Source: a virus. From it: DNA of 62,397 bases. Positions 1-62,397 of this stretch are shown one piece after another (the first letter of the stretch is position 1; each line of letters opens with the position of its first letter). Location of the stretch: IMG/VR virus record IMGVR_UViG_3300044640_001993, positions 1-62,397 of that record; one strand, written 5' to 3'. The translations under genes and the position numbers were made by a program. Under the pieces are notes generated by a model. That model did not search any database. It was not told the origin of the DNA and saw only the letters and a program-made list of their open reading frames with translations.

Positions 1-71
1 CTATAGCTGGGTTGGTTAGAGCTAACCCGTGCTATAGCAGAAGAAGAGTTGGACGGTTGTTGGTCAGCCAT
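1..71 (-). CDS. Partial CDS, N-terminus of an early-region protein
   Basis: An open frame starts at an ATG at 71 and runs off the left edge; only 23 residues are visible (MADQQPSNSSS...), rich in Ser, Gln and Asn, so the family cannot be named. The start is supported by a strong Shine-Dalgarno (TAGGAGG) 8-15 bases upstream, in a leader resembling those of the next seven minus-strand genes. The leader sits just after the terminator-like hairpin of the preceding gene. It is the eighth member of the cassette row that continues to 4335. Confidence 0.55.
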   Translation of the reverse strand, partial: MADQQPSNSSSAIARVSSNQPSY

Positions 72-75
72 GTGG

Positions 76-91
76 TACCTCCTACGGTGTA
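76..91 (-). promoter_or_regulatory. Shine-Dalgarno hairpin leader
   Basis: On the minus strand ACC-GTAGGA-GGT can form a short stem with the Shine-Dalgarno in the loop and 3' arm, the same arrangement as in front of the other early genes, here with only three base pairs. Confidence 0.35.
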
Positions 92-105
92 TTGGCTGTT
101 GGTCA

Positions 106-143
106 TAAAAAGTGACCCACAACGAACAGTTCGTTGTGGGTCA
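106..143 (-). terminator. Intrinsic terminator-like hairpin
   Basis: A 16-bp perfect inverted repeat (GTGACCCACAACGAAC and its complement, 111-143) is followed on the minus strand by TTTTTA. It lies 14 bases after the stop of the 158-718 gene. The apex carries the palindrome ACGAACAGTTCGT, which recurs elsewhere in the window. Confidence 0.8.
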
Positions 144-157
144 CTAGGAGTTATAGC

Positions 158-718
158 TTATAGATTCTTGTAATACCTATTGTTAGGCTTTAAAAAGCTG
201 TCATGCTTTCTTAATACCTCTTCTAGCTCTTCTATTGGTTGACCTGTCCCCCAAGTCTTCCAGTAAGAAGCAATATAATCTCCAAACCTGTTTGGTTTTG
301 GGGATATTCTTACAGCAAAGCTCTTCCTCTTTTCACAGAAGTATTGATAGAGCTTATCTACCTTCAGGAGGTCAAGAATAGCTATATCTTCTCCTACGAC
401 ATCTACCTTCTTGGATATAAGGAAGGCGTGAGCTCCACCAGAGGGGGTCTTGTACCCTACCCAGAATTGGTCAGGATGTGCAGCCACCCATCTTTTCATA
501 ATTTCATCTACCTCTTGGATAGAGGCAACGGTGTGGTGGTCATCTACCACACCGTTATGTGCAACATCCCAGTCGCACATTAACAAGTGCTTCATGTTCA
601 TAAAGCGTACTCCTTTCTCAATTCTGAAGCTTACGTCAGCTTCAAACGAGAAATTCAACTCTTCCAAGTTCAAGGACTTGGAAAAAGAAGAAGCAGCAAC
701 AGAAAAGTGATTAGCCAT
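158..718 (-). CDS. Hypothetical protein with archaeo-eukaryotic primase-like motifs
   Basis: This 186-residue protein has three motifs in the order and spacing expected of archaeo-eukaryotic primase/PrimPol catalytic cores: an acidic pair in CDWDV (residues 48-52), a small-residue/His motif SGGAH (93-97), and RISPK (137-141). That would make it a small primase or nucleotidyltransferase acting in DNA replication or repair, but the match is by eye only and the protein is shorter than most such enzymes. The ATG is preceded by AAGGAGA in the loop of a 4-bp hairpin. It has its own downstream terminator hairpin and follows the terminator of the gene upstream. Alternative: an unrelated phage protein with chance motifs. 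Confidence 0.5.
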   Translation of the reverse strand: MANHFSVAASSFSKSLNLEELNFSFEADVSFRIEKGVRFMNMKHLLMCDWDVAHNGVVDDHHTVASIQEVDEIMKRWVAAHPDQFWVGYKTPSGGAHAFLISKKVDVVGEDIAILDLLKVDKLYQYFCEKRKSFAVRISPKPNRFGDYIASYWKTWGTGQPIEELEEVLRKHDSFLKPNNRYYKNL

Positions 719-724
719 GATAAA

Positions 725-738
725 GTCTCCTTAAAGAC
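725..738 (-). promoter_or_regulatory. Shine-Dalgarno hairpin leader, GTCT-TTAAGG-AGAC
   Basis: A four-base-pair stem (GTCT/AGAC) encloses the hexaloop TTAAGG; the Shine-Dalgarno AAGGAG spans the loop and 3' arm. The ATG follows six bases later. Its arms differ from those of neighbouring leaders but remain complementary. Confidence 0.5.
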
Positions 739-752
739 AAAACGTTCACAAA

Positions 753-780
753 GAAAAACCCCACTCAATTGAGTGGGGTT
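753..780 (-). terminator. Intrinsic terminator-like hairpin
   Basis: AACCCCACTCAATTGAGTGGGGTT is a fully self-complementary GC-rich hairpin followed by TTTTTC on the minus strand. It lies between the stop of the 804-1559 gene and the leader of the next gene, with only about 15 bases left before the Shine-Dalgarno hairpin. Confidence 0.75.
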
Positions 781-803
781 AGTTAGGTAGCTTATAGACC
801 AAA

Positions 804-1559
804 CTACCAATTGTATTTTTCTATCTTGTAATCATCTGCTCTCAAGGCTGGAGGCATGAACACCCCTTTACCATTGGCGTTCAGACAGACCAATCTGCCA
901 TTAACTATGATTAAACACTCTGGACAATCCCAATGCCTCCGTGGGTCAATGCCAGGAAGCAGGGCACTAATTCTGGGATGGAGTTTGAATCCTTCTCCTT
1001 TCTTCTCAAAGTGAACCTCTGCATATTGCAGAGAGCTTTTAATTTGCATTAGTCGCCAGCCGCCTTGCCATTTAATAGCAATATCGCTGGCTAATCCTAC
1101 GTCCATTACAGACTTAGGAGTGGCCATAATAGGGTCGTAACCCAACTGCTTGAGCATAGTAAAGACTTTGTGCACAGTCATTACTCCAAAGAGTAATAGC
1201 CTTCTGGAGTGAGTAAACTCTCCCAGTGGGTACTCCACTGAGTTAACGAGATTCATTGTCTGGTTATCCACAACTAAAAGTTGTGCGGGTGTGGGCTTTA
1301 AATCTTCTTTCTTGATTGGTTTAGGTACTATCACTGGTTTAGAGACAGTAGTTGCCACCGCTCCACCAGTAACTTCTATACCTATAAATCTTGCAGCGTC
1401 GGAGGGACGCATACTAAACTCACGCAAAAGCTGACTTGCAGTGAGCTTACAGTAGCCAGACCCACAAGGGCACTTCCAGCTTTTTGCAAGTCTATCGGTT
1501 TTTCCGTATACTTTATCTGCGTAGCTTAATGCGTGGGCACAGATTGTTTTAGTAGCCAT
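804..1559 (-). CDS. Putative PD-(D/E)XK-like nuclease with Cys-rich N-terminus
   Basis: This 251-residue protein is not recognised with certainty. An N-terminal CPCGSGYC cluster (residues 30-37) may bind a metal. The middle has an Asp (ASDIAIKW, about residue 159) followed 13-15 residues later by QIKSS (172-176), a spacing and pattern like the catalytic D...(E/Q)xK of PD-(D/E)XK nucleases, including the QxK variant known from cyanobacterial homing nucleases. I chose the ATG at 1559 because AAGGAG lies 10 bases upstream; an in-frame TTG at 1583 would translate the leader itself. The 400 bases upstream hold a structured non-coding segment, which could be a substrate, host or regulator, but nothing proves a link. 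Confidence 0.5.
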   Translation of the reverse strand: MATKTICAHALSYADKVYGKTDRLAKSWKCPCGSGYCKLTASQLLREFSMRPSDAARFIGIEVTGGAVATTVSKPVIVPKPIKKEDLKPTPAQLLVVDNQTMNLVNSVEYPLGEFTHSRRLLLFGVMTVHKVFTMLKQLGYDPIMATPKSVMDVGLASDIAIKWQGGWRLMQIKSSLQYAEVHFEKKGEGFKLHPRISALLPGIDPRRHWDCPECLIIVNGRLVCLNANGKGVFMPPALRADDYKIEKYNW

Positions 1560-1567
1560 TTGTCGAA

Positions 1568-1581
1568 GTCTCCTTAAAGAC
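1568..1581 (-). promoter_or_regulatory. Shine-Dalgarno hairpin leader, GTCT-TTAAGG-AGAC
   Basis: The arms and loop are identical to the leader at 725-738, and the following spacer differs. The Shine-Dalgarno decides the start at 1559. Confidence 0.5.
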
Positions 1582-1620
1582 AAAAAAGTTTCTATAAAAA
1601 TATCCCTCTACGAACAAATC

Positions 1621-1930
1621 GTGAGGATTGAATTTGGGAAGCGGCTGTACCCTTGCGGCTGTACGTATCCGGGGTTCAGCGACGAGCGCGAACACCCACT
1701 TTTTGAGTAAGCCCAGGCAGAACCTAGAACCTTATTAGGGCACTGCTTACTCCAACGGGCTATTTAACTGCGGCTGTACCGCAGCAGGCATCCCTACCCT
1801 GGACAAGTAGTTGAGCATTATGCCTGCAATACTAGAGCCCCTGACACGCAGGGCAACCTCAAGTCGCCTAAGCAACGAGAAGTCAGCGCACAGCTATCCC
1901 GTGATAGCCGCGTACTCTAGTAAAGCAGGA
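1621..1930. ncRNA. Candidate structured non-coding RNA, strand unknown
   Basis: No convincing reading frame crosses this stretch, which is more GC-rich than its surroundings. It contains several perfect stems: GAGTAAGC (1705-1712) with GCTTACTC (1745-1752); GCAGGCAT (1784-1791) with its complement (1820-1827); CTGCGG/CCGCAG (1768-1773/1779-1784); GCTATC with tetraloop CCGT (1893-1908); GGGGTTC/GAACACCC (1671-1697); and TACTAGAG (1830-1837) with CTCTAGTA (1915-1922), which would close a multibranched junction. The decamer GCGGCTGTAC occurs three times (1641, 1655, 1770). I see no tRNA-like T-arm, no RNase P core and no group I intron P7 pair, so I cannot name the class. It occupies a cassette slot between a terminator hairpin and the leader of the nuclease-like gene. 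Confidence 0.55.
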
Positions 1931-1950
1931 CATAAAGCCACTACCTACAG

Positions 1951-1975
1951 AAAAAACCCCTCGTAATGAGGGGTT
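1951..1975 (-). terminator. Intrinsic terminator-like hairpin
   Basis: AACCCCTC and GAGGGGTT flank a five-base loop, followed by TTTTTTC on the minus strand, directly downstream of the 1989-2534 gene. Confidence 0.75.
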
Positions 1976-1988
1976 AAATTAAACTAGA

Positions 1989-2534
<546 letters not shown>

Positions 2535-2541
2535 GACATAA

Positions 2542-2555
2542 AGCCCCTCACGGCT
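2542..2555 (-). promoter_or_regulatory. Shine-Dalgarno hairpin leader, AGCC-GTGAGG-GGCT
   Basis: Both arms and the loop differ from those of the other leaders, yet the four-base-pair stem is preserved (AGCC/GGCT). It provides the best compensatory change in the set. Confidence 0.5.
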
Positions 2556-2564
2556 ATAAATAAA

Positions 2565-2597
2565 CAAAAAATCCCCTTAGCGTCTGCTAAGGGGATT
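2565..2597 (-). terminator. Intrinsic terminator-like hairpin
   Basis: An 11-bp stem AATCCCCTTAG/CTAAGGGGATT with a six-base loop is followed by TTTTTTG on the minus strand. It starts three bases before the stop of the 2600-2875 gene. Confidence 0.75.
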
Positions 2598-2599
2598 AA

Positions 2600-2875
2600 T
2601 TATTTGCTGATATTTTGTGAAGCCCACGAGTTTGTAAGCTTCTGTATACCTCCTATAAGGTATACAACACCAGCTAATTCGCTAGAATGTGGGTTTTCCT
2701 CAACCCAGCGGTGAAGCTTTGTTAGTGCTTCACGTATATGACTAAAACGAGTAGTGCAAGAAAAGAGTAATTCTTCTTCTTGCATAGATAAGGTGTTATC
2801 CCAATCTATGTCAACCCATTTACTAGCTTGTTTTAGCAAGCTAGAAGCCTGTATCATAAATCTTCTATTGTTCAT
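2600..2875 (-). CDS. Small helical hypothetical protein, early paralog A
   Basis: A 91-residue, probably all-helical protein of unknown family. Its second half (ELLFSC...HIREALTKLHRWVEENPHSSELAGVVYLIGGIQKL) follows the same residue pattern as the 3631-3930 protein (ELLQL...LVDLQHWLV...SQEVFELIDSVQHL), so the two look like diverged paralogs. The ATG at 2875 is preceded by TAAGGAGG, part of the longest leader hairpin in the set (6 bp). Role unknown; position suggests early host takeover or regulation. Confidence 0.65.
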   Translation of the reverse strand: MNNRRFMIQASSLLKQASKWVDIDWDNTLSMQEEELLFSCTTRFSHIREALTKLHRWVEENPHSSELAGVVYLIGGIQKLTNSWASQNISK

Positions 2876-2876
2876 A

Positions 2877-2894
2877 AAACCTCCTTACAGGTTT
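2877..2894 (-). promoter_or_regulatory. Shine-Dalgarno hairpin leader, AAACCT-GTAAGG-AGGTTT
   Basis: A six-base-pair stem with hexaloop GTAAGG, the strongest of the early leaders. The ATG begins one or two bases beyond the stem. Confidence 0.55.
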
Positions 2895-2904
2895 AATAAA
2901 ATCA

Positions 2905-2931
2905 GAAAAAACCCCACTCAGTTGAGTGGGG
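2905..2931 (-). terminator. Intrinsic terminator-like hairpin
   Basis: CCCCACTCA and TGAGTGGGG flank two bases and are followed by TTTTTTC on the minus strand, downstream of the 2943-3566 gene. Confidence 0.75.
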
Positions 2932-2942
2932 AATTTAGTTAT

Positions 2943-3566
2943 CTATGGTTGTTGGTTTTGGGAAACATTAAACAGAGAAGGCAAGTTACCTGTTACTACA
3001 GGAGGAGTAGTTGGTGCTGGTGCTGGTTGAACTAAAAGAGTACCGCAAGCATCACAGTGGGTGTTAGCTTCATGATTAGGCGTGTTGCAGGCTGGGCACA
3101 CAATGAAGTTAGAAGATGCAGAAGTATTCCGAACTCTTGGAGCTGTGGGAATATAGCGAGGTACTGGTGCACCACCTAGCTTTGCCATCTTTTTATCCAT
3201 ACGCTCTTGCTTGAGCTTCCGTGCCATATCCAGAGCTGAGAGAGCCGCTGACTCTCTATGTTCTCTAGCTTGCTGAATGGAGTCCTCAATAATCTCCAGT
3301 CTGTCTTCACAGGAGCTCAAAGCTCTATAAGTTGTGACTAAGGCTTGTTCAGCTTGTCTCATCCTTATAGCACCCTCAGTTTCTTCTTTCAGTACAGCCA
3401 GGCGGGCTTTCTCTATGACTTTTTTCTCAGCTAGTTCACACTTACTACTTTCTAACTCCGTTAGAACCTCTGCCTCTTGAGCAGAAATAACGGGAGCGGG
3501 AGCGGAAGCAGTAGGAGCAGCAGCAGGAGAAGAGAACAAAGAAGCAAACTTTTTGAAAATAGACAT
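2943..3566 (-). CDS. Coiled-coil protein with C-terminal zinc ribbon
   Basis: This 207-residue protein starts MSIFKKFASLF (amphipathic), continues with an Ala-Pro linker, a long charged coiled coil (about residues 30-125), and a zinc-ribbon-like CPACN...HCDACG (about residues 160-180) before a Pro-rich tail. The ribbon is typical of protein- or nucleic-acid-binding adaptors, but the partner is unknown. The start at 3566 is set by AAGGAG 12 bases upstream; an upstream in-frame start would read through the leader hairpin. Architecture resembles the 1989-2534 protein, which lacks the ribbon. Confidence 0.7.
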   Translation of the reverse strand: MSIFKKFASLFSSPAAAPTASAPAPVISAQEAEVLTELESSKCELAEKKVIEKARLAVLKEETEGAIRMRQAEQALVTTYRALSSCEDRLEIIEDSIQQAREHRESAALSALDMARKLKQERMDKKMAKLGGAPVPRYIPTAPRVRNTSASSNFIVCPACNTPNHEANTHCDACGTLLVQPAPAPTTPPVVTGNLPSLFNVSQNQQP

Positions 3567-3573
3567 AATAAAA

Positions 3574-3587
3574 GGCTCCTTACAGCC
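3574..3587 (-). promoter_or_regulatory. Shine-Dalgarno hairpin leader, GGCT-GTAAGG-AGCC
   Basis: A four-base-pair stem with the loop GTAAGG. The arms differ from those of the other leaders and pair perfectly. Confidence 0.5.
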
Positions 3588-3600
3588 AATAAATAAACAG

Positions 3601-3624
3601 AAAAATCCCCTCATAATGAGGGGA
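3601..3624 (-). terminator. Intrinsic terminator-like hairpin
   Basis: TCCCCTC/GAGGGGA with a five-base loop and a TTTTT tail on the minus strand, downstream of the 3631-3930 gene. Confidence 0.7.
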
Positions 3625-3630
3625 ATCTAA

Positions 3631-3930
3631 CTAAAAGCGTTTGATTCTATAGCACTCAGCTAGATGCTGAACACTATCAATTAACTCAAAGACTTCCTGA
3701 CTTTCATCTTTTGCGTAGACCAACACCAACCAGTGCTGTAGGTCTACTAGCCTATCTCTGTAGGCTATAGTTAGCTGTAGCAACTCAGAGTCAGAACACT
3801 CAGAGAGATTGGTGACTAAGGAAAGATTAGGAAAGCCCAATCCTTCTGCTTCTACAAGCAGGCTATTAGACCTGCTTATGAACTTCTTCAAGAACCCCAC
3901 TGGGTTAGATTCAAATGATTTACGTGACAT
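3631..3930 (-). CDS. Small helical hypothetical protein, early paralog B
   Basis: A 99-residue predicted helical protein without a recognised family. It shares the C-terminal residue pattern of the 2600-2875 protein (Leu-rich helix, HW or QHW, then acidic helix and IQ/VQ-L), pointing to an old duplication inside this operon. The ATG at 3930 is preceded by TAAGGAG. Here the leader stem is weak (two pairs, then a mismatch), and an alternative TACAG/TGTA pairing exists. Confidence 0.65.
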   Translation of the reverse strand: MSRKSFESNPVGFLKKFISRSNSLLVEAEGLGFPNLSLVTNLSECSDSELLQLTIAYRDRLVDLQHWLVLVYAKDESQEVFELIDSVQHLAECYRIKRF

Positions 3931-3963
3931 AATACAAGCTCCTTACAGGCTGTATAAAAACAG

Positions 3964-3993
3964 AAAAATCCCCACTCAACTGAGTGGGGATTT
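3964..3993 (-). terminator. Intrinsic terminator-like hairpin
   Basis: AAATCCCCACTCA and TGAGTGGGGATTT form a long stem over a two-base centre and are followed by T-rich sequence on the minus strand. It overlaps the last bases before the stop of the 3997-4335 gene. Confidence 0.75.
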
Positions 3994-3996
3994 TCT

Positions 3997-4335
3997 CTAG
4001 TTAAAGAGCAGCTCTACAGGGAGCTGTAATCGCTCCTTCCAGGAGAGCTGCTGGTCAGCTCTCCTGTATTTTAACTCTTCACCATAAATGCTCTTCCAGC
4101 CGTCTGGAAGAGCATTTATGTAAGCGAGTTTGTATTCTTCCAACACTTCCTCAAAGGGAAGTGAGGTCGCCTTAGCGACCGTTTCTTCAATTATTTCAAT
4201 GGTGATTCGCTCACCATTTTCTATGGAGAGTTGCGCCTCTCCATTATCTCTACCGGCGTTTTCAAGACGAGCTGCTAAATCAAGCGCATCTTCTAACTCT
4301 TGCCAGGAGTCAAATTCATCCTTATACAATGTCAT
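3997..4335 (-). CDS. Acidic hypothetical protein, first early gene
   Basis: A 112-residue acidic protein with two likely helices rich in Glu and Leu; no family recognised. It is the promoter-proximal gene of the minus-strand row, transcribed away from the repeat-bearing control region at 4400-4760. The start at 4335 is supported by GTAAGGAGG 10 bases upstream. The leader stem is imperfect (CT/AG plus a wobble pair). Confidence 0.65.
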   Translation of the reverse strand: MTLYKDEFDSWQELEDALDLAARLENAGRDNGEAQLSIENGERITIEIIEETVAKATSLPFEEVLEEYKLAYINALPDGWKSIYGEELKYRRADQQLSWKERLQLPVELLFN

Positions 4336-4366
4336 TATTAAAGCCTCCTTACAGATGTATATTTAC

Positions 4367-4401
4367 AAAAAATCCCTCAACGAACAGTTCGTTGAGGGAT
4401 T
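4367..4401 (-). terminator. Terminator-like hairpin upstream of the first early gene
   Basis: AATCCCTCAACGAAC (4371-4385) and its full complement (4387-4401) form a long hairpin with T-rich sequence (TTTTTTG) after it on the minus strand. It lies before the first early gene, so it either ends a transcript arising in the control region or is a leader attenuator. The apex again carries ACGAACAGTTCGT. Confidence 0.65.
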
Positions 4402-4472
4402 GATCTCCTACACAAAACAAGCCAGGAATTGTTCGTTTTCAGAACCCCGGCTTACCCTGTGACAGCATATTC

Positions 4473-4592
4473 CATCCACCTCTACCCGCTATCAATTTTT
4501 CCCCCAGCTCCGCTATCAATTTTTCCTCCAGCTCCGCCATCAAGCAGTTAACATATTGCTCTACCTGCTATCAATTTTTCCTCCAGCTTCGC
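4473..4592. repeat. Direct repeats in the divergent control region
   Basis: The 466-base gap between the early (minus) and late (plus) genes contains near-identical copies of GCTATCAATTTTTCCYCCAG beginning at about 4489, 4512 and 4567, with a shorter related copy near 4728-4750, and two copies of CATCCACCTCTA (4473, 4608). The rest is a long pyrimidine/T-rich tract (4640-4700). Irregular spacing rules out a CRISPR array. The position suggests operators, a replication origin with iterons, or promoter elements; which one cannot be read from sequence. Confidence 0.65.
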
Positions 4593-4801
4593 AAACTGTA
4601 CAGCTTACATCCACCTCTATCAGCTACTAAGCTGCCGACTATCTTCTTTTATTTCTTTTTATATTTTTCTTTATTTCTTTTTTCTTATTTTTTAATTACT
4701 TAATCGCACTTCTAAAAAATCCGCGCATATATTTTCCCCCAGCTTCGCAAAACTCTATTACTCTTACAGTGTTATCCTTAAAGAGTATTAACTATTTCAT
4801 C

Positions 4802-5644
4802 ATGCAATACGCTCCTATTACACCTATTTCTACACCTACTCTGAGAGATTCATTTCTTGGAGCTAGAACAGTACAGGCTTCGATTTCTCAGTTATCTTTT
4901 CTTGAAGAGCAAGAGTTAGTTGTTGCGAGTAACTTAGCTGCGCCGGACTCTACTCTAATAACTTATAGACGTACTCACAACTTTTACCGATTAGCGGAAC
5001 CGCCGTTAAAGCTACGGCATAATGGGGCTACAGTTGACCAAGAGTTATTTGTATATAATTTCTCCTTTGTACAAGATAGCCCTGCGCCGAAGGCTCCACA
5101 GGTGTTATATCCACCTGCTGACCCTTTTACTTATGATTGGGGTGGGGAGTCTTACTATCAAAGAGACACTACCGTTTATATCTTTCCTAGTTTACCTGTA
5201 CCTACTAGAAGTAATTTGGTATGGGATGGTAGATACTCTATTTGTATTAATGCCGCGGGAGCGGCTGTGGATAGTTCTTCAAAGATACCAAAACTGCAAG
5301 GACTGGCGCGAACGGCTATAGAGAATCCAGGAATGCCGAAGTTTAGTGTATGGCTATCTAATCTTGGACAAACTAGAAAACCAGAGAACTTCTCAGCCGA
5401 TTTAAACATAAATGAGTATAATGTTTATCTGCAAAGATTCTTAGATGAACATTATAACGCTTTGAGCGTTCCTCCAGTCCCTATTGCTTTTACAGACTTA
5501 GACGTTATCCGTAACGGGGTGACTGCACCAACAAATGATGTTGAAGCCACGCCAATTACAACTACAATATTAGCCGCACTGCTTGAAGGAGATTACTTTG
5601 TTAAGTGGGTGGCGTATAGTTCAACAGCTTTAGGGGGTTCTTGA
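4802..5644 (+). CDS. Hypothetical, probably virion-associated protein
   Basis: A 280-residue protein with many beta-prone stretches and few charged runs, as in many phage structural proteins; no family recognised. The start ATG at 4802 is chosen over an upstream in-frame GTG at 4769, and neither has a clear Shine-Dalgarno. It overlaps the following PAAR gene by one base (TGATG), so both are probably translated together and it may act in the spike or baseplate. Confidence 0.65.
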   Translation: MQYAPITPISTPTLRDSFLGARTVQASISQLSFLEEQELVVASNLAAPDSTLITYRRTHNFYRLAEPPLKLRHNGATVDQELFVYNFSFVQDSPAPKAPQVLYPPADPFTYDWGGESYYQRDTTVYIFPSLPVPTRSNLVWDGRYSICINAAGAAVDSSSKIPKLQGLARTAIENPGMPKFSVWLSNLGQTRKPENFSADLNINEYNVYLQRFLDEHYNALSVPPVPIAFTDLDVIRNGVTAPTNDVEATPITTTILAALLEGDYFVKWVAYSSTALGGS

Positions 5645-5946
5645 TGCAGCAAGCTTTATTAGGAGACCGCATTACTTGTCCTAATACTCCAATATGTCCT
5701 CATCCTAAACGTGGACCATACACTATCATTGGAGTTATCAAAAGCTGTAAAGTGAGTACAGTTTTAGTTAGTGGTAGACCACCAGCTACTGTAGGAGACT
5801 TAGCTTTCTGCGGCGGACCATCCTTTCTAACTACAGGGTGTCTAACGGTATTAATTCAAAATATGCCCGCACACCGGGTAGGCGATCGTAATCATTGTAC
5901 AGGTCACACCTTGGGATCAGGCGCACCAACAGTATTAGTAGGTTAA
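5644..5946 (+). CDS. PAAR-domain spike tip protein
   Basis: This 100-residue protein matches the PAAR-repeat family: repeated short beta segments with Cys/His residues and the typical ending NMPAHRVGDRNHC...G.GAPTVLVG. PAAR proteins form the sharp, metal-stabilised cone at the tip of contractile spikes (phage, type VI secretion) and pierce the target envelope. It should cap a trimeric spike encoded elsewhere in the window (43701-45485 or 47223-48830). The ATG overlaps the preceding stop. That it sits far from the other baseplate genes, at the start of the plus-strand block, is unusual. Confidence 0.88.
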   Translation: MQQALLGDRITCPNTPICPHPKRGPYTIIGVIKSCKVSTVLVSGRPPATVGDLAFCGGPSFLTTGCLTVLIQNMPAHRVGDRNHCTGHTLGSGAPTVLVG

Positions 5947-5948
5947 AC

Positions 5949-6305
5949 ATGAACTTCTTAAAGAATTTTTATTACTTGTATAAGCTCTTATGTAATGTGA
6001 AAGTTACCACAGGAGTTGATGACCCAGTTAGGCTCACCTGCGGCTGTATTACTTTAGAAGTCTGGGATAGAGAAGTAAATCTAAAAGTAAATGGGTTGAT
6101 GCAGGTTGATCCCATGTTTATGTCTGTTTGTCAGCACTTCTACGATCAAACAAAGAAAGGAAGTCAAGAGGAAGCTATTATGTTGTTATACCGAGATATA
6201 GCTAATATGACCAATGAGCAGGAAAGAGAGTCGGCGTACAGAGCAATTAACGATAAAGCTGACCCCAGATACAGCGAAGCAGTTGAGGCAATTAGCCAAG
6301 CATAA
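5949..6305 (+). CDS. Small hypothetical protein
   Basis: A 118-residue protein starting MNFLKNFYYLYKLLCNVKV, three bases after the PAAR stop. An internal segment with DPVRLTCGCITLEVWD looks beta-rich, and the C-terminus is helical and charged. No family recognised. The last 92 bases overlap the next gene in another frame. Confidence 0.55.
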   Translation: MNFLKNFYYLYKLLCNVKVTTGVDDPVRLTCGCITLEVWDREVNLKVNGLMQVDPMFMSVCQHFYDQTKKGSQEEAIMLLYRDIANMTNEQERESAYRAINDKADPRYSEAVEAISQA

Positions 6306-6486
6306 GGGATTAACACAGAGCGAGTTGTTAGAGTTACTGTTTGACTTCTACAACCTCAAAAACCTAGACTTGCTGCTGGCTAACATAAAGACCTTACTCA
6401 ACGGAGGGTTAACAGCTATAAATAAAGCACAGTTGTCTGTGCTTTATAGTTACTTAACTGAAGTATCAGAGCGGATTAGTCTGTAG
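6214..6486 (+). CDS. Ribbon-helix-helix (CopG/MetJ-like) DNA-binding protein
   Basis: This 90-residue protein begins MSRKESRRTEQLTIKLTPDTAKQ, a classical ribbon strand (alternating residues), followed by two helices around KHKGLTQSELLELLFDFY, as in ribbon-helix-helix repressors. It probably binds operator DNA as a dimer and may regulate phage genes; the repeats at 4473-4592 are a possible target (inference). The start at 6214 lies inside the preceding gene, an out-of-frame overlap of 92 bases, and its end overlaps the convergent minus-strand gene by 11 bases. Confidence 0.75.
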   Translation: MSRKESRRTEQLTIKLTPDTAKQLRQLAKHKGLTQSELLELLFDFYNLKNLDLLLANIKTLLNGGLTAINKAQLSVLYSYLTEVSERISL

Positions 6487-7498
6487 CTTTCGCTCTGATA
6501 TTTAATCTTACAGTTCTTGAAGGTTGTAGGAGGTCTGGTCTTCCAGCAGCCTTTAAGCTGTAAATACCATTCTTAAACTTGAGTCTTGATTGTCCTTCAC
6601 CAACCATATCAAGAGTCAAGACATTTAGAGTATTTTTTACAGCCAAGGTTACTACACCGTTGCTGAGAGTGATATCTAGCCTATAATCATTATCCACAGA
6701 AATCCAGTATTGGAGTCCATCTACCGGATCTTCGTAAATCTTCGAGTAGTTTAGAGAATTAAGGTCTGAAACCAAATCCTCTTCAGAAAGGTTTAGTAAA
6801 CTCAATTCTTCTGTAACTGTTAAATATCTAAACGACATTAATAGATTCTTGTTAGCCGAAGATATATAAATGTTCTCACCAGCCTTATAGACTTGTTGAT
6901 ACTGCGGAGAGAATAGATGACTTGAAGATGGCACTGATTCAGCTATAAACAAACTTAGCGGCGCGTACTGAGGTAAAAACTCTATAAATAACTCATCTAG
7001 TTGTGTAAACACTTCTTGTTGAGAGTTATATTGTTGTAAAGTTGTCCACTCTTGTAGAAGTTGTTGCTGCTTTTCTGGCTGTATTTTGGTCTGTACCAGC
7101 ACCTGCACTAACTTTGTGCCGTTATAGGTCTCAAAGGAAAAGAAGTACCTTCCAGCGTGTTTGGTGAACAGTAAAGAGCGTTCTGCTGTTGTGCTGCCCC
7201 AACAGTAGGTTTTTGCACCGTTAATGTTTAAAGGTGTTAATACCTTTTGGGTCAGAACCTTTAAGTTCTGGTCTAATACAGTTAGTAGTTGACCAGGAGT
7301 ATAACTATAATCTTGGAGGTCTACTGTTGGTTCTGGAAAGCCTTCTGCGGTAAGAAAGCTGCTGAGGAAGATTGTTTCTCCTCCAAATAAGGCTATGTCA
7401 ATCAAGTCTGCTTCTGAAAGGTACTTTGATAGCTCTGAGTAACCACCAAAGGGTAAGAGCCTTTCGTTAATATCTTCTATAAGGTCTGTCGGTATCAT
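6476..7498 (-). CDS. Hypothetical tail/baseplate-region protein
   Basis: A 340-residue protein, the last of four minus-strand genes running from 20915. No recognised domain. It is rich in beta-prone, Tyr/Gln-containing segments with a repeated LLQEWTTLQQYNSQQ helical stretch, in keeping with a structural role. Its context (downstream of the presumed tape measure gene) is where baseplate or hub proteins are usually encoded. Confidence 0.6.
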   Translation of the reverse strand: MIPTDLIEDINERLLPFGGYSELSKYLSEADLIDIALFGGETIFLSSFLTAEGFPEPTVDLQDYSYTPGQLLTVLDQNLKVLTQKVLTPLNINGAKTYCWGSTTAERSLLFTKHAGRYFFSFETYNGTKLVQVLVQTKIQPEKQQQLLQEWTTLQQYNSQQEVFTQLDELFIEFLPQYAPLSLFIAESVPSSSHLFSPQYQQVYKAGENIYISSANKNLLMSFRYLTVTEELSLLNLSEEDLVSDLNSLNYSKIYEDPVDGLQYWISVDNDYRLDITLSNGVVTLAVKNTLNVLTLDMVGEGQSRLKFKNGIYSLKAAGRPDLLQPSRTVRLNIRAKATD

Positions 7499-7504
7499 TT
7501 AAGA

Positions 7505-8602
7505 TTACTCAATATAGAAGGACTGTATATAAAATTTGCTGCTAGGTAAACTTATTGGTGGGGGTGTTCTTTTAGCGATGATGAAGACAATATAACTGTC
7601 TCCTTCCTTCCAAAAAGGCGGATCTACAAACATTAAATAACTACCATCTTGATTAAAAGAACTTGATTTTTTTCCCTCTACTTGTTTATAGCCTCCTTTT
7701 TTTGGAAAACTGTCTATTAAACTTTGATTCCACTCTAATCCTACTTGACTAGCGGCAAACTTAGATAGTTGCTGCTTGTCTATCTTTTTAGTTTCTTCTT
7801 GTATTGATAGACCTATTTCTTTTGCGCTCGCATTACTCTCTACGTTTTTCTCTTTATTCTCTACTGTCACAACTTTTCTCTTAGGGTATTTAGTATACAA
7901 AACAGTAATGCTATAATAAGTTTTAGCCCGCCGCACTGCAAAAGCTTTAAAGTCTACTATAACTCCAGTTATGTCTATAGTCTCTGCTACGCCTGCGGCA
8001 TTAATAGTAATGTTTAAACTAATAGGAGCGCCTTGTTGAACTACTCTCTCATCAAACTCTTTAGCAGTCTGGTAAGAACTTCTAGATACTCCAGGTGTTT
8101 TAGGTTTTGAAGAAAACTCGTCTGACCCTACAAAAGCTCCCACCAGAACAATATATTTACTATCAACTCCAATAGTCTGGACAACATTAGTCCCGCCAGG
8201 AATGACAATATTTTTATGTTTCATAGTAGTTCTAATAGGCAATCCAGCTTTTACGTCAGGGACGCTGGCGTTACCTCTAAAAGAACCAGAGCCTGAGTAA
8301 GTTAATATGTTATCTACAGCAGGGGGTAAAGCAAAGTTAAATACTCTCGCGCCGCTTTGTCTATCTGTATATTTTATATTAAAGCTATCTATAACTCTTA
8401 CGCCTTTGCGTAGGTTTGCTAGTCCCTCTTTTGATATAGCAGGTGGATTTTGAGCTAGTAGAAGAGCTCGATTTTCTCTTGTACCTTTAACACCTACAGA
8501 CTTGGTTGGTTTTGTAGGAGTCTTTTTGGGTACTTTTGTAGTCGGCTCTTTTTTCTTTACTAAAGCTAGTAGGGTCGGGTTATCAGTTCCAAAGGATGTC
8601 AT
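7505..8602 (-). CDS. Hypothetical tail/baseplate-region protein
   Basis: A 365-residue protein with a basic Pro/Lys/Thr-rich N-terminus (about 40 residues) and a beta-rich middle (NITINAAGVAETIDITGVIVDF...YYSITVLYTKYPKRKVV). No family recognised. It overlaps the upstream gene by four bases (translational coupling) and precedes the 6476-7498 gene by six bases. Probably a baseplate or tail-completion component by context. Confidence 0.6.
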   Translation of the reverse strand: MTSFGTDNPTLLALVKKKEPTTKVPKKTPTKPTKSVGVKGTRENRALLLAQNPPAISKEGLANLRKGVRVIDSFNIKYTDRQSGARVFNFALPPAVDNILTYSGSGSFRGNASVPDVKAGLPIRTTMKHKNIVIPGGTNVVQTIGVDSKYIVLVGAFVGSDEFSSKPKTPGVSRSSYQTAKEFDERVVQQGAPISLNITINAAGVAETIDITGVIVDFKAFAVRRAKTYYSITVLYTKYPKRKVVTVENKEKNVESNASAKEIGLSIQEETKKIDKQQLSKFAASQVGLEWNQSLIDSFPKKGGYKQVEGKKSSSFNQDGSYLMFVDPPFWKEGDSYIVFIIAKRTPPPISLPSSKFYIQSFYIE

Positions 8603-9123
8603 ATAGCCTCACTAACTGGCAGAACTAATCTAATTCTTTCTAAAGCATTCTCTTCCTTAGTTTTAGGAGGAAAGTGCGCTAGATAAACTAGGGTTAAGTT
8701 ACTGAGCGTTGTGGTGACTAGTCCACTAGCTGTAATTGCGGTTGCTGATTCAAAGAGACTGAGCGATCGCCAACTAGGCTGAGTAAGCTGGTTGTGCGTT
8801 AATACACCTCCAAAACATACTTCTTGGCAGTTGTTACTTTGTAAACTTGTTAAAGTATTAGGCAGCTTTTTATAACCAATGCCTGCTAAATTAAAGTCTG
8901 TGCTAGTTGTCGCTCGGACAACACCGCTTATTTCTGTTACTAGAATATAACCCATTAATTCTTGAACAGTAGTCTCTACCCCTGACACAGTTGGAGGAGA
9001 GATATCAAGACTCCAAGGAGAGAACCGCCCTAATCCTATTAGATAAAAGTTTGGTTTTGCTGCTAAAGACAATATCTTTTTATATCTATTAGCTTGTATA
9101 AATGAACTACTACTTATCATCAC
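8599..9123 (-). CDS. Putative baseplate wedge protein, weakly gp53-like
   Basis: A 174-residue protein whose N-terminal half (NRYKKILSLAAKPNFYLIGLGRFSPWSLDISPP) resembles the opening of a common myovirus family, including T4 gp53-like wedge proteins, that read yyxxIGRxxPWxxExxPP. That is a recollection of a pattern, not a search result. It starts with ATGATG overlapping the stop of the giant gene and overlaps the next start by four bases, so all four minus-strand genes form one translationally coupled operon. Confidence 0.5.
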   Translation of the reverse strand: MMISSSSFIQANRYKKILSLAAKPNFYLIGLGRFSPWSLDISPPTVSGVETTVQELMGYILVTEISGVVRATTSTDFNLAGIGYKKLPNTLTSLQSNNCQEVCFGGVLTHNQLTQPSWRSLSLFESATAITASGLVTTTLSNLTLVYLAHFPPKTKEENALERIRLVLPVSEAI

Positions 9124-12100
9124 GTCTCCAAATATGTAGGAATTTCATCACCTTCGTAGGTTGTTAAGGTTACGCCTGTTAGTTCATCTAACTCCATAGC
9201 AGTAAGGAAACCGCTATTATTATTGTAATCTGAAGAAGAAGCCATTGTAGCTCCGTCTTCTTCGTCAAAGACATCAACAGAGGCTTGAGCGATAATCTGC
9301 TCACTAAAGCGTTCAGCGGCTTCTCTAGTTGATTGTTTAATACCTTCTATTATTCTGTCTGCCATATCTTGTTCTGTTACACCTTCTCCTGGTAGTCCGG
9401 CCTTTCTATTAGTGAGAAGGCCTGCTATACCCATACCTACTACCCCACCAACAACTTCTCCTGTTAATCTTCCTAAAGGTGTTGCAGCAAAGCCTCCGCT
9501 TCTAGTTCCAATGGTATCTACTACTTTGTTAGATATTACAGAACTAGCGTTGAAGATAGATTCAAAAGCTATTCCTGTAAGTAAGGATTCTGTTGAACCT
9601 CCGCCCATAGTTAAACTATTTCTGATTCTGGCTGTCCTTAACCGCTGGGCTGTTTTAGCTAGTTCCCCCTCGGAGGTAGGGTCAGCTACTGCACTAGAAG
9701 ATAGATAAGACTGGGCTGTGTTACTTAATAGTTCTATTGCTTGTTCTGAAGCTGAAGCTCTATTTTGCATCAAGGCAAACAAGGCTGGTACTGCTAATAC
9801 ACTAATAGCTTCAGATATAGAGTGCGATCGCCTGGACTCTCTACTTATTCTGTTAACTTCAAGGCTTGTAGCTCTTTTTATAGTAGCTGTGAGATTCCTG
9901 TTTAATTCGTTTTGGATGTCTTGTACGGTTTTAAAATGGTCTTCAGGACGAAGATTATTTGAGTTTGATTTAGCTGCGTCCATTTGTGCTTGTAGTCTAT
10001 CTATAGCAGCATCGTATTGTACGTTTAGTTTTTCTCTGACATCTTCTGCTTGACTAAGATTTATATTGTTAGCAGCTTGCTCGGCTACTAAGCTTGTGTA
10101 CTCTTGGTTAAGCTTACTCATTGTATAAGTAAAAGCACTTTGGTTAGCAGCTTGCTCTGCTGCGGAAGTGTTTAACTCTAGACCTTTAATAGCTTCAAGC
10201 CCAATTCTGTATTCTCTTTCTCCTGGTTTACCTTCTACTTCTGACTTGCTAAATAGTAAAGCTTCAGCCTCTTCAGATAGGTACTTACCATTATCTCCTA
10301 AAGCACCTATATCTGCCTTTAAAGCGTTCTTATCAATACTAGGATTTGTGAAAACTGTATACTCCATTGCTAAATTTAAGTTTGTATACTCATTTGTTCT
10401 CACATATCTAGAGGCTCTTGCTTCAATTGCAGCTATATCTGGGTTATTATCTCCATCAGGATTGTAGCCTATAGAAGTGTTTTGCAGTCCTAACATACTA
10501 AAGAAGCCTCTATAAGCCGCCTCGGCAGGTCTTTTATCTGGTTGATTTTCAATACCTGGATTTGTAGTTTTAACAGCTTCTGCGGCTAAACCAGCTATTT
10601 CTGGTAAAGCTTGAGCATAAAAGCCCATCCATATATTAGGGTCAATCTTTCCAGCAGCTAATTGTTGAGCAAAAGCTGTAGAGTATAAACTTAAGTTTTG
10701 TTCCAAGTTAGAAGGTAAACTACCCTCTCTCATTTCACCTATAGCACTGTGTAGATTCTTCAGTTCATTAATACTATCCTTTAACCGCTGTTGGTCGTTC
10801 TGTAGGGTTTTGTTTATACTTGCTCTTAAACCAGCTTCAAATATCTCAAAGTCGTCATTTAACCCAGAAGTTGCTTTAGCGATCGCCTCTTGCATACCTT
10901 CTTGTTCTATTCTGTATTCTTTTAGATAACCCTCTTCTAAAGTTTTTATAGCAGAAGTTTCATTTAAACCTTCAAGAAGTTCTGCTTTTCTTCTATCAAC
11001 TAGTGAATCAATAGCCCCTCTTTCAAACTCATCATCTTTGTTGTAAGTACCGACTCGCTTTACTCCGTACAGGTCTAGTAAAGCCTGTCCTGTTCTAGCA
11101 AACTCTACTCTGTTTTGTATTTCTAAAGAGTTAATAAAGATATACTCGCTTTGGAAAGCACTAGTTAGGTCAGTGATAAAGTTAGAGATAAAGTCATCTG
11201 CTGATTGACCTGCATACTTTTCTCTTGTCTGTGCAGCTTTTAAAATATCTTTAAAGACGCTTTGCTCCATCATTGCAGAGCTATCTTCAAAGTTGCCAGA
11301 AACATACTCTGTTATCAGCTTTAATGCGGCAAACGCTTTAGCCTGACGTGCGTAAACAGGGGTTTCTTTTTCTCCTAAATAGATATCTAGGTCGTTACCA
11401 ACTTTTTCACCTAAAAATCTAGTAAGAATGCTTTCTCTATTATCTTTTATAGTTCTAGAATCTCCGGTAAGACTATTAAGGATGTTGGTCAATCCTTTTA
11501 TATTGTCTTGTCCTTCTGGCAATTGAATCCCGTAGCTTGGTAACTCGTCTGCAGGGAGGAAGAAGTCATCAACCACTTCCAACATTATGGTTTTGGAAGT
11601 ATTAGTCCCTTTCTTTGATTCTTTAGGTTTAATAGCAGCGTCTCTCAAGAACTGCTGTGTAGTAATGACAAATCTCATTGCTACTTCTAGCTGGCGGTTT
11701 CCTTCATCTAGCCTTAAGTTGGTAGATAAAGTTTGACCACTGTTGAAGTAACTATTTCTTCTTTGCTCTAGTTGGTTTATAAGGCTTTGTTGTGCCTGGT
11801 CTGTAGTAGACAACTGAGCTTTTCTTTGATTTATTTCTCTAGTTAAACCAGCAGCCATAGCCATTCTGTAGGATGCTCCTTCATCACCCCGCATAGCTCG
11901 CTGGGCTGTTATTTCTCCCATTTTGATAGCTACTAATGGTACTACAGTGTTATAGGTACTTCCTAATAACCCTGTACCAGAAGCTCCAAGGATAGATTGA
12001 ATTTCATTTATACCCTGTGCGTCTAATATAGAACCTGTAGCAGAAGCAAGACGTTTATCACTATTTGCCATACTAGCGTTAAAGCTGGCAACGTTTGCTT

Positions 12101-15100
12101 GTTGTAGAATAATGGCGTTGATTACATCCTCTGGTGTATTAAGATTATCTTTGTTTTCTATGTCTTGGTAGTAATAGTCAAACTCGCTTGTGGCTGCCGC
12201 TAGGAGTTTTCTACTTTCTTCATCTCTTGTGTACCCAACCATGCCAGTTACTTTAAACTCGCCATTTTGTTTAGTCAGCTGCAGCTTGGATAACACATCA
12301 TTAGTTAAAACTCCAACTGCATCTGTGGCGTGTTTGGTATTACCATAGATGCCATCTAGAGTATCTCTAAATTGTTTAACTAAGGACTGAAGAGATTCGT
12401 CAGGTAGAATCCCGCCTTCTCCCATCATTTCACGAGGTATCGCTGTGTAAGTAGAAGTGTAGGCGCGTAGCCCTTTATTTGCTCTCTGCTTGGCTTCTAT
12501 TTTTATCTTTCTATGCTCGTTTAGTAGTTCATTTTTGTGTTTTATCATTAAGGATAGTTCTTCATCGGCAGCTTTAACTTCTGCCTTACTTATGGCATTT
12601 AGTTTGTCTGTAGAAAGAGAGCTATCATGATGAAGATTAGATTTATCTTTTGAAAGCTTGTCTACTGCAGCTTGTTGTTGTTGAATGCGTCTGGTAACGT
12701 TAGCTAATTGAGTCATTGCTCCTTGGAAGGAGTCACCGTCGTAGTCTCCCAACTCTGTATAGTGCATACCTAAAGCGGAAACAAGCATTAGAGTGGCGGA
12801 TTCTCTTTTAGCAAGGCGGACTAGTGTATCTGTTTCTCTTGCTCTTTGGTCTACTGTTCCTACCCCAACTATATTTAATAGAGCCGTCGCACTTTCAGAA
12901 GGAAGAGCCGCACCATAAGGACCACCTTGTCTTGCTTCTGTTGACGATGAGCTGTAAAGTTTTTCTATTTCTTCTAGCCTGGTTTTAGTTTTTGCTTTTA
13001 CTGTCTCATTAAAATCAGCAAAAAGTGGTAAGTCAAGATAACTAGAAGGAAATAATTCTTTAACTGGTTCTACACTATTAATCTGTCTTGAACTAATTAA
13101 CCTTGAGGTGTAGTCCATAAAAGAGTCAACACTAGCTACCCTATACCCATCTATAAGAGGGTTTACATGACTTCTAGTTATATACTCTGTTTCTGGAAGC
13201 TCTTGTCCATAAGTTTGTGAGTAGTAAGTCTGTCTTTGTTGGTTTAGTCTATCAACTAACTTATCTAGTAAAAAAGGAAGCTGACTTTCTTTTAAAGCTA
13301 CACTCTGTTTACTAGCTTCAAGCTTGGCTTCATTTTCTAGAATTATTTTTTCTTTTTCTTCTATTTTTGTGCGTAGATTTTTCTGTTCATCTTCAATAGT
13401 TTTAGCTACTCGCATTTTAAAAACATTAATGTCTGACTTATCAATAGGGCTACTTGCTTTTTTTCTTATTCTTACTTTTTCATTTGCATTGTCATCACTC
13501 TCGTCATACTCTCTACCATATTCTACATACTCGTAGTCTAAACCCATCCTTTTTAATAAACGGTTAGAGACGTAACCTTTTTTAAATGTTTTTCCCTCTT
13601 CAGCAATTCCATCTTCATCTTTTTTATCTCTTAATCTAAAGGTTTCTAAATCTTTATACTCAGCTTCAGTTAAACTACTATTTTGGGTAGCATTGTCTAC
13701 AAGACTTTGCATTTTGTTTCTTGTAGCGTCTAAGTCTTTATATCTTTGGATTAGGTTTGCAAGTTGACGATGTTGAAGACCTGTAAAGAGTGTTACACTT
13801 CTTACTTCATTTGAATCAGGAATATTTGTTCTATAAGAAACTTGTTTAGTAGTTGTACCAACTTGACCTTCTAAATAATCTATTGAGGCATTAAGTTTCA
13901 CTATGCTTTTAGAAACGCCAAGTAAGGCTGCTCTAGACGTTTTCAGTTCAGCTTTTACGTTTGCGTTCTGTCCTCTTTGAGTGACTTCCGTAAATCTAGA
14001 GCCAAAAGCTACTTCATCCTCTGCTAGTAAGAGACTAGACATAGCGATCGCACTCATACCAGAAAGCTTTAACCTATCTGTGGCAGCTTGTCTAATAGTC
14101 TCTTGGTTGTTAAGCAACTCACCTGTGGTTTCCACAGATTCTCTCATTAAGAACTCTAACCTACGATACTGTGCTAACTCATAATCATCTAGTTCTGTAG
14201 TCTCAGACCTATTACTTGCCCCACTTAATCTTTCTAATAAACTGTAACTATTAGTCAATTGGTCAGACAAAGCTACTTGAGTGGTCAAGGCGGCGTGGCT
14301 TTCACCTTGAAAGACTAAAGATATCTTCTGCATTAAGTCTAGACCTAGCAGCAAGCCCTGGTTAGGTGAAGAAGAAGTAGTAGGTGCATAGCTGACAGTA
14401 TGCTTGCCGCTCTCACTCATACCGTGTCCTATCAAAGCTGGTAGAACTAATCTTTTTGTTTTAGAGATAGTCTCATACAAGTTTTTAGCCTGCTCTATAG
14501 TTGGGTCTTTACCGTGTTTACTATCTTTACTATCTTTTGATTTTTGAGTGTGAGATACGCTCCTAAGAACTTCCATTCCATACTGTAAATACTCTGTACC
14601 TGATTCAGTATTCTGAGAGGCAGTAATTCTTCTGTTTATATCAGCTTGGTAGTGTTCATAAACTCCGCTATCTCTCAATAGGTCTTCTGTGAGGTACTTA
14701 GCAATATCTAGTTTTTGATTAGGTTGGTCTGTTAGTAGTAAAGGATTAAGAGCCGCCACACTTGTGGTTAACTTTGTGAAAAAGCTTTCGTAGTAAGCAA
14801 TAGGGGCTATAAGAGTTTGCTTGTTCTTTAAAGTTTCTAAACTTCTTTCAATAATTATTTTTGGTAACTCTGTTTCTATAAACTGGCTTCTATACGGGTT
14901 TTGGGAACTCATTCTTGAATCTTTCCCATAAGCTGTACTAAACTCTTTGAAAATAGAAACCACTTCCTTCTGGATAGCTGTTTTCTGTACACCATCCATT
15001 TGAACTTCTTGGAGTATGCGTCTTTCTATCTGTCTCCTTCTGTAATTAACTCCATCCTCTGCGTCTTGAGAAGATGGCATTACTATACCTCCAGCTAGTT

Positions 15101-18100
15101 GTCTAACAAGACCCATCTTTTCTACAAGTCTCTTTGCATCCTTACCGTCTGGGTTATATATATAAGCCAGTACAGCATCTTTAGCCAAAGGACTAGTAAA
15201 GCCTCTCTCTCCGGCTACAACAGTGGGTAAAGTCTTCTCAGCTACTCTACTAAAATTACTAAGGAAGTTAGTAGCAAAGCGCATTGATTTACTAATACCA
15301 ACCTGCTCATCTAGACTAGCTAGATTAGTTACTTTCAAACCATATAAAGTAGAAGCACGGTAGGGGTCAGGTAGCTGACCTTCCATTAGTCCTCCCAGCA
15401 GTAGTACAGCTTGTTGGATGCTGAGAACGTCTTGCTTTTCTTGTAAAGTATCTGTATAAAGACCAAGTTGCGCCTTAGATAACTCTAAAGCGTAATGGCC
15501 CTCCATTTTAGTCATGTTTTGCATCCCAACTGCTACGGCAATCTTGCTTGGTAGTTTTTCAATACCAAACTCCATGAAGCGGTTCAAGCGCAGCATAGCA
15601 TTAACTTGAGCTAAACCAAACTCAAGCTGCTTTTCTAGCATTTCTTTATTTTGTCCTGTAGCATTATTAATGTCTTCGGGTCTTGGTAGATGAACGTTCA
15701 AACCTGATGCCACTCTTCTTACAGAAGCTATCATAGCTAGTCTAGTGCGGGGGTCGGTGTCAGCAGTTTCTCCTAAATATCTTTTTCTGTTCTCTGACCC
15801 CATAAAGTAGGCAGGATTTACCTCGCTTATAGAAGCACCGTTAAGTCTTTGATTTGTGTCTATATCTCCTAACAAATCCTGTCCTGCTTTAATAAAGTAA
15901 GCTAATACACTAGCTGACCGACTATCAAAAGAATCATTAAAGATATAACGAGACTGATCAAACTCTACGCCTAATGCTCGGTCTGTTCTGGTTCTGACTT
16001 CTCCAAAGAGGCTTAAAGCTCTAGTCTTTAAGCGTTCTCTAGCTTGATTTGCTTCTGTACCAGTTCCTAAAGCAAGAGAGACTGTTTTTACAAGAGCTTG
16101 ACTAACACTTAGAGTGTTATCATTTAGAAACTCTGGAAGAGCTAAAGAAGTTAATTCACCAAATATCTGGAAAGTGGGTTTAGCTGCATCAGTAATACTA
16201 TTGGTTCTTCCTCTGACTGGTAAAGCTTTACCCTGTGAACTTCCAGGTTTTAATAGAGCTAAAGCTGCTTGGCTTTTACCAGAAGTTTTTAAATGCTCGC
16301 CGAGCAATCTTGAGATAGTTTCATTATCATCTACTTTTTCTTTTAGCATCATTAATGCTAAACCTTCGGCTACGGCTGCCCCACCTTCATCTCCGCCAAC
16401 AAACTTAAGAAAACTGCTGTCGTGCCTATCTTCTATAAGCATCAGACCTTGCTCAAAGTTAAAGCCTTTAATCTGAGAAGGGGTAAGGATAGCGTAGATA
16501 CTTTGATCTCTTAATCTTTCTGGTAACAATTCTGTGTTTGTACCTTTAGATTTTTCTAAAGCATCAAACAGGTCTCCTGACAACATAAGGTCTGGTCCTT
16601 TGCTAGTGTCTGTACCAGGTCTAAGACCCGACATGGTGTCTCTTCTGGTGGAAGTATCTAACTCCAAAGTGATAGTGGAAGAACCAGTTTGAGATATTCT
16701 AGGGTCTTCATGTAGTACAGTTACCCCTCTATAAACTCTTTGGCTGACAGCAGGTAACTTGAACTTGAGAAGTTGTGTGGCCTTCTGTTGCCCACCTAAA
16801 CTGTCATATTCATAAAGTCCTTTAATTGTAAAGTAGCCTTTGGACTCTTCTAGCTGCCCAATCATCTTCTTACTAGTTAGTCTTTCTTCAGGAGAAGACC
16901 CAACAGCCGCTGACTGTACACCTCTTCTAAAGTAGAACTGTCCCTTAGAAGATTTAAACTGGACAGTTTCAAATCTAAGAGATATTGCATCTTCTAGATT
17001 CTTTCTCTTACCAGCGTCAAGACTTTGCATTTTCTCAACAAAGTTTAATTTATCATCACCCTCTTGAGGGTTTAGCTGGTCTAAGACAGTTTTTTCTAGA
17101 AGCGATCGCAGCCCTGTGTCTTCTATAAGTGTATCTAAGGCTAAGAACGTGACTCCTTTAGTTAACTTTTGTCTAACTTGCTGCTCAAAGGATACGTTAC
17201 CTTGAAGTCTGGTAGCATCCAAAGTCATAGTTGTTTTGTGTAACAAGGTGTACTCAGGTCTGTTACCTGTTTCGTCACGATAGTCGGCATTAACATAAGC
17301 AAAGTCAGACATTGTGGCTATACCCATGCTCTGCAATACTCTTTTAGGTGATGTACCGCCAAGAAAGCCGCGCACTAAGCTCATTGAGTCGCCGTGTATA
17401 TTGCGTTTTATATAGTTAAGAACTGTGTCTGGATTGTTTTTATTTTCTTCTAATAACTTCTGTAGATACTTAAATTGATGTTCAGGTATAGAAGTCATCA
17501 TGCTGCCTGCCAGCATATTCTCTAGCTGTAAAGGGTCTGCAGTAGTGCTAAAAACGCCCAGAGTGTCTGCATACCTACCAAAGTCTTTAGAAGCAGCTTC
17601 TACTGGTCTACCGCTTTGTAAGTTCTTTAAACGTTGAGAGATTTGTTCAGTTACGCGGTAAGGAAAGTAGAATAGTGAACTACTGCTACTACCGCGCACG
17701 GTTAACAGTTTGAATACTTCCTCTTCTTGTTCCTTGGCTCTTTTAGCAGCTTGTTCATCACTTAAGCCTGCTTTTCTTAAAGAAGCTAGAACTTGAGCAA
17801 CATAGTCTTCTCTTCTGAGGATGCCAAGCTGCCGCATAGTAGAGAGCATAGATTCTGTATCTCTGATAGAAGCCGCGCCCCCTTCTGCTTTATAGATACC
17901 ACCTTGATTCTTATATAGGTCACGTTCAGTAAATCTAATACTATCCGCGATCGCTCTGATGTAAGAACCTCCCAATGACTCTCCATGACGTAAAGCATGG
18001 GGGCTTAATAGAAAGCCTAGAGTGCTTTGAGACTCTGCTAAGTTGTAGAGATCATCGTTAATCCCAAACACTGGTGTTTTGTAAAGTGCTTGACCAAAAG

Positions 18101-20915
18101 AGTATCTCAACTCATGAGGCTGCATAAAAGCACTGGTTTGTTGGCTGAATAAGTCTCTTTTTGCTGATTGTTGACTTCTTTCGTATAAATCTCTTGCTAC
18201 GTCATCTTGATTGACTATTAGCCTTAATAGGTCATGGTAAAGAGTAGAAGTCTGGCTATTACCTAAACTAGAGATTAATAGTTTATCTAACGTCTGAACA
18301 ATATTAGAAGATAGTGCTAGAAGCTCTACAGAGGTATAGGAAGCTTTGTCTGGTCTTACTATGTCTCTTATTCTATCTGCCCTTTCCTTTAGGAATGTGG
18401 GGTTTTCTACTCCAAGACTGGATTCAGCTAGAGGTAGTTGAAGTCTACCTGATAAATTTAATAATACTTGTTCTATACCTGGAGTTGCGGGGGAACCCAT
18501 TAACCTTTGAAAGAAATTTCTTTCTTTTACTCGTTTGTTACCTATGGCTTGAAGCGTCTTGTCTAAACCAGGTGCAATGGTCTCTGTCCAGCTTAGTAAA
18601 CCTAATTGCTGCGCCTGTTGTTGTGCTAAAGAGCCTAATACATTACTTAAACCTTGTTGTCTAGAACTAGGACTCATTCGAGATAAAGCTAGTTGTAGAG
18701 ACCTGTTAGCAGCTTCAAACTTCATAGTATGCTGCATGGTGTGGACTAACCCAGCGACTACTTCTAAAGCTCCAAACTGCCTAGTCTCACCTGGGGCTAG
18801 TTCTACACCGTTATACAACTTAAGAACCTGCTTACTATCATTTTTGTAAATCATGCCATTAATGACACGATTGTTCTTAGATAGATAAACAACAGGTTGA
18901 TAGTCCTGTAAGCCATGCTCTTGTCCTACAGTTACAGAGAAGCTATACCCCTTACTATCACCTTCTAGCCCTGGTATCTGGATATCTAGCCCTGATAGCT
19001 CTCCTTTTCTGTTAATGTCGTATCTTTTGCTAAATATAAAGCCTTTGTTTGATACCTTCTCTCTAGCATCTACACCACCTATGCCTACCAGCATAGAGAC
19101 TAGTTTTCTAGTTTGGTCAGCGCTACCCCTTGCTTCTGTAAAAGAACCAAGCTGTCCTTTGCGTCCAAAGTTGCTGACACCGTGATAGTAATAAGAGGCT
19201 ATATCTTGTTGTTCTCTATCTGTCAAGCCTTCTATTGTTGTTTGGTCAAGGATTAAAGTTGCCTCAACGTTAGTCAGATGGGAGTTAAGACCCCAGTTAG
19301 CTGAACCAATACCATACTCAAAAAGTTTATTTTCTCCATCAAGAATGGCAAAGGATTTACTGTGAGCAAACTTTGTGGGTAATAAAGAGAAAGAGTTCTT
19401 TTCTAACAAAGTTGTCAAGACGCGAGCGTTTTCTTCTGGTAGCTTACCTGCGTGGTAATCATCTAATAGAGAGAACAAACCCTGACCTCTTCCAAAGCTA
19501 GTTGCAGAAGTAGCCAAGCTTAATCTATCTTGCTGCGCTAAGGTCTCTAAAGCTGCTAGAAAAGGTCTAGTTATAGTTTGGTGGTAGTCACTACCAGCTC
19601 GCATATCTACCTGCAGACTATTATTTGAAGAAGCACTTTTAGCATCTGCGTAGAATATTCTTTCAAGATACTGAATAGATAAAATTACTTTTTTAGTTTT
19701 TGTATGGTCATTAGCCGCAGATTGTATTTTCTCTAGAATCTTTTTCTGTATCTCTTCTCCAACAAATAAAGCTTTTGGAAGAGCATTCAATCCAGCAAGA
19801 TTCTTTTCTGTTCTAGCATATACATTATCTCTAAAATTTAACGTCAAATTATGACTAGTTCTTGTACTCTGCGATATAGCTTCGACCCCACTTCTTAGCT
19901 GCCTTTGTTGGTCAGCAGCCGCGTCATAAATAGCATCTGTAACGGCTTTAATCTCGTCTATTAATCTCCCGCGAATAGATTCTCTTCTGTCTAATTCTTT
20001 GTCTTTAATATTAGGGTTTTGGGAAAAGCTTCTATATATGTCACCGCGGGTTAGCACAAGCATTTCTTCTGCTGTGTGTGCTTTAGATAAAGCCCCAGTT
20101 ATATTTTGTGTAGATATAAAAGATGTTTCTGCTTTTTTACTAGAGTCATTCTCTACTGATAAATAACCTACTTTAGCATGAAGGTAACTGCTTTCAGGCA
20201 TACTAACGCCGTATGCTGTTATATTATTCTTATTTTCAAGAATCTTAAGCGTTACGTCGTTACCTAATAAGACTCTCATACTGTCTTGAGTGTCTTTGTT
20301 ACCTAACCCTTTAGCAGAGTAGTCGGAGTTTAGGAAGCTTTGAGTAACTAGTTCTGTGCTCGCACGTCTTTGGTTAATACCTGCTACAGTGTTTATTTCC
20401 TGTACTTGGTACATAGACATTCTCAGGCTCATACCTCTAGCCTGTTCATTAGCTAGAAGAGAGTAGGTGTCGTAGTGAGTTGGACGACTTATAAAACCAG
20501 AAGGAGGTTTATATGTGTCTGTCCTTTGTGAACCTTCACCATAGCCTGTAGCTCGACGCATTTCATTGTCATAGCTTAATAAGGCAGATGATAGTCTTTC
20601 AGCTTGACTGCCGACAACAAACCTTAAATAGTTCTCCTTAGTTTGGTTGTCAAGGTTCTGCATCTTGGTACTAAACCCGATGCTGAGGTTAGTGGCAGCC
20701 TTAAAGGGGTCACGAGAGTTTTCATCAAAGGTATTAAAGAACTGTGACACTGGGCTGCCCCGACCCATGTTGTACTCAACTAGACTTATAAAAGGATTCT
20801 CTTTTACTTCCTGCTCTGTAACTTGTTGTTGAGGAGTAGGTTGTGTAGTCCGGCTGCCATCATCATCTTCAAAGTCAAGAGAATCGCCATTACTGATTAT
20901 ATCTTCTTCATTCAT
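9120..20915 (-). CDS. Giant virion protein with N-terminal phospholipase D-like domain; candidate tape measure
   Basis: This 3931-residue protein has two phospholipase D-type signatures near its start: HAKVGYL followed by SFISTQNITGAL (about residue 247) and HSKSFAILD followed by YGIGSANWG (about residue 517). The first has lost the usual Asp, so the pair may be asymmetric. Most of the remainder is helical, Gln/Lys/Glu-rich and low in Cys. Two hydrophobic segments occur near the C-terminus (about residues 3700-3715 and 3820-3840). It is divergent from a probable tail-assembly chaperone, normally the neighbour of the tape measure gene, and no other tape-measure-sized gene lies among the tail genes. 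I infer a tape measure, which at about 0.15 nm per residue would imply a tail near 590 nm, or else a virion protein ejected into the host. A candidate late-promoter motif lies about 50 bases upstream. Confidence 0.8.
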   Translation of the reverse strand: MNEEDIISNGDSLDFEDDDGSRTTQPTPQQQVTEQEVKENPFISLVEYNMGRGSPVSQFFNTFDENSRDPFKAATNLSIGFSTKMQNLDNQTKENYLRFVVGSQAERLSSALLSYDNEMRRATGYGEGSQRTDTYKPPSGFISRPTHYDTYSLLANEQARGMSLRMSMYQVQEINTVAGINQRRASTELVTQSFLNSDYSAKGLGNKDTQDSMRVLLGNDVTLKILENKNNITAYGVSMPESSYLHAKVGYLSVENDSSKKAETSFISTQNITGALSKAHTAEEMLVLTRGDIYRSFSQNPNIKDKELDRRESIRGRLIDEIKAVTDAIYDAAADQQRQLRSGVEAISQSTRTSHNLTLNFRDNVYARTEKNLAGLNALPKALFVGEEIQKKILEKIQSAANDHTKTKKVILSIQYLERIFYADAKSASSNNSLQVDMRAGSDYHQTITRPFLAALETLAQQDRLSLATSATSFGRGQGLFSLLDDYHAGKLPEENARVLTTLLEKNSFSLLPTKFAHSKSFAILDGENKLFEYGIGSANWGLNSHLTNVEATLILDQTTIEGLTDREQQDIASYYYHGVSNFGRKGQLGSFTEARGSADQTRKLVSMLVGIGGVDAREKVSNKGFIFSKRYDINRKGELSGLDIQIPGLEGDSKGYSFSVTVGQEHGLQDYQPVVYLSKNNRVINGMIYKNDSKQVLKLYNGVELAPGETRQFGALEVVAGLVHTMQHTMKFEAANRSLQLALSRMSPSSRQQGLSNVLGSLAQQQAQQLGLLSWTETIAPGLDKTLQAIGNKRVKERNFFQRLMGSPATPGIEQVLLNLSGRLQLPLAESSLGVENPTFLKERADRIRDIVRPDKASYTSVELLALSSNIVQTLDKLLISSLGNSQTSTLYHDLLRLIVNQDDVARDLYERSQQSAKRDLFSQQTSAFMQPHELRYSFGQALYKTPVFGINDDLYNLAESQSTLGFLLSPHALRHGESLGGSYIRAIADSIRFTERDLYKNQGGIYKAEGGAASIRDTESMLSTMRQLGILRREDYVAQVLASLRKAGLSDEQAAKRAKEQEEEVFKLLTVRGSSSSSLFYFPYRVTEQISQRLKNLQSGRPVEAASKDFGRYADTLGVFSTTADPLQLENMLAGSMMTSIPEHQFKYLQKLLEENKNNPDTVLNYIKRNIHGDSMSLVRGFLGGTSPKRVLQSMGIATMSDFAYVNADYRDETGNRPEYTLLHKTTMTLDATRLQGNVSFEQQVRQKLTKGVTFLALDTLIEDTGLRSLLEKTVLDQLNPQEGDDKLNFVEKMQSLDAGKRKNLEDAISLRFETVQFKSSKGQFYFRRGVQSAAVGSSPEERLTSKKMIGQLEESKGYFTIKGLYEYDSLGGQQKATQLLKFKLPAVSQRVYRGVTVLHEDPRISQTGSSTITLELDTSTRRDTMSGLRPGTDTSKGPDLMLSGDLFDALEKSKGTNTELLPERLRDQSIYAILTPSQIKGFNFEQGLMLIEDRHDSSFLKFVGGDEGGAAVAEGLALMMLKEKVDDNETISRLLGEHLKTSGKSQAALALLKPGSSQGKALPVRGRTNSITDAAKPTFQIFGELTSLALPEFLNDNTLSVSQALVKTVSLALGTGTEANQARERLKTRALSLFGEVRTRTDRALGVEFDQSRYIFNDSFDSRSASVLAYFIKAGQDLLGDIDTNQRLNGASISEVNPAYFMGSENRKRYLGETADTDPRTRLAMIASVRRVASGLNVHLPRPEDINNATGQNKEMLEKQLEFGLAQVNAMLRLNRFMEFGIEKLPSKIAVAVGMQNMTKMEGHYALELSKAQLGLYTDTLQEKQDVLSIQQAVLLLGGLMEGQLPDPYRASTLYGLKVTNLASLDEQVGISKSMRFATNFLSNFSRVAEKTLPTVVAGERGFTSPLAKDAVLAYIYNPDGKDAKRLVEKMGLVRQLAGGIVMPSSQDAEDGVNYRRRQIERRILQEVQMDGVQKTAIQKEVVSIFKEFSTAYGKDSRMSSQNPYRSQFIETELPKIIIERSLETLKNKQTLIAPIAYYESFFTKLTTSVAALNPLLLTDQPNQKLDIAKYLTEDLLRDSGVYEHYQADINRRITASQNTESGTEYLQYGMEVLRSVSHTQKSKDSKDSKHGKDPTIEQAKNLYETISKTKRLVLPALIGHGMSESGKHTVSYAPTTSSSPNQGLLLGLDLMQKISLVFQGESHAALTTQVALSDQLTNSYSLLERLSGASNRSETTELDDYELAQYRRLEFLMRESVETTGELLNNQETIRQAATDRLKLSGMSAIAMSSLLLAEDEVAFGSRFTEVTQRGQNANVKAELKTSRAALLGVSKSIVKLNASIDYLEGQVGTTTKQVSYRTNIPDSNEVRSVTLFTGLQHRQLANLIQRYKDLDATRNKMQSLVDNATQNSSLTEAEYKDLETFRLRDKKDEDGIAEEGKTFKKGYVSNRLLKRMGLDYEYVEYGREYDESDDNANEKVRIRKKASSPIDKSDINVFKMRVAKTIEDEQKNLRTKIEEKEKIILENEAKLEASKQSVALKESQLPFLLDKLVDRLNQQRQTYYSQTYGQELPETEYITRSHVNPLIDGYRVASVDSFMDYTSRLISSRQINSVEPVKELFPSSYLDLPLFADFNETVKAKTKTRLEEIEKLYSSSSTEARQGGPYGAALPSESATALLNIVGVGTVDQRARETDTLVRLAKRESATLMLVSALGMHYTELGDYDGDSFQGAMTQLANVTRRIQQQQAAVDKLSKDKSNLHHDSSLSTDKLNAISKAEVKAADEELSLMIKHKNELLNEHRKIKIEAKQRANKGLRAYTSTYTAIPREMMGEGGILPDESLQSLVKQFRDTLDGIYGNTKHATDAVGVLTNDVLSKLQLTKQNGEFKVTGMVGYTRDEESRKLLAAATSEFDYYYQDIENKDNLNTPEDVINAIILQQANVASFNASMANSDKRLASATGSILDAQGINEIQSILGASGTGLLGSTYNTVVPLVAIKMGEITAQRAMRGDEGASYRMAMAAGLTREINQRKAQLSTTDQAQQSLINQLEQRRNSYFNSGQTLSTNLRLDEGNRQLEVAMRFVITTQQFLRDAAIKPKESKKGTNTSKTIMLEVVDDFFLPADELPSYGIQLPEGQDNIKGLTNILNSLTGDSRTIKDNRESILTRFLGEKVGNDLDIYLGEKETPVYARQAKAFAALKLITEYVSGNFEDSSAMMEQSVFKDILKAAQTREKYAGQSADDFISNFITDLTSAFQSEYIFINSLEIQNRVEFARTGQALLDLYGVKRVGTYNKDDEFERGAIDSLVDRRKAELLEGLNETSAIKTLEEGYLKEYRIEQEGMQEAIAKATSGLNDDFEIFEAGLRASINKTLQNDQQRLKDSINELKNLHSAIGEMREGSLPSNLEQNLSLYSTAFAQQLAAGKIDPNIWMGFYAQALPEIAGLAAEAVKTTNPGIENQPDKRPAEAAYRGFFSMLGLQNTSIGYNPDGDNNPDIAAIEARASRYVRTNEYTNLNLAMEYTVFTNPSIDKNALKADIGALGDNGKYLSEEAEALLFSKSEVEGKPGEREYRIGLEAIKGLELNTSAAEQAANQSAFTYTMSKLNQEYTSLVAEQAANNINLSQAEDVREKLNVQYDAAIDRLQAQMDAAKSNSNNLRPEDHFKTVQDIQNELNRNLTATIKRATSLEVNRISRESRRSHSISEAISVLAVPALFALMQNRASASEQAIELLSNTAQSYLSSSAVADPTSEGELAKTAQRLRTARIRNSLTMGGGSTESLLTGIAFESIFNASSVISNKVVDTIGTRSGGFAATPLGRLTGEVVGGVVGMGIAGLLTNRKAGLPGEGVTEQDMADRIIEGIKQSTREAAERFSEQIIAQASVDVFDEEDGATMASSSDYNNNSGFLTAMELDELTGVTLTTYEGDEIPTYLET

Positions 20916-20952
20916 GTTGTTTTCCTTGTTATATTAAGGCTATACTCTACTT

Positions 20953-20968
20953 ATCTATACCCAGCTTA
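20953..20968 (-). promoter_or_regulatory. Candidate late promoter motif for the giant gene
   Basis: On the minus strand TAAGCTGGGTATAGAT lies 53 bases before the giant gene's ATG and matches the element upstream of the sheath gene (TAAGTTGGGTTTAGTT) at 13 of 16 positions. It is in the divergent gap before 20977. Confidence 0.4.
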
Positions 20969-20976
20969 TAACTCTC

Positions 20977-21759
20977 ATGACCACAGACAGACACATAGTA
21001 ACTATTCCAGCAGCAGATTTACCAAATCGGGCGTTAGATGTAAGCTACACAGAACCAACTTACGGCGATTATCGTAAAGCTAAACGGCTATACCCTTACC
21101 CTACAAGAGAGGGAGAAGTTAGACCTTCTTATAGTGTAGAAGAGCTGCTGTTTGCTTCTATGCTTACCAAAGTAGAAAGTAAAGGAAAAGAGTTACCTAT
21201 TGAGCCACAAGATTTACCGTCAAGAATCGAGCCATTTCCTATTGATGACCGTCAAGCTATGATGCTTGAATTTATTGGCTACCATTTTTTAGATGAAGAC
21301 CAATCTAAAGCTGCTAAGGCTTTTGCGATGGAGCAGCGGGCTGGTGCTATTAAACCTTCTCTTTTAATTCCCGGTAGTATTACACCTTCTGGACGAAGCT
21401 TTCTGCTTAATCGTCCTAATACTGGTACACAATGGAAAGCTGATAATGTCTTTAAGGGTCCGCAAGAGAATGGCTGTACTCTCGATGAAATGTTAGTAGC
21501 TATGTGTCTTGCTGAAATTAACAGTAAGCCTGTAGCTAGTGATCTTAAAGATATTGTTTCAATATTTGATGCGGAAAGAATTGATGAGGTACAGTTTCTT
21601 GCGACGATATTCATTAATGCCTTCGTTCTCGATAGCGATAGTGCTGATGAGGCTAAAGCAAGGGGAAAGCGGAAGAAAGCAGAACTTGGCAAGAAAAAAC
21701 CAGTATCCAAAAAAGCAGATACAGTGACCCAAGTAGCGATCACACCACCAATTTTATAA
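20977..21759 (+). CDS. Putative tail assembly chaperone
   Basis: A 260-residue protein with a segment TEPTYGDYRKAKRLYP followed by YSVEELLFASMLTKV, a pattern I associate with tail assembly chaperones of large myoviruses. The C-terminal 30 residues are Lys/Ala-rich. Such chaperones bind the tape measure protein before tube polymerisation and are usually made in two forms by a -1 ribosomal slip. Here the next frame is open from 21657 and continues beyond this stop as the 21801-22235 frame, consistent with that scheme. The gene is head-to-head with the giant presumed tape measure. Confidence 0.5.
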   Translation: MTTDRHIVTIPAADLPNRALDVSYTEPTYGDYRKAKRLYPYPTREGEVRPSYSVEELLFASMLTKVESKGKELPIEPQDLPSRIEPFPIDDRQAMMLEFIGYHFLDEDQSKAAKAFAMEQRAGAIKPSLLIPGSITPSGRSFLLNRPNTGTQWKADNVFKGPQENGCTLDEMLVAMCLAEINSKPVASDLKDIVSIFDAERIDEVQFLATIFINAFVLDSDSADEAKARGKRKKAELGKKKPVSKKADTVTQVAITPPIL

Positions 21760-22235
21760 AAAGTGATGCTGTTATACCTTTTATAGATTACCTTCCTGCT
21801 ATGCCTATAGGGTGTGATGTTCAAGTAGGAGGAAGGTTAAGTGCTTTTCCTGGGTGGTATCCAATAGACAGAAGATACCTGTTTGCCACACCAGAAGAAG
21901 CGGAGCATTACTCTTTTAGGGAACATTTTAGATTAGACGCTGAGGCAGAGTATTTCTCTAAAAGGTATGATATAGCCTCTCTAGTTGCTATTAATCAGTT
22001 AATGCCTATCTCAGCTGAAGAGTGGTTAGGATTAAGAGAAGACCCTTTTACTAAAGCTTATGGTCTTCCTGACCCTATTAAGAAGGCTATAGCCTTTGAG
22101 GTGGCCAAGATAGGAAGAGACAGGGAAAGTAAGCAAAGGGAACAGCAACAAGAGTTAAAGCTAGAACAAACAGAGTTCAGTGGTCGGTTGAACTTTGGTA
22201 CACCTAATACGAGTTTTGGTAAAGTGTATAGTTAA
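21657..22235 (+). CDS. Candidate -1 frameshift extension of the tail assembly chaperone
   Basis: The -1 frame relative to the preceding gene is open from 21657, and its first ATG is at 21801 (145 residues). No Shine-Dalgarno precedes that ATG. Within the overlap the upstream frame reads AAG AAA AAA C (21691-21700) and TCC AAA AAA G (21706-21715), A-runs on which ribosomes could slip back by one base, although neither is a perfect X-XXY-YYZ heptamer. The product would be a longer chaperone form. The alternative is an independently started protein at 21801. Its stop overlaps the portal start (TAATG). Confidence 0.5.
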   Translation, partial: SKGKAEESRTWQEKTSIQKSRYSDPSSDHTTNFIKSDAVIPFIDYLPAMPIGCDVQVGGRLSAFPGWYPIDRRYLFATPEEAEHYSFREHFRLDAEAEYFSKRYDIASLVAINQLMPISAEEWLGLREDPFTKAYGLPDPIKKAIAFEVAKIGRDRESKQREQQQELKLEQTEFSGRLNFGTPNTSFGKVYS

Positions 22236-23665
22236 TGGTTACGGATATTGAGTACATAGATAAACGATCTGCTAAGGGTAAGTTTACCCAACAAGGCGGA
22301 CACAGCTTTATGCAATCTTTCTTGCGGCGCACTCCTAATGTCCGGTTAAGGCTTAATGAAAGACTAGTCCGCCAAGATTTGACCATAAAATCCGCTATTA
22401 ACACTCTGGACAATTATATTGTCGGCACTATAGGAGAAGTAACTCACCCTGATGCTGAGATTGCTTTGTTTCTTAACAACAATCTTAAAACTCTAGAAGA
22501 CTCTGTAGGCGTAAGCTGGAAAAACTGTCTTAAGACTGCTCAATTTACTACGGACTGGGCTGGAGCTAGTGTGTCGGAGATAATGTTCAAGCTAGAGTTT
22601 GGCACTTTGACTCTAGAGGACTTGATAACTTATCATCCTTCTTCTATTACTATCTACACAGATAAGAAAGGAAGACTAACTGACGATGGTGAAAGTATTG
22701 ATGGTTATCACAAACCTGGCATTTACCAGACTTCCGTTGGGTATGACACCGCAGAGAAAAAATTAAACCTGTGGAAGGTTCTCTTTTTAGCTAACGAACC
22801 TGAGTATGGTAACTTCTATGGTCACTCTATTGTCTCTCCTGCTTACAAGTGGCAGCGACTAAAAGAGGCTCTAATAGACTTAATGATGATTTACCTAGAA
22901 AAGGCTGGGCATCGTCTTACTTGGGTTTCTTCTACAGCACATCCTACGGAACAAAGTAGGTTAGACCCCTCTACAGGAGAAGAAAAGAATATTACCACTC
23001 TTGACCTCCTTAAAGAACAGATGGACCAAGATGATGGTATTAAACAAACTCTATATCTTCCTTTTAATATTGAAGGGGCGCAGCCAACTGTAGGTTCTGT
23101 TCCTTTGTCTGACTTGGTAGGTAATTGCTTTTTAGATGCGATCGCTTTTGCTGACCAAGAGAGTGTCAAGCATATCATTCCCTACTTTCTTATTAGTGAT
23201 AAAGGATTATCTTTAACTCCTGAAGCTATTGAAAGAAGAATGGAAGTCTTTGGGCAGTACAAAGAAGTTAGAAGAGAACAGTTGACTACAGCGGCAGTCA
23301 AACAGATTCTTAACCGCTTGGTGCAATGGAATTTTAATAGAAGTTCTGCAAAGGTGGCTCCTAGCTTTTCAACTGTGTATAGCGATCGCTCTGAAGATAG
23401 AGTAGCTACTATGCAGATGGTTAAAGGTCTAACAGAGAATGGCTATCTGAATCCTAAAGTAGAGTCAGATTGGAACATGGTTAGACAGATGATTAAGGTT
23501 GCTGCAAGAGAGATGACTCCTGAAGACCAGAAGTTCATTGAAGAAGTAGTGATTAATCCTAGACAGAAGACACAAGCTTCTGATGTCGGTCCAAATGGGG
23601 CTGGTAAAAGAGGTAGAGCTACTGGCTCTACTACAAAGCAGATTAATAGCCGCTCATCTAAGTAA
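22235..23665 (+). CDS. Portal protein (DUF935/Mu gp29-like)
   Basis: This 476-residue protein fits phage portal proteins of the DUF935 type: an N-terminal region with repeated short helices (RLNERLVRQDLTIKSAINTLDNYIVG), a middle with GHSIVSPAYKWQRLKEALIDLMMIYLEKAGH, and a C-terminal helical barrel part with a basic Lys/Arg-rich tail. The portal forms the dodecameric DNA channel at the capsid vertex, docking with terminase and neck. It is coupled to the chaperone frame by TAATG and overlaps the convergent minus-strand gene by 12 bases. Assignment is by layout and residue pattern. Confidence 0.75.
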   Translation: MVTDIEYIDKRSAKGKFTQQGGHSFMQSFLRRTPNVRLRLNERLVRQDLTIKSAINTLDNYIVGTIGEVTHPDAEIALFLNNNLKTLEDSVGVSWKNCLKTAQFTTDWAGASVSEIMFKLEFGTLTLEDLITYHPSSITIYTDKKGRLTDDGESIDGYHKPGIYQTSVGYDTAEKKLNLWKVLFLANEPEYGNFYGHSIVSPAYKWQRLKEALIDLMMIYLEKAGHRLTWVSSTAHPTEQSRLDPSTGEEKNITTLDLLKEQMDQDDGIKQTLYLPFNIEGAQPTVGSVPLSDLVGNCFLDAIAFADQESVKHIIPYFLISDKGLSLTPEAIERRMEVFGQYKEVRREQLTTAAVKQILNRLVQWNFNRSSAKVAPSFSTVYSDRSEDRVATMQMVKGLTENGYLNPKVESDWNMVRQMIKVAAREMTPEDQKFIEEVVINPRQKTQASDVGPNGAGKRGRATGSTTKQINSRSSK

Positions 23666-24259
23666 ATATCCGAGGTGTGAGCGTTCTTTACTAATTACTT
23701 GTGCTAGTCTAAGATGTAAGCAGTCCCTGTGCTCATCAAACTCACTACAAGTACAGTTGTTGAGAGTCGTAGAGTTCTTCTTTCCAGTTGGTGAGGTGAT
23801 GACAAAGTGGCTACCTTTTACTTCTTGTAGGGTGTAACCATCTTCTAGAGCTTTAGACGCTAGAAGTTTAGAGTAATCTATGTCTTTCTCTTTTTTTGAG
23901 GAAGTTAGTTCTAAGCTTCTCTTATTTAAGCCTTCATAGTAAGTAAGGATGCCTCTTTTGATAGACGCTGACTTAACTAAATCTCTAAAGTGCTTCTCTA
24001 AATAAAGTTTAGCTATAGCTCTATCTAAACTCTTGTTATGCAAACAGTCTATAAACTTAGTGTTTTCTAAGATCCAATCTTTTGCAGAAACTATGGTTAT
24101 GGCTCTTACGTAGTAGGAGGGTACGTCCTCAACACTTATTAAAACTTGCTGTTTTAGTCCCGCAAAGCTAATTGTGGTTTTAAGGTCTGGATCCACATTT
24201 AAGATAGCCAACTTGCTAAAACAGTCTCTCTGAGCTGCTAAAAACGCATAACTTTCCAT
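23654..24259 (-). CDS. SWIM-type zinc finger protein on the opposite strand
   Basis: This 201-residue protein ends with a SWIM-like motif: STTLNNCTCSEFDEHRDCLHLRLAQ (shown here only as its key residues CxC, then CxH 10-12 residues later). The N-terminal two thirds are helical and not recognised. SWIM domains bind DNA or proteins and occur in nucleases, transposases and recombination partners. It is the only minus-strand gene within the late block between 20977 and 57686, so it is probably expressed at another time; a T/C-rich gap separates its start from the divergent 24317 gene. Confidence 0.65.
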   Translation of the reverse strand: MESYAFLAAQRDCFSKLAILNVDPDLKTTISFAGLKQQVLISVEDVPSYYVRAITIVSAKDWILENTKFIDCLHNKSLDRAIAKLYLEKHFRDLVKSASIKRGILTYYEGLNKRSLELTSSKKEKDIDYSKLLASKALEDGYTLQEVKGSHFVITSPTGKKNSTTLNNCTCSEFDEHRDCLHLRLAQVISKERSHLGYLLR

Positions 24260-24316
24260 TTCTTTTCTCTCTTTTCTTTTTTTCTTGTACTTTTAGTTTA
24301 GACTTATTGCTTTTTT

Positions 24317-24985
24317 ATGAATGAGAACCAACTACTAGAGGCTATGATTTCAGCTCCTATCACGGCTGTTACTCCTAATCAAGTAGAACCTATTGTTGCT
24401 AGAGGGTATGGTAGTCAAGAGTTACTTTTATCTCAACCAAGAGCTATCCAACCTCTAAAGACTTTACAGCCAACAGAGCAAATGACGAACAGTTCGTTGC
24501 CTGTGCAGCCTCAAAGTCAAGTTTTTATGGACTCTTCTTATGGTTATGTTTCTGGCAGCAGACACGAGGAGTCTGAAAAGGTAATACCAAATTATAGATT
24601 AGCTACCTCTTGTGCTAACTGCGCCTTTTCAACCTATGATCCTGTTCGGCGAGAAGCTACCTGCCAGAAGTGGAAGGTATGTGTCACGCCTTTCTACGTT
24701 TGTGACTTTCATCTAAACCCTAGTACATTGGCAGAGACACAAGAAAACTTCTCTGAGACGGCTGTTACAGAATCTACAGAGAATGAGGTTGTTTCAGATG
24801 TAGATGTAGTAGATACCTCTTTAGCAACTAACTCTAAATATGCTGACATCGAGTTGTACGCAGAGGCTTTGACCTTGACCCCTTCTTATTTTGATATTGA
24901 AGGATTAGCCGAGATTTACTCTGAGAAAAAGTACCAGCAGTTGTTTAAAGCTAAACACGGAGCTGCTTCTCCTTATCTTTCTTAA
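24317..24985 (+). CDS. Cys-rich hypothetical protein of the head module
   Basis: A 222-residue protein with a central Cys cluster SCANC...ATCQKW...VCVTPFYVCDFH (about residues 97-132), similar to short Cys motifs in small proteins often encoded beside phage prohead proteases; they may bind iron or zinc. The flanks are low-complexity and acidic. The gene contains one copy of ACGAACAGTTCGT in its coding sequence (24485-24497). It precedes the protease/scaffold gene, so a capsid assembly role is likely but unproven. Confidence 0.6.
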   Translation: MNENQLLEAMISAPITAVTPNQVEPIVARGYGSQELLLSQPRAIQPLKTLQPTEQMTNSSLPVQPQSQVFMDSSYGYVSGSRHEESEKVIPNYRLATSCANCAFSTYDPVRREATCQKWKVCVTPFYVCDFHLNPSTLAETQENFSETAVTESTENEVVSDVDVVDTSLATNSKYADIELYAEALTLTPSYFDIEGLAEIYSEKKYQQLFKAKHGAASPYLS

Positions 24986-25063
24986 TTATTTTTCTCTTTT
25001 TCTTTACTTTTTTTTGTTTTTTTTAATACTGAGCTAAGTTTAAACCAACACTAATAACTGCTT

Positions 25064-26092
25064 ATGGGTAATTTTATAGAATTAAAGGAAAATAATGGCT
25101 GGGGGTTACAGGTACTTTCTGAGGCAAGCAAGAGGTACTTAAAAGTGCCTATTGCTGTTCTTGGACAGTGGCAGCATCCTGAATATGGCTCTGTGCAGTT
25201 CAATCAAAAAGACTTTGACAATATGCTTCAGAACTGGAGTGAGAATATTGCTGGATACGAGCCTCCTTTATTCCTTGGTCATCCTAATAATGACACTACA
25301 ACTGAAGGTGCTCCATCTGTAGGATTTCTAGAAAAGCTATATCAAGAGGATAGGACTTTATTTGGGTTATTTGACCCTGTAGATGATCAAGTTTTCAATG
25401 ATGTAGATAAAGGAGCTTACAGATACTCTAGTGCAGAAGTGTATAGAAACGCTTTTAGCAAAACAACTGCCGAGCCTGTGGGAACTCTACTTAGAGGGGC
25501 GGCCTTAACAAACAGACCCTACCTGACTGGTATGCCTAGAGTAGAGACTATTCATCAACAGTTCTCTGAGCAGCCTTTAAACAACGTTACCTTTCTATTT
25601 CCCCTAACTACTGAAATTATGACTACCGAATCTATCACTTCTTCAGAAGCAACAGCAGTTGTTGCTTCCAACGACCAGTACCAAAAGCTATCTGAGAAGG
25701 TTGTTGACTTAACGATTCTTGTTGAAGGCTTACAGACTAAGCTGACCTTGGCAGAGCAAAAGTTAAGCGAAAATGCTGCTCTTTTAGAAAAGCAAGAAAA
25801 AGCTGCTTTTATTGCCAGACTCAATGCCTTAAATGTTAATGCTGACACCAAGCAGATTTTCTCAGAAATGATTACTGATGGTTATCTATCTGGTGCTGCG
25901 TTAGCAGCTAAGTTTGAGAAGTTGGAAAACCAGTCTAGTGAAAATGTTCAAAGCTTCTCTGAGCCTAAAGGTTCTGTAACTCCACAACCGATGGAAGAAG
26001 AAATTGTTAACCCTTACCAAAAGGTAATTGAGCAACACGCCCAAGTTCTTTCTGAGCGTAAACGCCAAGCTCAAGCCCAACGTTTTGTGTAA
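25064..26092 (+). CDS. Prohead protease/scaffold, Mu gpI-like
   Basis: This 342-residue protein has an N-terminal domain with the features of Mu I-like capsid maturation proteases (PLFLGHPNNDTTTEGAPSVGFLE, then GAYRYSSAEVYRN and LRGAALTNRPYLTG), followed by a long coiled coil (about residues 205-260) and a basic C-terminus typical of an internal scaffold. The protease cleaves itself and other head proteins after prohead assembly. Its position directly before the major capsid gene supports this. Confidence 0.75.
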   Translation: MGNFIELKENNGWGLQVLSEASKRYLKVPIAVLGQWQHPEYGSVQFNQKDFDNMLQNWSENIAGYEPPLFLGHPNNDTTTEGAPSVGFLEKLYQEDRTLFGLFDPVDDQVFNDVDKGAYRYSSAEVYRNAFSKTTAEPVGTLLRGAALTNRPYLTGMPRVETIHQQFSEQPLNNVTFLFPLTTEIMTTESITSSEATAVVASNDQYQKLSEKVVDLTILVEGLQTKLTLAEQKLSENAALLEKQEKAAFIARLNALNVNADTKQIFSEMITDGYLSGAALAAKFEKLENQSSENVQSFSEPKGSVTPQPMEEEIVNPYQKVIEQHAQVLSERKRQAQAQRFV

Positions 26093-26105
26093 GCTGAGTT
26101 TCTAC
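26090..26105 (+). promoter_or_regulatory. Candidate late promoter motif before the capsid gene
   Basis: TAAGCTGAGTTTCTAC overlaps the stop of the scaffold gene and lies 44 bases before the capsid ATG. It is a weaker match to TAAGYTGGGTWTAGWT. Confidence 0.25.
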
Positions 26106-26133
26106 ATTTAACTTTTAATAGGAAATTATCATA

Positions 26134-27441
26134 ATGACTACCGAATTTCAAGCTGAAGTTTCACCCTATAGGTTTATTGGGGACATTCCTTCTCTAGGCT
26201 CTCTGCAATTAACCATGTTAGCTCGCTCTTTTGAGCAGCTAGAAATCACTCCCCTCTCTGATTTGTTTCCTGACGTAAATATTCAAGAACGGACTATCGT
26301 TGTTGAACAGATTATTGAAGGTCTGGGTATCATGCCAATCGTTAAGTTTGGCGTACCTGGTGGTGGATACATGGAGCCAAACAGAATCCGTTCGTTTGTG
26401 GCTACTCCTGCTGTTGTTCGTGAAGACGATTTTATTGAACAACACTTAATTAACCAATTGCGTAAGCCTGGTACTTTCAACGAAGCCTGGAATCCAAGTG
26501 ATCTCGTTAAAAACCGAGTTCAACAATTGATTAACCGTCACGCGCGGACTAAAGATTTATTCCGAGCTAAAACACTGTTAGGTGGTATTAAGTATTTAGA
26601 CCCTCGCAGTAAGAATAGCATTGACGTTTCTACTAATATTCCTGCTCATAACTTCTTTAGTTATGACGGCTTTTCTACTTCTGTAAGTAGCAATACACAA
26701 ATCTCTGGAACTCCTTACAACGCCGCTAAAGCTTTAATTAATGATAAAGGTCGTCCTGAAGCATTAATGTTTACAAGCACAGATGGTCGAGCTGGTGTAA
26801 GCTGGACTGACCCAAGAGCTGATATCATCCGTTGCTTGCGCTTGATTAAACAGTACCTCTACAAAACCAACAAGAACCGCTTTGATACTTTAGTTATCTC
26901 TTCAGACTTGATGACTATCATCATGGAAAATGAGTACATTAAATCTCTCATGGGTGTTCCTGGTTTAGTAGTCTTGAACCAACCAACCTCTACTGTTGCC
27001 GGAAACGCTAACGTGGCAACTGGTAATGCTCCTGCTACCTTTATCACTATGGGTGTTGGTGGAGATATTACAAGTATTGCTGGCTTAAAAATCCGCGTAA
27101 TGGACGGTTTATACCGTGACCCAGTTACAGGAGAAATTCAAACCTTCTGGCCTTCTAACAAAGTAGCTATTGTAGCTTCTGGTGCTTCTTCTGATCCTAG
27201 TGCACGTTTAGGATTTACCTATCACTGTAGCGGTGAAGCTCCTGATGGTAGTCCTGGTGTTTATATGCGTTCTGATGTGAGCGTGTTGCCAGCTCCTACA
27301 GGTGCTTTAATGCAAATGGGTGATGCTTTCTTACCTGTTGTTACTTATCCACACTGGATTAGTGTTCTAGAAGTTTGTGAACCTGAAGAATTGACAACTA
27401 AGTTTATTCTTCAAGCTAACTTGAACTACGGTACTTTCTAG
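26134..27441 (+). CDS. Major capsid protein, gpE family
   Basis: A 435-residue protein that fits the lambda gpE-type HK97-fold capsid family (Phage_cap_E): LSDLFPDVNIQERTIVVEQ, then GGGYMEPNRIRSFVATPAVVREDDFI and a central FDTLVISSDLM. It forms the icosahedral shell. Codon use is more even than its neighbours, as expected for a highly expressed gene. It follows the protease/scaffold gene and ends just before a short hairpin. Confidence 0.85.
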   Translation: MTTEFQAEVSPYRFIGDIPSLGSLQLTMLARSFEQLEITPLSDLFPDVNIQERTIVVEQIIEGLGIMPIVKFGVPGGGYMEPNRIRSFVATPAVVREDDFIEQHLINQLRKPGTFNEAWNPSDLVKNRVQQLINRHARTKDLFRAKTLLGGIKYLDPRSKNSIDVSTNIPAHNFFSYDGFSTSVSSNTQISGTPYNAAKALINDKGRPEALMFTSTDGRAGVSWTDPRADIIRCLRLIKQYLYKTNKNRFDTLVISSDLMTIIMENEYIKSLMGVPGLVVLNQPTSTVAGNANVATGNAPATFITMGVGGDITSIAGLKIRVMDGLYRDPVTGEIQTFWPSNKVAIVASGASSDPSARLGFTYHCSGEAPDGSPGVYMRSDVSVLPAPTGALMQMGDAFLPVVTYPHWISVLEVCEPEELTTKFILQANLNYGTF

Positions 27442-27451
27442 ACAACTCTAA

Positions 27452-27475
27452 GCTCCTGGTTTTACTACTAGGAGC
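27452..27475 (+). terminator. Possible hairpin after the capsid gene
   Basis: GCTCCT and AGGAGC flank a T-rich 12-base loop 10 bases after the capsid stop. No T-run follows, so it may be a processing or stabilising hairpin rather than a terminator. Confidence 0.35.
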
Positions 27476-27509
27476 CGATTATTCATACTCTATAAAATAA
27501 GAGGGCTTA

Positions 27510-28253
27510 ATGGCAACTCCACTTAACGAACAAGCGACTCCTGGTTTTCGCTATTTAAAAGACTTATTCCCCGCCTCTAGAGGTATGGGTTTAAACTACT
27601 ACCCTTTCAGTTCTATCCAGAATGGTTTAACCCCAGCTTGGACAGCAGCGCCTGGTAACAACACTGTAGCTCAAACTGTTACTATTAGTGCGGGTTCTGC
27701 TTATTTAGACGGTCAGTTGGCTACTTTAGCAGCAAGTGTTAGTGTTACAGTCACTCCTGGTACAGTAGTAAATGGTGAGAACCTCTATCACATTTTCTTA
27801 AATCCAAGTCGGAGATTAGTTCCTACAACTGGTTCTGCTCCCACAACTTTACTTAATGGTGTAGCTGTGGCTGAGGGAGATATGTACGCAATTTGTGATA
27901 GTCGTGAAGACTATTTGATTGCTAATACGTTTTATAAGCGAGTTTCTGGAGTATGGCAGGCTCTTGACCCTTCATTTGAAGCTCCTCCAGTACCTTCACA
28001 AGCTGGTAAGAACAGAACTTGGGGTGGTAACTGTAGTCCTGTAATTGCTCTTGGCAACTTCTCTGTTAATACAATTGAGAAGAAAGCCTACATTGGTACA
28101 AACTACCCTCCTTACACTAATAGCAATTCAATGGCTTTGTTAAGAGACTCGGCTTCCTTGCATATTGCTACTTTAAGTCTGGTTTACAGTAGCAATACTC
28201 TTGTACCTGCAAGCTCTTCTTTGATTGCTATTAACAACTTAACTAATCCGTAG
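27510..28253 (+). CDS. Head-associated structural protein
   Basis: A 247-residue beta-rich protein (Ser/Thr/Asn/Val-rich) beginning MATPLNEQATPGFRYLKDLF, directly after the major capsid gene. Proteins at this locus are often capsid decoration or head fibre proteins; no family could be named. The start is supported by AAGAGGG upstream. Confidence 0.6.
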   Translation: MATPLNEQATPGFRYLKDLFPASRGMGLNYYPFSSIQNGLTPAWTAAPGNNTVAQTVTISAGSAYLDGQLATLAASVSVTVTPGTVVNGENLYHIFLNPSRRLVPTTGSAPTTLLNGVAVAEGDMYAICDSREDYLIANTFYKRVSGVWQALDPSFEAPPVPSQAGKNRTWGGNCSPVIALGNFSVNTIEKKAYIGTNYPPYTNSNSMALLRDSASLHIATLSLVYSSNTLVPASSSLIAINNLTNP

Positions 28254-28254
28254 T

Positions 28255-28872
28255 ATGTCTTACCGCCTTTTTGCTACTAGACCAACCTTAGTTCAACTTG
28301 GTGGGAAACCCAGAATGTTGGGGGCAGGCGATCGCCTCCACCTTTCTGAAGAAGATGCTCAACGCATTCTTCAGTCTCCCGCTGCTAGTTATCTTACAGT
28401 AGTCACTTCTACTGACTCTTCAGAAGCTCCTAATTATGCTAATAGTGGGCAATATGAAGTCTTAGCTGACTTTGCTGAAATGAGAGAAGCTACGCCTACT
28501 TGTCAAGACCCTTTTGAGACTCCAATGCCTGAAAGTGCAAAGATAGACCCGCTAGAAGGTACTTACAACGCTTACGCGGCTGATGGAGAGAAGCTGCTTG
28601 GTACTTTGATTCAATCAAATGAGTCAACTACTATGGAAGAAAGAGTTTCTCCAGAAGAGGCAAAGATAGCAGAATACGAAGAAACTTTAAGATTGGCTTT
28701 ACCCGCTAAAGCCAACTGGAGAAGTATTGTTACTTACTTAGAAACCTTTGAGTTGAGAGAAAACAAACCCACAGACTTTATTATTTACATCAAAGATAAA
28801 TATAAAGGTCTTGCAACAGTTGTTGCTAAATGCAATAGCCTACTAGGTATTACGGAAGACGAGGAACAATAA
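28255..28872 (+). CDS. Hypothetical head-tail connector-region protein
   Basis: A 205-residue protein with a short beta N-terminus (MSYRLFATRPTLVQLGGKPRM) that looks like a small surface domain, a disordered middle and a helical acidic C-terminus. It starts two bases after the previous stop and its stop overlaps the next start (TAATG). Neck or head-completion role by position only. Confidence 0.55.
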   Translation: MSYRLFATRPTLVQLGGKPRMLGAGDRLHLSEEDAQRILQSPAASYLTVVTSTDSSEAPNYANSGQYEVLADFAEMREATPTCQDPFETPMPESAKIDPLEGTYNAYAADGEKLLGTLIQSNESTTMEERVSPEEAKIAEYEETLRLALPAKANWRSIVTYLETFELRENKPTDFIIYIKDKYKGLATVVAKCNSLLGITEDEEQ

Positions 28873-30503
28873 TGTCTACTACGTTAAACTTTGCTGACCG
28901 CTTTAGTTATCCCCAACCAGATGGTATTTCACCAACAGTATCAGCTACAGCGGCAGCAGGTTTAACTGAGGCTCAGATAATAGCTGCTGCACCACAATTA
29001 GTAGACATGGCTGGTATGGTCAGAAGATACTCAGTCTTACTTAGCCGCAGAACAACATTAGAAATATTTAAAATAATAACTTCGGAAGCAGACCCTAGAA
29101 TAGCTCTTATATTAGCTTCGGCTAGAAGAAAGACAGATAATAATTATTTGTTTCAAGGGTTAAACCAAGTAAAGGAAGTAATGTACGCAGACTCAGCGAG
29201 AGAGTTATCTGGCATTACTAATAGAACTCTTTTTAGTGACGGTATTAGAAGGGTTGCGGCTGCTCTTACAGCTTCAGTATTAATAGGGCAGTTAGCACAG
29301 ATTCCAGAGCAAGCTGAACACGCTAATACTATAGAAAAGCAAGCTCTAGCTGATTTAGATAGAGTTTGTACGACTTATGAGTTATCACAGTCTGCTAGTG
29401 ACGCTAATAATAATGATGATAAAGCCGACACTAGTTTTGTGTTTGAAGCAACAGATGTATCTTTGGTAACAGGTGAGCAACTTGCTGTTAGTTGGTATTC
29501 TGTAGGCTTAACTGATGCTTGGGTTAGTTCTGGTAACTATACAACTTCAACATCAGCTTGGCGGGTAGTAGCTGATTTAGCGGAGTCTATTAACTCTTTA
29601 AGTTTAGTGTACGAGTTGGAGTCTTTAGTGGCTGTGGCAAGATTAGCTGGTAGCGTTAGTGAGCTACCAGAAGTTCATACTTTATCTTTCTACCCCAGAA
29701 CTCCTACTAAAGGGGTAATTGCTTTTTCTTTAAGCATAAGAATTGAAAAGAAAGTGTCTGGTATCCCCACAGGAGAAAGCCCTGTAAGATGGGGACTTAC
29801 TTGGAATACTATCTCTAATAAAGTTCTAAACGGCTCTATTCTTATTTTAAAAGATAATAAAAGCTCTTCCTCAACAAGCGAGAAGCACGTTGCGCCTACA
29901 GTTCTCTATATAAGAAACAAAATAACTTATGATGCGATCGCTCCGGTTCCTGCAGCTAATTCTAAACTAAAATTTAGAACTCAGTTCTGGACTCCTCAAG
30001 ATGTACCTACGTCAGACTTCACAGAAATTACTATAGCTAGAGTTATCAAAACTGACCTTATCGAGCAGCAAGAAGCTGACAGATTAAGGTTTTCTCAAAT
30101 AGCCGCAGCTTTACTACAAGCTGTCTCTATAAAAAGAAATAACAGCGGGTTGACTGGAGCAATCATTCGTAATGACCCTTTATCAATTATCACTCCTGTA
30201 GCGGGTGTAGAGTTAATAGCTTGGACATTATCTAGGTTTAATACTCATGTAGTCTTAGACATACTAGAAATGCCTTCAGATATAGAAATTGCCACTGGGA
30301 ATTTAGTCTCACCGCACACTCTATTTAGTAGTAACCCTAAGTCTATAAGAACTGAATGTACCGTCCTTGGTGGTTCATCTTTACTCAATACTGGAGGGCT
30401 AGGGTCTACACAGCCTCTATTGTCAAAAAGTTCTAAAAAGAGCTTAACTCTCCAGAAAATAAACGATGAGGTAAGTATGTTAGATCAAAGGACGTGGATT
30501 TAA
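28872..30503 (+). CDS. Hypothetical neck/tail structural protein
   Basis: A 543-residue protein of unrecognised family. The N-terminal 180 residues are helical (MAGMVRRYSVLLSRRTTLEIFKII...), followed by a long beta-rich region (WYSVGLTDAWVSS, TLSFYPRTPTKGVIAFSLSIRIEKK) and a mixed C-terminus. It is coupled to both neighbours by TAATG overlaps, so it belongs to the head-neck operon. Confidence 0.6.
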   Translation: MSTTLNFADRFSYPQPDGISPTVSATAAAGLTEAQIIAAAPQLVDMAGMVRRYSVLLSRRTTLEIFKIITSEADPRIALILASARRKTDNNYLFQGLNQVKEVMYADSARELSGITNRTLFSDGIRRVAAALTASVLIGQLAQIPEQAEHANTIEKQALADLDRVCTTYELSQSASDANNNDDKADTSFVFEATDVSLVTGEQLAVSWYSVGLTDAWVSSGNYTTSTSAWRVVADLAESINSLSLVYELESLVAVARLAGSVSELPEVHTLSFYPRTPTKGVIAFSLSIRIEKKVSGIPTGESPVRWGLTWNTISNKVLNGSILILKDNKSSSSTSEKHVAPTVLYIRNKITYDAIAPVPAANSKLKFRTQFWTPQDVPTSDFTEITIARVIKTDLIEQQEADRLRFSQIAAALLQAVSIKRNNSGLTGAIIRNDPLSIITPVAGVELIAWTLSRFNTHVVLDILEMPSDIEIATGNLVSPHTLFSSNPKSIRTECTVLGGSSLLNTGGLGSTQPLLSKSSKKSLTLQKINDEVSMLDQRTWI

Positions 30504-31459
30504 TGGATTACTTGTATCCAACTCATGACCAAGCCGTTTTAGCTCTACTAAACGCTATTCTCACCCACCATGAAGTTCAAAATAGTTATATTTACTATCC
30601 AGTAATTCTTGGAGAGATACCCCAAACAGAGCCTATTAGATTTACTAGTGCTAGAGACTTTGGTGGTATGGAGCTTATAGAGTCTGGTCTGACCTTGGCT
30701 GTATATCCCTTACATGGTGGTTTTGACCAAAAGAGTGCAGCCTTTTCGGCAAGAGAAAGAAAGTCTGTAAAATATGAAGATAAATACTTAGGAAGAGCAG
30801 GAGACACTAACTATGGGGTTCACTCTACTTTTTCCTTTGTAGTTCAATTATTTTATAGAGACGCATCCTTAAACGCGCCAGTAGCAATTACCAGTGATGT
30901 TCTAACTGACGAGTCTGGAGATAACTTTTATCCTTTAACTATTAGCCCAGCTCGGCGGGTTCAGTATAAAGATAGTAGGTTGCCAGCAGACGTTACTACT
31001 TTAGAGGAGCTACTTGATAATGAACAAGCTGTTATAGAAGAGTCAACAGTGGGCAACAATGTTTCCTTAACTGTGTTTACCTTACCCGCAGAAAGAATAC
31101 TTCGCAGTTGGATGAGTCTGCTGGTAAAAGTCATTAGGTCTCTTACTGTATTAAGACCTTTTTGCATCAAAAACCCAACAGTAGAATACGTTGATTATCC
31201 TACTTCTAACTGGCTCAGAGACAGCTCTAACTTAGTCTTTCATACTTCTTACCTTATTGTTAGCTATGACTGTATAGAGCCTGCTGGTAGTGGGGAGTTT
31301 ACTTTTCCCTACCCTCCTAATCCTGACCCTAATCCTGACCCAGATATTTACTTGTTTCCAGCCCCTTCTAAAATTAAACTGGAGACAGAGACTACTCTTA
31401 ATAACTTAACTACTGTAGACACTGACCTTCTCAAACTCAAAGACTCTACTGACTCCTAA
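30503..31459 (+). CDS. Putative neck/tail-completion protein
   Basis: A 318-residue protein whose central part (FGGMELIESGLTLAVYPLHGG, then GVHSTFSFVVQLFYRD) recalls tail terminator or neck proteins that describe a beta sheet against a helix, though not convincingly. The start at 30503 is fixed by a TAATG overlap. The C-terminus has a Pro/Asn/Asp repeat (NPDPNPDPD), a flexible linker. A candidate promoter motif follows it. Confidence 0.5.
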   Translation: MDYLYPTHDQAVLALLNAILTHHEVQNSYIYYPVILGEIPQTEPIRFTSARDFGGMELIESGLTLAVYPLHGGFDQKSAAFSARERKSVKYEDKYLGRAGDTNYGVHSTFSFVVQLFYRDASLNAPVAITSDVLTDESGDNFYPLTISPARRVQYKDSRLPADVTTLEELLDNEQAVIEESTVGNNVSLTVFTLPAERILRSWMSLLVKVIRSLTVLRPFCIKNPTVEYVDYPTSNWLRDSSNLVFHTSYLIVSYDCIEPAGSGEFTFPYPPNPDPNPDPDIYLFPAPSKIKLETETTLNNLTTVDTDLLKLKDSTDS

Positions 31460-31487
31460 ACTTAGAACACAAGACATAAATAAAGAC

Positions 31488-31503
31488 TAAGTTGGGATTA
31501 GCT
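31488..31503 (+). promoter_or_regulatory. Candidate late promoter motif before the fibre operon
   Basis: TAAGTTGGGATTAGCT lies 64 bases upstream of the probable fibre start at 31552, and matches the sheath-upstream element at 14 of 16 positions. Confidence 0.45.
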
Positions 31504-31551
31504 AAGTTTATTAACTTATATTGTTTTTTTAATTATATGGAAGATTTAAAG

Positions 31552-34500
31552 ATGTCGCAGTTTGGTGAGGTTATTAGTATCCTCCCAGAAGACAAAATAC
31601 CGCTTGTAAGAGAAGCCGACGGTAGCTTCAGTAATCATAAGATCAAGTTTGAAAACCTAGTTACTAGTTTTAAATACACCAACCGCATTTACGTTTCTCC
31701 ACAAGGTTCTGATAATAATGACGGTAGAAGCCCTGAGACAGCTTTAAGAACCATCAAGGCTGCTGCTAGGTTAGCTACTACAACTACGGAGGTAGAGTCA
31801 ATCTATGTGGGAACTGGAGAGTTTATAGAGGACAACCCAATCTATCTGCCACCTGGTACCGCTGTCATTGGTGATAACTTACGCAGGACTATCTTAAAGC
31901 CTTTAAATGAAGGGCGAGACTTCTTTTGGTGGTCTAGTGGATGTTATGTCAACTACTTGGTTTTTCAAGATAACTATTTTGGTGGGGTTGGGAAGCTAGA
32001 TACTTCCAATCAAGTTAACGATAGGGTCTTTCCTGCAACTGGATTAAGTTTTAATTTATTTCCTAATCACACTCTACAAAGGCTGCCAGGGGTTTACAAA
32101 GACGGGGCAGGTTTAATACAGGCTCAACGCAATGACATTATAAACTCTGCTTACTCCTATATGATAGGGCTTAACACAGGATTAGTAATTCCTGGCGGAG
32201 GAGAGGCTACTTGTAAAAGAGATATTGGCTACTTTGTTGATGCAATTTCTAATGACTTAAAAGCTGGTGGTAATGTCAACTCTATTAAAGCTGGAAGGGC
32301 TTATAGAGATACTAACGGTGATTTAATACCTACTATTGCTGGAGAAGTAATACAAACTAAGCAAGCTTTCAATAAAGCTAAAGACCTTTGTAAAACAGCT
32401 ATAATGACTGTTCCAAATAGTTATGGGGCTGTAGACACTTCAAACCCTGGAGCTTGTACCCAAGTTAGTGACACTATTGAAAGTTTAAGTAATTTAATTA
32501 TTAGCTTAATTGACGGTGGGGATACTACTCAATACAACTCTGGGGCTGGTTATGTACTTATTGACCAAGAGTGGATAGAAGTTTTAGACATTCAAAGTAA
32601 TACTGTCACTATTGCAGATACAGGTAAACGTGGCGTAACTAATCCTATTACTGGAAATAATTCTACTCCTGATAAACACATTAACGGAGCCATTGTTTCT
32701 CAGGGGGGTAGAGCTTTCAGGTATGCTGTTGCTTTCCCAGACCAAGATGGTTATTGGGGTAAGGGTAGAATCTCTATTAATGGGTCTACTGTTACAGGGG
32801 TCGGTACAAACTTTACTAAAGAAGCTTTTGTTGGCTGGGCATTAAAAGTAGGAAATGTTTTTTACGAAATTCAATCTATTAACAGTAACACAAGTATTTC
32901 TTTAGTTTCTTCAGTAGCTAGTATATCTAGTAAAGCGTATAAAGTTGTTCCTAAAAAAGAACAAATCTTCTTATCTCCCTACATCCAAAACTGCTCTAAT
33001 ATCTCTGTTCTTGGTAATGCTGTATACGACAGTGCTACGCAGTCTTATGATGCAAACAAAACAAGAGCTGGAGGGATGTTAGTTGACAACCTTCAACTAG
33101 ATAACAAAACTCCTATTCCTTCTAATGTTGCCGACGCTTTTACTCAGATTGCTTTTGGTGGGATTGGTTTTCACCACAAGAATGATGGGTACTCTCAGCT
33201 AGTATCTGTATTCCAAGTATTTGATAGTGTAGGTATTTTATGTGAGTCTGGAGCTTACACTTCTGTCACAAACTCAGCTACTAACTTTGGTAGTGAAGGT
33301 CTAAAGGCTATTGGTTTTAGTAGTAATGCAATACCCTCCTTTAAAAACGGTATTGCTACCAGCATTATAAATCAGACAAAAGTTGGTTTTAATAATAGTC
33401 CAACAAACATTCTTTCTACTGTCTTTGCTTCTGAGAGTGGAGGCTCTAAGACTAAAGCCATAATTACAGTATCTAACGTAGACATTGGTAAGTTTGAAGC
33501 TGGGCAAACTATTACTATTACTGGACACACCTCAACCCCTTCTATCAATGGCGTTGGGCTAATTATAAGTGGGTTAAACTTTAGTGCTAACACTATTGAA
33601 GTAATATTAAACACTGCTTTTCCTAACACTAGAGTTAATGGGGTTGCCACAGGAACTATTACTGTTACTAGCGGTAAACTAGAAACTAAAGTTATTGTCA
33701 GTGGTTTTCTAGAGAATCCCTTACCAAATTACGTTGTTAAGATTACAGGATTAGCTAATCATCCTAGTGGCACAGAGTATGTAGTCAATAATGTTTACCA
33801 GCCGCTAGAGAATGGAGTCTGTGCTTTTACTTTGCAGCAGACTATTCCTACTGAAGTTTTATCTGTACTAGCACCAAATCGTCCGTTAGAGCTAAGAGCG
33901 CCTTCTACAGTTAACAGTTCTTCTCACACTTATGAATATGTGGGTGCAGGAATAAACTATACAGCTTTGCCCATTAATGGTGGACGTACAGACAAGAGTA
34001 AGCAAGCAGTAGAAATAAACTCTGGTAAGTGCTATGTCTCAGCTACAGACCAAGATGGTAATTTTAATGTTGGGAACTACTTTAATGTTGATTTACGAAC
34101 AGGACAAATTACTTTTGCAGGTCAATTAAACCTTGGAGTTATTGATGCTTTAGAACTATTAGCTTCACCAGGTGTACCTATTTATGAGTTTGTCACCTCT
34201 GTAAGAAGTCAGATTAGTGCTAAAAATACTGCGATTGCGACAGAGAAGGGTGTTAGAGATTTTGTAGTAGCCAATTTAGGTTCATTATTCCTAAAAGAAC
34301 CAACTACTTCAGGAGGCACAGGGGCTTCAGCAGGGCAGCTTGTTCAACTTACCTCAGAAGGGGTTATTGACTCTTCAATGGTAAGAATCCCTGCAAGTAG
34401 CGTGTACACTGTTGTAGACCAAGCAGCAAGATTAGTGACTTCTCTTAATGGCATCCCATTAAAAGCAGGTGATTATGTAGTTCAGCTTAATCCTGTGCCT

Positions 34501-35589
34501 GCCACAAAATATATTCTCACAGCTCTTCCAGCGACAAATAGTGCAAATTGGGATGTATTTAGCGTTGATAGTTTTGATGCTTCTGCTATTGTTTCGGGGT
34601 TACTTAGTGCAGCAAGACTTGGAACTGGAACTGCAAATACTAATACCTTTCTTAGTGGCGGAGGAACTTTTGCTCCAGTAGTCCAAAAGTTAAAACCTGC
34701 TACTGACTCTCCAATATTGGTAGGAACTCAAAATAACACTACTCCTGTCTCTAGCGGAGAAGCTGGGTTTTTAGAAATAGATGTTACTAAAACTGCTTAT
34801 GCTTCTGGACAAACTTCTGGCTCATCTAGTTTAGGGGTAGCTAAATTTACTTATGATGATTTTAATATCACTTCAAACGTTGTAAGTATTAAAGACAAAT
34901 TTAAGAGTGCAGCTACACCTTTAAACTTTAACCCTAGCACTGGCGAGTTAACCATTCAATCTGCTTCTACCACACAAACAGGGGCATTAACTTTAACTGA
35001 TTGGAATACTTTTAATAGCAAGGAATCTGCTATTGCTGCTGGAACTACTACACAGTATTGGAGAGGAGATAAAACTTGGCAAACTTTAAACAGTTCAACT
35101 GTAGGTTTAGGTAATGTTGACAACACATCAGATGCTGCTAAACCTGTTTCTACAGCTACCCAAACAGCTTTAAATGGCAAGCTTAGTAGCGTTCCTATTG
35201 CCACAACTACAGTTTTAGGTGGCATCAAAGTTGGTAGCGGGTTAGCTGTTACAGCAGATGGTACTCTTAGCTCTACTGTAACCGGTGGTGTATCTTCTGT
35301 GAATGGTGCTGTAGGGGAGGTAACAATAAGTGCTGCTAGTTTAGGAGTTTATACAACTTCACAAACTGACACTTTACTGAATACAAAACAAAATACTTTA
35401 GGATATATACCGCTAGGAGCTAATAGCAATCTTTCGGATGTTAGTAGTGCCTTTGCAGCACTAAACAATCTGCTTCCTACGCAAACAGGACAAAATGGTA
35501 AATTCCTCATAACAAGTGGATTGGCTCCTAGTTGGGGTTCCGCTGCATCTCTTGACGACGCTTTAATTTATGCACTTACTTTTGGATAA
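31552..35589 (+). CDS. Large tail fibre/tailspike-like protein with beta-helix domain
   Basis: About 1345 residues. After a short N-terminal attachment segment, IYVSPQGSDNNDGRSPETALRTIKAAARLA is the hallmark opening of right-handed beta-helix (DUF1565/pectate-lyase-like) domains, with further strand-rich repeats to about residue 560. Later parts include Ig-like Thr/Ser-rich stretches and a collagen-like GVSSVNGAVGEVTISAASLG near the C-terminus, as in host-recognition fibres. It should bind a host surface polysaccharide or envelope; no catalytic residues can be assigned. Start is uncertain: an ATG at 31537 (MEDLK) is also possible. Confidence 0.75.
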   Translation: MSQFGEVISILPEDKIPLVREADGSFSNHKIKFENLVTSFKYTNRIYVSPQGSDNNDGRSPETALRTIKAAARLATTTTEVESIYVGTGEFIEDNPIYLPPGTAVIGDNLRRTILKPLNEGRDFFWWSSGCYVNYLVFQDNYFGGVGKLDTSNQVNDRVFPATGLSFNLFPNHTLQRLPGVYKDGAGLIQAQRNDIINSAYSYMIGLNTGLVIPGGGEATCKRDIGYFVDAISNDLKAGGNVNSIKAGRAYRDTNGDLIPTIAGEVIQTKQAFNKAKDLCKTAIMTVPNSYGAVDTSNPGACTQVSDTIESLSNLIISLIDGGDTTQYNSGAGYVLIDQEWIEVLDIQSNTVTIADTGKRGVTNPITGNNSTPDKHINGAIVSQGGRAFRYAVAFPDQDGYWGKGRISINGSTVTGVGTNFTKEAFVGWALKVGNVFYEIQSINSNTSISLVSSVASISSKAYKVVPKKEQIFLSPYIQNCSNISVLGNAVYDSATQSYDANKTRAGGMLVDNLQLDNKTPIPSNVADAFTQIAFGGIGFHHKNDGYSQLVSVFQVFDSVGILCESGAYTSVTNSATNFGSEGLKAIGFSSNAIPSFKNGIATSIINQTKVGFNNSPTNILSTVFASESGGSKTKAIITVSNVDIGKFEAGQTITITGHTSTPSINGVGLIISGLNFSANTIEVILNTAFPNTRVNGVATGTITVTSGKLETKVIVSGFLENPLPNYVVKITGLANHPSGTEYVVNNVYQPLENGVCAFTLQQTIPTEVLSVLAPNRPLELRAPSTVNSSSHTYEYVGAGINYTALPINGGRTDKSKQAVEINSGKCYVSATDQDGNFNVGNYFNVDLRTGQITFAGQLNLGVIDALELLASPGVPIYEFVTSVRSQISAKNTAIATEKGVRDFVVANLGSLFLKEPTTSGGTGASAGQLVQLTSEGVIDSSMVRIPASSVYTVVDQAARLVTSLNGIPLKAGDYVVQLNPVPATKYILTALPATNSANWDVFSVDSFDASAIVSGLLSAARLGTGTANTNTFLSGGGTFAPVVQKLKPATDSPILVGTQNNTTPVSSGEAGFLEIDVTKTAYASGQTSGSSSLGVAKFTYDDFNITSNVVSIKDKFKSAATPLNFNPSTGELTIQSASTTQTGALTLTDWNTFNSKESAIAAGTTTQYWRGDKTWQTLNSSTVGLGNVDNTSDAAKPVSTATQTALNGKLSSVPIATTTVLGGIKVGSGLAVTADGTLSSTVTGGVSSVNGAVGEVTISAASLGVYTTSQTDTLLNTKQNTLGYIPLGANSNLSDVSSAFAALNNLLPTQTGQNGKFLITSGLAPSWGSAASLDDALIYALTFG

Positions 35590-35604
35590 TTAGGATAAAA
35601 AACC

Positions 35605-35925
35605 ATGCCTTCAGCTTTAAAAACATCCGTAGCTACAGCTACTACATCAGTCACAACTCTGTACACTTGCCCTGCTTCTACAACAAGTGTTGTAACTTTT
35701 ATTCAAGGGTGTAACAAAACATTTACGGCAAGTGATTTAACCATTAGATTTCAAAGAAGTACCGTAGATTACTGGATAATGAACGCTGTACAAGTTGACC
35801 CAGGATATCCGGTCAGCGTTATAGATGGTCAAAAATTAGTTTTACAAGCGGGAGATTTGATAAGAATCTCAGCTTCAGCAGCTTCAACAATAGATGTGAT
35901 TTTGTCAGTAACGGAGTTAACTTAA
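35605..35925 (+). CDS. Small beta-rich fibre-associated protein
   Basis: A 106-residue Thr/Ser/Val-rich protein, probably a beta sandwich, located between two fibre genes. No family recognised. It may be a fibre cap or an attachment partner. Confidence 0.55.
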   Translation: MPSALKTSVATATTSVTTLYTCPASTTSVVTFIQGCNKTFTASDLTIRFQRSTVDYWIMNAVQVDPGYPVSVIDGQKLVLQAGDLIRISASAASTIDVILSVTELT

Positions 35926-35926
35926 A

Positions 35927-36979
35927 ATGTCTAACATAAATCTACGCTCAATTATTAATTTCGCTGTTCTAAAACTTGGCAATTTAGGTTTTGGAAAGAA
36001 TGCTTTAAAAGCTAATACTACAGGATACGACAATATAGCTATTGGCGAAAACGCGCTTGCGGCAAACACGACAGGAAACAGAAATGTTATTATAGGGAGA
36101 TATGCGTCACAATCTGGTGTCTCGCTAGAGAGCTGCGTTTCTATAGGTTCATACAGTGCAGGATCTTCGCAAAGCGTAGCTATTGGCGCGGGCGCAGTTA
36201 CGCCAGCAACTAAATCGGTTGCTATAGGATATAACTCAGCAGCAGCCGGCAGTTCTGTTTCAATAGGGTGGTCGGCAGCAGCGGCGAATACCGGAGGTCA
36301 ATTCGTCGCTATTGGAGATGGAAGCCTGGGTTTGTGTACTACTGGTAATTCAAATACAGCTATAGGATATAGCTCAGGCTTATACAATGTTGACGGAAGT
36401 AGTTTCACTACCTTTAATGGGTGTACGTTTTTAGGTGCTCACACTAGAGTTTCAGGCAGTAGTCAATTACAGTTAGGAAATTCAAGTTCTTTAGTTTATT
36501 CACAACAAGCGATAAATCTACGATCTGATGTTAGAGATAAAACTGATATTAGGTCTACTGTTTTAGGTTTAGAATTTATTTCTAAACTAAGGCCTGTAGA
36601 TTATCGTTTAGATTTCAGAGAAGACTATATACTTCCCTCCCCAACCTTACCAGAAGAACCATCTTTAGAATTAGAAAGTCTACATGATTTGTGGGTATCT
36701 GAATGTGAAGCAATAAAGTTAGCACGGGAACAGGAGAATATCCAAGCTATAACTAACAAAGACGGGTCTAAAAAACGTAATAGATTTCATCACGGATTAA
36801 TAGCACAAGAAGTTAAAGAAGTTTTAGATGAGTTAGGGATTGATTTTGGAGGTTATCAAGACCATAAAATTAAAGGCGGATGTGATGTATATAGTATTGG
36901 ATACACAGAGTTAATTGCACCATTAATTAAAGCAATACAAGAGCTAAAAGCTAGAGTTGAAGCTTTAGAAGAAGTTTAA
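35927..36979 (+). CDS. Tail fibre with C-terminal S74 self-cleaving chaperone domain
   Basis: This 350-residue protein has an N-terminal series of YadA-head-like repeats (GENALAANTTGN, SVAIGYNSAAAGSSVSIG) and a C-terminal intramolecular chaperone/peptidase S74 domain: LRSDVRDKTDIRSTVLGLEFISKLRPVDYRL, later GLIAQEVKEVLDELG and IAPLIKAIQELKARVEALEEV. S74 domains trimerise the fibre and cleave themselves off using a Ser-Lys dyad; the S and K are in RSDVRDK. It is a host-binding fibre. The palindrome ACGAACTGTTCGT begins at its stop codon. Confidence 0.85.
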   Translation: MSNINLRSIINFAVLKLGNLGFGKNALKANTTGYDNIAIGENALAANTTGNRNVIIGRYASQSGVSLESCVSIGSYSAGSSQSVAIGAGAVTPATKSVAIGYNSAAAGSSVSIGWSAAAANTGGQFVAIGDGSLGLCTTGNSNTAIGYSSGLYNVDGSSFTTFNGCTFLGAHTRVSGSSQLQLGNSSSLVYSQQAINLRSDVRDKTDIRSTVLGLEFISKLRPVDYRLDFREDYILPSPTLPEEPSLELESLHDLWVSECEAIKLAREQENIQAITNKDGSKKRNRFHHGLIAQEVKEVLDELGIDFGGYQDHKIKGGCDVYSIGYTELIAPLIKAIQELKARVEALEEV

Positions 36980-37063
36980 CGAACTGTTCGTCGCCAGACT
37001 GTTTTTTCTCTTTTCTTTTTTTTACTAAATACTCCAACTTTTCCATATATTCATCCTCACAGT

Positions 37064-37079
37064 TAAGTTGGGTTTAGTT
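37064..37079 (+). promoter_or_regulatory. Candidate late promoter motif before the sheath gene
   Basis: TAAGTTGGGTTTAGTT lies 60 bases upstream of the sheath ATG in a 144-base gap. It is the reference copy for the motif seen upstream of the giant gene, the fibre and the 53127 gene. Confidence 0.5.
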
Positions 37080-37123
37080 GAAGTATTACATTTACATCCT
37101 TTAAAACTTATAGACCAACTTTT

Positions 37124-40100
37124 ATGACAGATTTAGCTTATCCGCATATAGCTTTTAATGATTCTATTGTAGGACCAGTGCCAGAGATTAAGCCTTGGAG
37201 GGATGGTATCGGCGTGGCTGGTACTTTTGGTAGAGGTAGCGAAGTTCCTAACGTTATAGGTTCTATCCAAGAGTTTGCCAGCATCTACGGTATTGACTCA
37301 ACTCCCGGCTCACTGTTTGTCCAACAAGCAATGGCTAATGGTATCACAAACTTTACTATCTGCCGAGCTTCGGCTGCTTCTAACCCAGCTACCACTAAGC
37401 TAACTTTCTCTTCTGGAAATGCTGCAGTTTATCCTCAATTAGGATACACAGTCTCAGGAAACAGTTTGATTCCTAATGCTGAAAGAACTACAGGCTTTAA
37501 ATTAGGCTTTAACTTTATTGGTGATGCCCTGCCTGTTAACTCTCTTTATTCTGAAGTTACTACCAAGAAAGCTTTACTAAACCACCCTACTTTTAATGGT
37601 CAAGGTCGCTTTAACTTTTTTGTAACTAAAGCTGTTGAAGGTAATAGTACCGCTGGAGTTTTACATAATACTTCCCTTTCTTTAGAAGTAGATTTTTTAC
37701 TCTCTTCTATTACTGGTTATCAAGTAGCTCTTGTTAAAAAGAACGCTGCAAACTTATCTAACATTAGAGAGTTTTTACAGCCGGGATATAGTCTTACTAC
37801 AGGTGGGACTATAGCTACTGGTACGGCAACTGGTACAGCAGCTACTGGGACTAGTGCTACTCTAACTAATTCAGCTGCTACGTGGGCAGTTAACTCTCTT
37901 AAAGATTTAACTATTAACCTAACAGTTGGAACTAATGCTGTTCAAACAAGAACTATTATCTCCAACACCTCAACAGAATTGGTTGTTAGTGCAAATTGGA
38001 CTAATAATCCTGCGGCTGGTTCAGCTTTTACTATCACAAGAACAACCGAAGCTGGAACTGACAAACTATTACTTGCTAGTGAGTTAATAGATATATCTAA
38101 TACGCACTACGGTTTACTAGTTAAAGCTGACCAACGGCACACAAACACTATTAAAGGTTCTGTAAGACAATCTACTGTCCTACAGGCTGCTGGCTTGGCT
38201 AAACTCCACGTTGATAAGTTGGTAGGTGGTAACGCACCCCTTTCTCCTTACGTTAATCCAGGCTTTTTAAGAACTCTGAACCTTCTTATTAATGGGAAGG
38301 TTTACACTCAATCTGCTAATCCATTATTAGTCAATGATGTCCAAGAAACCATAACCTTAGTTAATGTAGATGGTAGCAGCGACGACATTGCTATAGGCGA
38401 TGAGTCTTACTCAACATCTGGCGCATTTGTCACTACAGAAGGTGGTGGCTATGCCTTTAACGAGCTTGGTGGAAGAATTTCTATTGAAACTATCTCTAAT
38501 CCTATTAGTGGAGATTCAACAACTGGCTACAAGTTCTCACTTAATGAAGAACTACCTGCTTTAAACTCTGACACTGTAGTAGAGTTCTTACCTTCTGTCT
38601 TATCCACAGGTGCTAACCAGATTACTCTTCAAGGTTTACTAAGACCAGAAGACATAGTAGCTAGTAGCGCAGGCTATAGTGTTTCTATTGAAGGAAAATC
38701 ATATACAGTAACATCCGCAACTGCGATTACTGAGACAGCCACCCCTAATACTATTGGTAGAGTAACTTTAACTGTTGCAGAAACAGTACCAACATCACTA
38801 GTTGGTAAAACAGCTATTCTTCTTAAAAAGACATCTGATTACTACCAAGTAAAGTTTCCTTCTAAAGCTCAGTATGTAATTGGCTATAACTTTGATAGTC
38901 AAAGCAACTCTTCTTTTGGTAGCGACTATTACTCTTTAAATGAGCCCTACACTGACGGATACGGCGAGTACAGCCTTGATAGTTACTTCTTGCTGAATGA
39001 AAGCTCAGGTGGTGTTTATAGACCTTTCTATTACCAAGAGGTTTCTAACGGTCTTGTTGACTCTACTACCCCTAGCTTCCTGACAGAGCAAAGCTTTGGT
39101 CTGGAAATTCTCTGGGGTAAGCTGAACACTAATACTTTACCTTTGGAAACTGGCGGGCAGTTTAACGTACCTTTTGCTAAGACTTCAGTTTTAGTAGGTG
39201 CTGAAACTGCCGCAGGTGAAGATGCTTACGCAGATGGCACTACTCTGGTAGAAGTTATTCAAGATTTAGAAACAGCTATTAGAACCGACTCTACTGCTTC
39301 TTCTTTAATTGAAACTATTACTTTAGACGATGTATCCTTCAGTCCAAGCATTACTTTAACCTCTAGCCACAGCGGTGAGAAGTCCAACAGAATTGCCTGG
39401 AACCTCACTAGATACACAACTGGCATGGTCAGCGACGTTTACCTCAAAGGCTCTTCTGACTCTTTTGAGACTGACACATATCTAACTGACGGCTACGATG
39501 GTGCTAGTTTTGCTTTCAGGGACTTGTATGCTCCAGATGGTACTTTACTTTGGAAGATTATCGCTCTAACTCCTGGAGTTCACGGTAATAACTTAAGATG
39601 CACTATTAGCAATCAGAGAGTTAACCAAAAATATGGAGCTTTCCAGCTTGATGTTTTAGACCTAAACACTAGAGTCAACACAGGAGAAACCAAGAAGAGC
39701 TTTGTTGTAGATACAAGTAACATTGACTCTACTACAGGTCGTTCTCTGACTTTTCTATCTGGTAGTAATGTTCAAGCTTACTTCATGCCAGCTGTTAAAG
39801 CTGCTGCTGCTGGTAAGACTTTAGATATTGGCGATAGAGTTTATCGTTTGACACCTCAGCGTTTAGCCCCTCCTTTACAAGCAATATCCTCAACTTTTAA
39901 CACTGGTTTGACAGCTTTCTCTCAACAAGGTATTACAGCTCTTCAGAACTTTAACCTTGCTGGAGGTAGTGATAACAGCTCTTCATTAACCAATGCCACT
40001 GCTGGAAAGGTTAATGGTTTAATCAAAGCTATTGAAAGACTTGAGTCCTACAACATTGCTGTACTAGCTTTACCCGGCATATCTTACGGAGACCCTACTT

Positions 40101-40867
40101 ATCAGACTGTATTTGACGCTGCTAAGGCTAGTGTCGAACGTTCTACTGCTGAGAGTGGTTTACGCTCTGCAATCTTTGAACTTCCTGCTGATATTTCACC
40201 AGAGAAGGCTCAACTGCTTGCTGATGAGTTGGATAGTGAAAGAGTAGTCTTAGTTGCTGGTAGACAGTTAATGCGCTCCAGAAACAATCAGCTAGTTCCT
40301 AATGTGGGTTCTAGTGGTAGTTACGCTGGTTATGACCTTTCCCGCGCTCCTCACATCTCACCCGCGGCTTCTTTTGGTGACAGTTTAGTACAAGCTGTTT
40401 CTAGTGTTGATACTTTGGTTAAGTCCAGCTATCTAGATAAGATGGCGCGGGCTGGAGTAGAAGTATTAGTTTACGACGCGAACATAGGTGGCTTTAGATT
40501 CTCTAATGGTCTGACCACAAGCCGTAATGGTATTAAACGCTACCGCTCTGTTACTAGAATCCTTGACCAAGTTAAGTCTGACTTGTACCTCTACTTGCAG
40601 TGGGTTCGTTCTAGACCTAATACTGCTGCTTTACAAAGTGAAGCCGCAACTGCCTGTGATGCTTACTTGTACTCAAGGTTAAGAAGCGGCTGGTTTACTC
40701 GCTTAGATAACACTATCTGTAACGCTAGTAACAACTCTCAAAAAGACCAAGCTGAAGGAAGATTAAACATCCGTATCCGTTTAACTCCATCCTTCCCCGC
40801 AGACAAGATTTTAGTTGATACCATCCTGGACTTGACTGAAGACTTTAGTTTGCAAACCGCTGTATAG
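37124..40867 (+). CDS. Tail sheath protein, enlarged
   Basis: A 1247-residue protein. The N-terminus (GPVPEIKPWRDGIGVAGTFGRGSEVPNVIGSIQEFASIYG) and C-terminus (GFRFSNGLTTSRNGIKRYRSVTRILDQVKSDLYLYLQWVRSRPN, IRLTPSFPADKILVDTILDLTEDF) match contractile tail sheath proteins. Typical sheaths have 400-700 residues; here roughly 500-600 extra residues of beta-rich, Thr/Ser-rich sequence lie between the two conserved ends. The sheath contracts to drive the tube through the envelope, and the insert may decorate the outer surface. The tube gene follows after 11 bases. Confidence 0.88.
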   Translation: MTDLAYPHIAFNDSIVGPVPEIKPWRDGIGVAGTFGRGSEVPNVIGSIQEFASIYGIDSTPGSLFVQQAMANGITNFTICRASAASNPATTKLTFSSGNAAVYPQLGYTVSGNSLIPNAERTTGFKLGFNFIGDALPVNSLYSEVTTKKALLNHPTFNGQGRFNFFVTKAVEGNSTAGVLHNTSLSLEVDFLLSSITGYQVALVKKNAANLSNIREFLQPGYSLTTGGTIATGTATGTAATGTSATLTNSAATWAVNSLKDLTINLTVGTNAVQTRTIISNTSTELVVSANWTNNPAAGSAFTITRTTEAGTDKLLLASELIDISNTHYGLLVKADQRHTNTIKGSVRQSTVLQAAGLAKLHVDKLVGGNAPLSPYVNPGFLRTLNLLINGKVYTQSANPLLVNDVQETITLVNVDGSSDDIAIGDESYSTSGAFVTTEGGGYAFNELGGRISIETISNPISGDSTTGYKFSLNEELPALNSDTVVEFLPSVLSTGANQITLQGLLRPEDIVASSAGYSVSIEGKSYTVTSATAITETATPNTIGRVTLTVAETVPTSLVGKTAILLKKTSDYYQVKFPSKAQYVIGYNFDSQSNSSFGSDYYSLNEPYTDGYGEYSLDSYFLLNESSGGVYRPFYYQEVSNGLVDSTTPSFLTEQSFGLEILWGKLNTNTLPLETGGQFNVPFAKTSVLVGAETAAGEDAYADGTTLVEVIQDLETAIRTDSTASSLIETITLDDVSFSPSITLTSSHSGEKSNRIAWNLTRYTTGMVSDVYLKGSSDSFETDTYLTDGYDGASFAFRDLYAPDGTLLWKIIALTPGVHGNNLRCTISNQRVNQKYGAFQLDVLDLNTRVNTGETKKSFVVDTSNIDSTTGRSLTFLSGSNVQAYFMPAVKAAAAGKTLDIGDRVYRLTPQRLAPPLQAISSTFNTGLTAFSQQGITALQNFNLAGGSDNSSSLTNATAGKVNGLIKAIERLESYNIAVLALPGISYGDPTYQTVFDAAKASVERSTAESGLRSAIFELPADISPEKAQLLADELDSERVVLVAGRQLMRSRNNQLVPNVGSSGSYAGYDLSRAPHISPAASFGDSLVQAVSSVDTLVKSSYLDKMARAGVEVLVYDANIGGFRFSNGLTTSRNGIKRYRSVTRILDQVKSDLYLYLQWVRSRPNTAALQSEAATACDAYLYSRLRSGWFTRLDNTICNASNNSQKDQAEGRLNIRIRLTPSFPADKILVDTILDLTEDFSLQTAV

Positions 40868-40878
40868 GAGAAATAATT

Positions 40879-41553
40879 ATGAGTGTAGCTCAAAATAGAA
40901 TTGTCGCAAACAACGCAGGTGTAGACCCTTTACAGGGGTTTCATACTACTGTTTATGTGAACGACCAAGCAACAGGTCAGCCAGTCCTTGCTGGTGGCTT
41001 TACAAGCTTCCAAAAGACTATGAGGAACGCTACCGAGCCTTATATGCCTTTTGGGCGTAAGACTCCCCGCCTATTAGATGGTGAGTTCCAATACGGTTGG
41101 GTTTTGGAGCGGGGGATGCTGGATATCAGAGTTATGCAAGAGGTGTTTGGGTTTGACAATATGGGGGCTGAATTTAAAGCTGACCCTACCCCTCGCTTTA
41201 TCATTACTGTTGAGTTCAACGCTCCAGAACTTCATACAGCTCCCGCTTATTATGGGGGAGTTGAACAAAAGTCTAAAGGGACTCTTATAGCTCCTGATGG
41301 ACAACGCAGTGCTTTAGGTAAGTACCAACTCTTATTTGCAAAAGTTGACTCTGTGACTACAGGTGCTATGTCTGGTCGTAACGTGGTAGCAACTAGAATT
41401 GAAGGTCTTTGTGAAGCTATTAAGTTTGTACCTAGCACTGAAATTCAGTCATCAGGTCGCACTGGTAGAGCTGTACGGCCTCTGTATGAGGGCAAGCCTA
41501 ATCTTACTAATGTTAAGATTGGAGGAGCCGACAGAAACTATCTATTTGGTTAA
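40879..41553 (+). CDS. Putative tail tube protein
   Basis: A 224-residue beta-rich protein encoded immediately after the sheath, the standard position of the tube gene. It begins DPLQGFHTTVYVND and has a long segment with alternating strands. No clear family signature beyond position and size. The gene is followed by a strong intrinsic terminator, so sheath and tube form one unit of highly expressed tail genes. Confidence 0.65.
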   Translation: MSVAQNRIVANNAGVDPLQGFHTTVYVNDQATGQPVLAGGFTSFQKTMRNATEPYMPFGRKTPRLLDGEFQYGWVLERGMLDIRVMQEVFGFDNMGAEFKADPTPRFIITVEFNAPELHTAPAYYGGVEQKSKGTLIAPDGQRSALGKYQLLFAKVDSVTTGAMSGRNVVATRIEGLCEAIKFVPSTEIQSSGRTGRAVRPLYEGKPNLTNVKIGGADRNYLFG

Positions 41554-41581
41554 TTTATTTAGACAGTAAGCTAGATACAAT

Positions 41582-41619
41582 AAAGAGAGTAGCTTTTGCG
41601 CTACTCTCTTTATTTTTTT
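41582..41619 (+). terminator. Intrinsic terminator after the tube gene
   Basis: AAAGAGAGTAGC and GCTACTCTCTTT flank a 6-base loop and are followed by ATTTTTTTATAG, a textbook terminator separating sheath/tube from the hub/baseplate genes. Confidence 0.9.
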
Positions 41620-41630
41620 ATAGGTGTTTA

Positions 41631-43697
41631 ATGGTAGTTTTACAAGCTAATTTTCCTGGTCAAAATGGTCAAGAGTGGATTCTAGGCGATCGCTGTCATC
41701 AACAGTCTGATGGTCAAGTTCCTGTATGTGTAGTAACTGACTTAAAAGGAAAAGCCCTTTTATCTTCTCAAGCTACAGAGGGGTCAAGGTGGATGATTAC
41801 TAGAGCCAGAGTTAGTATCACAAGGTTCTGGTCAGCGTCTACCGCATTTATAAAATGTGCCTGCGAACTAACTGACCCAACAGAACCTTTACCTCCTCTG
41901 ACTTTTATAGAACCATATAGACCTTCCCTTACTGACACTAACTTCCCAAATGACGATGATGACCCAGCAGATTTAGCTGGTAAAAGCGGACGAAACGAGA
42001 AATACCCATTAGGGCAGATGGACGAGATTTGTGTTTATATGGGTTATAAAGACCAATTGGACGAGGTTATTAGCGCTGAAGACTTAGGTTCTAGGCTTTT
42101 AAGGGTATTTGTTGGCAGTATAGATTTTGTGATAGAAGCTTTTTCCACTAATGATGGAGCTAGTTATTCTATCAATTGTAGGGATAGAATGAAGTATTTG
42201 ATGGACTCTGTTGCTTCATTTAACGGGGCGGAGAGCGAGAGGATATTTAGTGATGTGTCCACAAACTTAGACAATAAGCTAAGTAGAAAAGACGTAATAC
42301 TAGCGATCGCCCGTCGGGCAGTAGGCGACTTAAGAGGCTCTGCGGAGTGTGGGATAGTTAACTGCGGTGCTTATATCAGAGATTCTCTACAATCTCAAGC
42401 TACAGGCAACACGGCGGGTTACGATGCTTTCAGAAACTATAAACCACCAAGCCAACAAAAAATAACTCAAAAAGTAATAAAGACAAAAGACGGACTTGAA
42501 GAGGAAGTAACAGAGGAAGTATACTTCCTAGGTGGACAAACAACAAATGATTTAGCGCAGGTTTCTGTCTTTCCAAAGTTTCATATTATTACGGGAAGAA
42601 TGCCTTACTCTAATGGCTCTGATTTACAAGATAACTTTGTGGTTACAGAGCGCGTTCCTCTTGAGTATATAAAACAGATGTCAACCTTAGAGCCAGTTAT
42701 GAGCGAGGTCTTTGTAGACCATAGAACTGGAGATTTTTGGTATTGTCCTAGAGGTACTGATTCTACTGGACTAAGTGACTCTAAGAGGATGTACAGAACT
42801 TACTTTAATAGAATATGTCCAGACGGAGTGTCTCGCTTATATTCTTCTATAGCCAGTAGTACAAGTAATGATAATAGTGATAACAAAGAAATTGGAGTTA
42901 CTGCTGACAACAACACGCCTAATGAAGCCCATCCTTGTCAAATGCTGATTCTTTATAGGGAAGAGCAGTCTACTCTCAATTGGCGGTCTAACATTATTGT
43001 TTCTAAGTCCAATGGAGACCCTTCTGGAGAGGCAATGACTTTGCATCTGAGAGTCCGCCCTCCTAAGCTTGAAGGTAGAGCTTTTCCTTGTACTTACTAT
43101 AATCTTGCTGATCCGTCTATATCTTCTTCTGCTGAAATGGTAGCAGTAGCTTTAGCTCATGCTAGAAATGTTGGTAAGGAAGTTAGGTCAGCTACAGCTC
43201 ATTTAATAGGAGATCCGAGTTTAACTCCAGGAGAAGCTATCCAAATATTAGGAAGCGTACCTAAGAATACTGTGCGTCCGACAACTCATGAAGAGATGTT
43301 AGCTAATGCTATTACAGATAGAGACAACTTTACAACTTACTACACAGATTATGAAAAGCTTGCGATTGAGCTTAATCAGCAGATAGAGTCTTCTACCACC
43401 ACAAATGCCAAGCCTGTTGAGGTGGGTAAAGGTCACGTTCAATTAGAGAATGGTAAGACGACTATGACACCTTCTAATTCTGGGGGTAGCAATACACAGA
43501 GTATGTGCAATATTAATCCTGCGGCTGCTGCGGCTACTACAGCTACTACACCACAAGAAGCTGAAGAGCCTAACAATCAAAAGATAACTTTTAGAGAAGA
43601 CCCTTCAACTATCTGGAGATTAGATGGGTTAATTCATAGATTTAATGACGGTAAGCTTGGATTTTATACAGAAGTAGCTCTTATAACCCCTTTTTAA
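41631..43697 (+). CDS. Putative baseplate hub protein, gp27/gpD-like
   Basis: A 688-residue protein encoded directly before an OB-fold spike protein. The region LLRVFVGSIDFVIEAFSTNDGASYSINCRDRMKYLMDSVASFNG resembles the tube-like domain of hub proteins (T4 gp27, P2 gpD), which bridges tube and spike. Long insertions (Gln/Thr-rich around residues 220-280) and an Ala/Thr-rich C-terminal stretch are unusual. It starts 12 bases after the terminator. Confidence 0.6.
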   Translation: MVVLQANFPGQNGQEWILGDRCHQQSDGQVPVCVVTDLKGKALLSSQATEGSRWMITRARVSITRFWSASTAFIKCACELTDPTEPLPPLTFIEPYRPSLTDTNFPNDDDDPADLAGKSGRNEKYPLGQMDEICVYMGYKDQLDEVISAEDLGSRLLRVFVGSIDFVIEAFSTNDGASYSINCRDRMKYLMDSVASFNGAESERIFSDVSTNLDNKLSRKDVILAIARRAVGDLRGSAECGIVNCGAYIRDSLQSQATGNTAGYDAFRNYKPPSQQKITQKVIKTKDGLEEEVTEEVYFLGGQTTNDLAQVSVFPKFHIITGRMPYSNGSDLQDNFVVTERVPLEYIKQMSTLEPVMSEVFVDHRTGDFWYCPRGTDSTGLSDSKRMYRTYFNRICPDGVSRLYSSIASSTSNDNSDNKEIGVTADNNTPNEAHPCQMLILYREEQSTLNWRSNIIVSKSNGDPSGEAMTLHLRVRPPKLEGRAFPCTYYNLADPSISSSAEMVAVALAHARNVGKEVRSATAHLIGDPSLTPGEAIQILGSVPKNTVRPTTHEEMLANAITDRDNFTTYYTDYEKLAIELNQQIESSTTTNAKPVEVGKGHVQLENGKTTMTPSNSGGSNTQSMCNINPAAAAATTATTPQEAEEPNNQKITFREDPSTIWRLDGLIHRFNDGKLGFYTEVALITPF

Positions 43698-43700
43698 TAT

Positions 43701-45485
43701 ATGAGTATATCAGACCACCATCGCCCCAGTCCCGGACAGATAAACGCTTACTACAATCCTTCTCATAACCTTCTTCATGAAGGTGTAGTGCAATCTGTTA
43801 CGGTTCTAGACAGACTGGAAGGAACAGTAGTAGTGTTCCTACCTTTAACAAGAACCTACGTTAGAGCTACAGTCCAAGCAGGATTTAAAAGCGTTAATAA
43901 CATAGGAACTTCCAATCCTCTAGTTCCTGGGGACAAAGTGTTAGTTATGCACTTAAGTGGAAATGGAAGCCAAGCTACTATAATAGGTTATTCTTCTTGG
44001 AGGTCTAAACTACCAAATTACCTTAATAGGCAAGATAGACCTATTCCTTTGCCTAATACACTACTTGCAGGAGGTCTAGCAGGAGCAACTATACCTGAAT
44101 GGTTACAGTCTGGCGGCGCAGCTCAATGTCAAGTCTATCCTTTAATTACCCCCTCTACGGGAGGACTCACAAGCACTAAACCCGGAGCCTATGACTTATT
44201 TACCATTACTGGAGACAGAAAAGAGTTTACTCTTGGGGTTAAAAGTACGTTTAACACACAGGAAGTAAAGACAGTTTTATCTGACACTCGTAATGTTAGT
44301 GAAAGTTTAGTATCTAAGAACTTGATTGCTACGCAAGCGTTAAATGAGATGGAGCGTTGGTGTACTTTACCAAGAGTTAGCTTTAATGCCGACAAGTTTG
44401 ATTGGGTTGGTGAAGCTCCGGCTGTTGCCGCACGAGAGGACAGACAAAAGCTAAATATAGAGTATTTAGGATTTCTTCACGAGTACCGTGACGAACAGTT
44501 CGATGCAATGGAAGAGCAGTTAGCTGAGTATGACAAGGTTCTTGACTGTCTAGAAGATGCTGCAAAAGAGGTGCAGAAAAAGTCTAGAAGTCTTTTAGAC
44601 AAGATACTCCCTGAGTTAATAGAGGCTGGGACTTCTCTGGCTTTAGATGCTCTTAATGACAAGCTACCCTCTGACTGGCAAGTAGGTCTAGACGTTTCTG
44701 TTAATGATAATAATCAAACAGTAGTAAAAAGTGTGAAAGTAGGAGATCTAACTTATAACTCTGAAAGTTCAACAGTAACAGTAAATGGTAGATTATTTAA
44801 TTTAGCTATTGATACAGCATTATCAAAAGTTAATAAGGTTCTGCCAAAATTCCTTCAAGTTACCTCTTCTGAGTTAGGTATTGTAGTCGGAGAGTTAGTT
44901 ATTCCTACAGCTAATTTAGACCTTGAAGAAGATCAAGAGTTTCCTGTAAAGGAGGACGTAGTTTTCCTAAACAAGAAAGGTACAGCCTACTTAACTGTGG
45001 CTGGAAACAAATTTAGTTTAGGGGGTGTTCAAGACTTGTTAGAGGCTAAGTTAGGTGCTGAGTCTACCTCTCAACTAAATGAAATTCTTCCAGACGAGCT
45101 ACAGGTTTCTTACTCTAAGGATTTAGACGGACATAGAAATGTAGAGATAGGCCCAGTCTCTATTCTTACTGAAGGACCAAAAGTAGGTTTGACAATTGAT
45201 AGAGTAAAAGCAAATAGTATTCTAGAAAAGGCTCCAGACAAGTTATTTAATCAAATGGGTGCTCCTGGAGGTTCTTTGGCAAGAATGCTATGGAAGCCAG
45301 CAGCGAGTAAGATTATCACAGCTTTACTTGGTAAGAGTAAAGAGCAGAAGAAAGCAGACCAAGACGCTCTGATAGCAAAGCTAAAAGCTAGTATTTCTAA
45401 GAAAGAAGACCCTTGTGGAATAGGGTCAGAGTCTTCTATTCCTACAACAACTATTCAAGTTCCAACACACAACACACAAACATGA
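43701..45485 (+). CDS. Baseplate spike protein with OB-fold (gp5/VgrG-like)
   Basis: A 594-residue protein. The N-terminal 110 residues look like an OB-fold of gp5/VgrG/gpV type (VVQSVTVLDRLEGTVVVFLP...LVPGDKVLVMHLSGNGSQATIIGY). The rest is helical with a beta-rich centre and a basic Lys-rich C-terminus. It should sit on the hub and carry the PAAR tip or another spike. It carries one variant of the ACGAACAGTTCG palindrome (44491-44503) in its coding sequence, and its stop overlaps the next start (ATGA). Confidence 0.6.
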   Translation: MSISDHHRPSPGQINAYYNPSHNLLHEGVVQSVTVLDRLEGTVVVFLPLTRTYVRATVQAGFKSVNNIGTSNPLVPGDKVLVMHLSGNGSQATIIGYSSWRSKLPNYLNRQDRPIPLPNTLLAGGLAGATIPEWLQSGGAAQCQVYPLITPSTGGLTSTKPGAYDLFTITGDRKEFTLGVKSTFNTQEVKTVLSDTRNVSESLVSKNLIATQALNEMERWCTLPRVSFNADKFDWVGEAPAVAAREDRQKLNIEYLGFLHEYRDEQFDAMEEQLAEYDKVLDCLEDAAKEVQKKSRSLLDKILPELIEAGTSLALDALNDKLPSDWQVGLDVSVNDNNQTVVKSVKVGDLTYNSESSTVTVNGRLFNLAIDTALSKVNKVLPKFLQVTSSELGIVVGELVIPTANLDLEEDQEFPVKEDVVFLNKKGTAYLTVAGNKFSLGGVQDLLEAKLGAESTSQLNEILPDELQVSYSKDLDGHRNVEIGPVSILTEGPKVGLTIDRVKANSILEKAPDKLFNQMGAPGGSLARMLWKPAASKIITALLGKSKEQKKADQDALIAKLKASISKKEDPCGIGSESSIPTTTIQVPTHNTQT

Positions 45486-46099
45486 GAAAAGCCTACACAA
45501 GCCGAATTACAAAACCTCCAAGATTAGTTACAGTTGAGAATCTCTCTAGCTTTCTCACCTTTTATGGTATAGATAACTCCTTAGATTTAGTAGATAGTTT
45601 AAAGACACTGTTAGACAGCAGCAGTCTATATAGTTTAATAGAAGTAATTCTTCAAGTTACCATTCAGTCAGAAGTGACTATAGCTCTTTTAGCTATTGAA
45701 AAAGTAGTTAGAAATTCTACTTTTAGTAGACAAGGCTTTCTACAAACAACTTATACTGTCTTAGAGACTTCTTTATTAGATATTTTAGAAATAGTTAAAG
45801 ACCAAGCAACATTAACCGACTTTTTGACTAATTATCTAGGTCTAGAAAGTTTTAGCATTGCAGAGTTTTATTCTAACCCTTACTCTCTAATTGACTGGGT
45901 TGGGGAGCAAGATGTTTTGTATACTTCTACTCTTAACTACCTGAAGCAGTTAGACTTGTTTAACTTTTTTATAGAACTTATTAAGATAAAGTCTTTTATC
46001 AATCTTTCAGAACACTTACGCTCGGTTAATCTGTTGGAGGTTAATCTTAAAAGTGAGTTGTACAAAAACGTATTAGGGGCTTTTCCTCTACAGTATTAA
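45482..46099 (+). CDS. Hypothetical helical tail protein
   Basis: A 205-residue, Leu/Ser/Thr-rich, strongly helical protein with no recognised family. The ATG overlaps the previous stop, giving translational coupling with the spike gene. Related in composition to the next protein. Baseplate component by context. Confidence 0.6.
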   Translation: MRKAYTSRITKPPRLVTVENLSSFLTFYGIDNSLDLVDSLKTLLDSSSLYSLIEVILQVTIQSEVTIALLAIEKVVRNSTFSRQGFLQTTYTVLETSLLDILEIVKDQATLTDFLTNYLGLESFSIAEFYSNPYSLIDWVGEQDVLYTSTLNYLKQLDLFNFFIELIKIKSFINLSEHLRSVNLLEVNLKSELYKNVLGAFPLQY

Positions 46100-46101
46100 C
46101 T

Positions 46102-47220
46102 ATGTCTAATTACTCAGTCGGTCTACCTTTGTCCCCTTACTCTCAAAAGTTTGGCTATGAATCTGACGCTAGATATAAGTGTGAGCAAAGAAGAGCATTA
46201 GTCCTTATAAAACAACAGAGAAGAATTATAAAAGAGGCTACAGTTTATGAACAAAGCTACGTTTCTAGTGACAATAAAACTGTTTTACATTTTAGAGATT
46301 TTTTAATAGCTGAAGCTGCGGCTGCTTTTGTGTTTAATACACAGTTTGCTTCTATTAACCAAAACATACTAACTAGCCATGCGACAAAGGTATGGTCTAA
46401 CTTTAGCTTTGATGATATGTGGTCTTATATTCCTCCAGACCCTAAATTGGTGGAGAGTCCCCCTAAGTATTGGGGAGAGTTAGGCACTTTAGCTAACTAC
46501 TCTCTTTGGGTTGACCAGTCGGCTTCTTTGCCAGAAGTTATGCAGAAAGTCTTAAAGCTTTTATGGGGTTTAGTAGGAAGCTCTTTCCAAAAGACTCCAA
46601 GAGAGAGGTTTGACAGTTTATTAACTTCTCTAAAGGTGGATAGAGAGTTCTTAAATTTTATAGAGACTAAGGCTACCTCTATCTTTTTTCTTTTACCAGA
46701 AGACTCTAACTATTACGTCTTGCAAGCTGCTAGAAGAAAGATGTTGTCTGCAACTAACTTTAACTCTCTTACACAAAGAGTATTATTAGGAGAGTACGAT
46801 AGTAATAGCTTTGAGTTGTTAACTCCTCTTTTATCAAATAACGAACAGCAAAAGCTTTCTAAAGTGTTACTTAATTCTTTAGAGTTCTTAAAGCCTGGGG
46901 GTATAAATTTAGTGTGTCAGGCTTTTATAGTTGAAGCCTACTTGGAAGCGGCGTTTTACCTATCAGGGCTGGAAGCTAGTGTTTTACTAACTCCCCTAGC
47001 CACCTTTCAAAATAGTAGTATTTATATTCTCCACACTTTAAGGATAGCTGAGTATCTTTCTTTAGCTTATGATGCGTACTATTTACTTAACACGCTTTCT
47101 GTTAGACAAGAGTTAGAGTCTAAACTAACAAAACTTACACAGCAGATTTTAGCTTGGTTAAGCTTCAGTAATCTTTCAGTTACACAGTCATCACAATACC
47201 GCTTTGATAACTTACTATAA
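46102..47220 (+). CDS. Hypothetical helical tail protein
   Basis: A 372-residue helical protein (many Leu and Ser, aromatic N-terminus), two bases after the previous gene and two before the next. No family recognised. Context within the baseplate operon suggests a structural role. Confidence 0.6.
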   Translation: MSNYSVGLPLSPYSQKFGYESDARYKCEQRRALVLIKQQRRIIKEATVYEQSYVSSDNKTVLHFRDFLIAEAAAAFVFNTQFASINQNILTSHATKVWSNFSFDDMWSYIPPDPKLVESPPKYWGELGTLANYSLWVDQSASLPEVMQKVLKLLWGLVGSSFQKTPRERFDSLLTSLKVDREFLNFIETKATSIFFLLPEDSNYYVLQAARRKMLSATNFNSLTQRVLLGEYDSNSFELLTPLLSNNEQQKLSKVLLNSLEFLKPGGINLVCQAFIVEAYLEAAFYLSGLEASVLLTPLATFQNSSIYILHTLRIAEYLSLAYDAYYLLNTLSVRQELESKLTKLTQQILAWLSFSNLSVTQSSQYRFDNLL

Positions 47221-47222
47221 TT

Positions 47223-48830
47223 ATGCCCGCAGCCACCTTTGACCCTTCTGTAACTACTACTTCTACCACACAACAAGAACTAATTTCAAGTTTAAAATCT
47301 GCCCGCACAAATCAAGTAGGATTACTAAAAAGTGTTGTTCCTACCGCACAGAAAGTTCCTGATGTCTCTCATGAAGTCTTTCAAAATCAAGCTTTAGCAA
47401 GCATAATTGGGAGTAAATCAGAAGCTAGTTATAGTGCTTTAGGAATAGCTACTTTAAGTAAAGACTTTCATGTAGACGGTGAGTTTCAAGCTCTTATAGA
47501 CTGGCTAAAAAGTTTCTCTAGTGATGATCATCTAACAACTCTAAGTTATCTAGAAAAGTATAAGCAGGACTTAGAGCTGTCTTTTGAATCTTGGGCTACC
47601 TGGCAGAAGTCTAGAACATGGGCTTATGGCGGAGGTCATTCTTATACTAAGTCTACTTCTGTCCGCCAAGACGAAGCTCATAGTATGCGATTTAATAGCG
47701 GGACAGTATTAGATTTTTATAGTCCCTCTATTTATAGCCGTTGTGAAGATTTTACGGTTCAAGGTCGAAACTACTTTCTTTCAAGTGACATTCACCGACG
47801 ATCCAGTTTATATAGCTGGAGCAGAGCTGAAAAGCTGTCAGTCTCCCAAAGTAAAACTAACATAAATTACGCTACGACAGCTTCCTACAACTACGGGGCT
47901 AATAGTTATAGAGTATCTAACTCTCTTTTAGAACAGGCTGATAAGGCTAAGATTCAAGTTCAGAATGAGCTTAGTTTACTGGCAGGGCAGTTTAACTCTC
48001 TTATAGAAGATAACTGGGTTGTTAGAGCAGGTAAGTTAGTATGGCAGCAAAGTACAGACAGCTCTTATTTAGTTTCTAACAAGAGTGTGTTTATTACCGC
48101 TAAGGAAGAAAATCATCTTAGTAGTGCCGGAGAAACCAATATGGTAGCTGGAACAAGTATGCACTTGTCTAGTGGACTTTCTACAAATGTTTCTTCAAAA
48201 GGCGTTCTATCTTTAAGCGGCTCTATTGTCCGTATTGGTTCAGGTAGCTTTGCTAGACCTGTTTTAGATTTAGATAGTAATAAGATATTAGGCAGTAGTA
48301 GTCTTCTGACTAGTTCTGGTATAAGCAGCTTGAGTTCTAACGGCATTATAAGTGCTGCTGGTATTAGTGTTAGTTCTAGCTCAATCACAAAAGTTGCTAC
48401 TAGTGCTATAAAGCAAGCTGGTATATCAGAGTTATCTAGCTTTTTACCGGAAGGTGTATCAACTAGTTTGGGTTCAGTAGCAAAATCTGCTCTGACAGAT
48501 ATTGTGGGGAAAGGAAAGTCTTCTTTAGACTTATCAGACTCAGGACTTGGAAAAGTAGACTTTGGTTCTTCTAGTAAACTAGCCACAGAAGTAGCTTCTT
48601 CTGTTGTTAGCGGTGACTTTACGCCATTAAAAAAGAAACTATACGCGGCTGGGCAAAAGCGTATTGCAGACCAGATTGGTAAGTTATTTGGCTCTAGCAG
48701 TTCTAAGCCCCCTTTACCTTCTGCTCCTACAACAGAAACTGTACCAGAAGCACAAGAGCTTATAGAATACTCTACAATCTCTCTTCCTGATTTAACTACA
48801 AGCACAAGTAATGGATGGTGGACTGAGTGA
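47223..48830 (+). CDS. Putative spike/beta-helix tail protein
   Basis: A 535-residue protein. After a helical N-terminus, residues 140-350 contain short Ser/Gly-rich repeating strands (SNKSVFITAKEENHLSSAGETNMVAGTSMHLSSG, then GVLSLSGSIVRIGS), as in beta-helical spike shafts (gp5 C-terminal, VgrG). The C-terminus is Ser/Lys/Pro-rich. It may be the membrane-puncturing needle or a spike partner; direct interaction with the PAAR tip is inference. Confidence 0.55.
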   Translation: MPAATFDPSVTTTSTTQQELISSLKSARTNQVGLLKSVVPTAQKVPDVSHEVFQNQALASIIGSKSEASYSALGIATLSKDFHVDGEFQALIDWLKSFSSDDHLTTLSYLEKYKQDLELSFESWATWQKSRTWAYGGGHSYTKSTSVRQDEAHSMRFNSGTVLDFYSPSIYSRCEDFTVQGRNYFLSSDIHRRSSLYSWSRAEKLSVSQSKTNINYATTASYNYGANSYRVSNSLLEQADKAKIQVQNELSLLAGQFNSLIEDNWVVRAGKLVWQQSTDSSYLVSNKSVFITAKEENHLSSAGETNMVAGTSMHLSSGLSTNVSSKGVLSLSGSIVRIGSGSFARPVLDLDSNKILGSSSLLTSSGISSLSSNGIISAAGISVSSSSITKVATSAIKQAGISELSSFLPEGVSTSLGSVAKSALTDIVGKGKSSLDLSDSGLGKVDFGSSSKLATEVASSVVSGDFTPLKKKLYAAGQKRIADQIGKLFGSSSSKPPLPSAPTTETVPEAQELIEYSTISLPDLTTSTSNGWWTE

Positions 48831-49444
48831 TAAACTTTGAACCTGCTAGTGTAATACTTACAAAAAAACAGTCAAAGCCTGAGTTTGACTTTTATGTGAC
48901 TCAAGTGGAGGAAGGCTACATTTTAGTTGCACCAACTACAGATAACATATTATCTGAAGGACAAATACTAAAAGTTGGTGCTGTGACTGCGCTGCTTACC
49001 TCTTTTAAGGAATCTAGCGGAGTTGCTAAAGTGATTAGTGGTCTGGAAGAAATATCTGTTTTTGATAGAGGAACTGTTGAGAGGTTTGCTTACCTTGAGG
49101 AACCAAACTACAAGATAATATCTCCTATCACATCTTCTGTAGGTGTCCTTTCAGTAATATGCTCTATACCTTCTTTTCATAAAGCGGGTAGGTTAGGCTG
49201 GTCTATTTACAGGGAGGGGTCTTTATTAGCTATTGGTAATGATTATCCTGATAGAGGAGTAATAAAGCTTAACGGTGCTGGAGTATGGCTAGAAGGCTCT
49301 TATACTTTACAAGTCAGTCTTTACGAAGAAAATAGTTTATCAATACTGAGGTCAAAATCTAAAAGCATTGTATTAACTTCAGATACTCAATACATTGGTA
49401 TTGGTAACACTCATGATTTAGAACCTAAACTGATTTTAGTATGA
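48827..49444 (+). CDS. Hypothetical baseplate protein
   Basis: A 205-residue beta-rich protein starting with GTG in a GTGA overlap with the previous stop. Its stop overlaps the next start (ATGA). Unrecognised; the strict coupling with gp25-like and J-like genes marks it as a baseplate component. Confidence 0.6.
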   Translation: MINFEPASVILTKKQSKPEFDFYVTQVEEGYILVAPTTDNILSEGQILKVGAVTALLTSFKESSGVAKVISGLEEISVFDRGTVERFAYLEEPNYKIISPITSSVGVLSVICSIPSFHKAGRLGWSIYREGSLLAIGNDYPDRGVIKLNGAGVWLEGSYTLQVSLYEENSLSILRSKSKSIVLTSDTQYIGIGNTHDLEPKLILV

Positions 49445-49800
49445 AAGATTTAATCTTTACAAAGCAAGGAGATTTAAAGCTTCAGTGGATAGAAGGCGCG
49501 GAAGTTTTATCAAAGTCTGTAAAAAGAAGACTAGCTACTAATCCTTCCTCTTACGCCCGAGTAGTTAGAACTGAAACAGGTACTCAAGAGATAGGAACTA
49601 CTTTTGGCAGTACCTTAAATCAGTATATTGCTTATCCAGATAGTGAGTTTAATCAATCTGATATCAGTGAGATAATAGCTGAATCTCTAAAAGAAGACTC
49701 TAGAATTAGCCTTAGAGGTGTAAGTGTCCAAGATACAAACATAGAGGTTGTTTTTACTCCTTCAGACTCTCAAGATGTTTTAGTAGCAAGTATAAATTAA
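49441..49800 (+). CDS. Baseplate wedge protein, gpW/gp25-like
   Basis: A 119-residue protein with size, order and pattern of the gp25/gpW family: MKDLIFTKQGDLKLQWIEG, the middle TTFGSTLNQYIAYP, and C-terminal ISLRGVSVQDTNIEVVFTPSD. These proteins join wedges to the sheath. It is followed with no gap (TAA ATG) by the baseplate J-like gene, as in P2, T4-like and type VI clusters. Confidence 0.8.
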   Translation: MKDLIFTKQGDLKLQWIEGAEVLSKSVKRRLATNPSSYARVVRTETGTQEIGTTFGSTLNQYIAYPDSEFNQSDISEIIAESLKEDSRISLRGVSVQDTNIEVVFTPSDSQDVLVASIN

Positions 49801-50877
49801 ATGTTTAAACCAAGAACTATAGAAGAAGCTCAAACAGATTACTTAGCTGCTCTTAGCGAAGCTGGCAATGCTGTAGATATTGACCTCTCTCCTACCTCTC
49901 CTCTTTATGTTTTAGCACGGGCTAACGCTTCTATTATTAGTTTGCAAGAGCTCCGTTTAAGTAGTGTTTTATTAGCTAATAATGTTCTCGCTGCTAGTAG
50001 TGCAGAGCTTGATGAATTGGCTCTAAGTATTGTGGAAAGGGGGGAAGCTACCTATTCAACAGGTTATGTTTTCATTCCGCCTACTAGTTCACAAATTACT
50101 CTTCCAGTAGGGACTATCTTTACTGAATTAGCTTCTGGGCTTCAAGTTGTATCTCAAGAATCTAAAGTATCCTCTACCCTTGTTGGTACGACTGTGTTAG
50201 TACAGGCAGCTAGTAGAGGTTCAGTTTATAATATCTTGGCTGGGACAAGGCTATTTAGCCAGAGTTACCCAGAGATTAATTTTATTGTTGCTTCTACCAA
50301 GCTACCAAATGGAAAATACGAAGGTAGTTTAGTAGGAGGTAGAGATAGCGAGACAGATTCTTCTTTAAGAGAAAGACTATTGAGTAGATTAGTTTCTGTT
50401 AACCAACCAGCTTCTAAGAACTTTCTTCGTCGGGAGTTATTAGCTTATCCAGGAGTTTCAAGAGCCTACGTTAAAACAAGAGCTGGCGGAATTGTGGAAG
50501 TCTGGGTTAACACTGTTGAAGGTTTTACTTCTGAAGAACTTATTTCTTTGAGAGACTATGTGCTACCTCTAATCCCTGCGGGTATTATTCTTGCTTTAAA
50601 CACGGCTAGAATAAAATCCTTTCCCCTCTCTTTAAAGGTTGTACCTTTTACTTCTTCTCTTGCTGACTTAACTTCTCTGACTTTACAGATATCTTCTACC
50701 GTTAAAAGTTTTGTCAGCTCTTTAGATATAGCTGACTCTGTTCCTTTAAGCCGGGTTGAGCAGCTTGTAAAACCTCTTGTGCAAAGCGTTAAGGTTGTTA
50801 GTCCTTTAGCTGACGTAACGGCAGAGTTAGACCAGATACTTATTCTTTCTTCTCTTGATATCTCTTATCCTGCTTAG
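49801..50877 (+). CDS. Baseplate assembly protein J-like (gp6-like)
   Basis: A 358-residue protein with the P2 gpJ / T4 gp6-type signature: IDLSPTSPLYVLARANASIISLQELRL near the N-terminus, GGRDSETDSSLRERLLSRLVS, and YPGVSRAYVKTRAGGIVEVWVN, then AGIILAL. Together with gp25-like protein it forms the core wedge of the baseplate. Confidence is high from motif order and neighbour. Confidence 0.85.
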   Translation: MFKPRTIEEAQTDYLAALSEAGNAVDIDLSPTSPLYVLARANASIISLQELRLSSVLLANNVLAASSAELDELALSIVERGEATYSTGYVFIPPTSSQITLPVGTIFTELASGLQVVSQESKVSSTLVGTTVLVQAASRGSVYNILAGTRLFSQSYPEINFIVASTKLPNGKYEGSLVGGRDSETDSSLRERLLSRLVSVNQPASKNFLRRELLAYPGVSRAYVKTRAGGIVEVWVNTVEGFTSEELISLRDYVLPLIPAGIILALNTARIKSFPLSLKVVPFTSSLADLTSLTLQISSTVKSFVSSLDIADSVPLSRVEQLVKPLVQSVKVVSPLADVTAELDQILILSSLDISYPA

Positions 50878-50880
50878 ATT

Positions 50881-53079
50881 ATGCACCCACTAATACCTGT
50901 TTGGTTTTTTAGCCAGCAACCACTCACAAACTTTATTAACAGATTTAACTTAAGTGGTAGCTCTCTGACTTCTGAAACTACAGAAGATTATAGAGATATA
51001 TCTTTATCACCCACCTCTGCAGGAAATGAGTATCTTTTATCTGTAGCCAGTCACAACCAAAAATTTAAAGTAAGTCATTCTGTTCTTTTATCCTCTTCTT
51101 TAAGTCTTTCTTCTACTATTCCTATAAATAGTTATATAGTTACTAAACATGGTCAGGAGGAGCAACGGCAGGCTAATTTTCCTAATCTTGCTTATCTTTC
51201 TAATTCTTCTAGTCTGGTTAACTATACAGGACGGAAAGACACCACGATTCATTTACCTAATGAGCCTGTCACCTTTCAGCATCTACAAAAGAACTACTTA
51301 ATTCCTAATTATTCAAATGGTGTACTATCTGTAGAAAGTATTACTTCTAATGTAAGAACTCTTAAGTCTGCTGCATGGGGGCTTTTTTTAAGTTGCTCTA
51401 TTAATTCTACAGAGTTAGTTATAGCCCAACTACGAGAATTAATTAGAATTGCGATCGCCAAGAATCTATTAGACAATAGTACAGGACAGTTGTTAGCGTC
51501 TAAAGAAGACTTCTGGGGGTTTGCTTCTTTAAGTGTTGATGACATATCTGTTACAGTAAATATTGAAGATAATGCTCTACTAGGCTACGCTGTTGTTCAC
51601 GCTCTTCACTACTTAAGCGATTTAAGCTATTTAGATAATACGCTTGGTAGTTTTTTAAAAGATTGTATAGAACTAGCTAGAGGCTTTGCTTATTGTTGTG
51701 CTGAGTCTGTTAGTAAAGTAAGTGGTTGGTGCGCTGGTACTCATGAAGAAGGTTACTATGACTTCTTTTCTTTATCTTTAACTTCTAGTTTTCTTTCTTC
51801 CTTATTTTTTAATTCTTTTTTATTATTAGAATACGACAGCTTCATACATGAACAGGCAGCAAGACTATACCTTGCTATAGCAGGCTCGCCGGCTAATTTA
51901 GAAGATAGTTACTATGAGTTATTTGCAAGCTACAATTTACTTAAAGCTCTAAGCTACAGGCTTTGGTGGCTTAAAGAGTTTTCTAGTGCTAATTGGATTC
52001 AAGAGTTTCTGGTCTATAACACTTTAAGAGTAAGCTTAACTGACTCTGATTATCTAGTAGCTGCTTTAAGATATTCTTTGCCAAACTCTCCAGCTTGGGT
52101 TACAGAACTTCTAACTATTAATCAAGAAGCCTATAGACTTAATACTTCTACTAATCTAAGAATAGATCTATTAGCCCCTCTAGCCTGTGCAGGGTATAAC
52201 TACTCTTTAGTAGCTAATAGTGTATTTGAAACTTTTGCTTACTCTGCTCAGGCTTACACTGCCTTCGCAAGAGAAGAATTAATTAGAATGTTGCCAGAAG
52301 GTAGTGAGTGGAGTCTATCTGAGTTAGAAGGAGATAGAACTTCTATTATTGGAGGTTTGTTATACGCTTACTCAAAAACCTACTTTGTCTGGTTTCTGAG
52401 ATATAGTTTAATGAGACTACCTCTTCTTAAGAGCAGCGGGTTTTTGTTAAGAAACCTTCTGAAGTTGTTATTTCCTCTAGCTGTTAATCTGTCGGAGTCT
52501 ATTAGCAAAGAGATAATAAGCATCCTATTTCTACACCCTGAACTGAGCATACAAGCAAAACTTACTTCCTTACTTCGTACAGAATTTGAAAGGATTTATC
52601 AAGAACCTGCTCCATTTTCTGCTTTTGATAGTTTTGAGTCTAATACTTATACTTCTGAAGAACAAGAATTTAACAATAACTATTTAGAAGAATTACAGTA
52701 CAAAGCGATCGCCTATAACTGGCAAGAGGTGGAAAAAGCTAACCAGGGGCAGTATGGAGAGTTAACTACTATTTACCAACAGTTAACTCTAAGACCAACA
52801 CCAGGATTTCCTTACTCTACAGATAATGCTCAGAGAATAATAAGCGGTGATAAATACGTAGAACCGCTGGAAGAGTATCTACCCACAGTTAAACTAAAAA
52901 CTTTTAGTCAAGTGCCTAGTGGTTTAACCAGTATATTAGGATGGGTAGCTCCTGTTGGTGTTAGTTACTTAATTGCGGGCGAACTAAACACTAGACCAGA
53001 AAGAGTCTTTTCTATAAAAGCTAATTTAGGTTCTTATACACTAAACATTTTCTCTCGTGACTTTCGTTTTTTAGCTTAA
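50881..53079 (+). CDS. Hypothetical large protein at the tail protein I position
   Basis: A 732-residue protein encoded directly after the J-like gene, where P2 has gpI. It is too long for gpI, and its sequence is mostly helical with aromatic and Cys-containing segments (LSVDDISVTVNIEDNALLGYAVVHALHYLSD, GFAYCCAESVSKVSGWCAG). The repeated helix pairs with conserved aromatics resemble an alpha/alpha toroid, but this is only an impression. It may be a wedge protein with an enzymatic or binding domain. Confidence 0.55.
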   Translation: MHPLIPVWFFSQQPLTNFINRFNLSGSSLTSETTEDYRDISLSPTSAGNEYLLSVASHNQKFKVSHSVLLSSSLSLSSTIPINSYIVTKHGQEEQRQANFPNLAYLSNSSSLVNYTGRKDTTIHLPNEPVTFQHLQKNYLIPNYSNGVLSVESITSNVRTLKSAAWGLFLSCSINSTELVIAQLRELIRIAIAKNLLDNSTGQLLASKEDFWGFASLSVDDISVTVNIEDNALLGYAVVHALHYLSDLSYLDNTLGSFLKDCIELARGFAYCCAESVSKVSGWCAGTHEEGYYDFFSLSLTSSFLSSLFFNSFLLLEYDSFIHEQAARLYLAIAGSPANLEDSYYELFASYNLLKALSYRLWWLKEFSSANWIQEFLVYNTLRVSLTDSDYLVAALRYSLPNSPAWVTELLTINQEAYRLNTSTNLRIDLLAPLACAGYNYSLVANSVFETFAYSAQAYTAFAREELIRMLPEGSEWSLSELEGDRTSIIGGLLYAYSKTYFVWFLRYSLMRLPLLKSSGFLLRNLLKLLFPLAVNLSESISKEIISILFLHPELSIQAKLTSLLRTEFERIYQEPAPFSAFDSFESNTYTSEEQEFNNNYLEELQYKAIAYNWQEVEKANQGQYGELTTIYQQLTLRPTPGFPYSTDNAQRIISGDKYVEPLEEYLPTVKLKTFSQVPSGLTSILGWVAPVGVSYLIAGELNTRPERVFSIKANLGSYTLNIFSRDFRFLA

Positions 53080-53099
53080 CTAAATTGATATAATTGGTT

Positions 53100-53114
53100 T
53101 ACGTTGGATTAGTT
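53100..53114 (+). promoter_or_regulatory. Candidate late promoter motif before the 53127 gene
   Basis: TTACGTTGGATTAGTT-like sequence, a shorter match to TAAGTTGGGTTTAGTT, lies 27 bases before the next ATG. Confidence 0.3.
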
Positions 53115-53126
53115 ATATAAAAGTAT

Positions 53127-53525
53127 ATGCTTTCACCATCACTATCTCTGGCATATTTAAAGTTAATTCTTCTAGGTGGTACTGTCACAGTGGGCGGTAC
53201 TACATCTTCTGTACCAACTGGAAGTAGATATATCTCTTTTCATCAGAATGCCCCTACTACAAATTCTGCCGAGCTAGTTTCTCGCCAATTACTCTTATTT
53301 ACCATTGATGAGTCTTTAAATATTGCTGTTAACACAAATACAATAACTTTTCCTAGTTTTAATGCGGATTTAAGCAGTCTGTATTGTTCTCTGTGGTCTA
53401 CTATAACTAGTGGAAGTTTAATTGCGTATACAAAAGTGAGTATATCTCCTTTAGCGTTTAGCTCTAACAGTTTAGTTATCCAACCTCAGATGTTTGTTAT
53501 TGAACCTAGTATGTGTAGTAATTAA
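53127..53525 (+). CDS. Small beta-rich hypothetical protein
   Basis: A 132-residue protein with Ser/Thr-rich beta segments and a short hydrophobic N-terminus. No family recognised. Its stop overlaps the terminase start (TAATG), linking the two genes. Confidence 0.55.
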   Translation: MLSPSLSLAYLKLILLGGTVTVGGTTSSVPTGSRYISFHQNAPTTNSAELVSRQLLLFTIDESLNIAVNTNTITFPSFNADLSSLYCSLWSTITSGSLIAYTKVSISPLAFSSNSLVIQPQMFVIEPSMCSN

Positions 53526-56500
53526 TGGCTATTATAGGAAGTGGATTAGACGTAGAAGATTTTCTAGGCTCATTAATTGATACTATCAATAATGAGCTTG
53601 GTCATAGCGACGCGGCTAATAATATTGTTGATTTTTTAAATAAAGAAATAGACCGAGAAGCGTGGGGCGTTAAGGAAATACACCGTAGGCAATGGTTAGT
53701 TTTAAAGACTTTTTATGGCTTAGAACTAGAGCCAGAAGATATAGAAATTCTTGAGGCTTGGTACGCCCTAGATCGAACTTCTATTAATCCAGAATTTTAT
53801 GAAGTAGGAAAGCAAAACCAGTCTCTGTGTATTGAAGCTGGCAGAAGAGGTGGAAAATGTATAACTTTAGACACCTTAATACCTACTAGCCAAGGATTTA
53901 TAGAAGCTAAAGAACTGAAGCTTGATCCAACAGTTGAGTGGCAATCAGTAGACTTTAAGGTAGCTCTACCTGATGGAGTTACTAGTAAGGCTGACCGCCG
54001 GTTTTATAATGGCTTTGCTAGGGTTAAGAGAATAAAAACTTTTAATGGTTATTCTATAGGAGCCACGGATAACCACCGAATTAAAATTTTAGACAAGTCT
54101 GGTCTAATTAGGTGGGAGTACATGGATAACCTAAAAATTGGAGATGTGGTTTGCATAGAGCGTAACTCTAATCTATGGGCAGAGCAGTATCAAGAAGTCT
54201 CCTCTTATTTTGAAAAAGCAAAAAGAGATAGTCCTCTTGTGAGGTTACAAAGCGGCGGTTCTCCCACACTCTTTGATGAGAACTACGGCTATCTCTTGGG
54301 TTTATTGTGTGGAGACGGTTCTTGGACAAGTGATAATCTTGTTCTAACAGGTTTAAAAAGTGACCTAGAGGTCTATGTTCCTTTCATCAGAAAGACTTTT
54401 GTGGAGGCTGACTTAGACTATCAATACTCAGTAAGTAGGTCTGTTCCTAACCTTAGAATAGGAAGTGTTATTAATAAAAGATTCTTTGAGCACTTAGGAT
54501 TTAGCAGCAAAGATAGAGATTCTAAAAGAGTTCCTTGGATAATAATGAAGTCTCCAAAAAAAGTTGTAGCTTCTTTCTTGTCCGGTCTGTTTGATACTGA
54601 TGGAACAGTCAGTTCTAAAGATGTGAGTTTTTCTACATCTTCTAAAAAGCTGGCTCAGGAAGTACAGATTTTGCTTCTTAATTTTGGCATAGTGAGCAGA
54701 ATAAATTCTAGTTTTGTTAAAGAAAAAGAGTATTACGTACTCACAACTAGTGGTTTAAAATCTAGGATAATTTTCTCCAAAGAAATTGGATTTAGACTAC
54801 CTCGTAAACAGGATAAGCTTTTGGCTACCTTAGATAAAAGCAAAGAAGGAGGTACTCTTGAGTCTATTCCTAATCAGATTGACTGGCTAAAAAGACTTCT
54901 AAATTGTCTACCGGCTAATTCAAGAGGAGAAGAGTTACGTTCTGATGTAACTAAAAAGTTCTGTGGCAGGGCTAAATCTAAGCTACCTTACCGCACAGAG
55001 TTTAAACGTATAGTAGGAAATGTACTTAAACCAAGTTCTGGTGAAGAGCTAACTTACTCAAGAGTTAAGAATTTATTAGAGTGGATAAGCGTTCACTCCG
55101 AGATAAACTTCGATAAGGAAGCTGTACACCACTTTGTTGATTTAATACAAAAGGATTACTTCTTTAATAAAATCACCTCTATCGAGGATAGCAAGGAAGA
55201 AACTCTAGACATTGGCGTGCCAGAGCATCACTGTTACACAGCTAACGGGTTTACTAGTCATAATAGCTGGGCTGCTTCAATTATAGTTGCTTATGAGTTT
55301 TACAGACTTTGTATGATGAAGAGTCCTCAAAAGCATTACAATATAGCCTCTTCGACTCCAATAGCTATTTATTGTATAGCTACCAGTGCCACTCAGACTA
55401 AGAGAACAATCTTTGGTCAAGCTAAAGCTCTATTAGAGTACATACCTTCTATAAAAAGATTAATAGACCAAAAAAAGATAATAGTAGGAGAAGAAGAAGT
55501 TAAGTATCCTGATAAGCTGCTGCACATCTACAGTGGTAACTCTAACTCTGCATCTCAAGTTGGTTCCTCTGTTATTCTCTTAGCGATGGACGAAGTAGCC
55601 AGGTTTGATGAGGACGGTCATGCTGAAGATGAAAGTAACGCTCTTAAACTCTGGTCTAACATTGGTATCTCTGGAGTAACTTTTGGTAGTGACGCTAAAA
55701 GAATAGCTATATCTTCTGCTTGGTGTGATGGGGATGCTATTCAAGTTTTATATAACAAGAGCAAGACGAGTAATGGACGTGTAGGATTTAGGTTACGCGC
55801 TTGGGATTTAAACCCTGTTCACGCGGCTAGAGACAACCCAATTATACAAGCTGAGTACGATGATGACCCTCGTAAGGCTGCTCTTGAGTTTGAAGGAGTC
55901 CGGTTTAATAAAGCATACAGTTTCTTTAACGGCATAGAAGTAGAAAGAGCCTTTACGGGTAATAGTGTCCTACGAGCTACTGTAATGCCTCCTGCTGAGG
56001 ATAACCTAGTCAGACTATCTGTAACTGACATTAGACCTTACAGACAGGTTACTGTAATGCACCTTGACCCAGCTTTTGTGAGAGATGCCTATGCGATCGC
56101 TTTTGGGCATCGTGAGCAACGCAAAGACCAGAAGATTGCTGTGATAGATGCTCTACTAGCCTGGGAACCAGATATTGGTCAGCAGGTAGGTATTAGTAAC
56201 GTTTACCAAACTATCTACCAAATTCATCAAAGTCGTCCTCTTAGTAAGATAACTAGTGACCATTACAATCCAGAGACTATTCAAAGGTTGAAAGGCACAG
56301 GACTAAACGCCAGCATTATGACTTTCTCCGCAGGTAAGCAGTTAGAGATTTATGACTTTACCAGAAAGCTGCTGCATGAAGATAGATTAATCTTTCCAAA
56401 GGACTCTCAGTGGAGTAGCAAACTTAAAGAGGAATTGTTCGGGATTCAGCTTATTAAAGGGCGTAAAATTGACCATAGAAAGGATAGCAGCAAAGATTTA

Positions 56501-56731
56501 GCAGATTGCGTATGTGCTGTGGCCTGGCACTTAATGTCAGACCAAACTGCGTCACTATCCTTTGATACAACTGTGCAACGAACAGTTCGTCGGAATAATC
56601 CTAATGATGAATTTGCTGACTTAGGATTTCAGTCTTCCGGTAGACCTCTAGCGGGGCAGATTAGACGAGGATATTCTGGTTGGGGTACAAACAGTAATGG
56701 CTCTGGTAGTTGGAGCCACGACGAGTATTAA
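53525..56731 (+). CDS. terL: Terminase large subunit with in-frame intein
   Basis: A 1068-residue precursor. Residues 1-111 and 581-1068 are the terminase: a P-loop GRRGGK (about 106-111) that continues with SWAAS after the intein; Walker B LLAMDE (about residue 686); and RNase H-like nuclease acidic residues in VMHLDP, ITSDHYNP and DLADCV. It packages DNA into the prohead by ATP hydrolysis and cuts concatemers. The 469-residue intein (113 residues from the start) splits the Walker A motif and must splice out for activity. The spliced protein of 599 residues is normal size. Confidence 0.9.
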   Translation: MAIIGSGLDVEDFLGSLIDTINNELGHSDAANNIVDFLNKEIDREAWGVKEIHRRQWLVLKTFYGLELEPEDIEILEAWYALDRTSINPEFYEVGKQNQSLCIEAGRRGGKCITLDTLIPTSQGFIEAKELKLDPTVEWQSVDFKVALPDGVTSKADRRFYNGFARVKRIKTFNGYSIGATDNHRIKILDKSGLIRWEYMDNLKIGDVVCIERNSNLWAEQYQEVSSYFEKAKRDSPLVRLQSGGSPTLFDENYGYLLGLLCGDGSWTSDNLVLTGLKSDLEVYVPFIRKTFVEADLDYQYSVSRSVPNLRIGSVINKRFFEHLGFSSKDRDSKRVPWIIMKSPKKVVASFLSGLFDTDGTVSSKDVSFSTSSKKLAQEVQILLLNFGIVSRINSSFVKEKEYYVLTTSGLKSRIIFSKEIGFRLPRKQDKLLATLDKSKEGGTLESIPNQIDWLKRLLNCLPANSRGEELRSDVTKKFCGRAKSKLPYRTEFKRIVGNVLKPSSGEELTYSRVKNLLEWISVHSEINFDKEAVHHFVDLIQKDYFFNKITSIEDSKEETLDIGVPEHHCYTANGFTSHNSWAASIIVAYEFYRLCMMKSPQKHYNIASSTPIAIYCIATSATQTKRTIFGQAKALLEYIPSIKRLIDQKKIIVGEEEVKYPDKLLHIYSGNSNSASQVGSSVILLAMDEVARFDEDGHAEDESNALKLWSNIGISGVTFGSDAKRIAISSAWCDGDAIQVLYNKSKTSNGRVGFRLRAWDLNPVHAARDNPIIQAEYDDDPRKAALEFEGVRFNKAYSFFNGIEVERAFTGNSVLRATVMPPAEDNLVRLSVTDIRPYRQVTVMHLDPAFVRDAYAIAFGHREQRKDQKIAVIDALLAWEPDIGQQVGISNVYQTIYQIHQSRPLSKITSDHYNPETIQRLKGTGLNASIMTFSAGKQLEIYDFTRKLLHEDRLIFPKDSQWSSKLKEELFGIQLIKGRKIDHRKDSSKDLADCVCAVAWHLMSDQTASLSFDTTVQRTVRRNNPNDEFADLGFQSSGRPLAGQIRRGYSGWGTNSNGSGSWSHDEY
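53858..55264 (+). mobile_element. LAGLIDADG-containing intein in the terminase Walker A motif
   Basis: Begins with Cys after GRRGGK (CITLDTLIPT) and ends HN before Ser (YTANGFTSHN|SW), the splice-junction residues of a class 1 intein. A B-block-like GATDNHRIKIL and two LAGLIDADG motifs (YLLGLLCGDG near residue 255, FLSGLFDTDG near 350 of the precursor) indicate a linked homing endonuclease, apparently intact in both acidic residues. Length 469 residues is typical for an endonuclease-containing intein. Confidence 0.92.
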
Positions 56732-56767
56732 GCTGATTTTATTTGTTAGAATATAAAGGTAAGCAAC

Positions 56768-56810
56768 AGAAAGGAGAGGTCATCTAAACAGCCTCTCCTT
56801 TCTCTTAATA
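56768..56810 (+). terminator. Intrinsic terminator after the terminase gene
   Basis: AGAAAGGAGAGG and CCTCTCCTTTCT form a 12-bp stem over a 12-base loop, followed by CTTAAT. It ends the late operon before the antirepressor gene. Confidence 0.7.
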
Positions 56811-56825
56811 TCCTAAAAGTATTCT

Positions 56826-57686
56826 ATGACTACTATAGCATTATCTCCAGCAGTTCTCAAAGCAGTTAAAGACGGAATTGAGTTTTACACTATTCAGACT
56901 ACAGGTGAATCTGGAATGTCCTCCGCAGGTTTAGCTAGAGCTTGTGGGCTAGACCCTAGTACAATCTCTAAACTGTTGAAGGCACTAGTGAACAAATCCC
57001 CCTCTGATATCCTAGAACCTTTTGTAGGTAATAGTTTGGACGATTTGTCACTCATGACCAACTCAAGTTTAAACAACGCCAACATCCTAAAAGACACTTT
57101 TTGCGCGGCTGTAATAACTCATTATGCTAAAGCTGGAAAGATAGAAGCTGCCAATAATGTTTGTAGGTTTGCTGCCGCTGGTATCAGAACTTTCATCCAC
57201 AGTCAAACTGGTTGGAAACCGCAGGAGCCAGAGTATAAGCTGCCTACTAACTTTCTTGAGTCCTTGGAGATGTTAGTAGCTGTAGAAAGAGAACGCGCTT
57301 CACTTGCTGCTGTTAACGAAGAGTTACTAACTACTAACAGTGAGCTAGTACCTAAAGCTCAAGCAGCTGAAATTCTTTTAAAGGCTAAAGATAATCTAAC
57401 TTTCCAAGAAGCCGCGCAGTTATTAAATATTCCAGACATAGGTAGAAACAATCTCTTTAAGATCTTAGTAAAGCTTAAATACCTTATAGACACTGCTCAT
57501 CCCTACCAAAAGTACGTTGACTTAGGCATCTTCACTGTTATTGAGAAGACTACAGCTTACGGTGGAGCGATGCAGCAGGTTTTGATAACTCAAAAGGGTA
57601 TTCAGTACCTAATCCCCAAACTAGCAGAGCAGGGTTATAAGTCTAGTAAAGTAGCAGAGCCTTTTAAGTTGTATGCTGTAAGTTAA
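56826..57686 (+). CDS. Phage antirepressor with KilAC (ANT) domain
   Basis: This 286-residue protein ends with a clear KilAC/ANT domain (KDNLTFQEAAQLLNIPDIGRNNLFKILVKLKYLID...GAMQQVLITQKGIQYL), preceded by a helical linker (AVERERASLAAVNEELLTTNSELVPKAQAAEILL) and an N-terminal helix-turn-helix-like part (MSSAGLARACGLDPSTISKLLKAL). Such proteins counter a lysogeny repressor or regulate phage gene choice. This supports a temperate or derived-temperate nature. It lies between the late block and the tRNA array; no Shine-Dalgarno is obvious. Confidence 0.85.
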   Translation: MTTIALSPAVLKAVKDGIEFYTIQTTGESGMSSAGLARACGLDPSTISKLLKALVNKSPSDILEPFVGNSLDDLSLMTNSSLNNANILKDTFCAAVITHYAKAGKIEAANNVCRFAAAGIRTFIHSQTGWKPQEPEYKLPTNFLESLEMLVAVERERASLAAVNEELLTTNSELVPKAQAAEILLKAKDNLTFQEAAQLLNIPDIGRNNLFKILVKLKYLIDTAHPYQKYVDLGIFTVIEKTTAYGGAMQQVLITQKGIQYLIPKLAEQGYKSSKVAEPFKLYAVS

Positions 57687-57718
57687 AAAAGAGAAAAAAA
57701 GAATAATTAAAAGAAAGA

Positions 57719-57758
57719 AGAGAAAGAGGAGGAATTTATTATACTCTTTCTTTTTTTT
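57719..57758. terminator. Bidirectional terminator between antirepressor and tRNA array
   Basis: AAGAAAGAG and CTCTTTCTT with T-run and A-run on either side, placed between the convergent antirepressor gene and the minus-strand tRNA array; it can end transcription from both sides. Confidence 0.75.
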
Positions 57759-57766
57759 CTAAATAG

Positions 57767-57888
57767 GATAGGAGGCGGGACTTGAACCCAGCAATTAGGC
57801 ATCACTCATAAGATACGAGAAGAGTTAATTACTCTCTTCTTGCTCAGTCTAGTTTATTTGCCTTGTGATACCCTTTCACCACTCCTTC
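57767..57888 (-). tRNA. tRNA-like gene with insertion in the anticodon loop
   Basis: Acceptor (GAAGGAG/CTCCTAT, five good pairs), D-arm GTGA-AAGGGTA-TCAC and T-arm (CTGGG TTCAAGT CCCGC) are present. The anticodon stem AGGCA/TGCCT is separated by 58 bases instead of seven, including a hairpin GAAGAG/CTCTTC. No anticodon can be assigned. Possibly a disrupted tRNA, a class II variant with an unusual fold, or an intron-like insertion; far too short for a group I intron. Confidence 0.5.
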
Positions 57889-57950
57889 ATAATCAAAATA
57901 CTTCTAGTTTCTTGGAGGTATTATAAGGGGCGTTAGTGACAAACATCAGT

Positions 57951-58021
57951 CTGAGCGGCAAGAGTTGAACTCGCATTTTCCTGTTCCCAAAACAGGCGGC
58001 TTACCATTAGCCCACGCCCAG
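57951..58021 (-). tRNA. tRNA-Pro(TGG)
   Basis: Seven-base-pair acceptor CTGGGCG/CGCTCAG, D-arm GGCT-AATGGTA-AGCC, anticodon loop TTTGGGA on the stem CCTGT/ACAGG and T-arm GCGAG-TTCAACT-CTTGC. No CCA encoded. Confidence 0.9.
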
Positions 58022-58025
58022 TAAC

Positions 58026-58096
58026 TGCTTCACTAAGAGTCGAACTTAGACTATCCGCTTTAACAGAGTGGCGCACTGCCATTATGCTATGAAGCA
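58026..58096 (-). tRNA. tRNA-Asn(GTT)
   Basis: Acceptor TGCTTCA/TGAAGCA, anticodon loop CTGTTAA, T-loop TTCGACT. The anticodon stem has one A-C mismatch. Starts five bases after the tRNA-Pro gene in array order. Confidence 0.9.
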
Positions 58097-58099
58097 TTG

Positions 58100-58174
58100 T
58101 TGTATTGATACATTGTTAGTACGCCTGAACATAGCTAACCCAGTGTATCACTGGCTTCTCCTGTTAGGGAGAAC
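58100..58174. other. Structured spacer inside the tRNA array
   Basis: No tRNA can be folded here. It has two nested or adjacent hairpins: TGATACA/TGTATCA with an inner GTTAG/CTAAC, and TTCTCC/GGAGAA. They may be processing signals or a degraded tRNA. Confidence 0.5.
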
Positions 58175-58244
58175 GAGGGTGAGCGGTAACGATCCGCCTT
58201 CTTCCGATAGACAATCGGACATAATGCCTCTATACTACACCCCC
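58175..58244 (-). tRNA. tRNA-Asp(GTC)
   Basis: Acceptor GGGGGTG/CACCCTC, anticodon loop TTGTCTA on a perfect stem TCCGA/TCGGA. The T-arm pairs GGCGG/CCGCT but the T-loop is ATCGTTA instead of TTCGANT, and the D-arm is weak, so the gene may be divergent or partly decayed. Confidence 0.75.
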
Positions 58245-58249
58245 AAGGC

Positions 58250-58330
58250 GGAAGGTGCTGGAGTCGAACCAGCTCACCATCTCTGATGACTAATTAGCAG
58301 TTAGTTCCGTTACCGTCCCGGCCACCTTCC
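58250..58330 (-). tRNA. tRNA-Ser(GCT)
   Basis: Acceptor GGAAGGT/ACCTTCC, anticodon loop CTGCTAA on ACTAA/TTAGT, a long variable arm (CATCAGAGATGGTG) and T-loop TTCGACT, all as in class II tRNA-Ser. Confidence 0.9.
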
Positions 58331-58334
58331 AAAC

Positions 58335-58418
58335 GGAGAGAAAGAGAATCGAACTCTTGACGGGTTTCAACCGCAGGCGTTTTCAAGACGCTTTCCTCTT
58401 CCATGCCGGTCTCTCTCC
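58335..58418 (-). tRNA. tRNA-Ser(TGA)
   Basis: Acceptor GGAGAGA/TCTCTCC, anticodon loop CTTGAAA, long variable arm CTGCGGTTGAAACCCGTC, T-loop TTCGATT. Class II tRNA-Ser next to the GCT isoacceptor. Confidence 0.9.
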
Positions 58419-58563
58419 ATGCTTTCCCTTACATCACTAAGGATGCTAACGTTAAACCTTTGGTTAAAGGTGGGAAATATACCGGGCTTGATTTCTTCGC
58501 AACAGTGCCAAGATGCGTCTACAATAGCTCCAGTGTAGTGCTGGTTCTCGCATAACGGGAAGT
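58419..58563. other. 145-base gap within the tRNA array
   Basis: No tRNA cloverleaf can be built. The stretch contains the imperfect hairpin AACCTTTGGTTAAAGGT and a TTTCCC/GGGAAA pair. I see no reading frame or other recognisable feature. Confidence 0.5.
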
Positions 58564-58636
58564 GCTTTCTGTTGGACTTGAACCGACAACCTTCGGTTTC
58601 GTAGACCGACGCTCTATCCAATTGAGCTAAGAAAGC
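58564..58636 (-). tRNA. tRNA-Arg(ACG)
   Basis: Acceptor GCTTTCT/AGAAAGC, D-arm GCTC-AATTGGATA-GAGC, anticodon loop CTACGAA on TCGGT/ACCGA, T-arm GTCGG-TTCAAGT-CCAAC. A34 would be edited to inosine if the host has TadA. Confidence 0.92.
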
Positions 58637-58641
58637 TTGGT

Positions 58642-58712
58642 ACTGGTAAGCAGAATTGAACTGCTGTTGCCGGGATGAAAACCCGGAGAATTAACCACTA
58701 TTCTATACCAGC
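58642..58712 (-). tRNA. tRNA-Glu(TTC)
   Basis: Acceptor GCTGGTA/TACCAGT, anticodon loop TTTTCAT on CCGGG/CCCGG, T-arm AGCAG-TTCAATT-CTGCT. Confidence 0.9.
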
Positions 58713-58717
58713 TTGGC

Positions 58718-58789
58718 ACTCTCTGGAGGACTTGAACCCCCGACATCAGGTTTTGGAGACCCGCGTTCTACCAACTGAACTAAGAGAGT
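58718..58789 (-). tRNA. tRNA-Trp(CCA)
   Basis: Acceptor ACTCTCT/AGAGAGT, D-arm GTTC-AGTTGGTA-GAAC, anticodon loop CTCCAAA, T-loop TTCAAGT. Confidence 0.92.
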
Positions 58790-58794
58790 GTAGT

Positions 58795-58878
58795 GGGTAG
58801 GATAAGATTTGAACTTATGTATCTCTTCCGAGAATCAGCTTTACAGGCTGCTTGCTTTAACCACTTGCATATCTACCC
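58795..58878 (-). tRNA. tRNA-Tyr(GTA)
   Basis: Acceptor GGGTAGA/CCTACCC with one mismatch, anticodon loop CTGTAAA on GCAGC/GCTGA, long variable arm and T-arm ATAAG-TTCAAAT-CTTAT, as in bacterial tRNA-Tyr. Confidence 0.9.
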
Positions 58879-59040
58879 AGAATCTGGCAGTAGAGAGAAG
58901 GTCAAGTGTATACCTTCTTGCTCTCTCCACTAAAACCAGTATAGCTTACTGTTATAAATTGTCAAGTTGGTTGAGAAAGTTTTAGATTAGTCTTGCCCCC
59001 CCCCCCAACTAACCTAAAACGTATAACCTTGAAGGAGAAT
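58879..59040. other. Gap with hairpins between tRNA-Tyr and the last tRNA-like gene
   Basis: Contains a long imperfect hairpin (AGAGAGAAGG...CCTTCTTGCTCTCT, 58891-58927) and a palindromic region with a C12 homopolymer (GTTTTAGATTAGT...ACTAACCTAAAAC). No gene is visible. Confidence 0.55.
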
Positions 59041-59051
59041 TTATGGGCAAC

Positions 59052-59160
59052 CGGAGTGGGAAGATTTGAACTTCCATTTAGCAGTCACGTTGAGGCGTTT
59101 GCGCTTATCCTGCTGTGGTCATCCTCGCCTACCACTGCCTTACCAATCAGCCACACTCTG
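59052..59160 (-). tRNA. tRNA-like gene with enlarged anticodon region
   Basis: Acceptor CAGAGTG/CACTCCG (six pairs), D-arm, and T-arm GGAAG-TTCAAAT-CTTCC are good. Two foldings are possible: anticodon stem GCAGT/ACTGC with a 48-base insert, or a class II form with stem GTGGT/ACCAC and an 11-base anticodon loop plus a long variable arm AGCAG...CTGCT. Neither yields a normal anticodon loop. It is the promoter-proximal member of the array, mirroring the odd member at the other end. Confidence 0.5.
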
Positions 59161-59284
59161 TTGAAGTCTCTTCTGATGTTTAGGAATTACTTTAATTGGC
59201 GGTCTATTACAGGGATTTAATTATCCAAATTCCCAAACCCTGCTGAATTGCACAGCACAACATCCTAGTTCTGAGACTCTTTTA

Positions 59285-59671
59285 CTATATTAACGCAAGT
59301 CTACAATTTTCTCCTACTTTTACAGCTAGACCTACTTGAGTCCGCAACTGGTCTGTGTACAACTGGTCTGTGTACCCTTCTTTGCTCCATGCTTCAGCAG
59401 TTCCTTTTGGGTTTCCTCCAACATCTTCTACCCAGTTAGAGTGTCCAAGATGTTTATCTAACAAAGCTTTTGTATTGTTAACAAACAAGTCAAACGCACT
59501 GCTGCTTAGACCTTCCTTAAAGTCATTTCTAAATATTAAACAATTGCCTTCTAACCAGTCTAGGTCTGCTTTGACATTTCCTGATTGTCCTATTTTAGCT
59601 GGAGACAGGCGTAGATAAGGGTCTGCATTTAGCTCAGAAAATAAATCTTCGAGTTCTTTTGAAAAATCCAT
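59285..59671 (-). CDS. Small hypothetical protein
   Basis: A 128-residue acidic protein of unknown family. A direct repeat of 15 bases (ACAGACCAGTTGTAC-type) duplicates the five-residue unit YTDQL. GAGGAAC precedes the ATG at 59671. Part of a minus-strand accessory cluster upstream of the tRNA array. Confidence 0.65.
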   Translation of the reverse strand: MDFSKELEDLFSELNADPYLRLSPAKIGQSGNVKADLDWLEGNCLIFRNDFKEGLSSSAFDLFVNNTKALLDKHLGHSNWVEDVGGNPKGTAEAWSKEGYTDQLYTDQLRTQVGLAVKVGENCRLALI

Positions 59672-59706
59672 AGTTAGTTCCTCTTGTTTACGTTAACGTT
59701 TGTAGC

Positions 59707-59868
59707 TTATATCCATTCTTCATGATCTAGAATATTATAACCTTCTGGTTGTTCTAATACCCATACGGCTTTATCTCGGCGGTAATCTGCTATAAGCCAC
59801 CATGTGCCTCCTATCAATTGTCTGATAGGCTGAAATGAGTATAGCAGATCTAAAAGTTCATTAATCAC
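59707..59868 (-). CDS. Very small hypothetical protein
   Basis: A 53-residue frame ending ...LEQPEGYNILDHEEWI. The GTG start at 59868 follows AGGAG with 10 bases spacing; a longer form from GTG at 59910 (67 residues) has poorer support. No family recognised. Confidence 0.5.
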   Translation of the reverse strand: MINELLDLLYSFQPIRQLIGGTWWLIADYRRDKAVWVLEQPEGYNILDHEEWI

Positions 59869-59919
59869 GGACTTAAATCTCCTGGTTTCCTTTGTAATTT
59901 TGTAAGACACTACTTGTGA

Positions 59920-60192
59920 TTATTTTTCTCCTACCCACTTATAACAATCCACCTTCATTTTTGTATTTATTACTTCTACAGTCTTGTCTGCTTGGTGTCT
60001 ATAACTTTCTTTTTCTTTATCTGTTAATCCAGAGTAGTCAGTGTTGACCTGCCGCGTCCACCTCTCTACCTTATCGGCAGGGATGGTTAAAGAACCGTCT
60101 TCATTCTTGACACAAACTGAAAACTGGTACTTTGTCCAATGAGCCCAGATGGCGTGCTGGGTGGCTGCTAAAGCTTCTCTCAATATGTTCAT
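59920..60192 (-). CDS. Conserved-looking phage protein with WAHW motif
   Basis: A 90-residue protein: REALAATQHAIWAHW, SVCVKNEDGSLTIPADKVERWTRQVNTDYSGLTDKEKESYRHQADKTVEVI. I recognise this as a widespread small phage protein type (pattern H-x-x-W-x-H-W..., IPAEKVERW, KEKESDRxQAD), whose function is unknown to me. Complete, with stop and start intact. Confidence 0.75.
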   Translation of the reverse strand: MNILREALAATQHAIWAHWTKYQFSVCVKNEDGSLTIPADKVERWTRQVNTDYSGLTDKEKESYRHQADKTVEVINTKMKVDCYKWVGEK

Positions 60193-60209
60193 GCTCTTTT
60201 AAGGCTATT

Positions 60210-60689
60210 TTATCCAATCTTTTGGAATTTTTCTGTTGCTATTTTCTGTGCCTCTTTTTTATCTGTCGCCCAGACATAAAAAGTATAGCTCTGAGAATCT
60301 TTATCAAAAGTGTATCCTTCTTCTACAGGGGAATTACTTTCCCAAATATGTTCTGCCTTGGAGTTTGGATAGAAAGAGTACCCTTCTTGTTCTTTAAAAG
60401 AACGACCGTACCACCCTTGTTTTACGTACACTTGTTGAGGATGCAACGATACCTCGAAAGGCAGCCTTCCATCAAGCTCCGGCAAAGGTGGAATAGTTTC
60501 CACCTCTACCTCTTCAATGTCTACATGGTTGTAGTTTGCCTCTATGCCCCAAAGAAATTTTGCTCTTTCTGCCTCCTCAAGGGATGGAAAAGTACCATGA
60601 ATTTGGTAGTCTTCATATTGCCCAGAAGTTAGTTGATAGACTTTTTCTATTAGACTTTTTCTCTCTGCATTACTATTTGTTATTGTATC
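60210..60689 (-). CDS. Hypothetical protein with unclear start, possibly 5'-damaged
   Basis: The frame is open for 159 codons upstream to a stop at 60690, but the first GTG, at 60503, would discard about 60 residues that read like protein (QLTSGQYEDYQIHGTFPSLEEAERAKFLWG). No ATG, GTG or TTG starts the longer frame. An ATG in another frame lies at its beginning and would join in frame if the A5 run had one more A, so a single-base deletion is possible. Two similar helices (EEAERAKF, KEAQKIATEKF) suggest an internal duplication. Function unknown. Confidence 0.5.
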   Translation of the reverse strand, partial: DTITNSNAERKSLIEKVYQLTSGQYEDYQIHGTFPSLEEAERAKFLWGIEANYNHVDIEEVEVETIPPLPELDGRLPFEVSLHPQQVYVKQGWYGRSFKEQEGYSFYPNSKAEHIWESNSPVEEGYTFDKDSQSYTFYVWATDKKEAQKIATEKFQKIG

Positions 60690-60739
60690 CTATCTGTGAC
60701 ATACCCCACACTCTTCTTAGCAGGAGGGCTTTATTGTCT

Positions 60740-61009
60740 CTAATCTTCATACACATCAAATACTACTGTTCTAGACCCCCACGCTTGTGCAAACTCAGCA
60801 TCTGTTCCTAGTTCTGTCAAGTTTCTTTTGACTATTTCTTCAGACACACCACTATAAAGTTCTAACGCTGTGCCATCACCTTGTAAGGCTTCCGCCAACT
60901 CTGGGAATACTTCTTGTACGTAATCTGGACTTTTCCACAACTTGTACACAAAGGGTTTGTGTACAAGTAGTTGTTTGTCTGTTAAAGCTTGAGCAAAGTT
61001 TTTAGACAT
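60740..61009 (-). CDS. Small hypothetical protein
   Basis: An 89-residue acidic helical protein of unrecognised family. The ATG at 61009 overlaps the end of the preceding gene by eight bases, indicating translational coupling. Confidence 0.6.
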   Translation of the reverse strand: MSKNFAQALTDKQLLVHKPFVYKLWKSPDYVQEVFPELAEALQGDGTALELYSGVSEEIVKRNLTELGTDAEFAQAWGSRTVVFDVYED

Positions 61010-61389
61010 TGTACTCCCAAACCTCCTCTCCAGTCTCTCTTAACAACTCTGGCTTCAAGTTTTCTATGGCGTTTAACGCGAACTGTACTTGTAACTCATT
61101 AGCGGGCGCAGGAAGTACAATTGGTGATCGCTGATATTTATCCCATTCATCAGATGTATCAAAGAATAACCTCTTGCCTGAGACACCTTTTCCTTTAAAC
61201 TCATCTAGCTCATCAAAAGCTATAACGCCTTTCTTTGCTCCTTTTGCTCTCTTCTCCACAACTAAAAAAACCACAGTTCTCAAGAATTATTTTATAGCCT
61301 CTTTCAAGTAGCCTTTCTAAAAATAAGCCTAAATAATCTTGTCTAGTATTTTTTAGATTTTCTACTAAGCTTTGGTCAAAGTTTTTCAT
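61002..61389 (-). pseudogene. Possible frameshifted gene at a T7 run
   Basis: An ATG at 61389 opens a 58-residue frame (MKNFDQSLVENLKNTRQDYLGLFLERLLERGYK...) that ends early. The next frame, 61002-61283, carries the larger protein part (VEKRAKGAKKGVIAFDELDEF...WEYNV) but has only a TTG start without a good Shine-Dalgarno. The two frames overlap around a T7 run (minus strand, 61264-61270). With T6 they would join into one protein of about 129 residues. It could be a sequencing or real indel, or a slippage-expressed gene. If not, the second part may start at the TTG. Confidence 0.5.
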
Positions 61390-61542
61390 CTAAACCTCCA
61401 GGAGACCCCCACCAAAACTGTACTCAGTTTGGTGATGGGAGAAATGGAGGGTTAATTGTGAAACGTCCAACTGTCTAGCCTGTGCTGAATGAATTGGGTC
61501 TAATGGTCTTTTTTCAGTGTCTAAAACAAATACTTTTGACAT
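61390..61542 (-). pseudogene. IscB N-terminal remnant (RRXRR domain)
   Basis: A 50-codon frame begins MSKVFVLDTEKRPLDPIH SAQARQL, the characteristic opening of the RRXRR domain of IscB/IsrB-type RNA-guided nucleases, then diverges after residue 25 into DVSQLTLHFSHHQTEYSFGGGLLEV and stops. Full-length IscB has about 400-500 residues with a split RuvC nuclease and HNH; none of that is present. A large internal/3' deletion is the simplest reading. GCAAGGAGGG precedes the ATG. The upstream structured RNA fits an omega-RNA locus. Confidence 0.75.
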
Positions 61543-61545
61543 AAA

Positions 61546-61860
61546 GTCCCTCCTTGCGGGTAATGTTAGCTGATGCTTACGGCACGCTGCGCGAACGACC
61601 AGTTATAAGAGCTTGCTTGAGCTTGCAACACTGTTCCAGTGACCTTAGAACTGTTTAATCACAAGCGACAGAGCGGGGAACTAGTGAGGCAGCGCGATCT
61701 TGGGGGTTTCCCCCATGAGCGACTGCTGAACCCTGAAGGGGCTTCGCATTCCAGGGTGTTGTGACTCAAAAAACGTAGTCAGTGAAGACTTAGACCGGTC
61801 AGTACAGCTTGCAATTTCTTACAAGCTCAGTCCCTTTAGGGCTGAGTTACTGACACTCAT
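61546..61860 (-). ncRNA. Candidate omega-RNA (HEARO-like) upstream of the IscB remnant
   Basis: About 315 bases without a gene, directly upstream of the IscB remnant on the same strand, with a junction closed by GTCAGTA/TACTGAC (61798-61804/61848-61854) holding GCTTG/CAAGC and CTCAG-CCCT/AGGG-CTGAG hairpins, then CCCTG/CAGGG (61731-61756) and GGGGGTTTCCCCC. Omega-RNAs occupy just this position, with the guide at the 5' end. The family assignment rests on position plus compact folding, not on a covariance search. Confidence 0.6.
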
Positions 61861-61922
61861 GAATAATAATTTTTGGCATTTTTTATCACCTGCTTTCATT
61901 TATTTATTAGCATCAACAACGC

Positions 61923-61970
61923 CAGAGAATAAATTCTCTGTCTCATAGCTGAAGTCGGTTGAAACCCACT
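61923..61970. repeat. Adjacent palindromes, possible transposon-end hairpins
   Basis: CAGAGAAT-AA-ATTCTCTG (61923-61940, perfect) and AGTCGGTTGAAACCCACT (61953-61970, one mismatch) lie 60-110 bases beyond the omega-RNA-like segment. Such sub-terminal hairpins mark the ends of IS200/IS605-type elements, which carry iscB relatives. The other end is not visible. Confidence 0.4.
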
Positions 61971-62025
61971 AAAATTCCGGTTGTTAGTTATACGTCGCAA
62001 GCTGACAATATAAAATCCCTGGTTT

Positions 62026-62067
62026 CATCCTGTTCATCCTTTAATCGGTGGATATCCTGATTCTGAC
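62026..62067. repeat. Short ATCCTG-containing repeat
   Basis: Imperfect copies of ATCCTG(T/A)TTC (at about 62028, 62036 and 62054) lie next to the end of the FGE-like gene. I recall similar small repeats in cyanobacterial genomes, but that is memory and not verified. Confidence 0.3.
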
Positions 62068-62138
62068 AAAAAAATTTTCTCGCTATGCGAGAGGGACAAG
62101 ACAAGAAAAGAGCAAGAGGGCAAAAGCGCATAGTGCTA

Positions 62139-62397
62139 TCAAGTCCTCGCCGCACCACCACACACAACCCGAAAACCAATATAGTCGGTGTTGTAGGCGA
62201 GATTGCTGTGGTAGCGATAAGCAGAACGGCAATGTGCAGGAAAGTAGTACCACGAACCACCGCGCAGCAGCTTTCTATCACTACTCTCTTCGCTGCTTAA
62301 CCATGCGCTACCATCTGTAGGCGCACCTTCATAGTCACTATGCCAATCATCTTGACACCATTCCCAGACGTTGCCGTGCATATCGTATAATCCAAAG
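62139..62397 (-). CDS. C-terminal part of FGE/SUMF1-like protein, probable DGR target (5' part outside window)
   Basis: The frame runs into the right edge: [19 protein letters not shown], then a Ser/Asp-rich linker and [37 protein letters not shown] before a short Gly/Ala/Arg tail. HGNVWEW and the RGGSW...IGFRV ending are hallmarks of formylglycine-generating-enzyme-like/C-type lectin-like folds. The residues between RGGSW and IGFRV are those diversified in diversity-generating-retroelement (DGR) target proteins of cyanobacteria. The start and upstream domains are outside the window. Confidence 0.85.
62181..62249 (-). other. Candidate DGR variable region
   Basis: In the 23 codons between GGSW and IGFRV, the conserved framework (CRSA, N, D) is interrupted by Tyr, Phe, His, Ser, Asn and Thr codons (TAC, TTT, CAT, CAC, AGC, AAT, ACC), the set reached from AAC/AAT by changing adenines. 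Cognate template repeats are typically Asn-rich at these sites. No template repeat or reverse transcriptase lies in the window. Confidence 0.6.

What the first reader, a model, noticed from the sequence alone, without database searches (positions are those of the whole stretch)
1..4402. Row of early genes separated by terminators, each with a covarying Shine-Dalgarno hairpin
Eight minus-strand genes share one layout: gene, terminator-like hairpin, 15-40 bases, then a leader in which the Shine-Dalgarno (GTAAGG/TTAAGG) lies in a hexaloop of a small stem. Stems differ but pair: GTCT/AGAC (twice), AGCC/GGCT, AAACCT/AGGTTT, GGCT/AGCC; the leaders at 3937-3950 and 4343-4356 are weaker. The compensatory changes argue for a real RNA element. 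Between terminator and leader there is little room for a promoter, so either all genes depend on readthrough or antitermination, or the hairpins are processing sites and the SD hairpin tunes translation of each cistron.
Basis: partly seen in the sequence, partly recalled or inferred. Interest (0 to 1): 0.75.

Follow-up and report, generated by a model that had tools for sequence, protein, structure and literature searches.

The report
Phage gene row with hairpin leaders
In this virus of cyanobacteria, a row of small unrelated genes is punctuated by one repeated RNA module (a stop signal followed by a tiny hairpin that holds the ribosome-binding site), and a distant relative has the same row and module, so it is a real conserved control element, not chance.

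Summary
Eight minus-strand leaders (A-E, G, H, I) each follow an intrinsic terminator; there are nine terminators, one weak. Five leaders hold the Shine-Dalgarno (SD) in a perfect hexaloop stem. The stems covary in register (score 0.68 against 0.24 shuffled, 0/500; slid controls at most 0.22), and RNAalifold, not told the structure, returns both hairpins. Terminator, AT-rich spacer and SD hairpin form one repeated module of about 60-65 bp. A covariance model trained only on the window ranks four places in the syntenic row of a distant relative (G008, 197 kb) above everything else in 714 kb. There one hairpin is AAGCCT-GTAAGG-AGGCTT; two other leaders keep a hairpin but lose the SD. No sigma70-type promoter is seen in any gap, whereas most comparable gaps of Nostoc phage A1 have one. 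A 43-nt hairpin just upstream of the first terminator is identical in both phages. Best reading: a conserved terminator plus translational-leader module that makes each gene a self-contained expression cassette. It is analogous to T4-type PeSLs and actinophage SAS/ESAS but belongs to neither. How terminators are bypassed, or where transcription starts, is open. 'Early' is unproven.

The parts
4414..4456 (-). 43-nt non-coding hairpin element upstream of the first terminator, identical in relative G008; candidate cis element (antitermination, attenuation or promoter-linked)
   Evidence: 0 mismatches in G008 57897-57939, 12-14 nt before first terminator in both, fold z about -3.1 in both
4371..4401 (-). 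terminator before gene A
4343..4356 (-). leader of A, SD GTAAGG; stem weak (ATCT/AGGC)
3997..4335 (-). gene A, 112 aa, no family
3964..3995 (-). terminator before gene B
3934..3953 (-). SD hairpin of B (ACAGC-CTGTAAGGA-GCTTGT, one bulged base; register shifted)
3631..3930 (-). gene B, 99 aa; homologue in G008 row
   Evidence: 28% identity, E 1.5e-8
3606..3624 (-). terminator before gene C
3574..3587 (-). SD hairpin of C: GGCT-GTAAGG-AGCC
2943..3566 (-). gene C, 207 aa, weak zinc-ribbon signal near C-terminus
2912..2931 (-). terminator before gene D
2877..2894 (-). SD hairpin of D: AAACCT-GTAAGG-AGGTTT
2600..2875 (-). gene D, 91 aa
2570..2597 (-). terminator before gene E
2542..2555 (-). SD hairpin of E: AGCC-GTGAGG-GGCT
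1989..2534 (-). gene E, 181 aa, Ala/Pro-rich
1955..1975 (-). terminator before unit F
1632..1945 (-). unit F: probable structured non-coding RNA, 55% GC
   Evidence: fold z -4.3, 0/100 shuffles; last part 76% identical in G008, E 2e-11
1602..1628 (-). weak terminator before gene G
   Evidence: sequence; covariance-model hit 1557-1628
1568..1581 (-). SD hairpin of G: GTCT-TTAAGG-AGAC
804..1559 (-). gene G, 251 aa; no homologue found
757..780 (-). terminator before gene H
725..738 (-). SD hairpin of H: GTCT-TTAAGG-AGAC
158..718 (-). gene H, 186 aa; SGG-H motif suggestive of primase-polymerase fold (inference only)
   Evidence: no match
111..145 (-). terminator before gene I
78..89 (-). leader of I: ACC-GTAGGA-GGT, 3-bp stem; ACC-AAGGA-GGT in G008
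1..72 (-). gene I, start only (window ends)
   Evidence: 71% identical DNA over terminator, leader and start with G008

Best explanation
The row is an array of small gene cassettes in a cyanophage, each bounded by the same composite intergenic module: an intrinsic terminator, an AT-rich spacer of about 20 nt and a mini-hairpin that displays the Shine-Dalgarno in its loop directly before the start codon. SHOWN: module, repetition, in-register covariation of the stem, and conservation of position and module in the syntenic row of a relative. INFERRED: the terminator ends each upstream mRNA so that every gene is an insulated unit; the weak hairpin (about -3 to -8 kcal/mol) keeps the SD core exposed while closing its last bases, and so sets translation independently of the inserted gene. 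Cassettes can thus be gained, lost or swapped without disturbing neighbours, as the differing gene content of the two phages suggests. Transcription enters either from upstream, through the conserved 43-nt hairpin that may let polymerase pass terminators, or at non-sigma70 promoters within the module; the data do not decide.
For: In-register covariation 0/500, slid controls far lower. Unsupervised consensus fold gives both hairpins. Repeated module, 84% identical over 63 bp between B and D. A window-only covariance model puts its four best hits of 714 kb in G008's row, E 1.7e-6 to 0.09, at the syntenic place. Leaders fold better than shuffles in the window (11/400) and in G008 (0/400), while 28 other gene starts do not (328/400). 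Row genes have strong SDs while most structural genes lack one. No sigma70-like promoter in the gaps. Gene content differs between the two rows, including a BRO-N-like gene inserted in G008.
Against: Only eight paralogous leaders plus one relative; A has almost no stem and I only three pairs. In G008 two leaders (of a' and e') keep a hairpin but lose the SD from the loop, so tuning the SD may not be the function. Single leaders are not significant on their own. No expression data.
Confidence: 0.55

Rival explanations
1. Each module holds its own promoter, read by a phage-encoded sigma factor or by host RNA polymerase with a phage factor, so it is a terminator-promoter-leader cassette like a T4-type PeSL.
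For: G008 encodes a sigma70-family factor. Nostoc phage A1 has gene-terminator-promoter-gene units in gaps of 40-99 nt. Spacers are AT-rich.
Against: Best sigma70-type scores in the nine gaps are no better than shuffles (p 0.14-0.98), while four of six control gaps have p of at most 0.008. No shared motif beyond the T-tract and SD. H has no -10-like sequence.
Confidence: 0.35
2. The row is transcribed from upstream and polymerase is made terminator-resistant by the conserved 43-nt hairpin (4414-4456), acting like an HK022 put or lambda nut site, or as an attenuator of the first terminator.
For: Identical in both phages (0 mismatches over 43 nt) inside an 82.6% identical block, 12-14 nt before the first terminator, stable fold. 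Several strong terminators in series without promoters need some bypass.
Against: No known antiterminator family or Rfam match. G008's inserted gene appears to carry its own promoter-like sequence. The element could equally mark a promoter or a processing site.
Confidence: 0.3
3. The SD hairpin silences transcripts that read through from upstream, as at T4 genes e and soc; authentic mRNAs start inside the 5' arm and lack it.
For: Precedent in PMC3014915. Spacers place a possible start near the 5' arm.
Against: SD core AAGG lies in the loop rather than the stem, and stems are weak. No promoter evidence.
Confidence: 0.15
4. The hairpin is the operator of an RNA-binding protein (CsrA-like, or a phage repressor).
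For: Constant loop [GT]T[AG]AGG with variable stem in five leaders.
Against: CsrA's ANGGAN loop is in a different register and no csrA gene was found in G008, the window or LMM01. G008 leaders a' and e' change the loop.
Confidence: 0.1
5. Chance or simple sequence descent: leaders look alike because the module was duplicated, and the stems have no function.
For: Few sequences; G and H leaders are nearly identical; B and D modules are 84% identical.
Against: Duplication preserves sequence, not pairing; both-sided changes exceed all shuffles and slid controls, and the relative keeps stems of other sequence.
Confidence: 0.07

Closest known systems
PeSLs (promoter early stem-loops) of T4-type phages (Arbiol 2010, Comeau 2014; not held, known through PMC4503421 and own knowledge)
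   Same: Repeated composite intergenic cassette with stem-loop terminator between small ORFans in a variable region.
   Different: No recognisable promoter here; adds a covarying SD hairpin.
SAS/ESAS of cluster K mycobacteriophages and cluster EF Microbacterium phages (PMC3203893, PMC7302621)
   Same: Conserved element at the ribosome-binding site of many genes, with an extra inverted repeat upstream in about half; GGG-ATAGGAG-CCC can itself form a 3-bp stem with the SD in the loop (my reading).
   Different: SAS is conserved as sequence, not by covariation (most deviant copies lose a pair); the ESAS inverted repeats are not intrinsic terminators and the authors doubted a hairpin.
RBS hairpins of T4 e, soc, 49, I-TevI (PMC3014915)
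   Same: Small hairpin at the initiation region.
   Different: There the SD or AUG is sequestered in the stem; here the SD core is in the loop and the element is repeated over a row.
Nostoc phage A1 gene-terminator-promoter-gene units
   Same: Single genes separated by terminators in a cyanophage.
   Different: Gaps mostly hold clear TTGACA-type promoters and no SD hairpins.

Membership tests
T4-type PeSL | stem-loop terminator in a repeated intergenic module | tested here: met
T4-type PeSL | host-type early promoter in the module | tested here: not met
   no sigma70-like promoter in nine gaps, positive control works
T4-type PeSL | mediates shuffling of genes between relatives | tested here: inconclusive
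   gene content of the row differs between the window and G008 with conserved modules; only two phages
SAS/ESAS | repeated element at the ribosome-binding site immediately upstream of starts | tested here: met
SAS/ESAS | constant 13-bp sequence (GGGATAGGAGCCC or GGGAAAGGACCCC) | tested here: not met
   stems vary
CsrA/RsmE site | ANGGAN hexaloop | tested here: not met
   loop is [GT]T[AG]AGG, GGA split between loop and stem
CsrA/RsmE site | csrA homologue in the phage | tested here: not met
   (window incomplete; host not known)
T4 e/soc-type RBS hairpin | SD or AUG sequestered in the stem | tested here: not met
   SD core in loop in five leaders
T4 e/soc-type RBS hairpin | alternative promoter within the 5' arm | not testable with these tools
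   needs 5'-end mapping
put/nut antitermination | conserved RNA hairpin upstream of terminators | tested here: met
put/nut antitermination | terminator readthrough caused by the element | not testable with these tools
   needs a reporter assay

The most novel reading that the evidence does not exclude
A cyanophage operates a whole gene row through a two-layer RNA programme: one conserved 43-nt hairpin makes polymerase resistant to a series of terminators, and a covarying SD-in-loop hairpin, possibly together with the F RNA, sets or gates translation of each cassette. That would be a new family of phage cis-regulatory RNA.
Probability: 0.15. Interest if true: 0.78.

Novelty: new variant of a known kind. 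Interest (0 to 1): 0.52.

Why it matters
It shows a conserved, covarying ribosome-site hairpin fused to a terminator as the punctuation of a phage gene row. It offers a structural reading for the unexplained SAS elements of actinophages, and it gives two precise, testable RNA elements (the 43-nt hairpin and the SD hairpin) for how phages of Rho-less cyanobacteria insulate and express newly gained genes.

Tried and rejected
DNA and protein searches of the row in phages and plasmids: no match. Proteins G and H in viral contigs and protein G in genome contigs: none. Structural relatives G001-G007 share the virion module, but none shows the row in the sequence held; G001 carries tandem repeats at the equivalent place. 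Exact pattern scans gave one chance hit, none, or single hits, except L038, which led to G008. A further scan with the neighbouring tail and PAAR proteins returned only G008. T4-late-like TATAAATA motif: not enriched. T7-like RNA polymerase: none found, but the control did not ring, so uninformative. Cellular-type RNA polymerase: none. B/D and C/E gene paralogy looked plausible by eye but BLASTP does not support it. F is not a known Rfam family. PeSL papers are not held.

Full report
WHAT IT IS. The window is a 62,397-base IMG/VR virus record. Its terminase resembles those of Microcystis phages MaMV-DC and Ma-LMM01 over residues 584-1013 (36%), so a cyanophage is likely. The row lies at 1-4402 on the minus strand, next to the virion genes.

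OBSERVATION. With the SD fixed, the summed best stem (77) is reached by 9 of 3000 replicates when 5' flanks are exchanged between leaders, 4 of 3000 when both flanks are shuffled and 2 of 3000 when only the 5' flank is. In fixed register the covariation score is 0.679 against 0.244 in shuffles (0/500), and slid structures score 0.107-0.223. Limits: eight paralogous sequences, G and H nearly identical, register chosen from the same sequences. RNAalifold on whole modules, without a given structure, returns the terminator and the SD stem, with both-sided changes at 10 of 13 pairs.

ONE MODULE. Repeat analysis shows terminator plus spacer plus leader to be a single repeated element (families D2, D4, D5, D6); B and D are 84% identical over 63 bp. 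Terminator type and leader type are not tied to each other (A and I share a terminator type, G and H a leader), so the two halves seem to be exchanged or to evolve separately (inference).

A RELATIVE. A pattern scan and a module scan led to L038, part of IMGVR_UViG_3300046777_002658 (G008, 196,877 bases). The genes at window 4769-20915 are syntenic with it at 43-75% protein identity, and beside them G008 has its own row at 57.9-62.1 kb. A covariance model made only from the window finds 58746-58815 (E 1.7e-6), 59394-59451 (0.005), 59746-59813 (0.024) and 60676-60735 (0.09) in G008's row; the next hits in 714 kb of relatives and other cyanophages have E above 1. Leader b' is AAGCCT-GTAAGG-AGGCTT. 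Leader d', of the homologue of gene B (28%, E 1.5e-8), is AGCC-GCTTAGGA-GGCT. Leaders a' and e' keep a hairpin (CGCT-TAG-AGCG, GCCGCT-TAG-AGCGGC) without an SD. As a set, leaders fold better than dinucleotide shuffles in the window (11/400) and in G008 (0/400), while 28 other gene starts do not (328/400).

TRANSCRIPTION. No gap scores above its shuffles for a sigma70-type promoter, while four of six Nostoc phage A1 gaps do (promoter weights are textbook E. coli values that I supplied). G008 encodes a sigma70-family protein of about 360 aa, so promoters of another kind are possible. A 43-nt hairpin at 4414-4456 is identical in G008 and lies 12-14 nt before the first terminator; an antitermination or attenuation role is a hypothesis. 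Cyanobacteria lack Rho (own knowledge), which fits reliance on intrinsic terminators.

MECHANISM. I favour an insulated-cassette module in which the hairpin tunes translation. Most structural genes lack an SD whereas every row gene has one. That two G008 leaders keep a stem without an SD is the main fact against a purely SD-based role.

COMPARISON. It works like PeSLs (terminator cassette between ORFans) but lacks their promoter, and like SAS/ESAS (element at the ribosome-binding site with an inverted repeat upstream) but is conserved through pairing rather than sequence. In TM4 and Pixie the SAS copies are almost all GGGATAGGAGCCC, and deviant copies mostly lose a pair, with one exception, CGGATAGGAGCCG. 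CsrA sites and T4 e/soc hairpins were considered and fail a defining feature.

VERDICT. Real and conserved; a new variant of a known kind. Interest is moderate, rising if the 43-nt element proves to be an antiterminator.

Noticed in passing
window 1632-1945 (-); G008 60507-60712 (L107): Unit F: GC-rich, strongly folded (z -4.3) probable non-coding RNA; in both phages its end carries CTGAACCCCGG and two GTACAGCCGC copies, and a short frame ending GTGCGCTGA opens it. F' is shorter and not significantly folded (z -0.6). No Rfam match.
   Followed up: partly
window 61390-61854 (-): HEARO (IscB-type omega RNA, Rfam RF02033, 101.8 bits) followed by a short ORF that looks like an IscB start; probably a decayed IscB/IsrB element in the phage.
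   Followed up: no
window 122, 4380, 24485, 36979, 56578; 11 places in G008: Palindrome ACGAACnGTTCGT recurs 5 times in the window and 11 times in G008, absent from 12 other records scanned (G001-G007 relatives and other cyanophages); sits in some terminators and elsewhere.
   Followed up: partly
window 53525-56731: Terminase protein holds an insertion of about 460 residues (roughly 112-580) absent from relatives and reading through in frame, probably an intein with endonuclease.
   Followed up: no
L109 17453-18535 (G008 117453-118535): Relative G008 encodes its own sigma70-family factor; the motif AGAAAAAAGAA[TC]AG occurs 9 times, all on the + strand, possibly a phage promoter or intergenic motif.
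   Followed up: partly
window 57949-58878 (-): Cluster of nine tRNA genes.
   Followed up: no
window 62142-62396 (-): End of a formylglycine-generating-enzyme-like (sulfatase-modifying) protein at the contig end, near the HEARO element (by eye).
   Followed up: no
window 4480-4748: Imperfect repeats GCGGAGCTGGAGGAAAAATTGATAGC upstream of the row, also present in G008 57727-57880.
   Followed up: partly
L013 1-700 (G001): Distant relative G001 has an array of tandem repeats (CCTGTAGAGAGTA type) at the place equivalent to the row.
   Followed up: no
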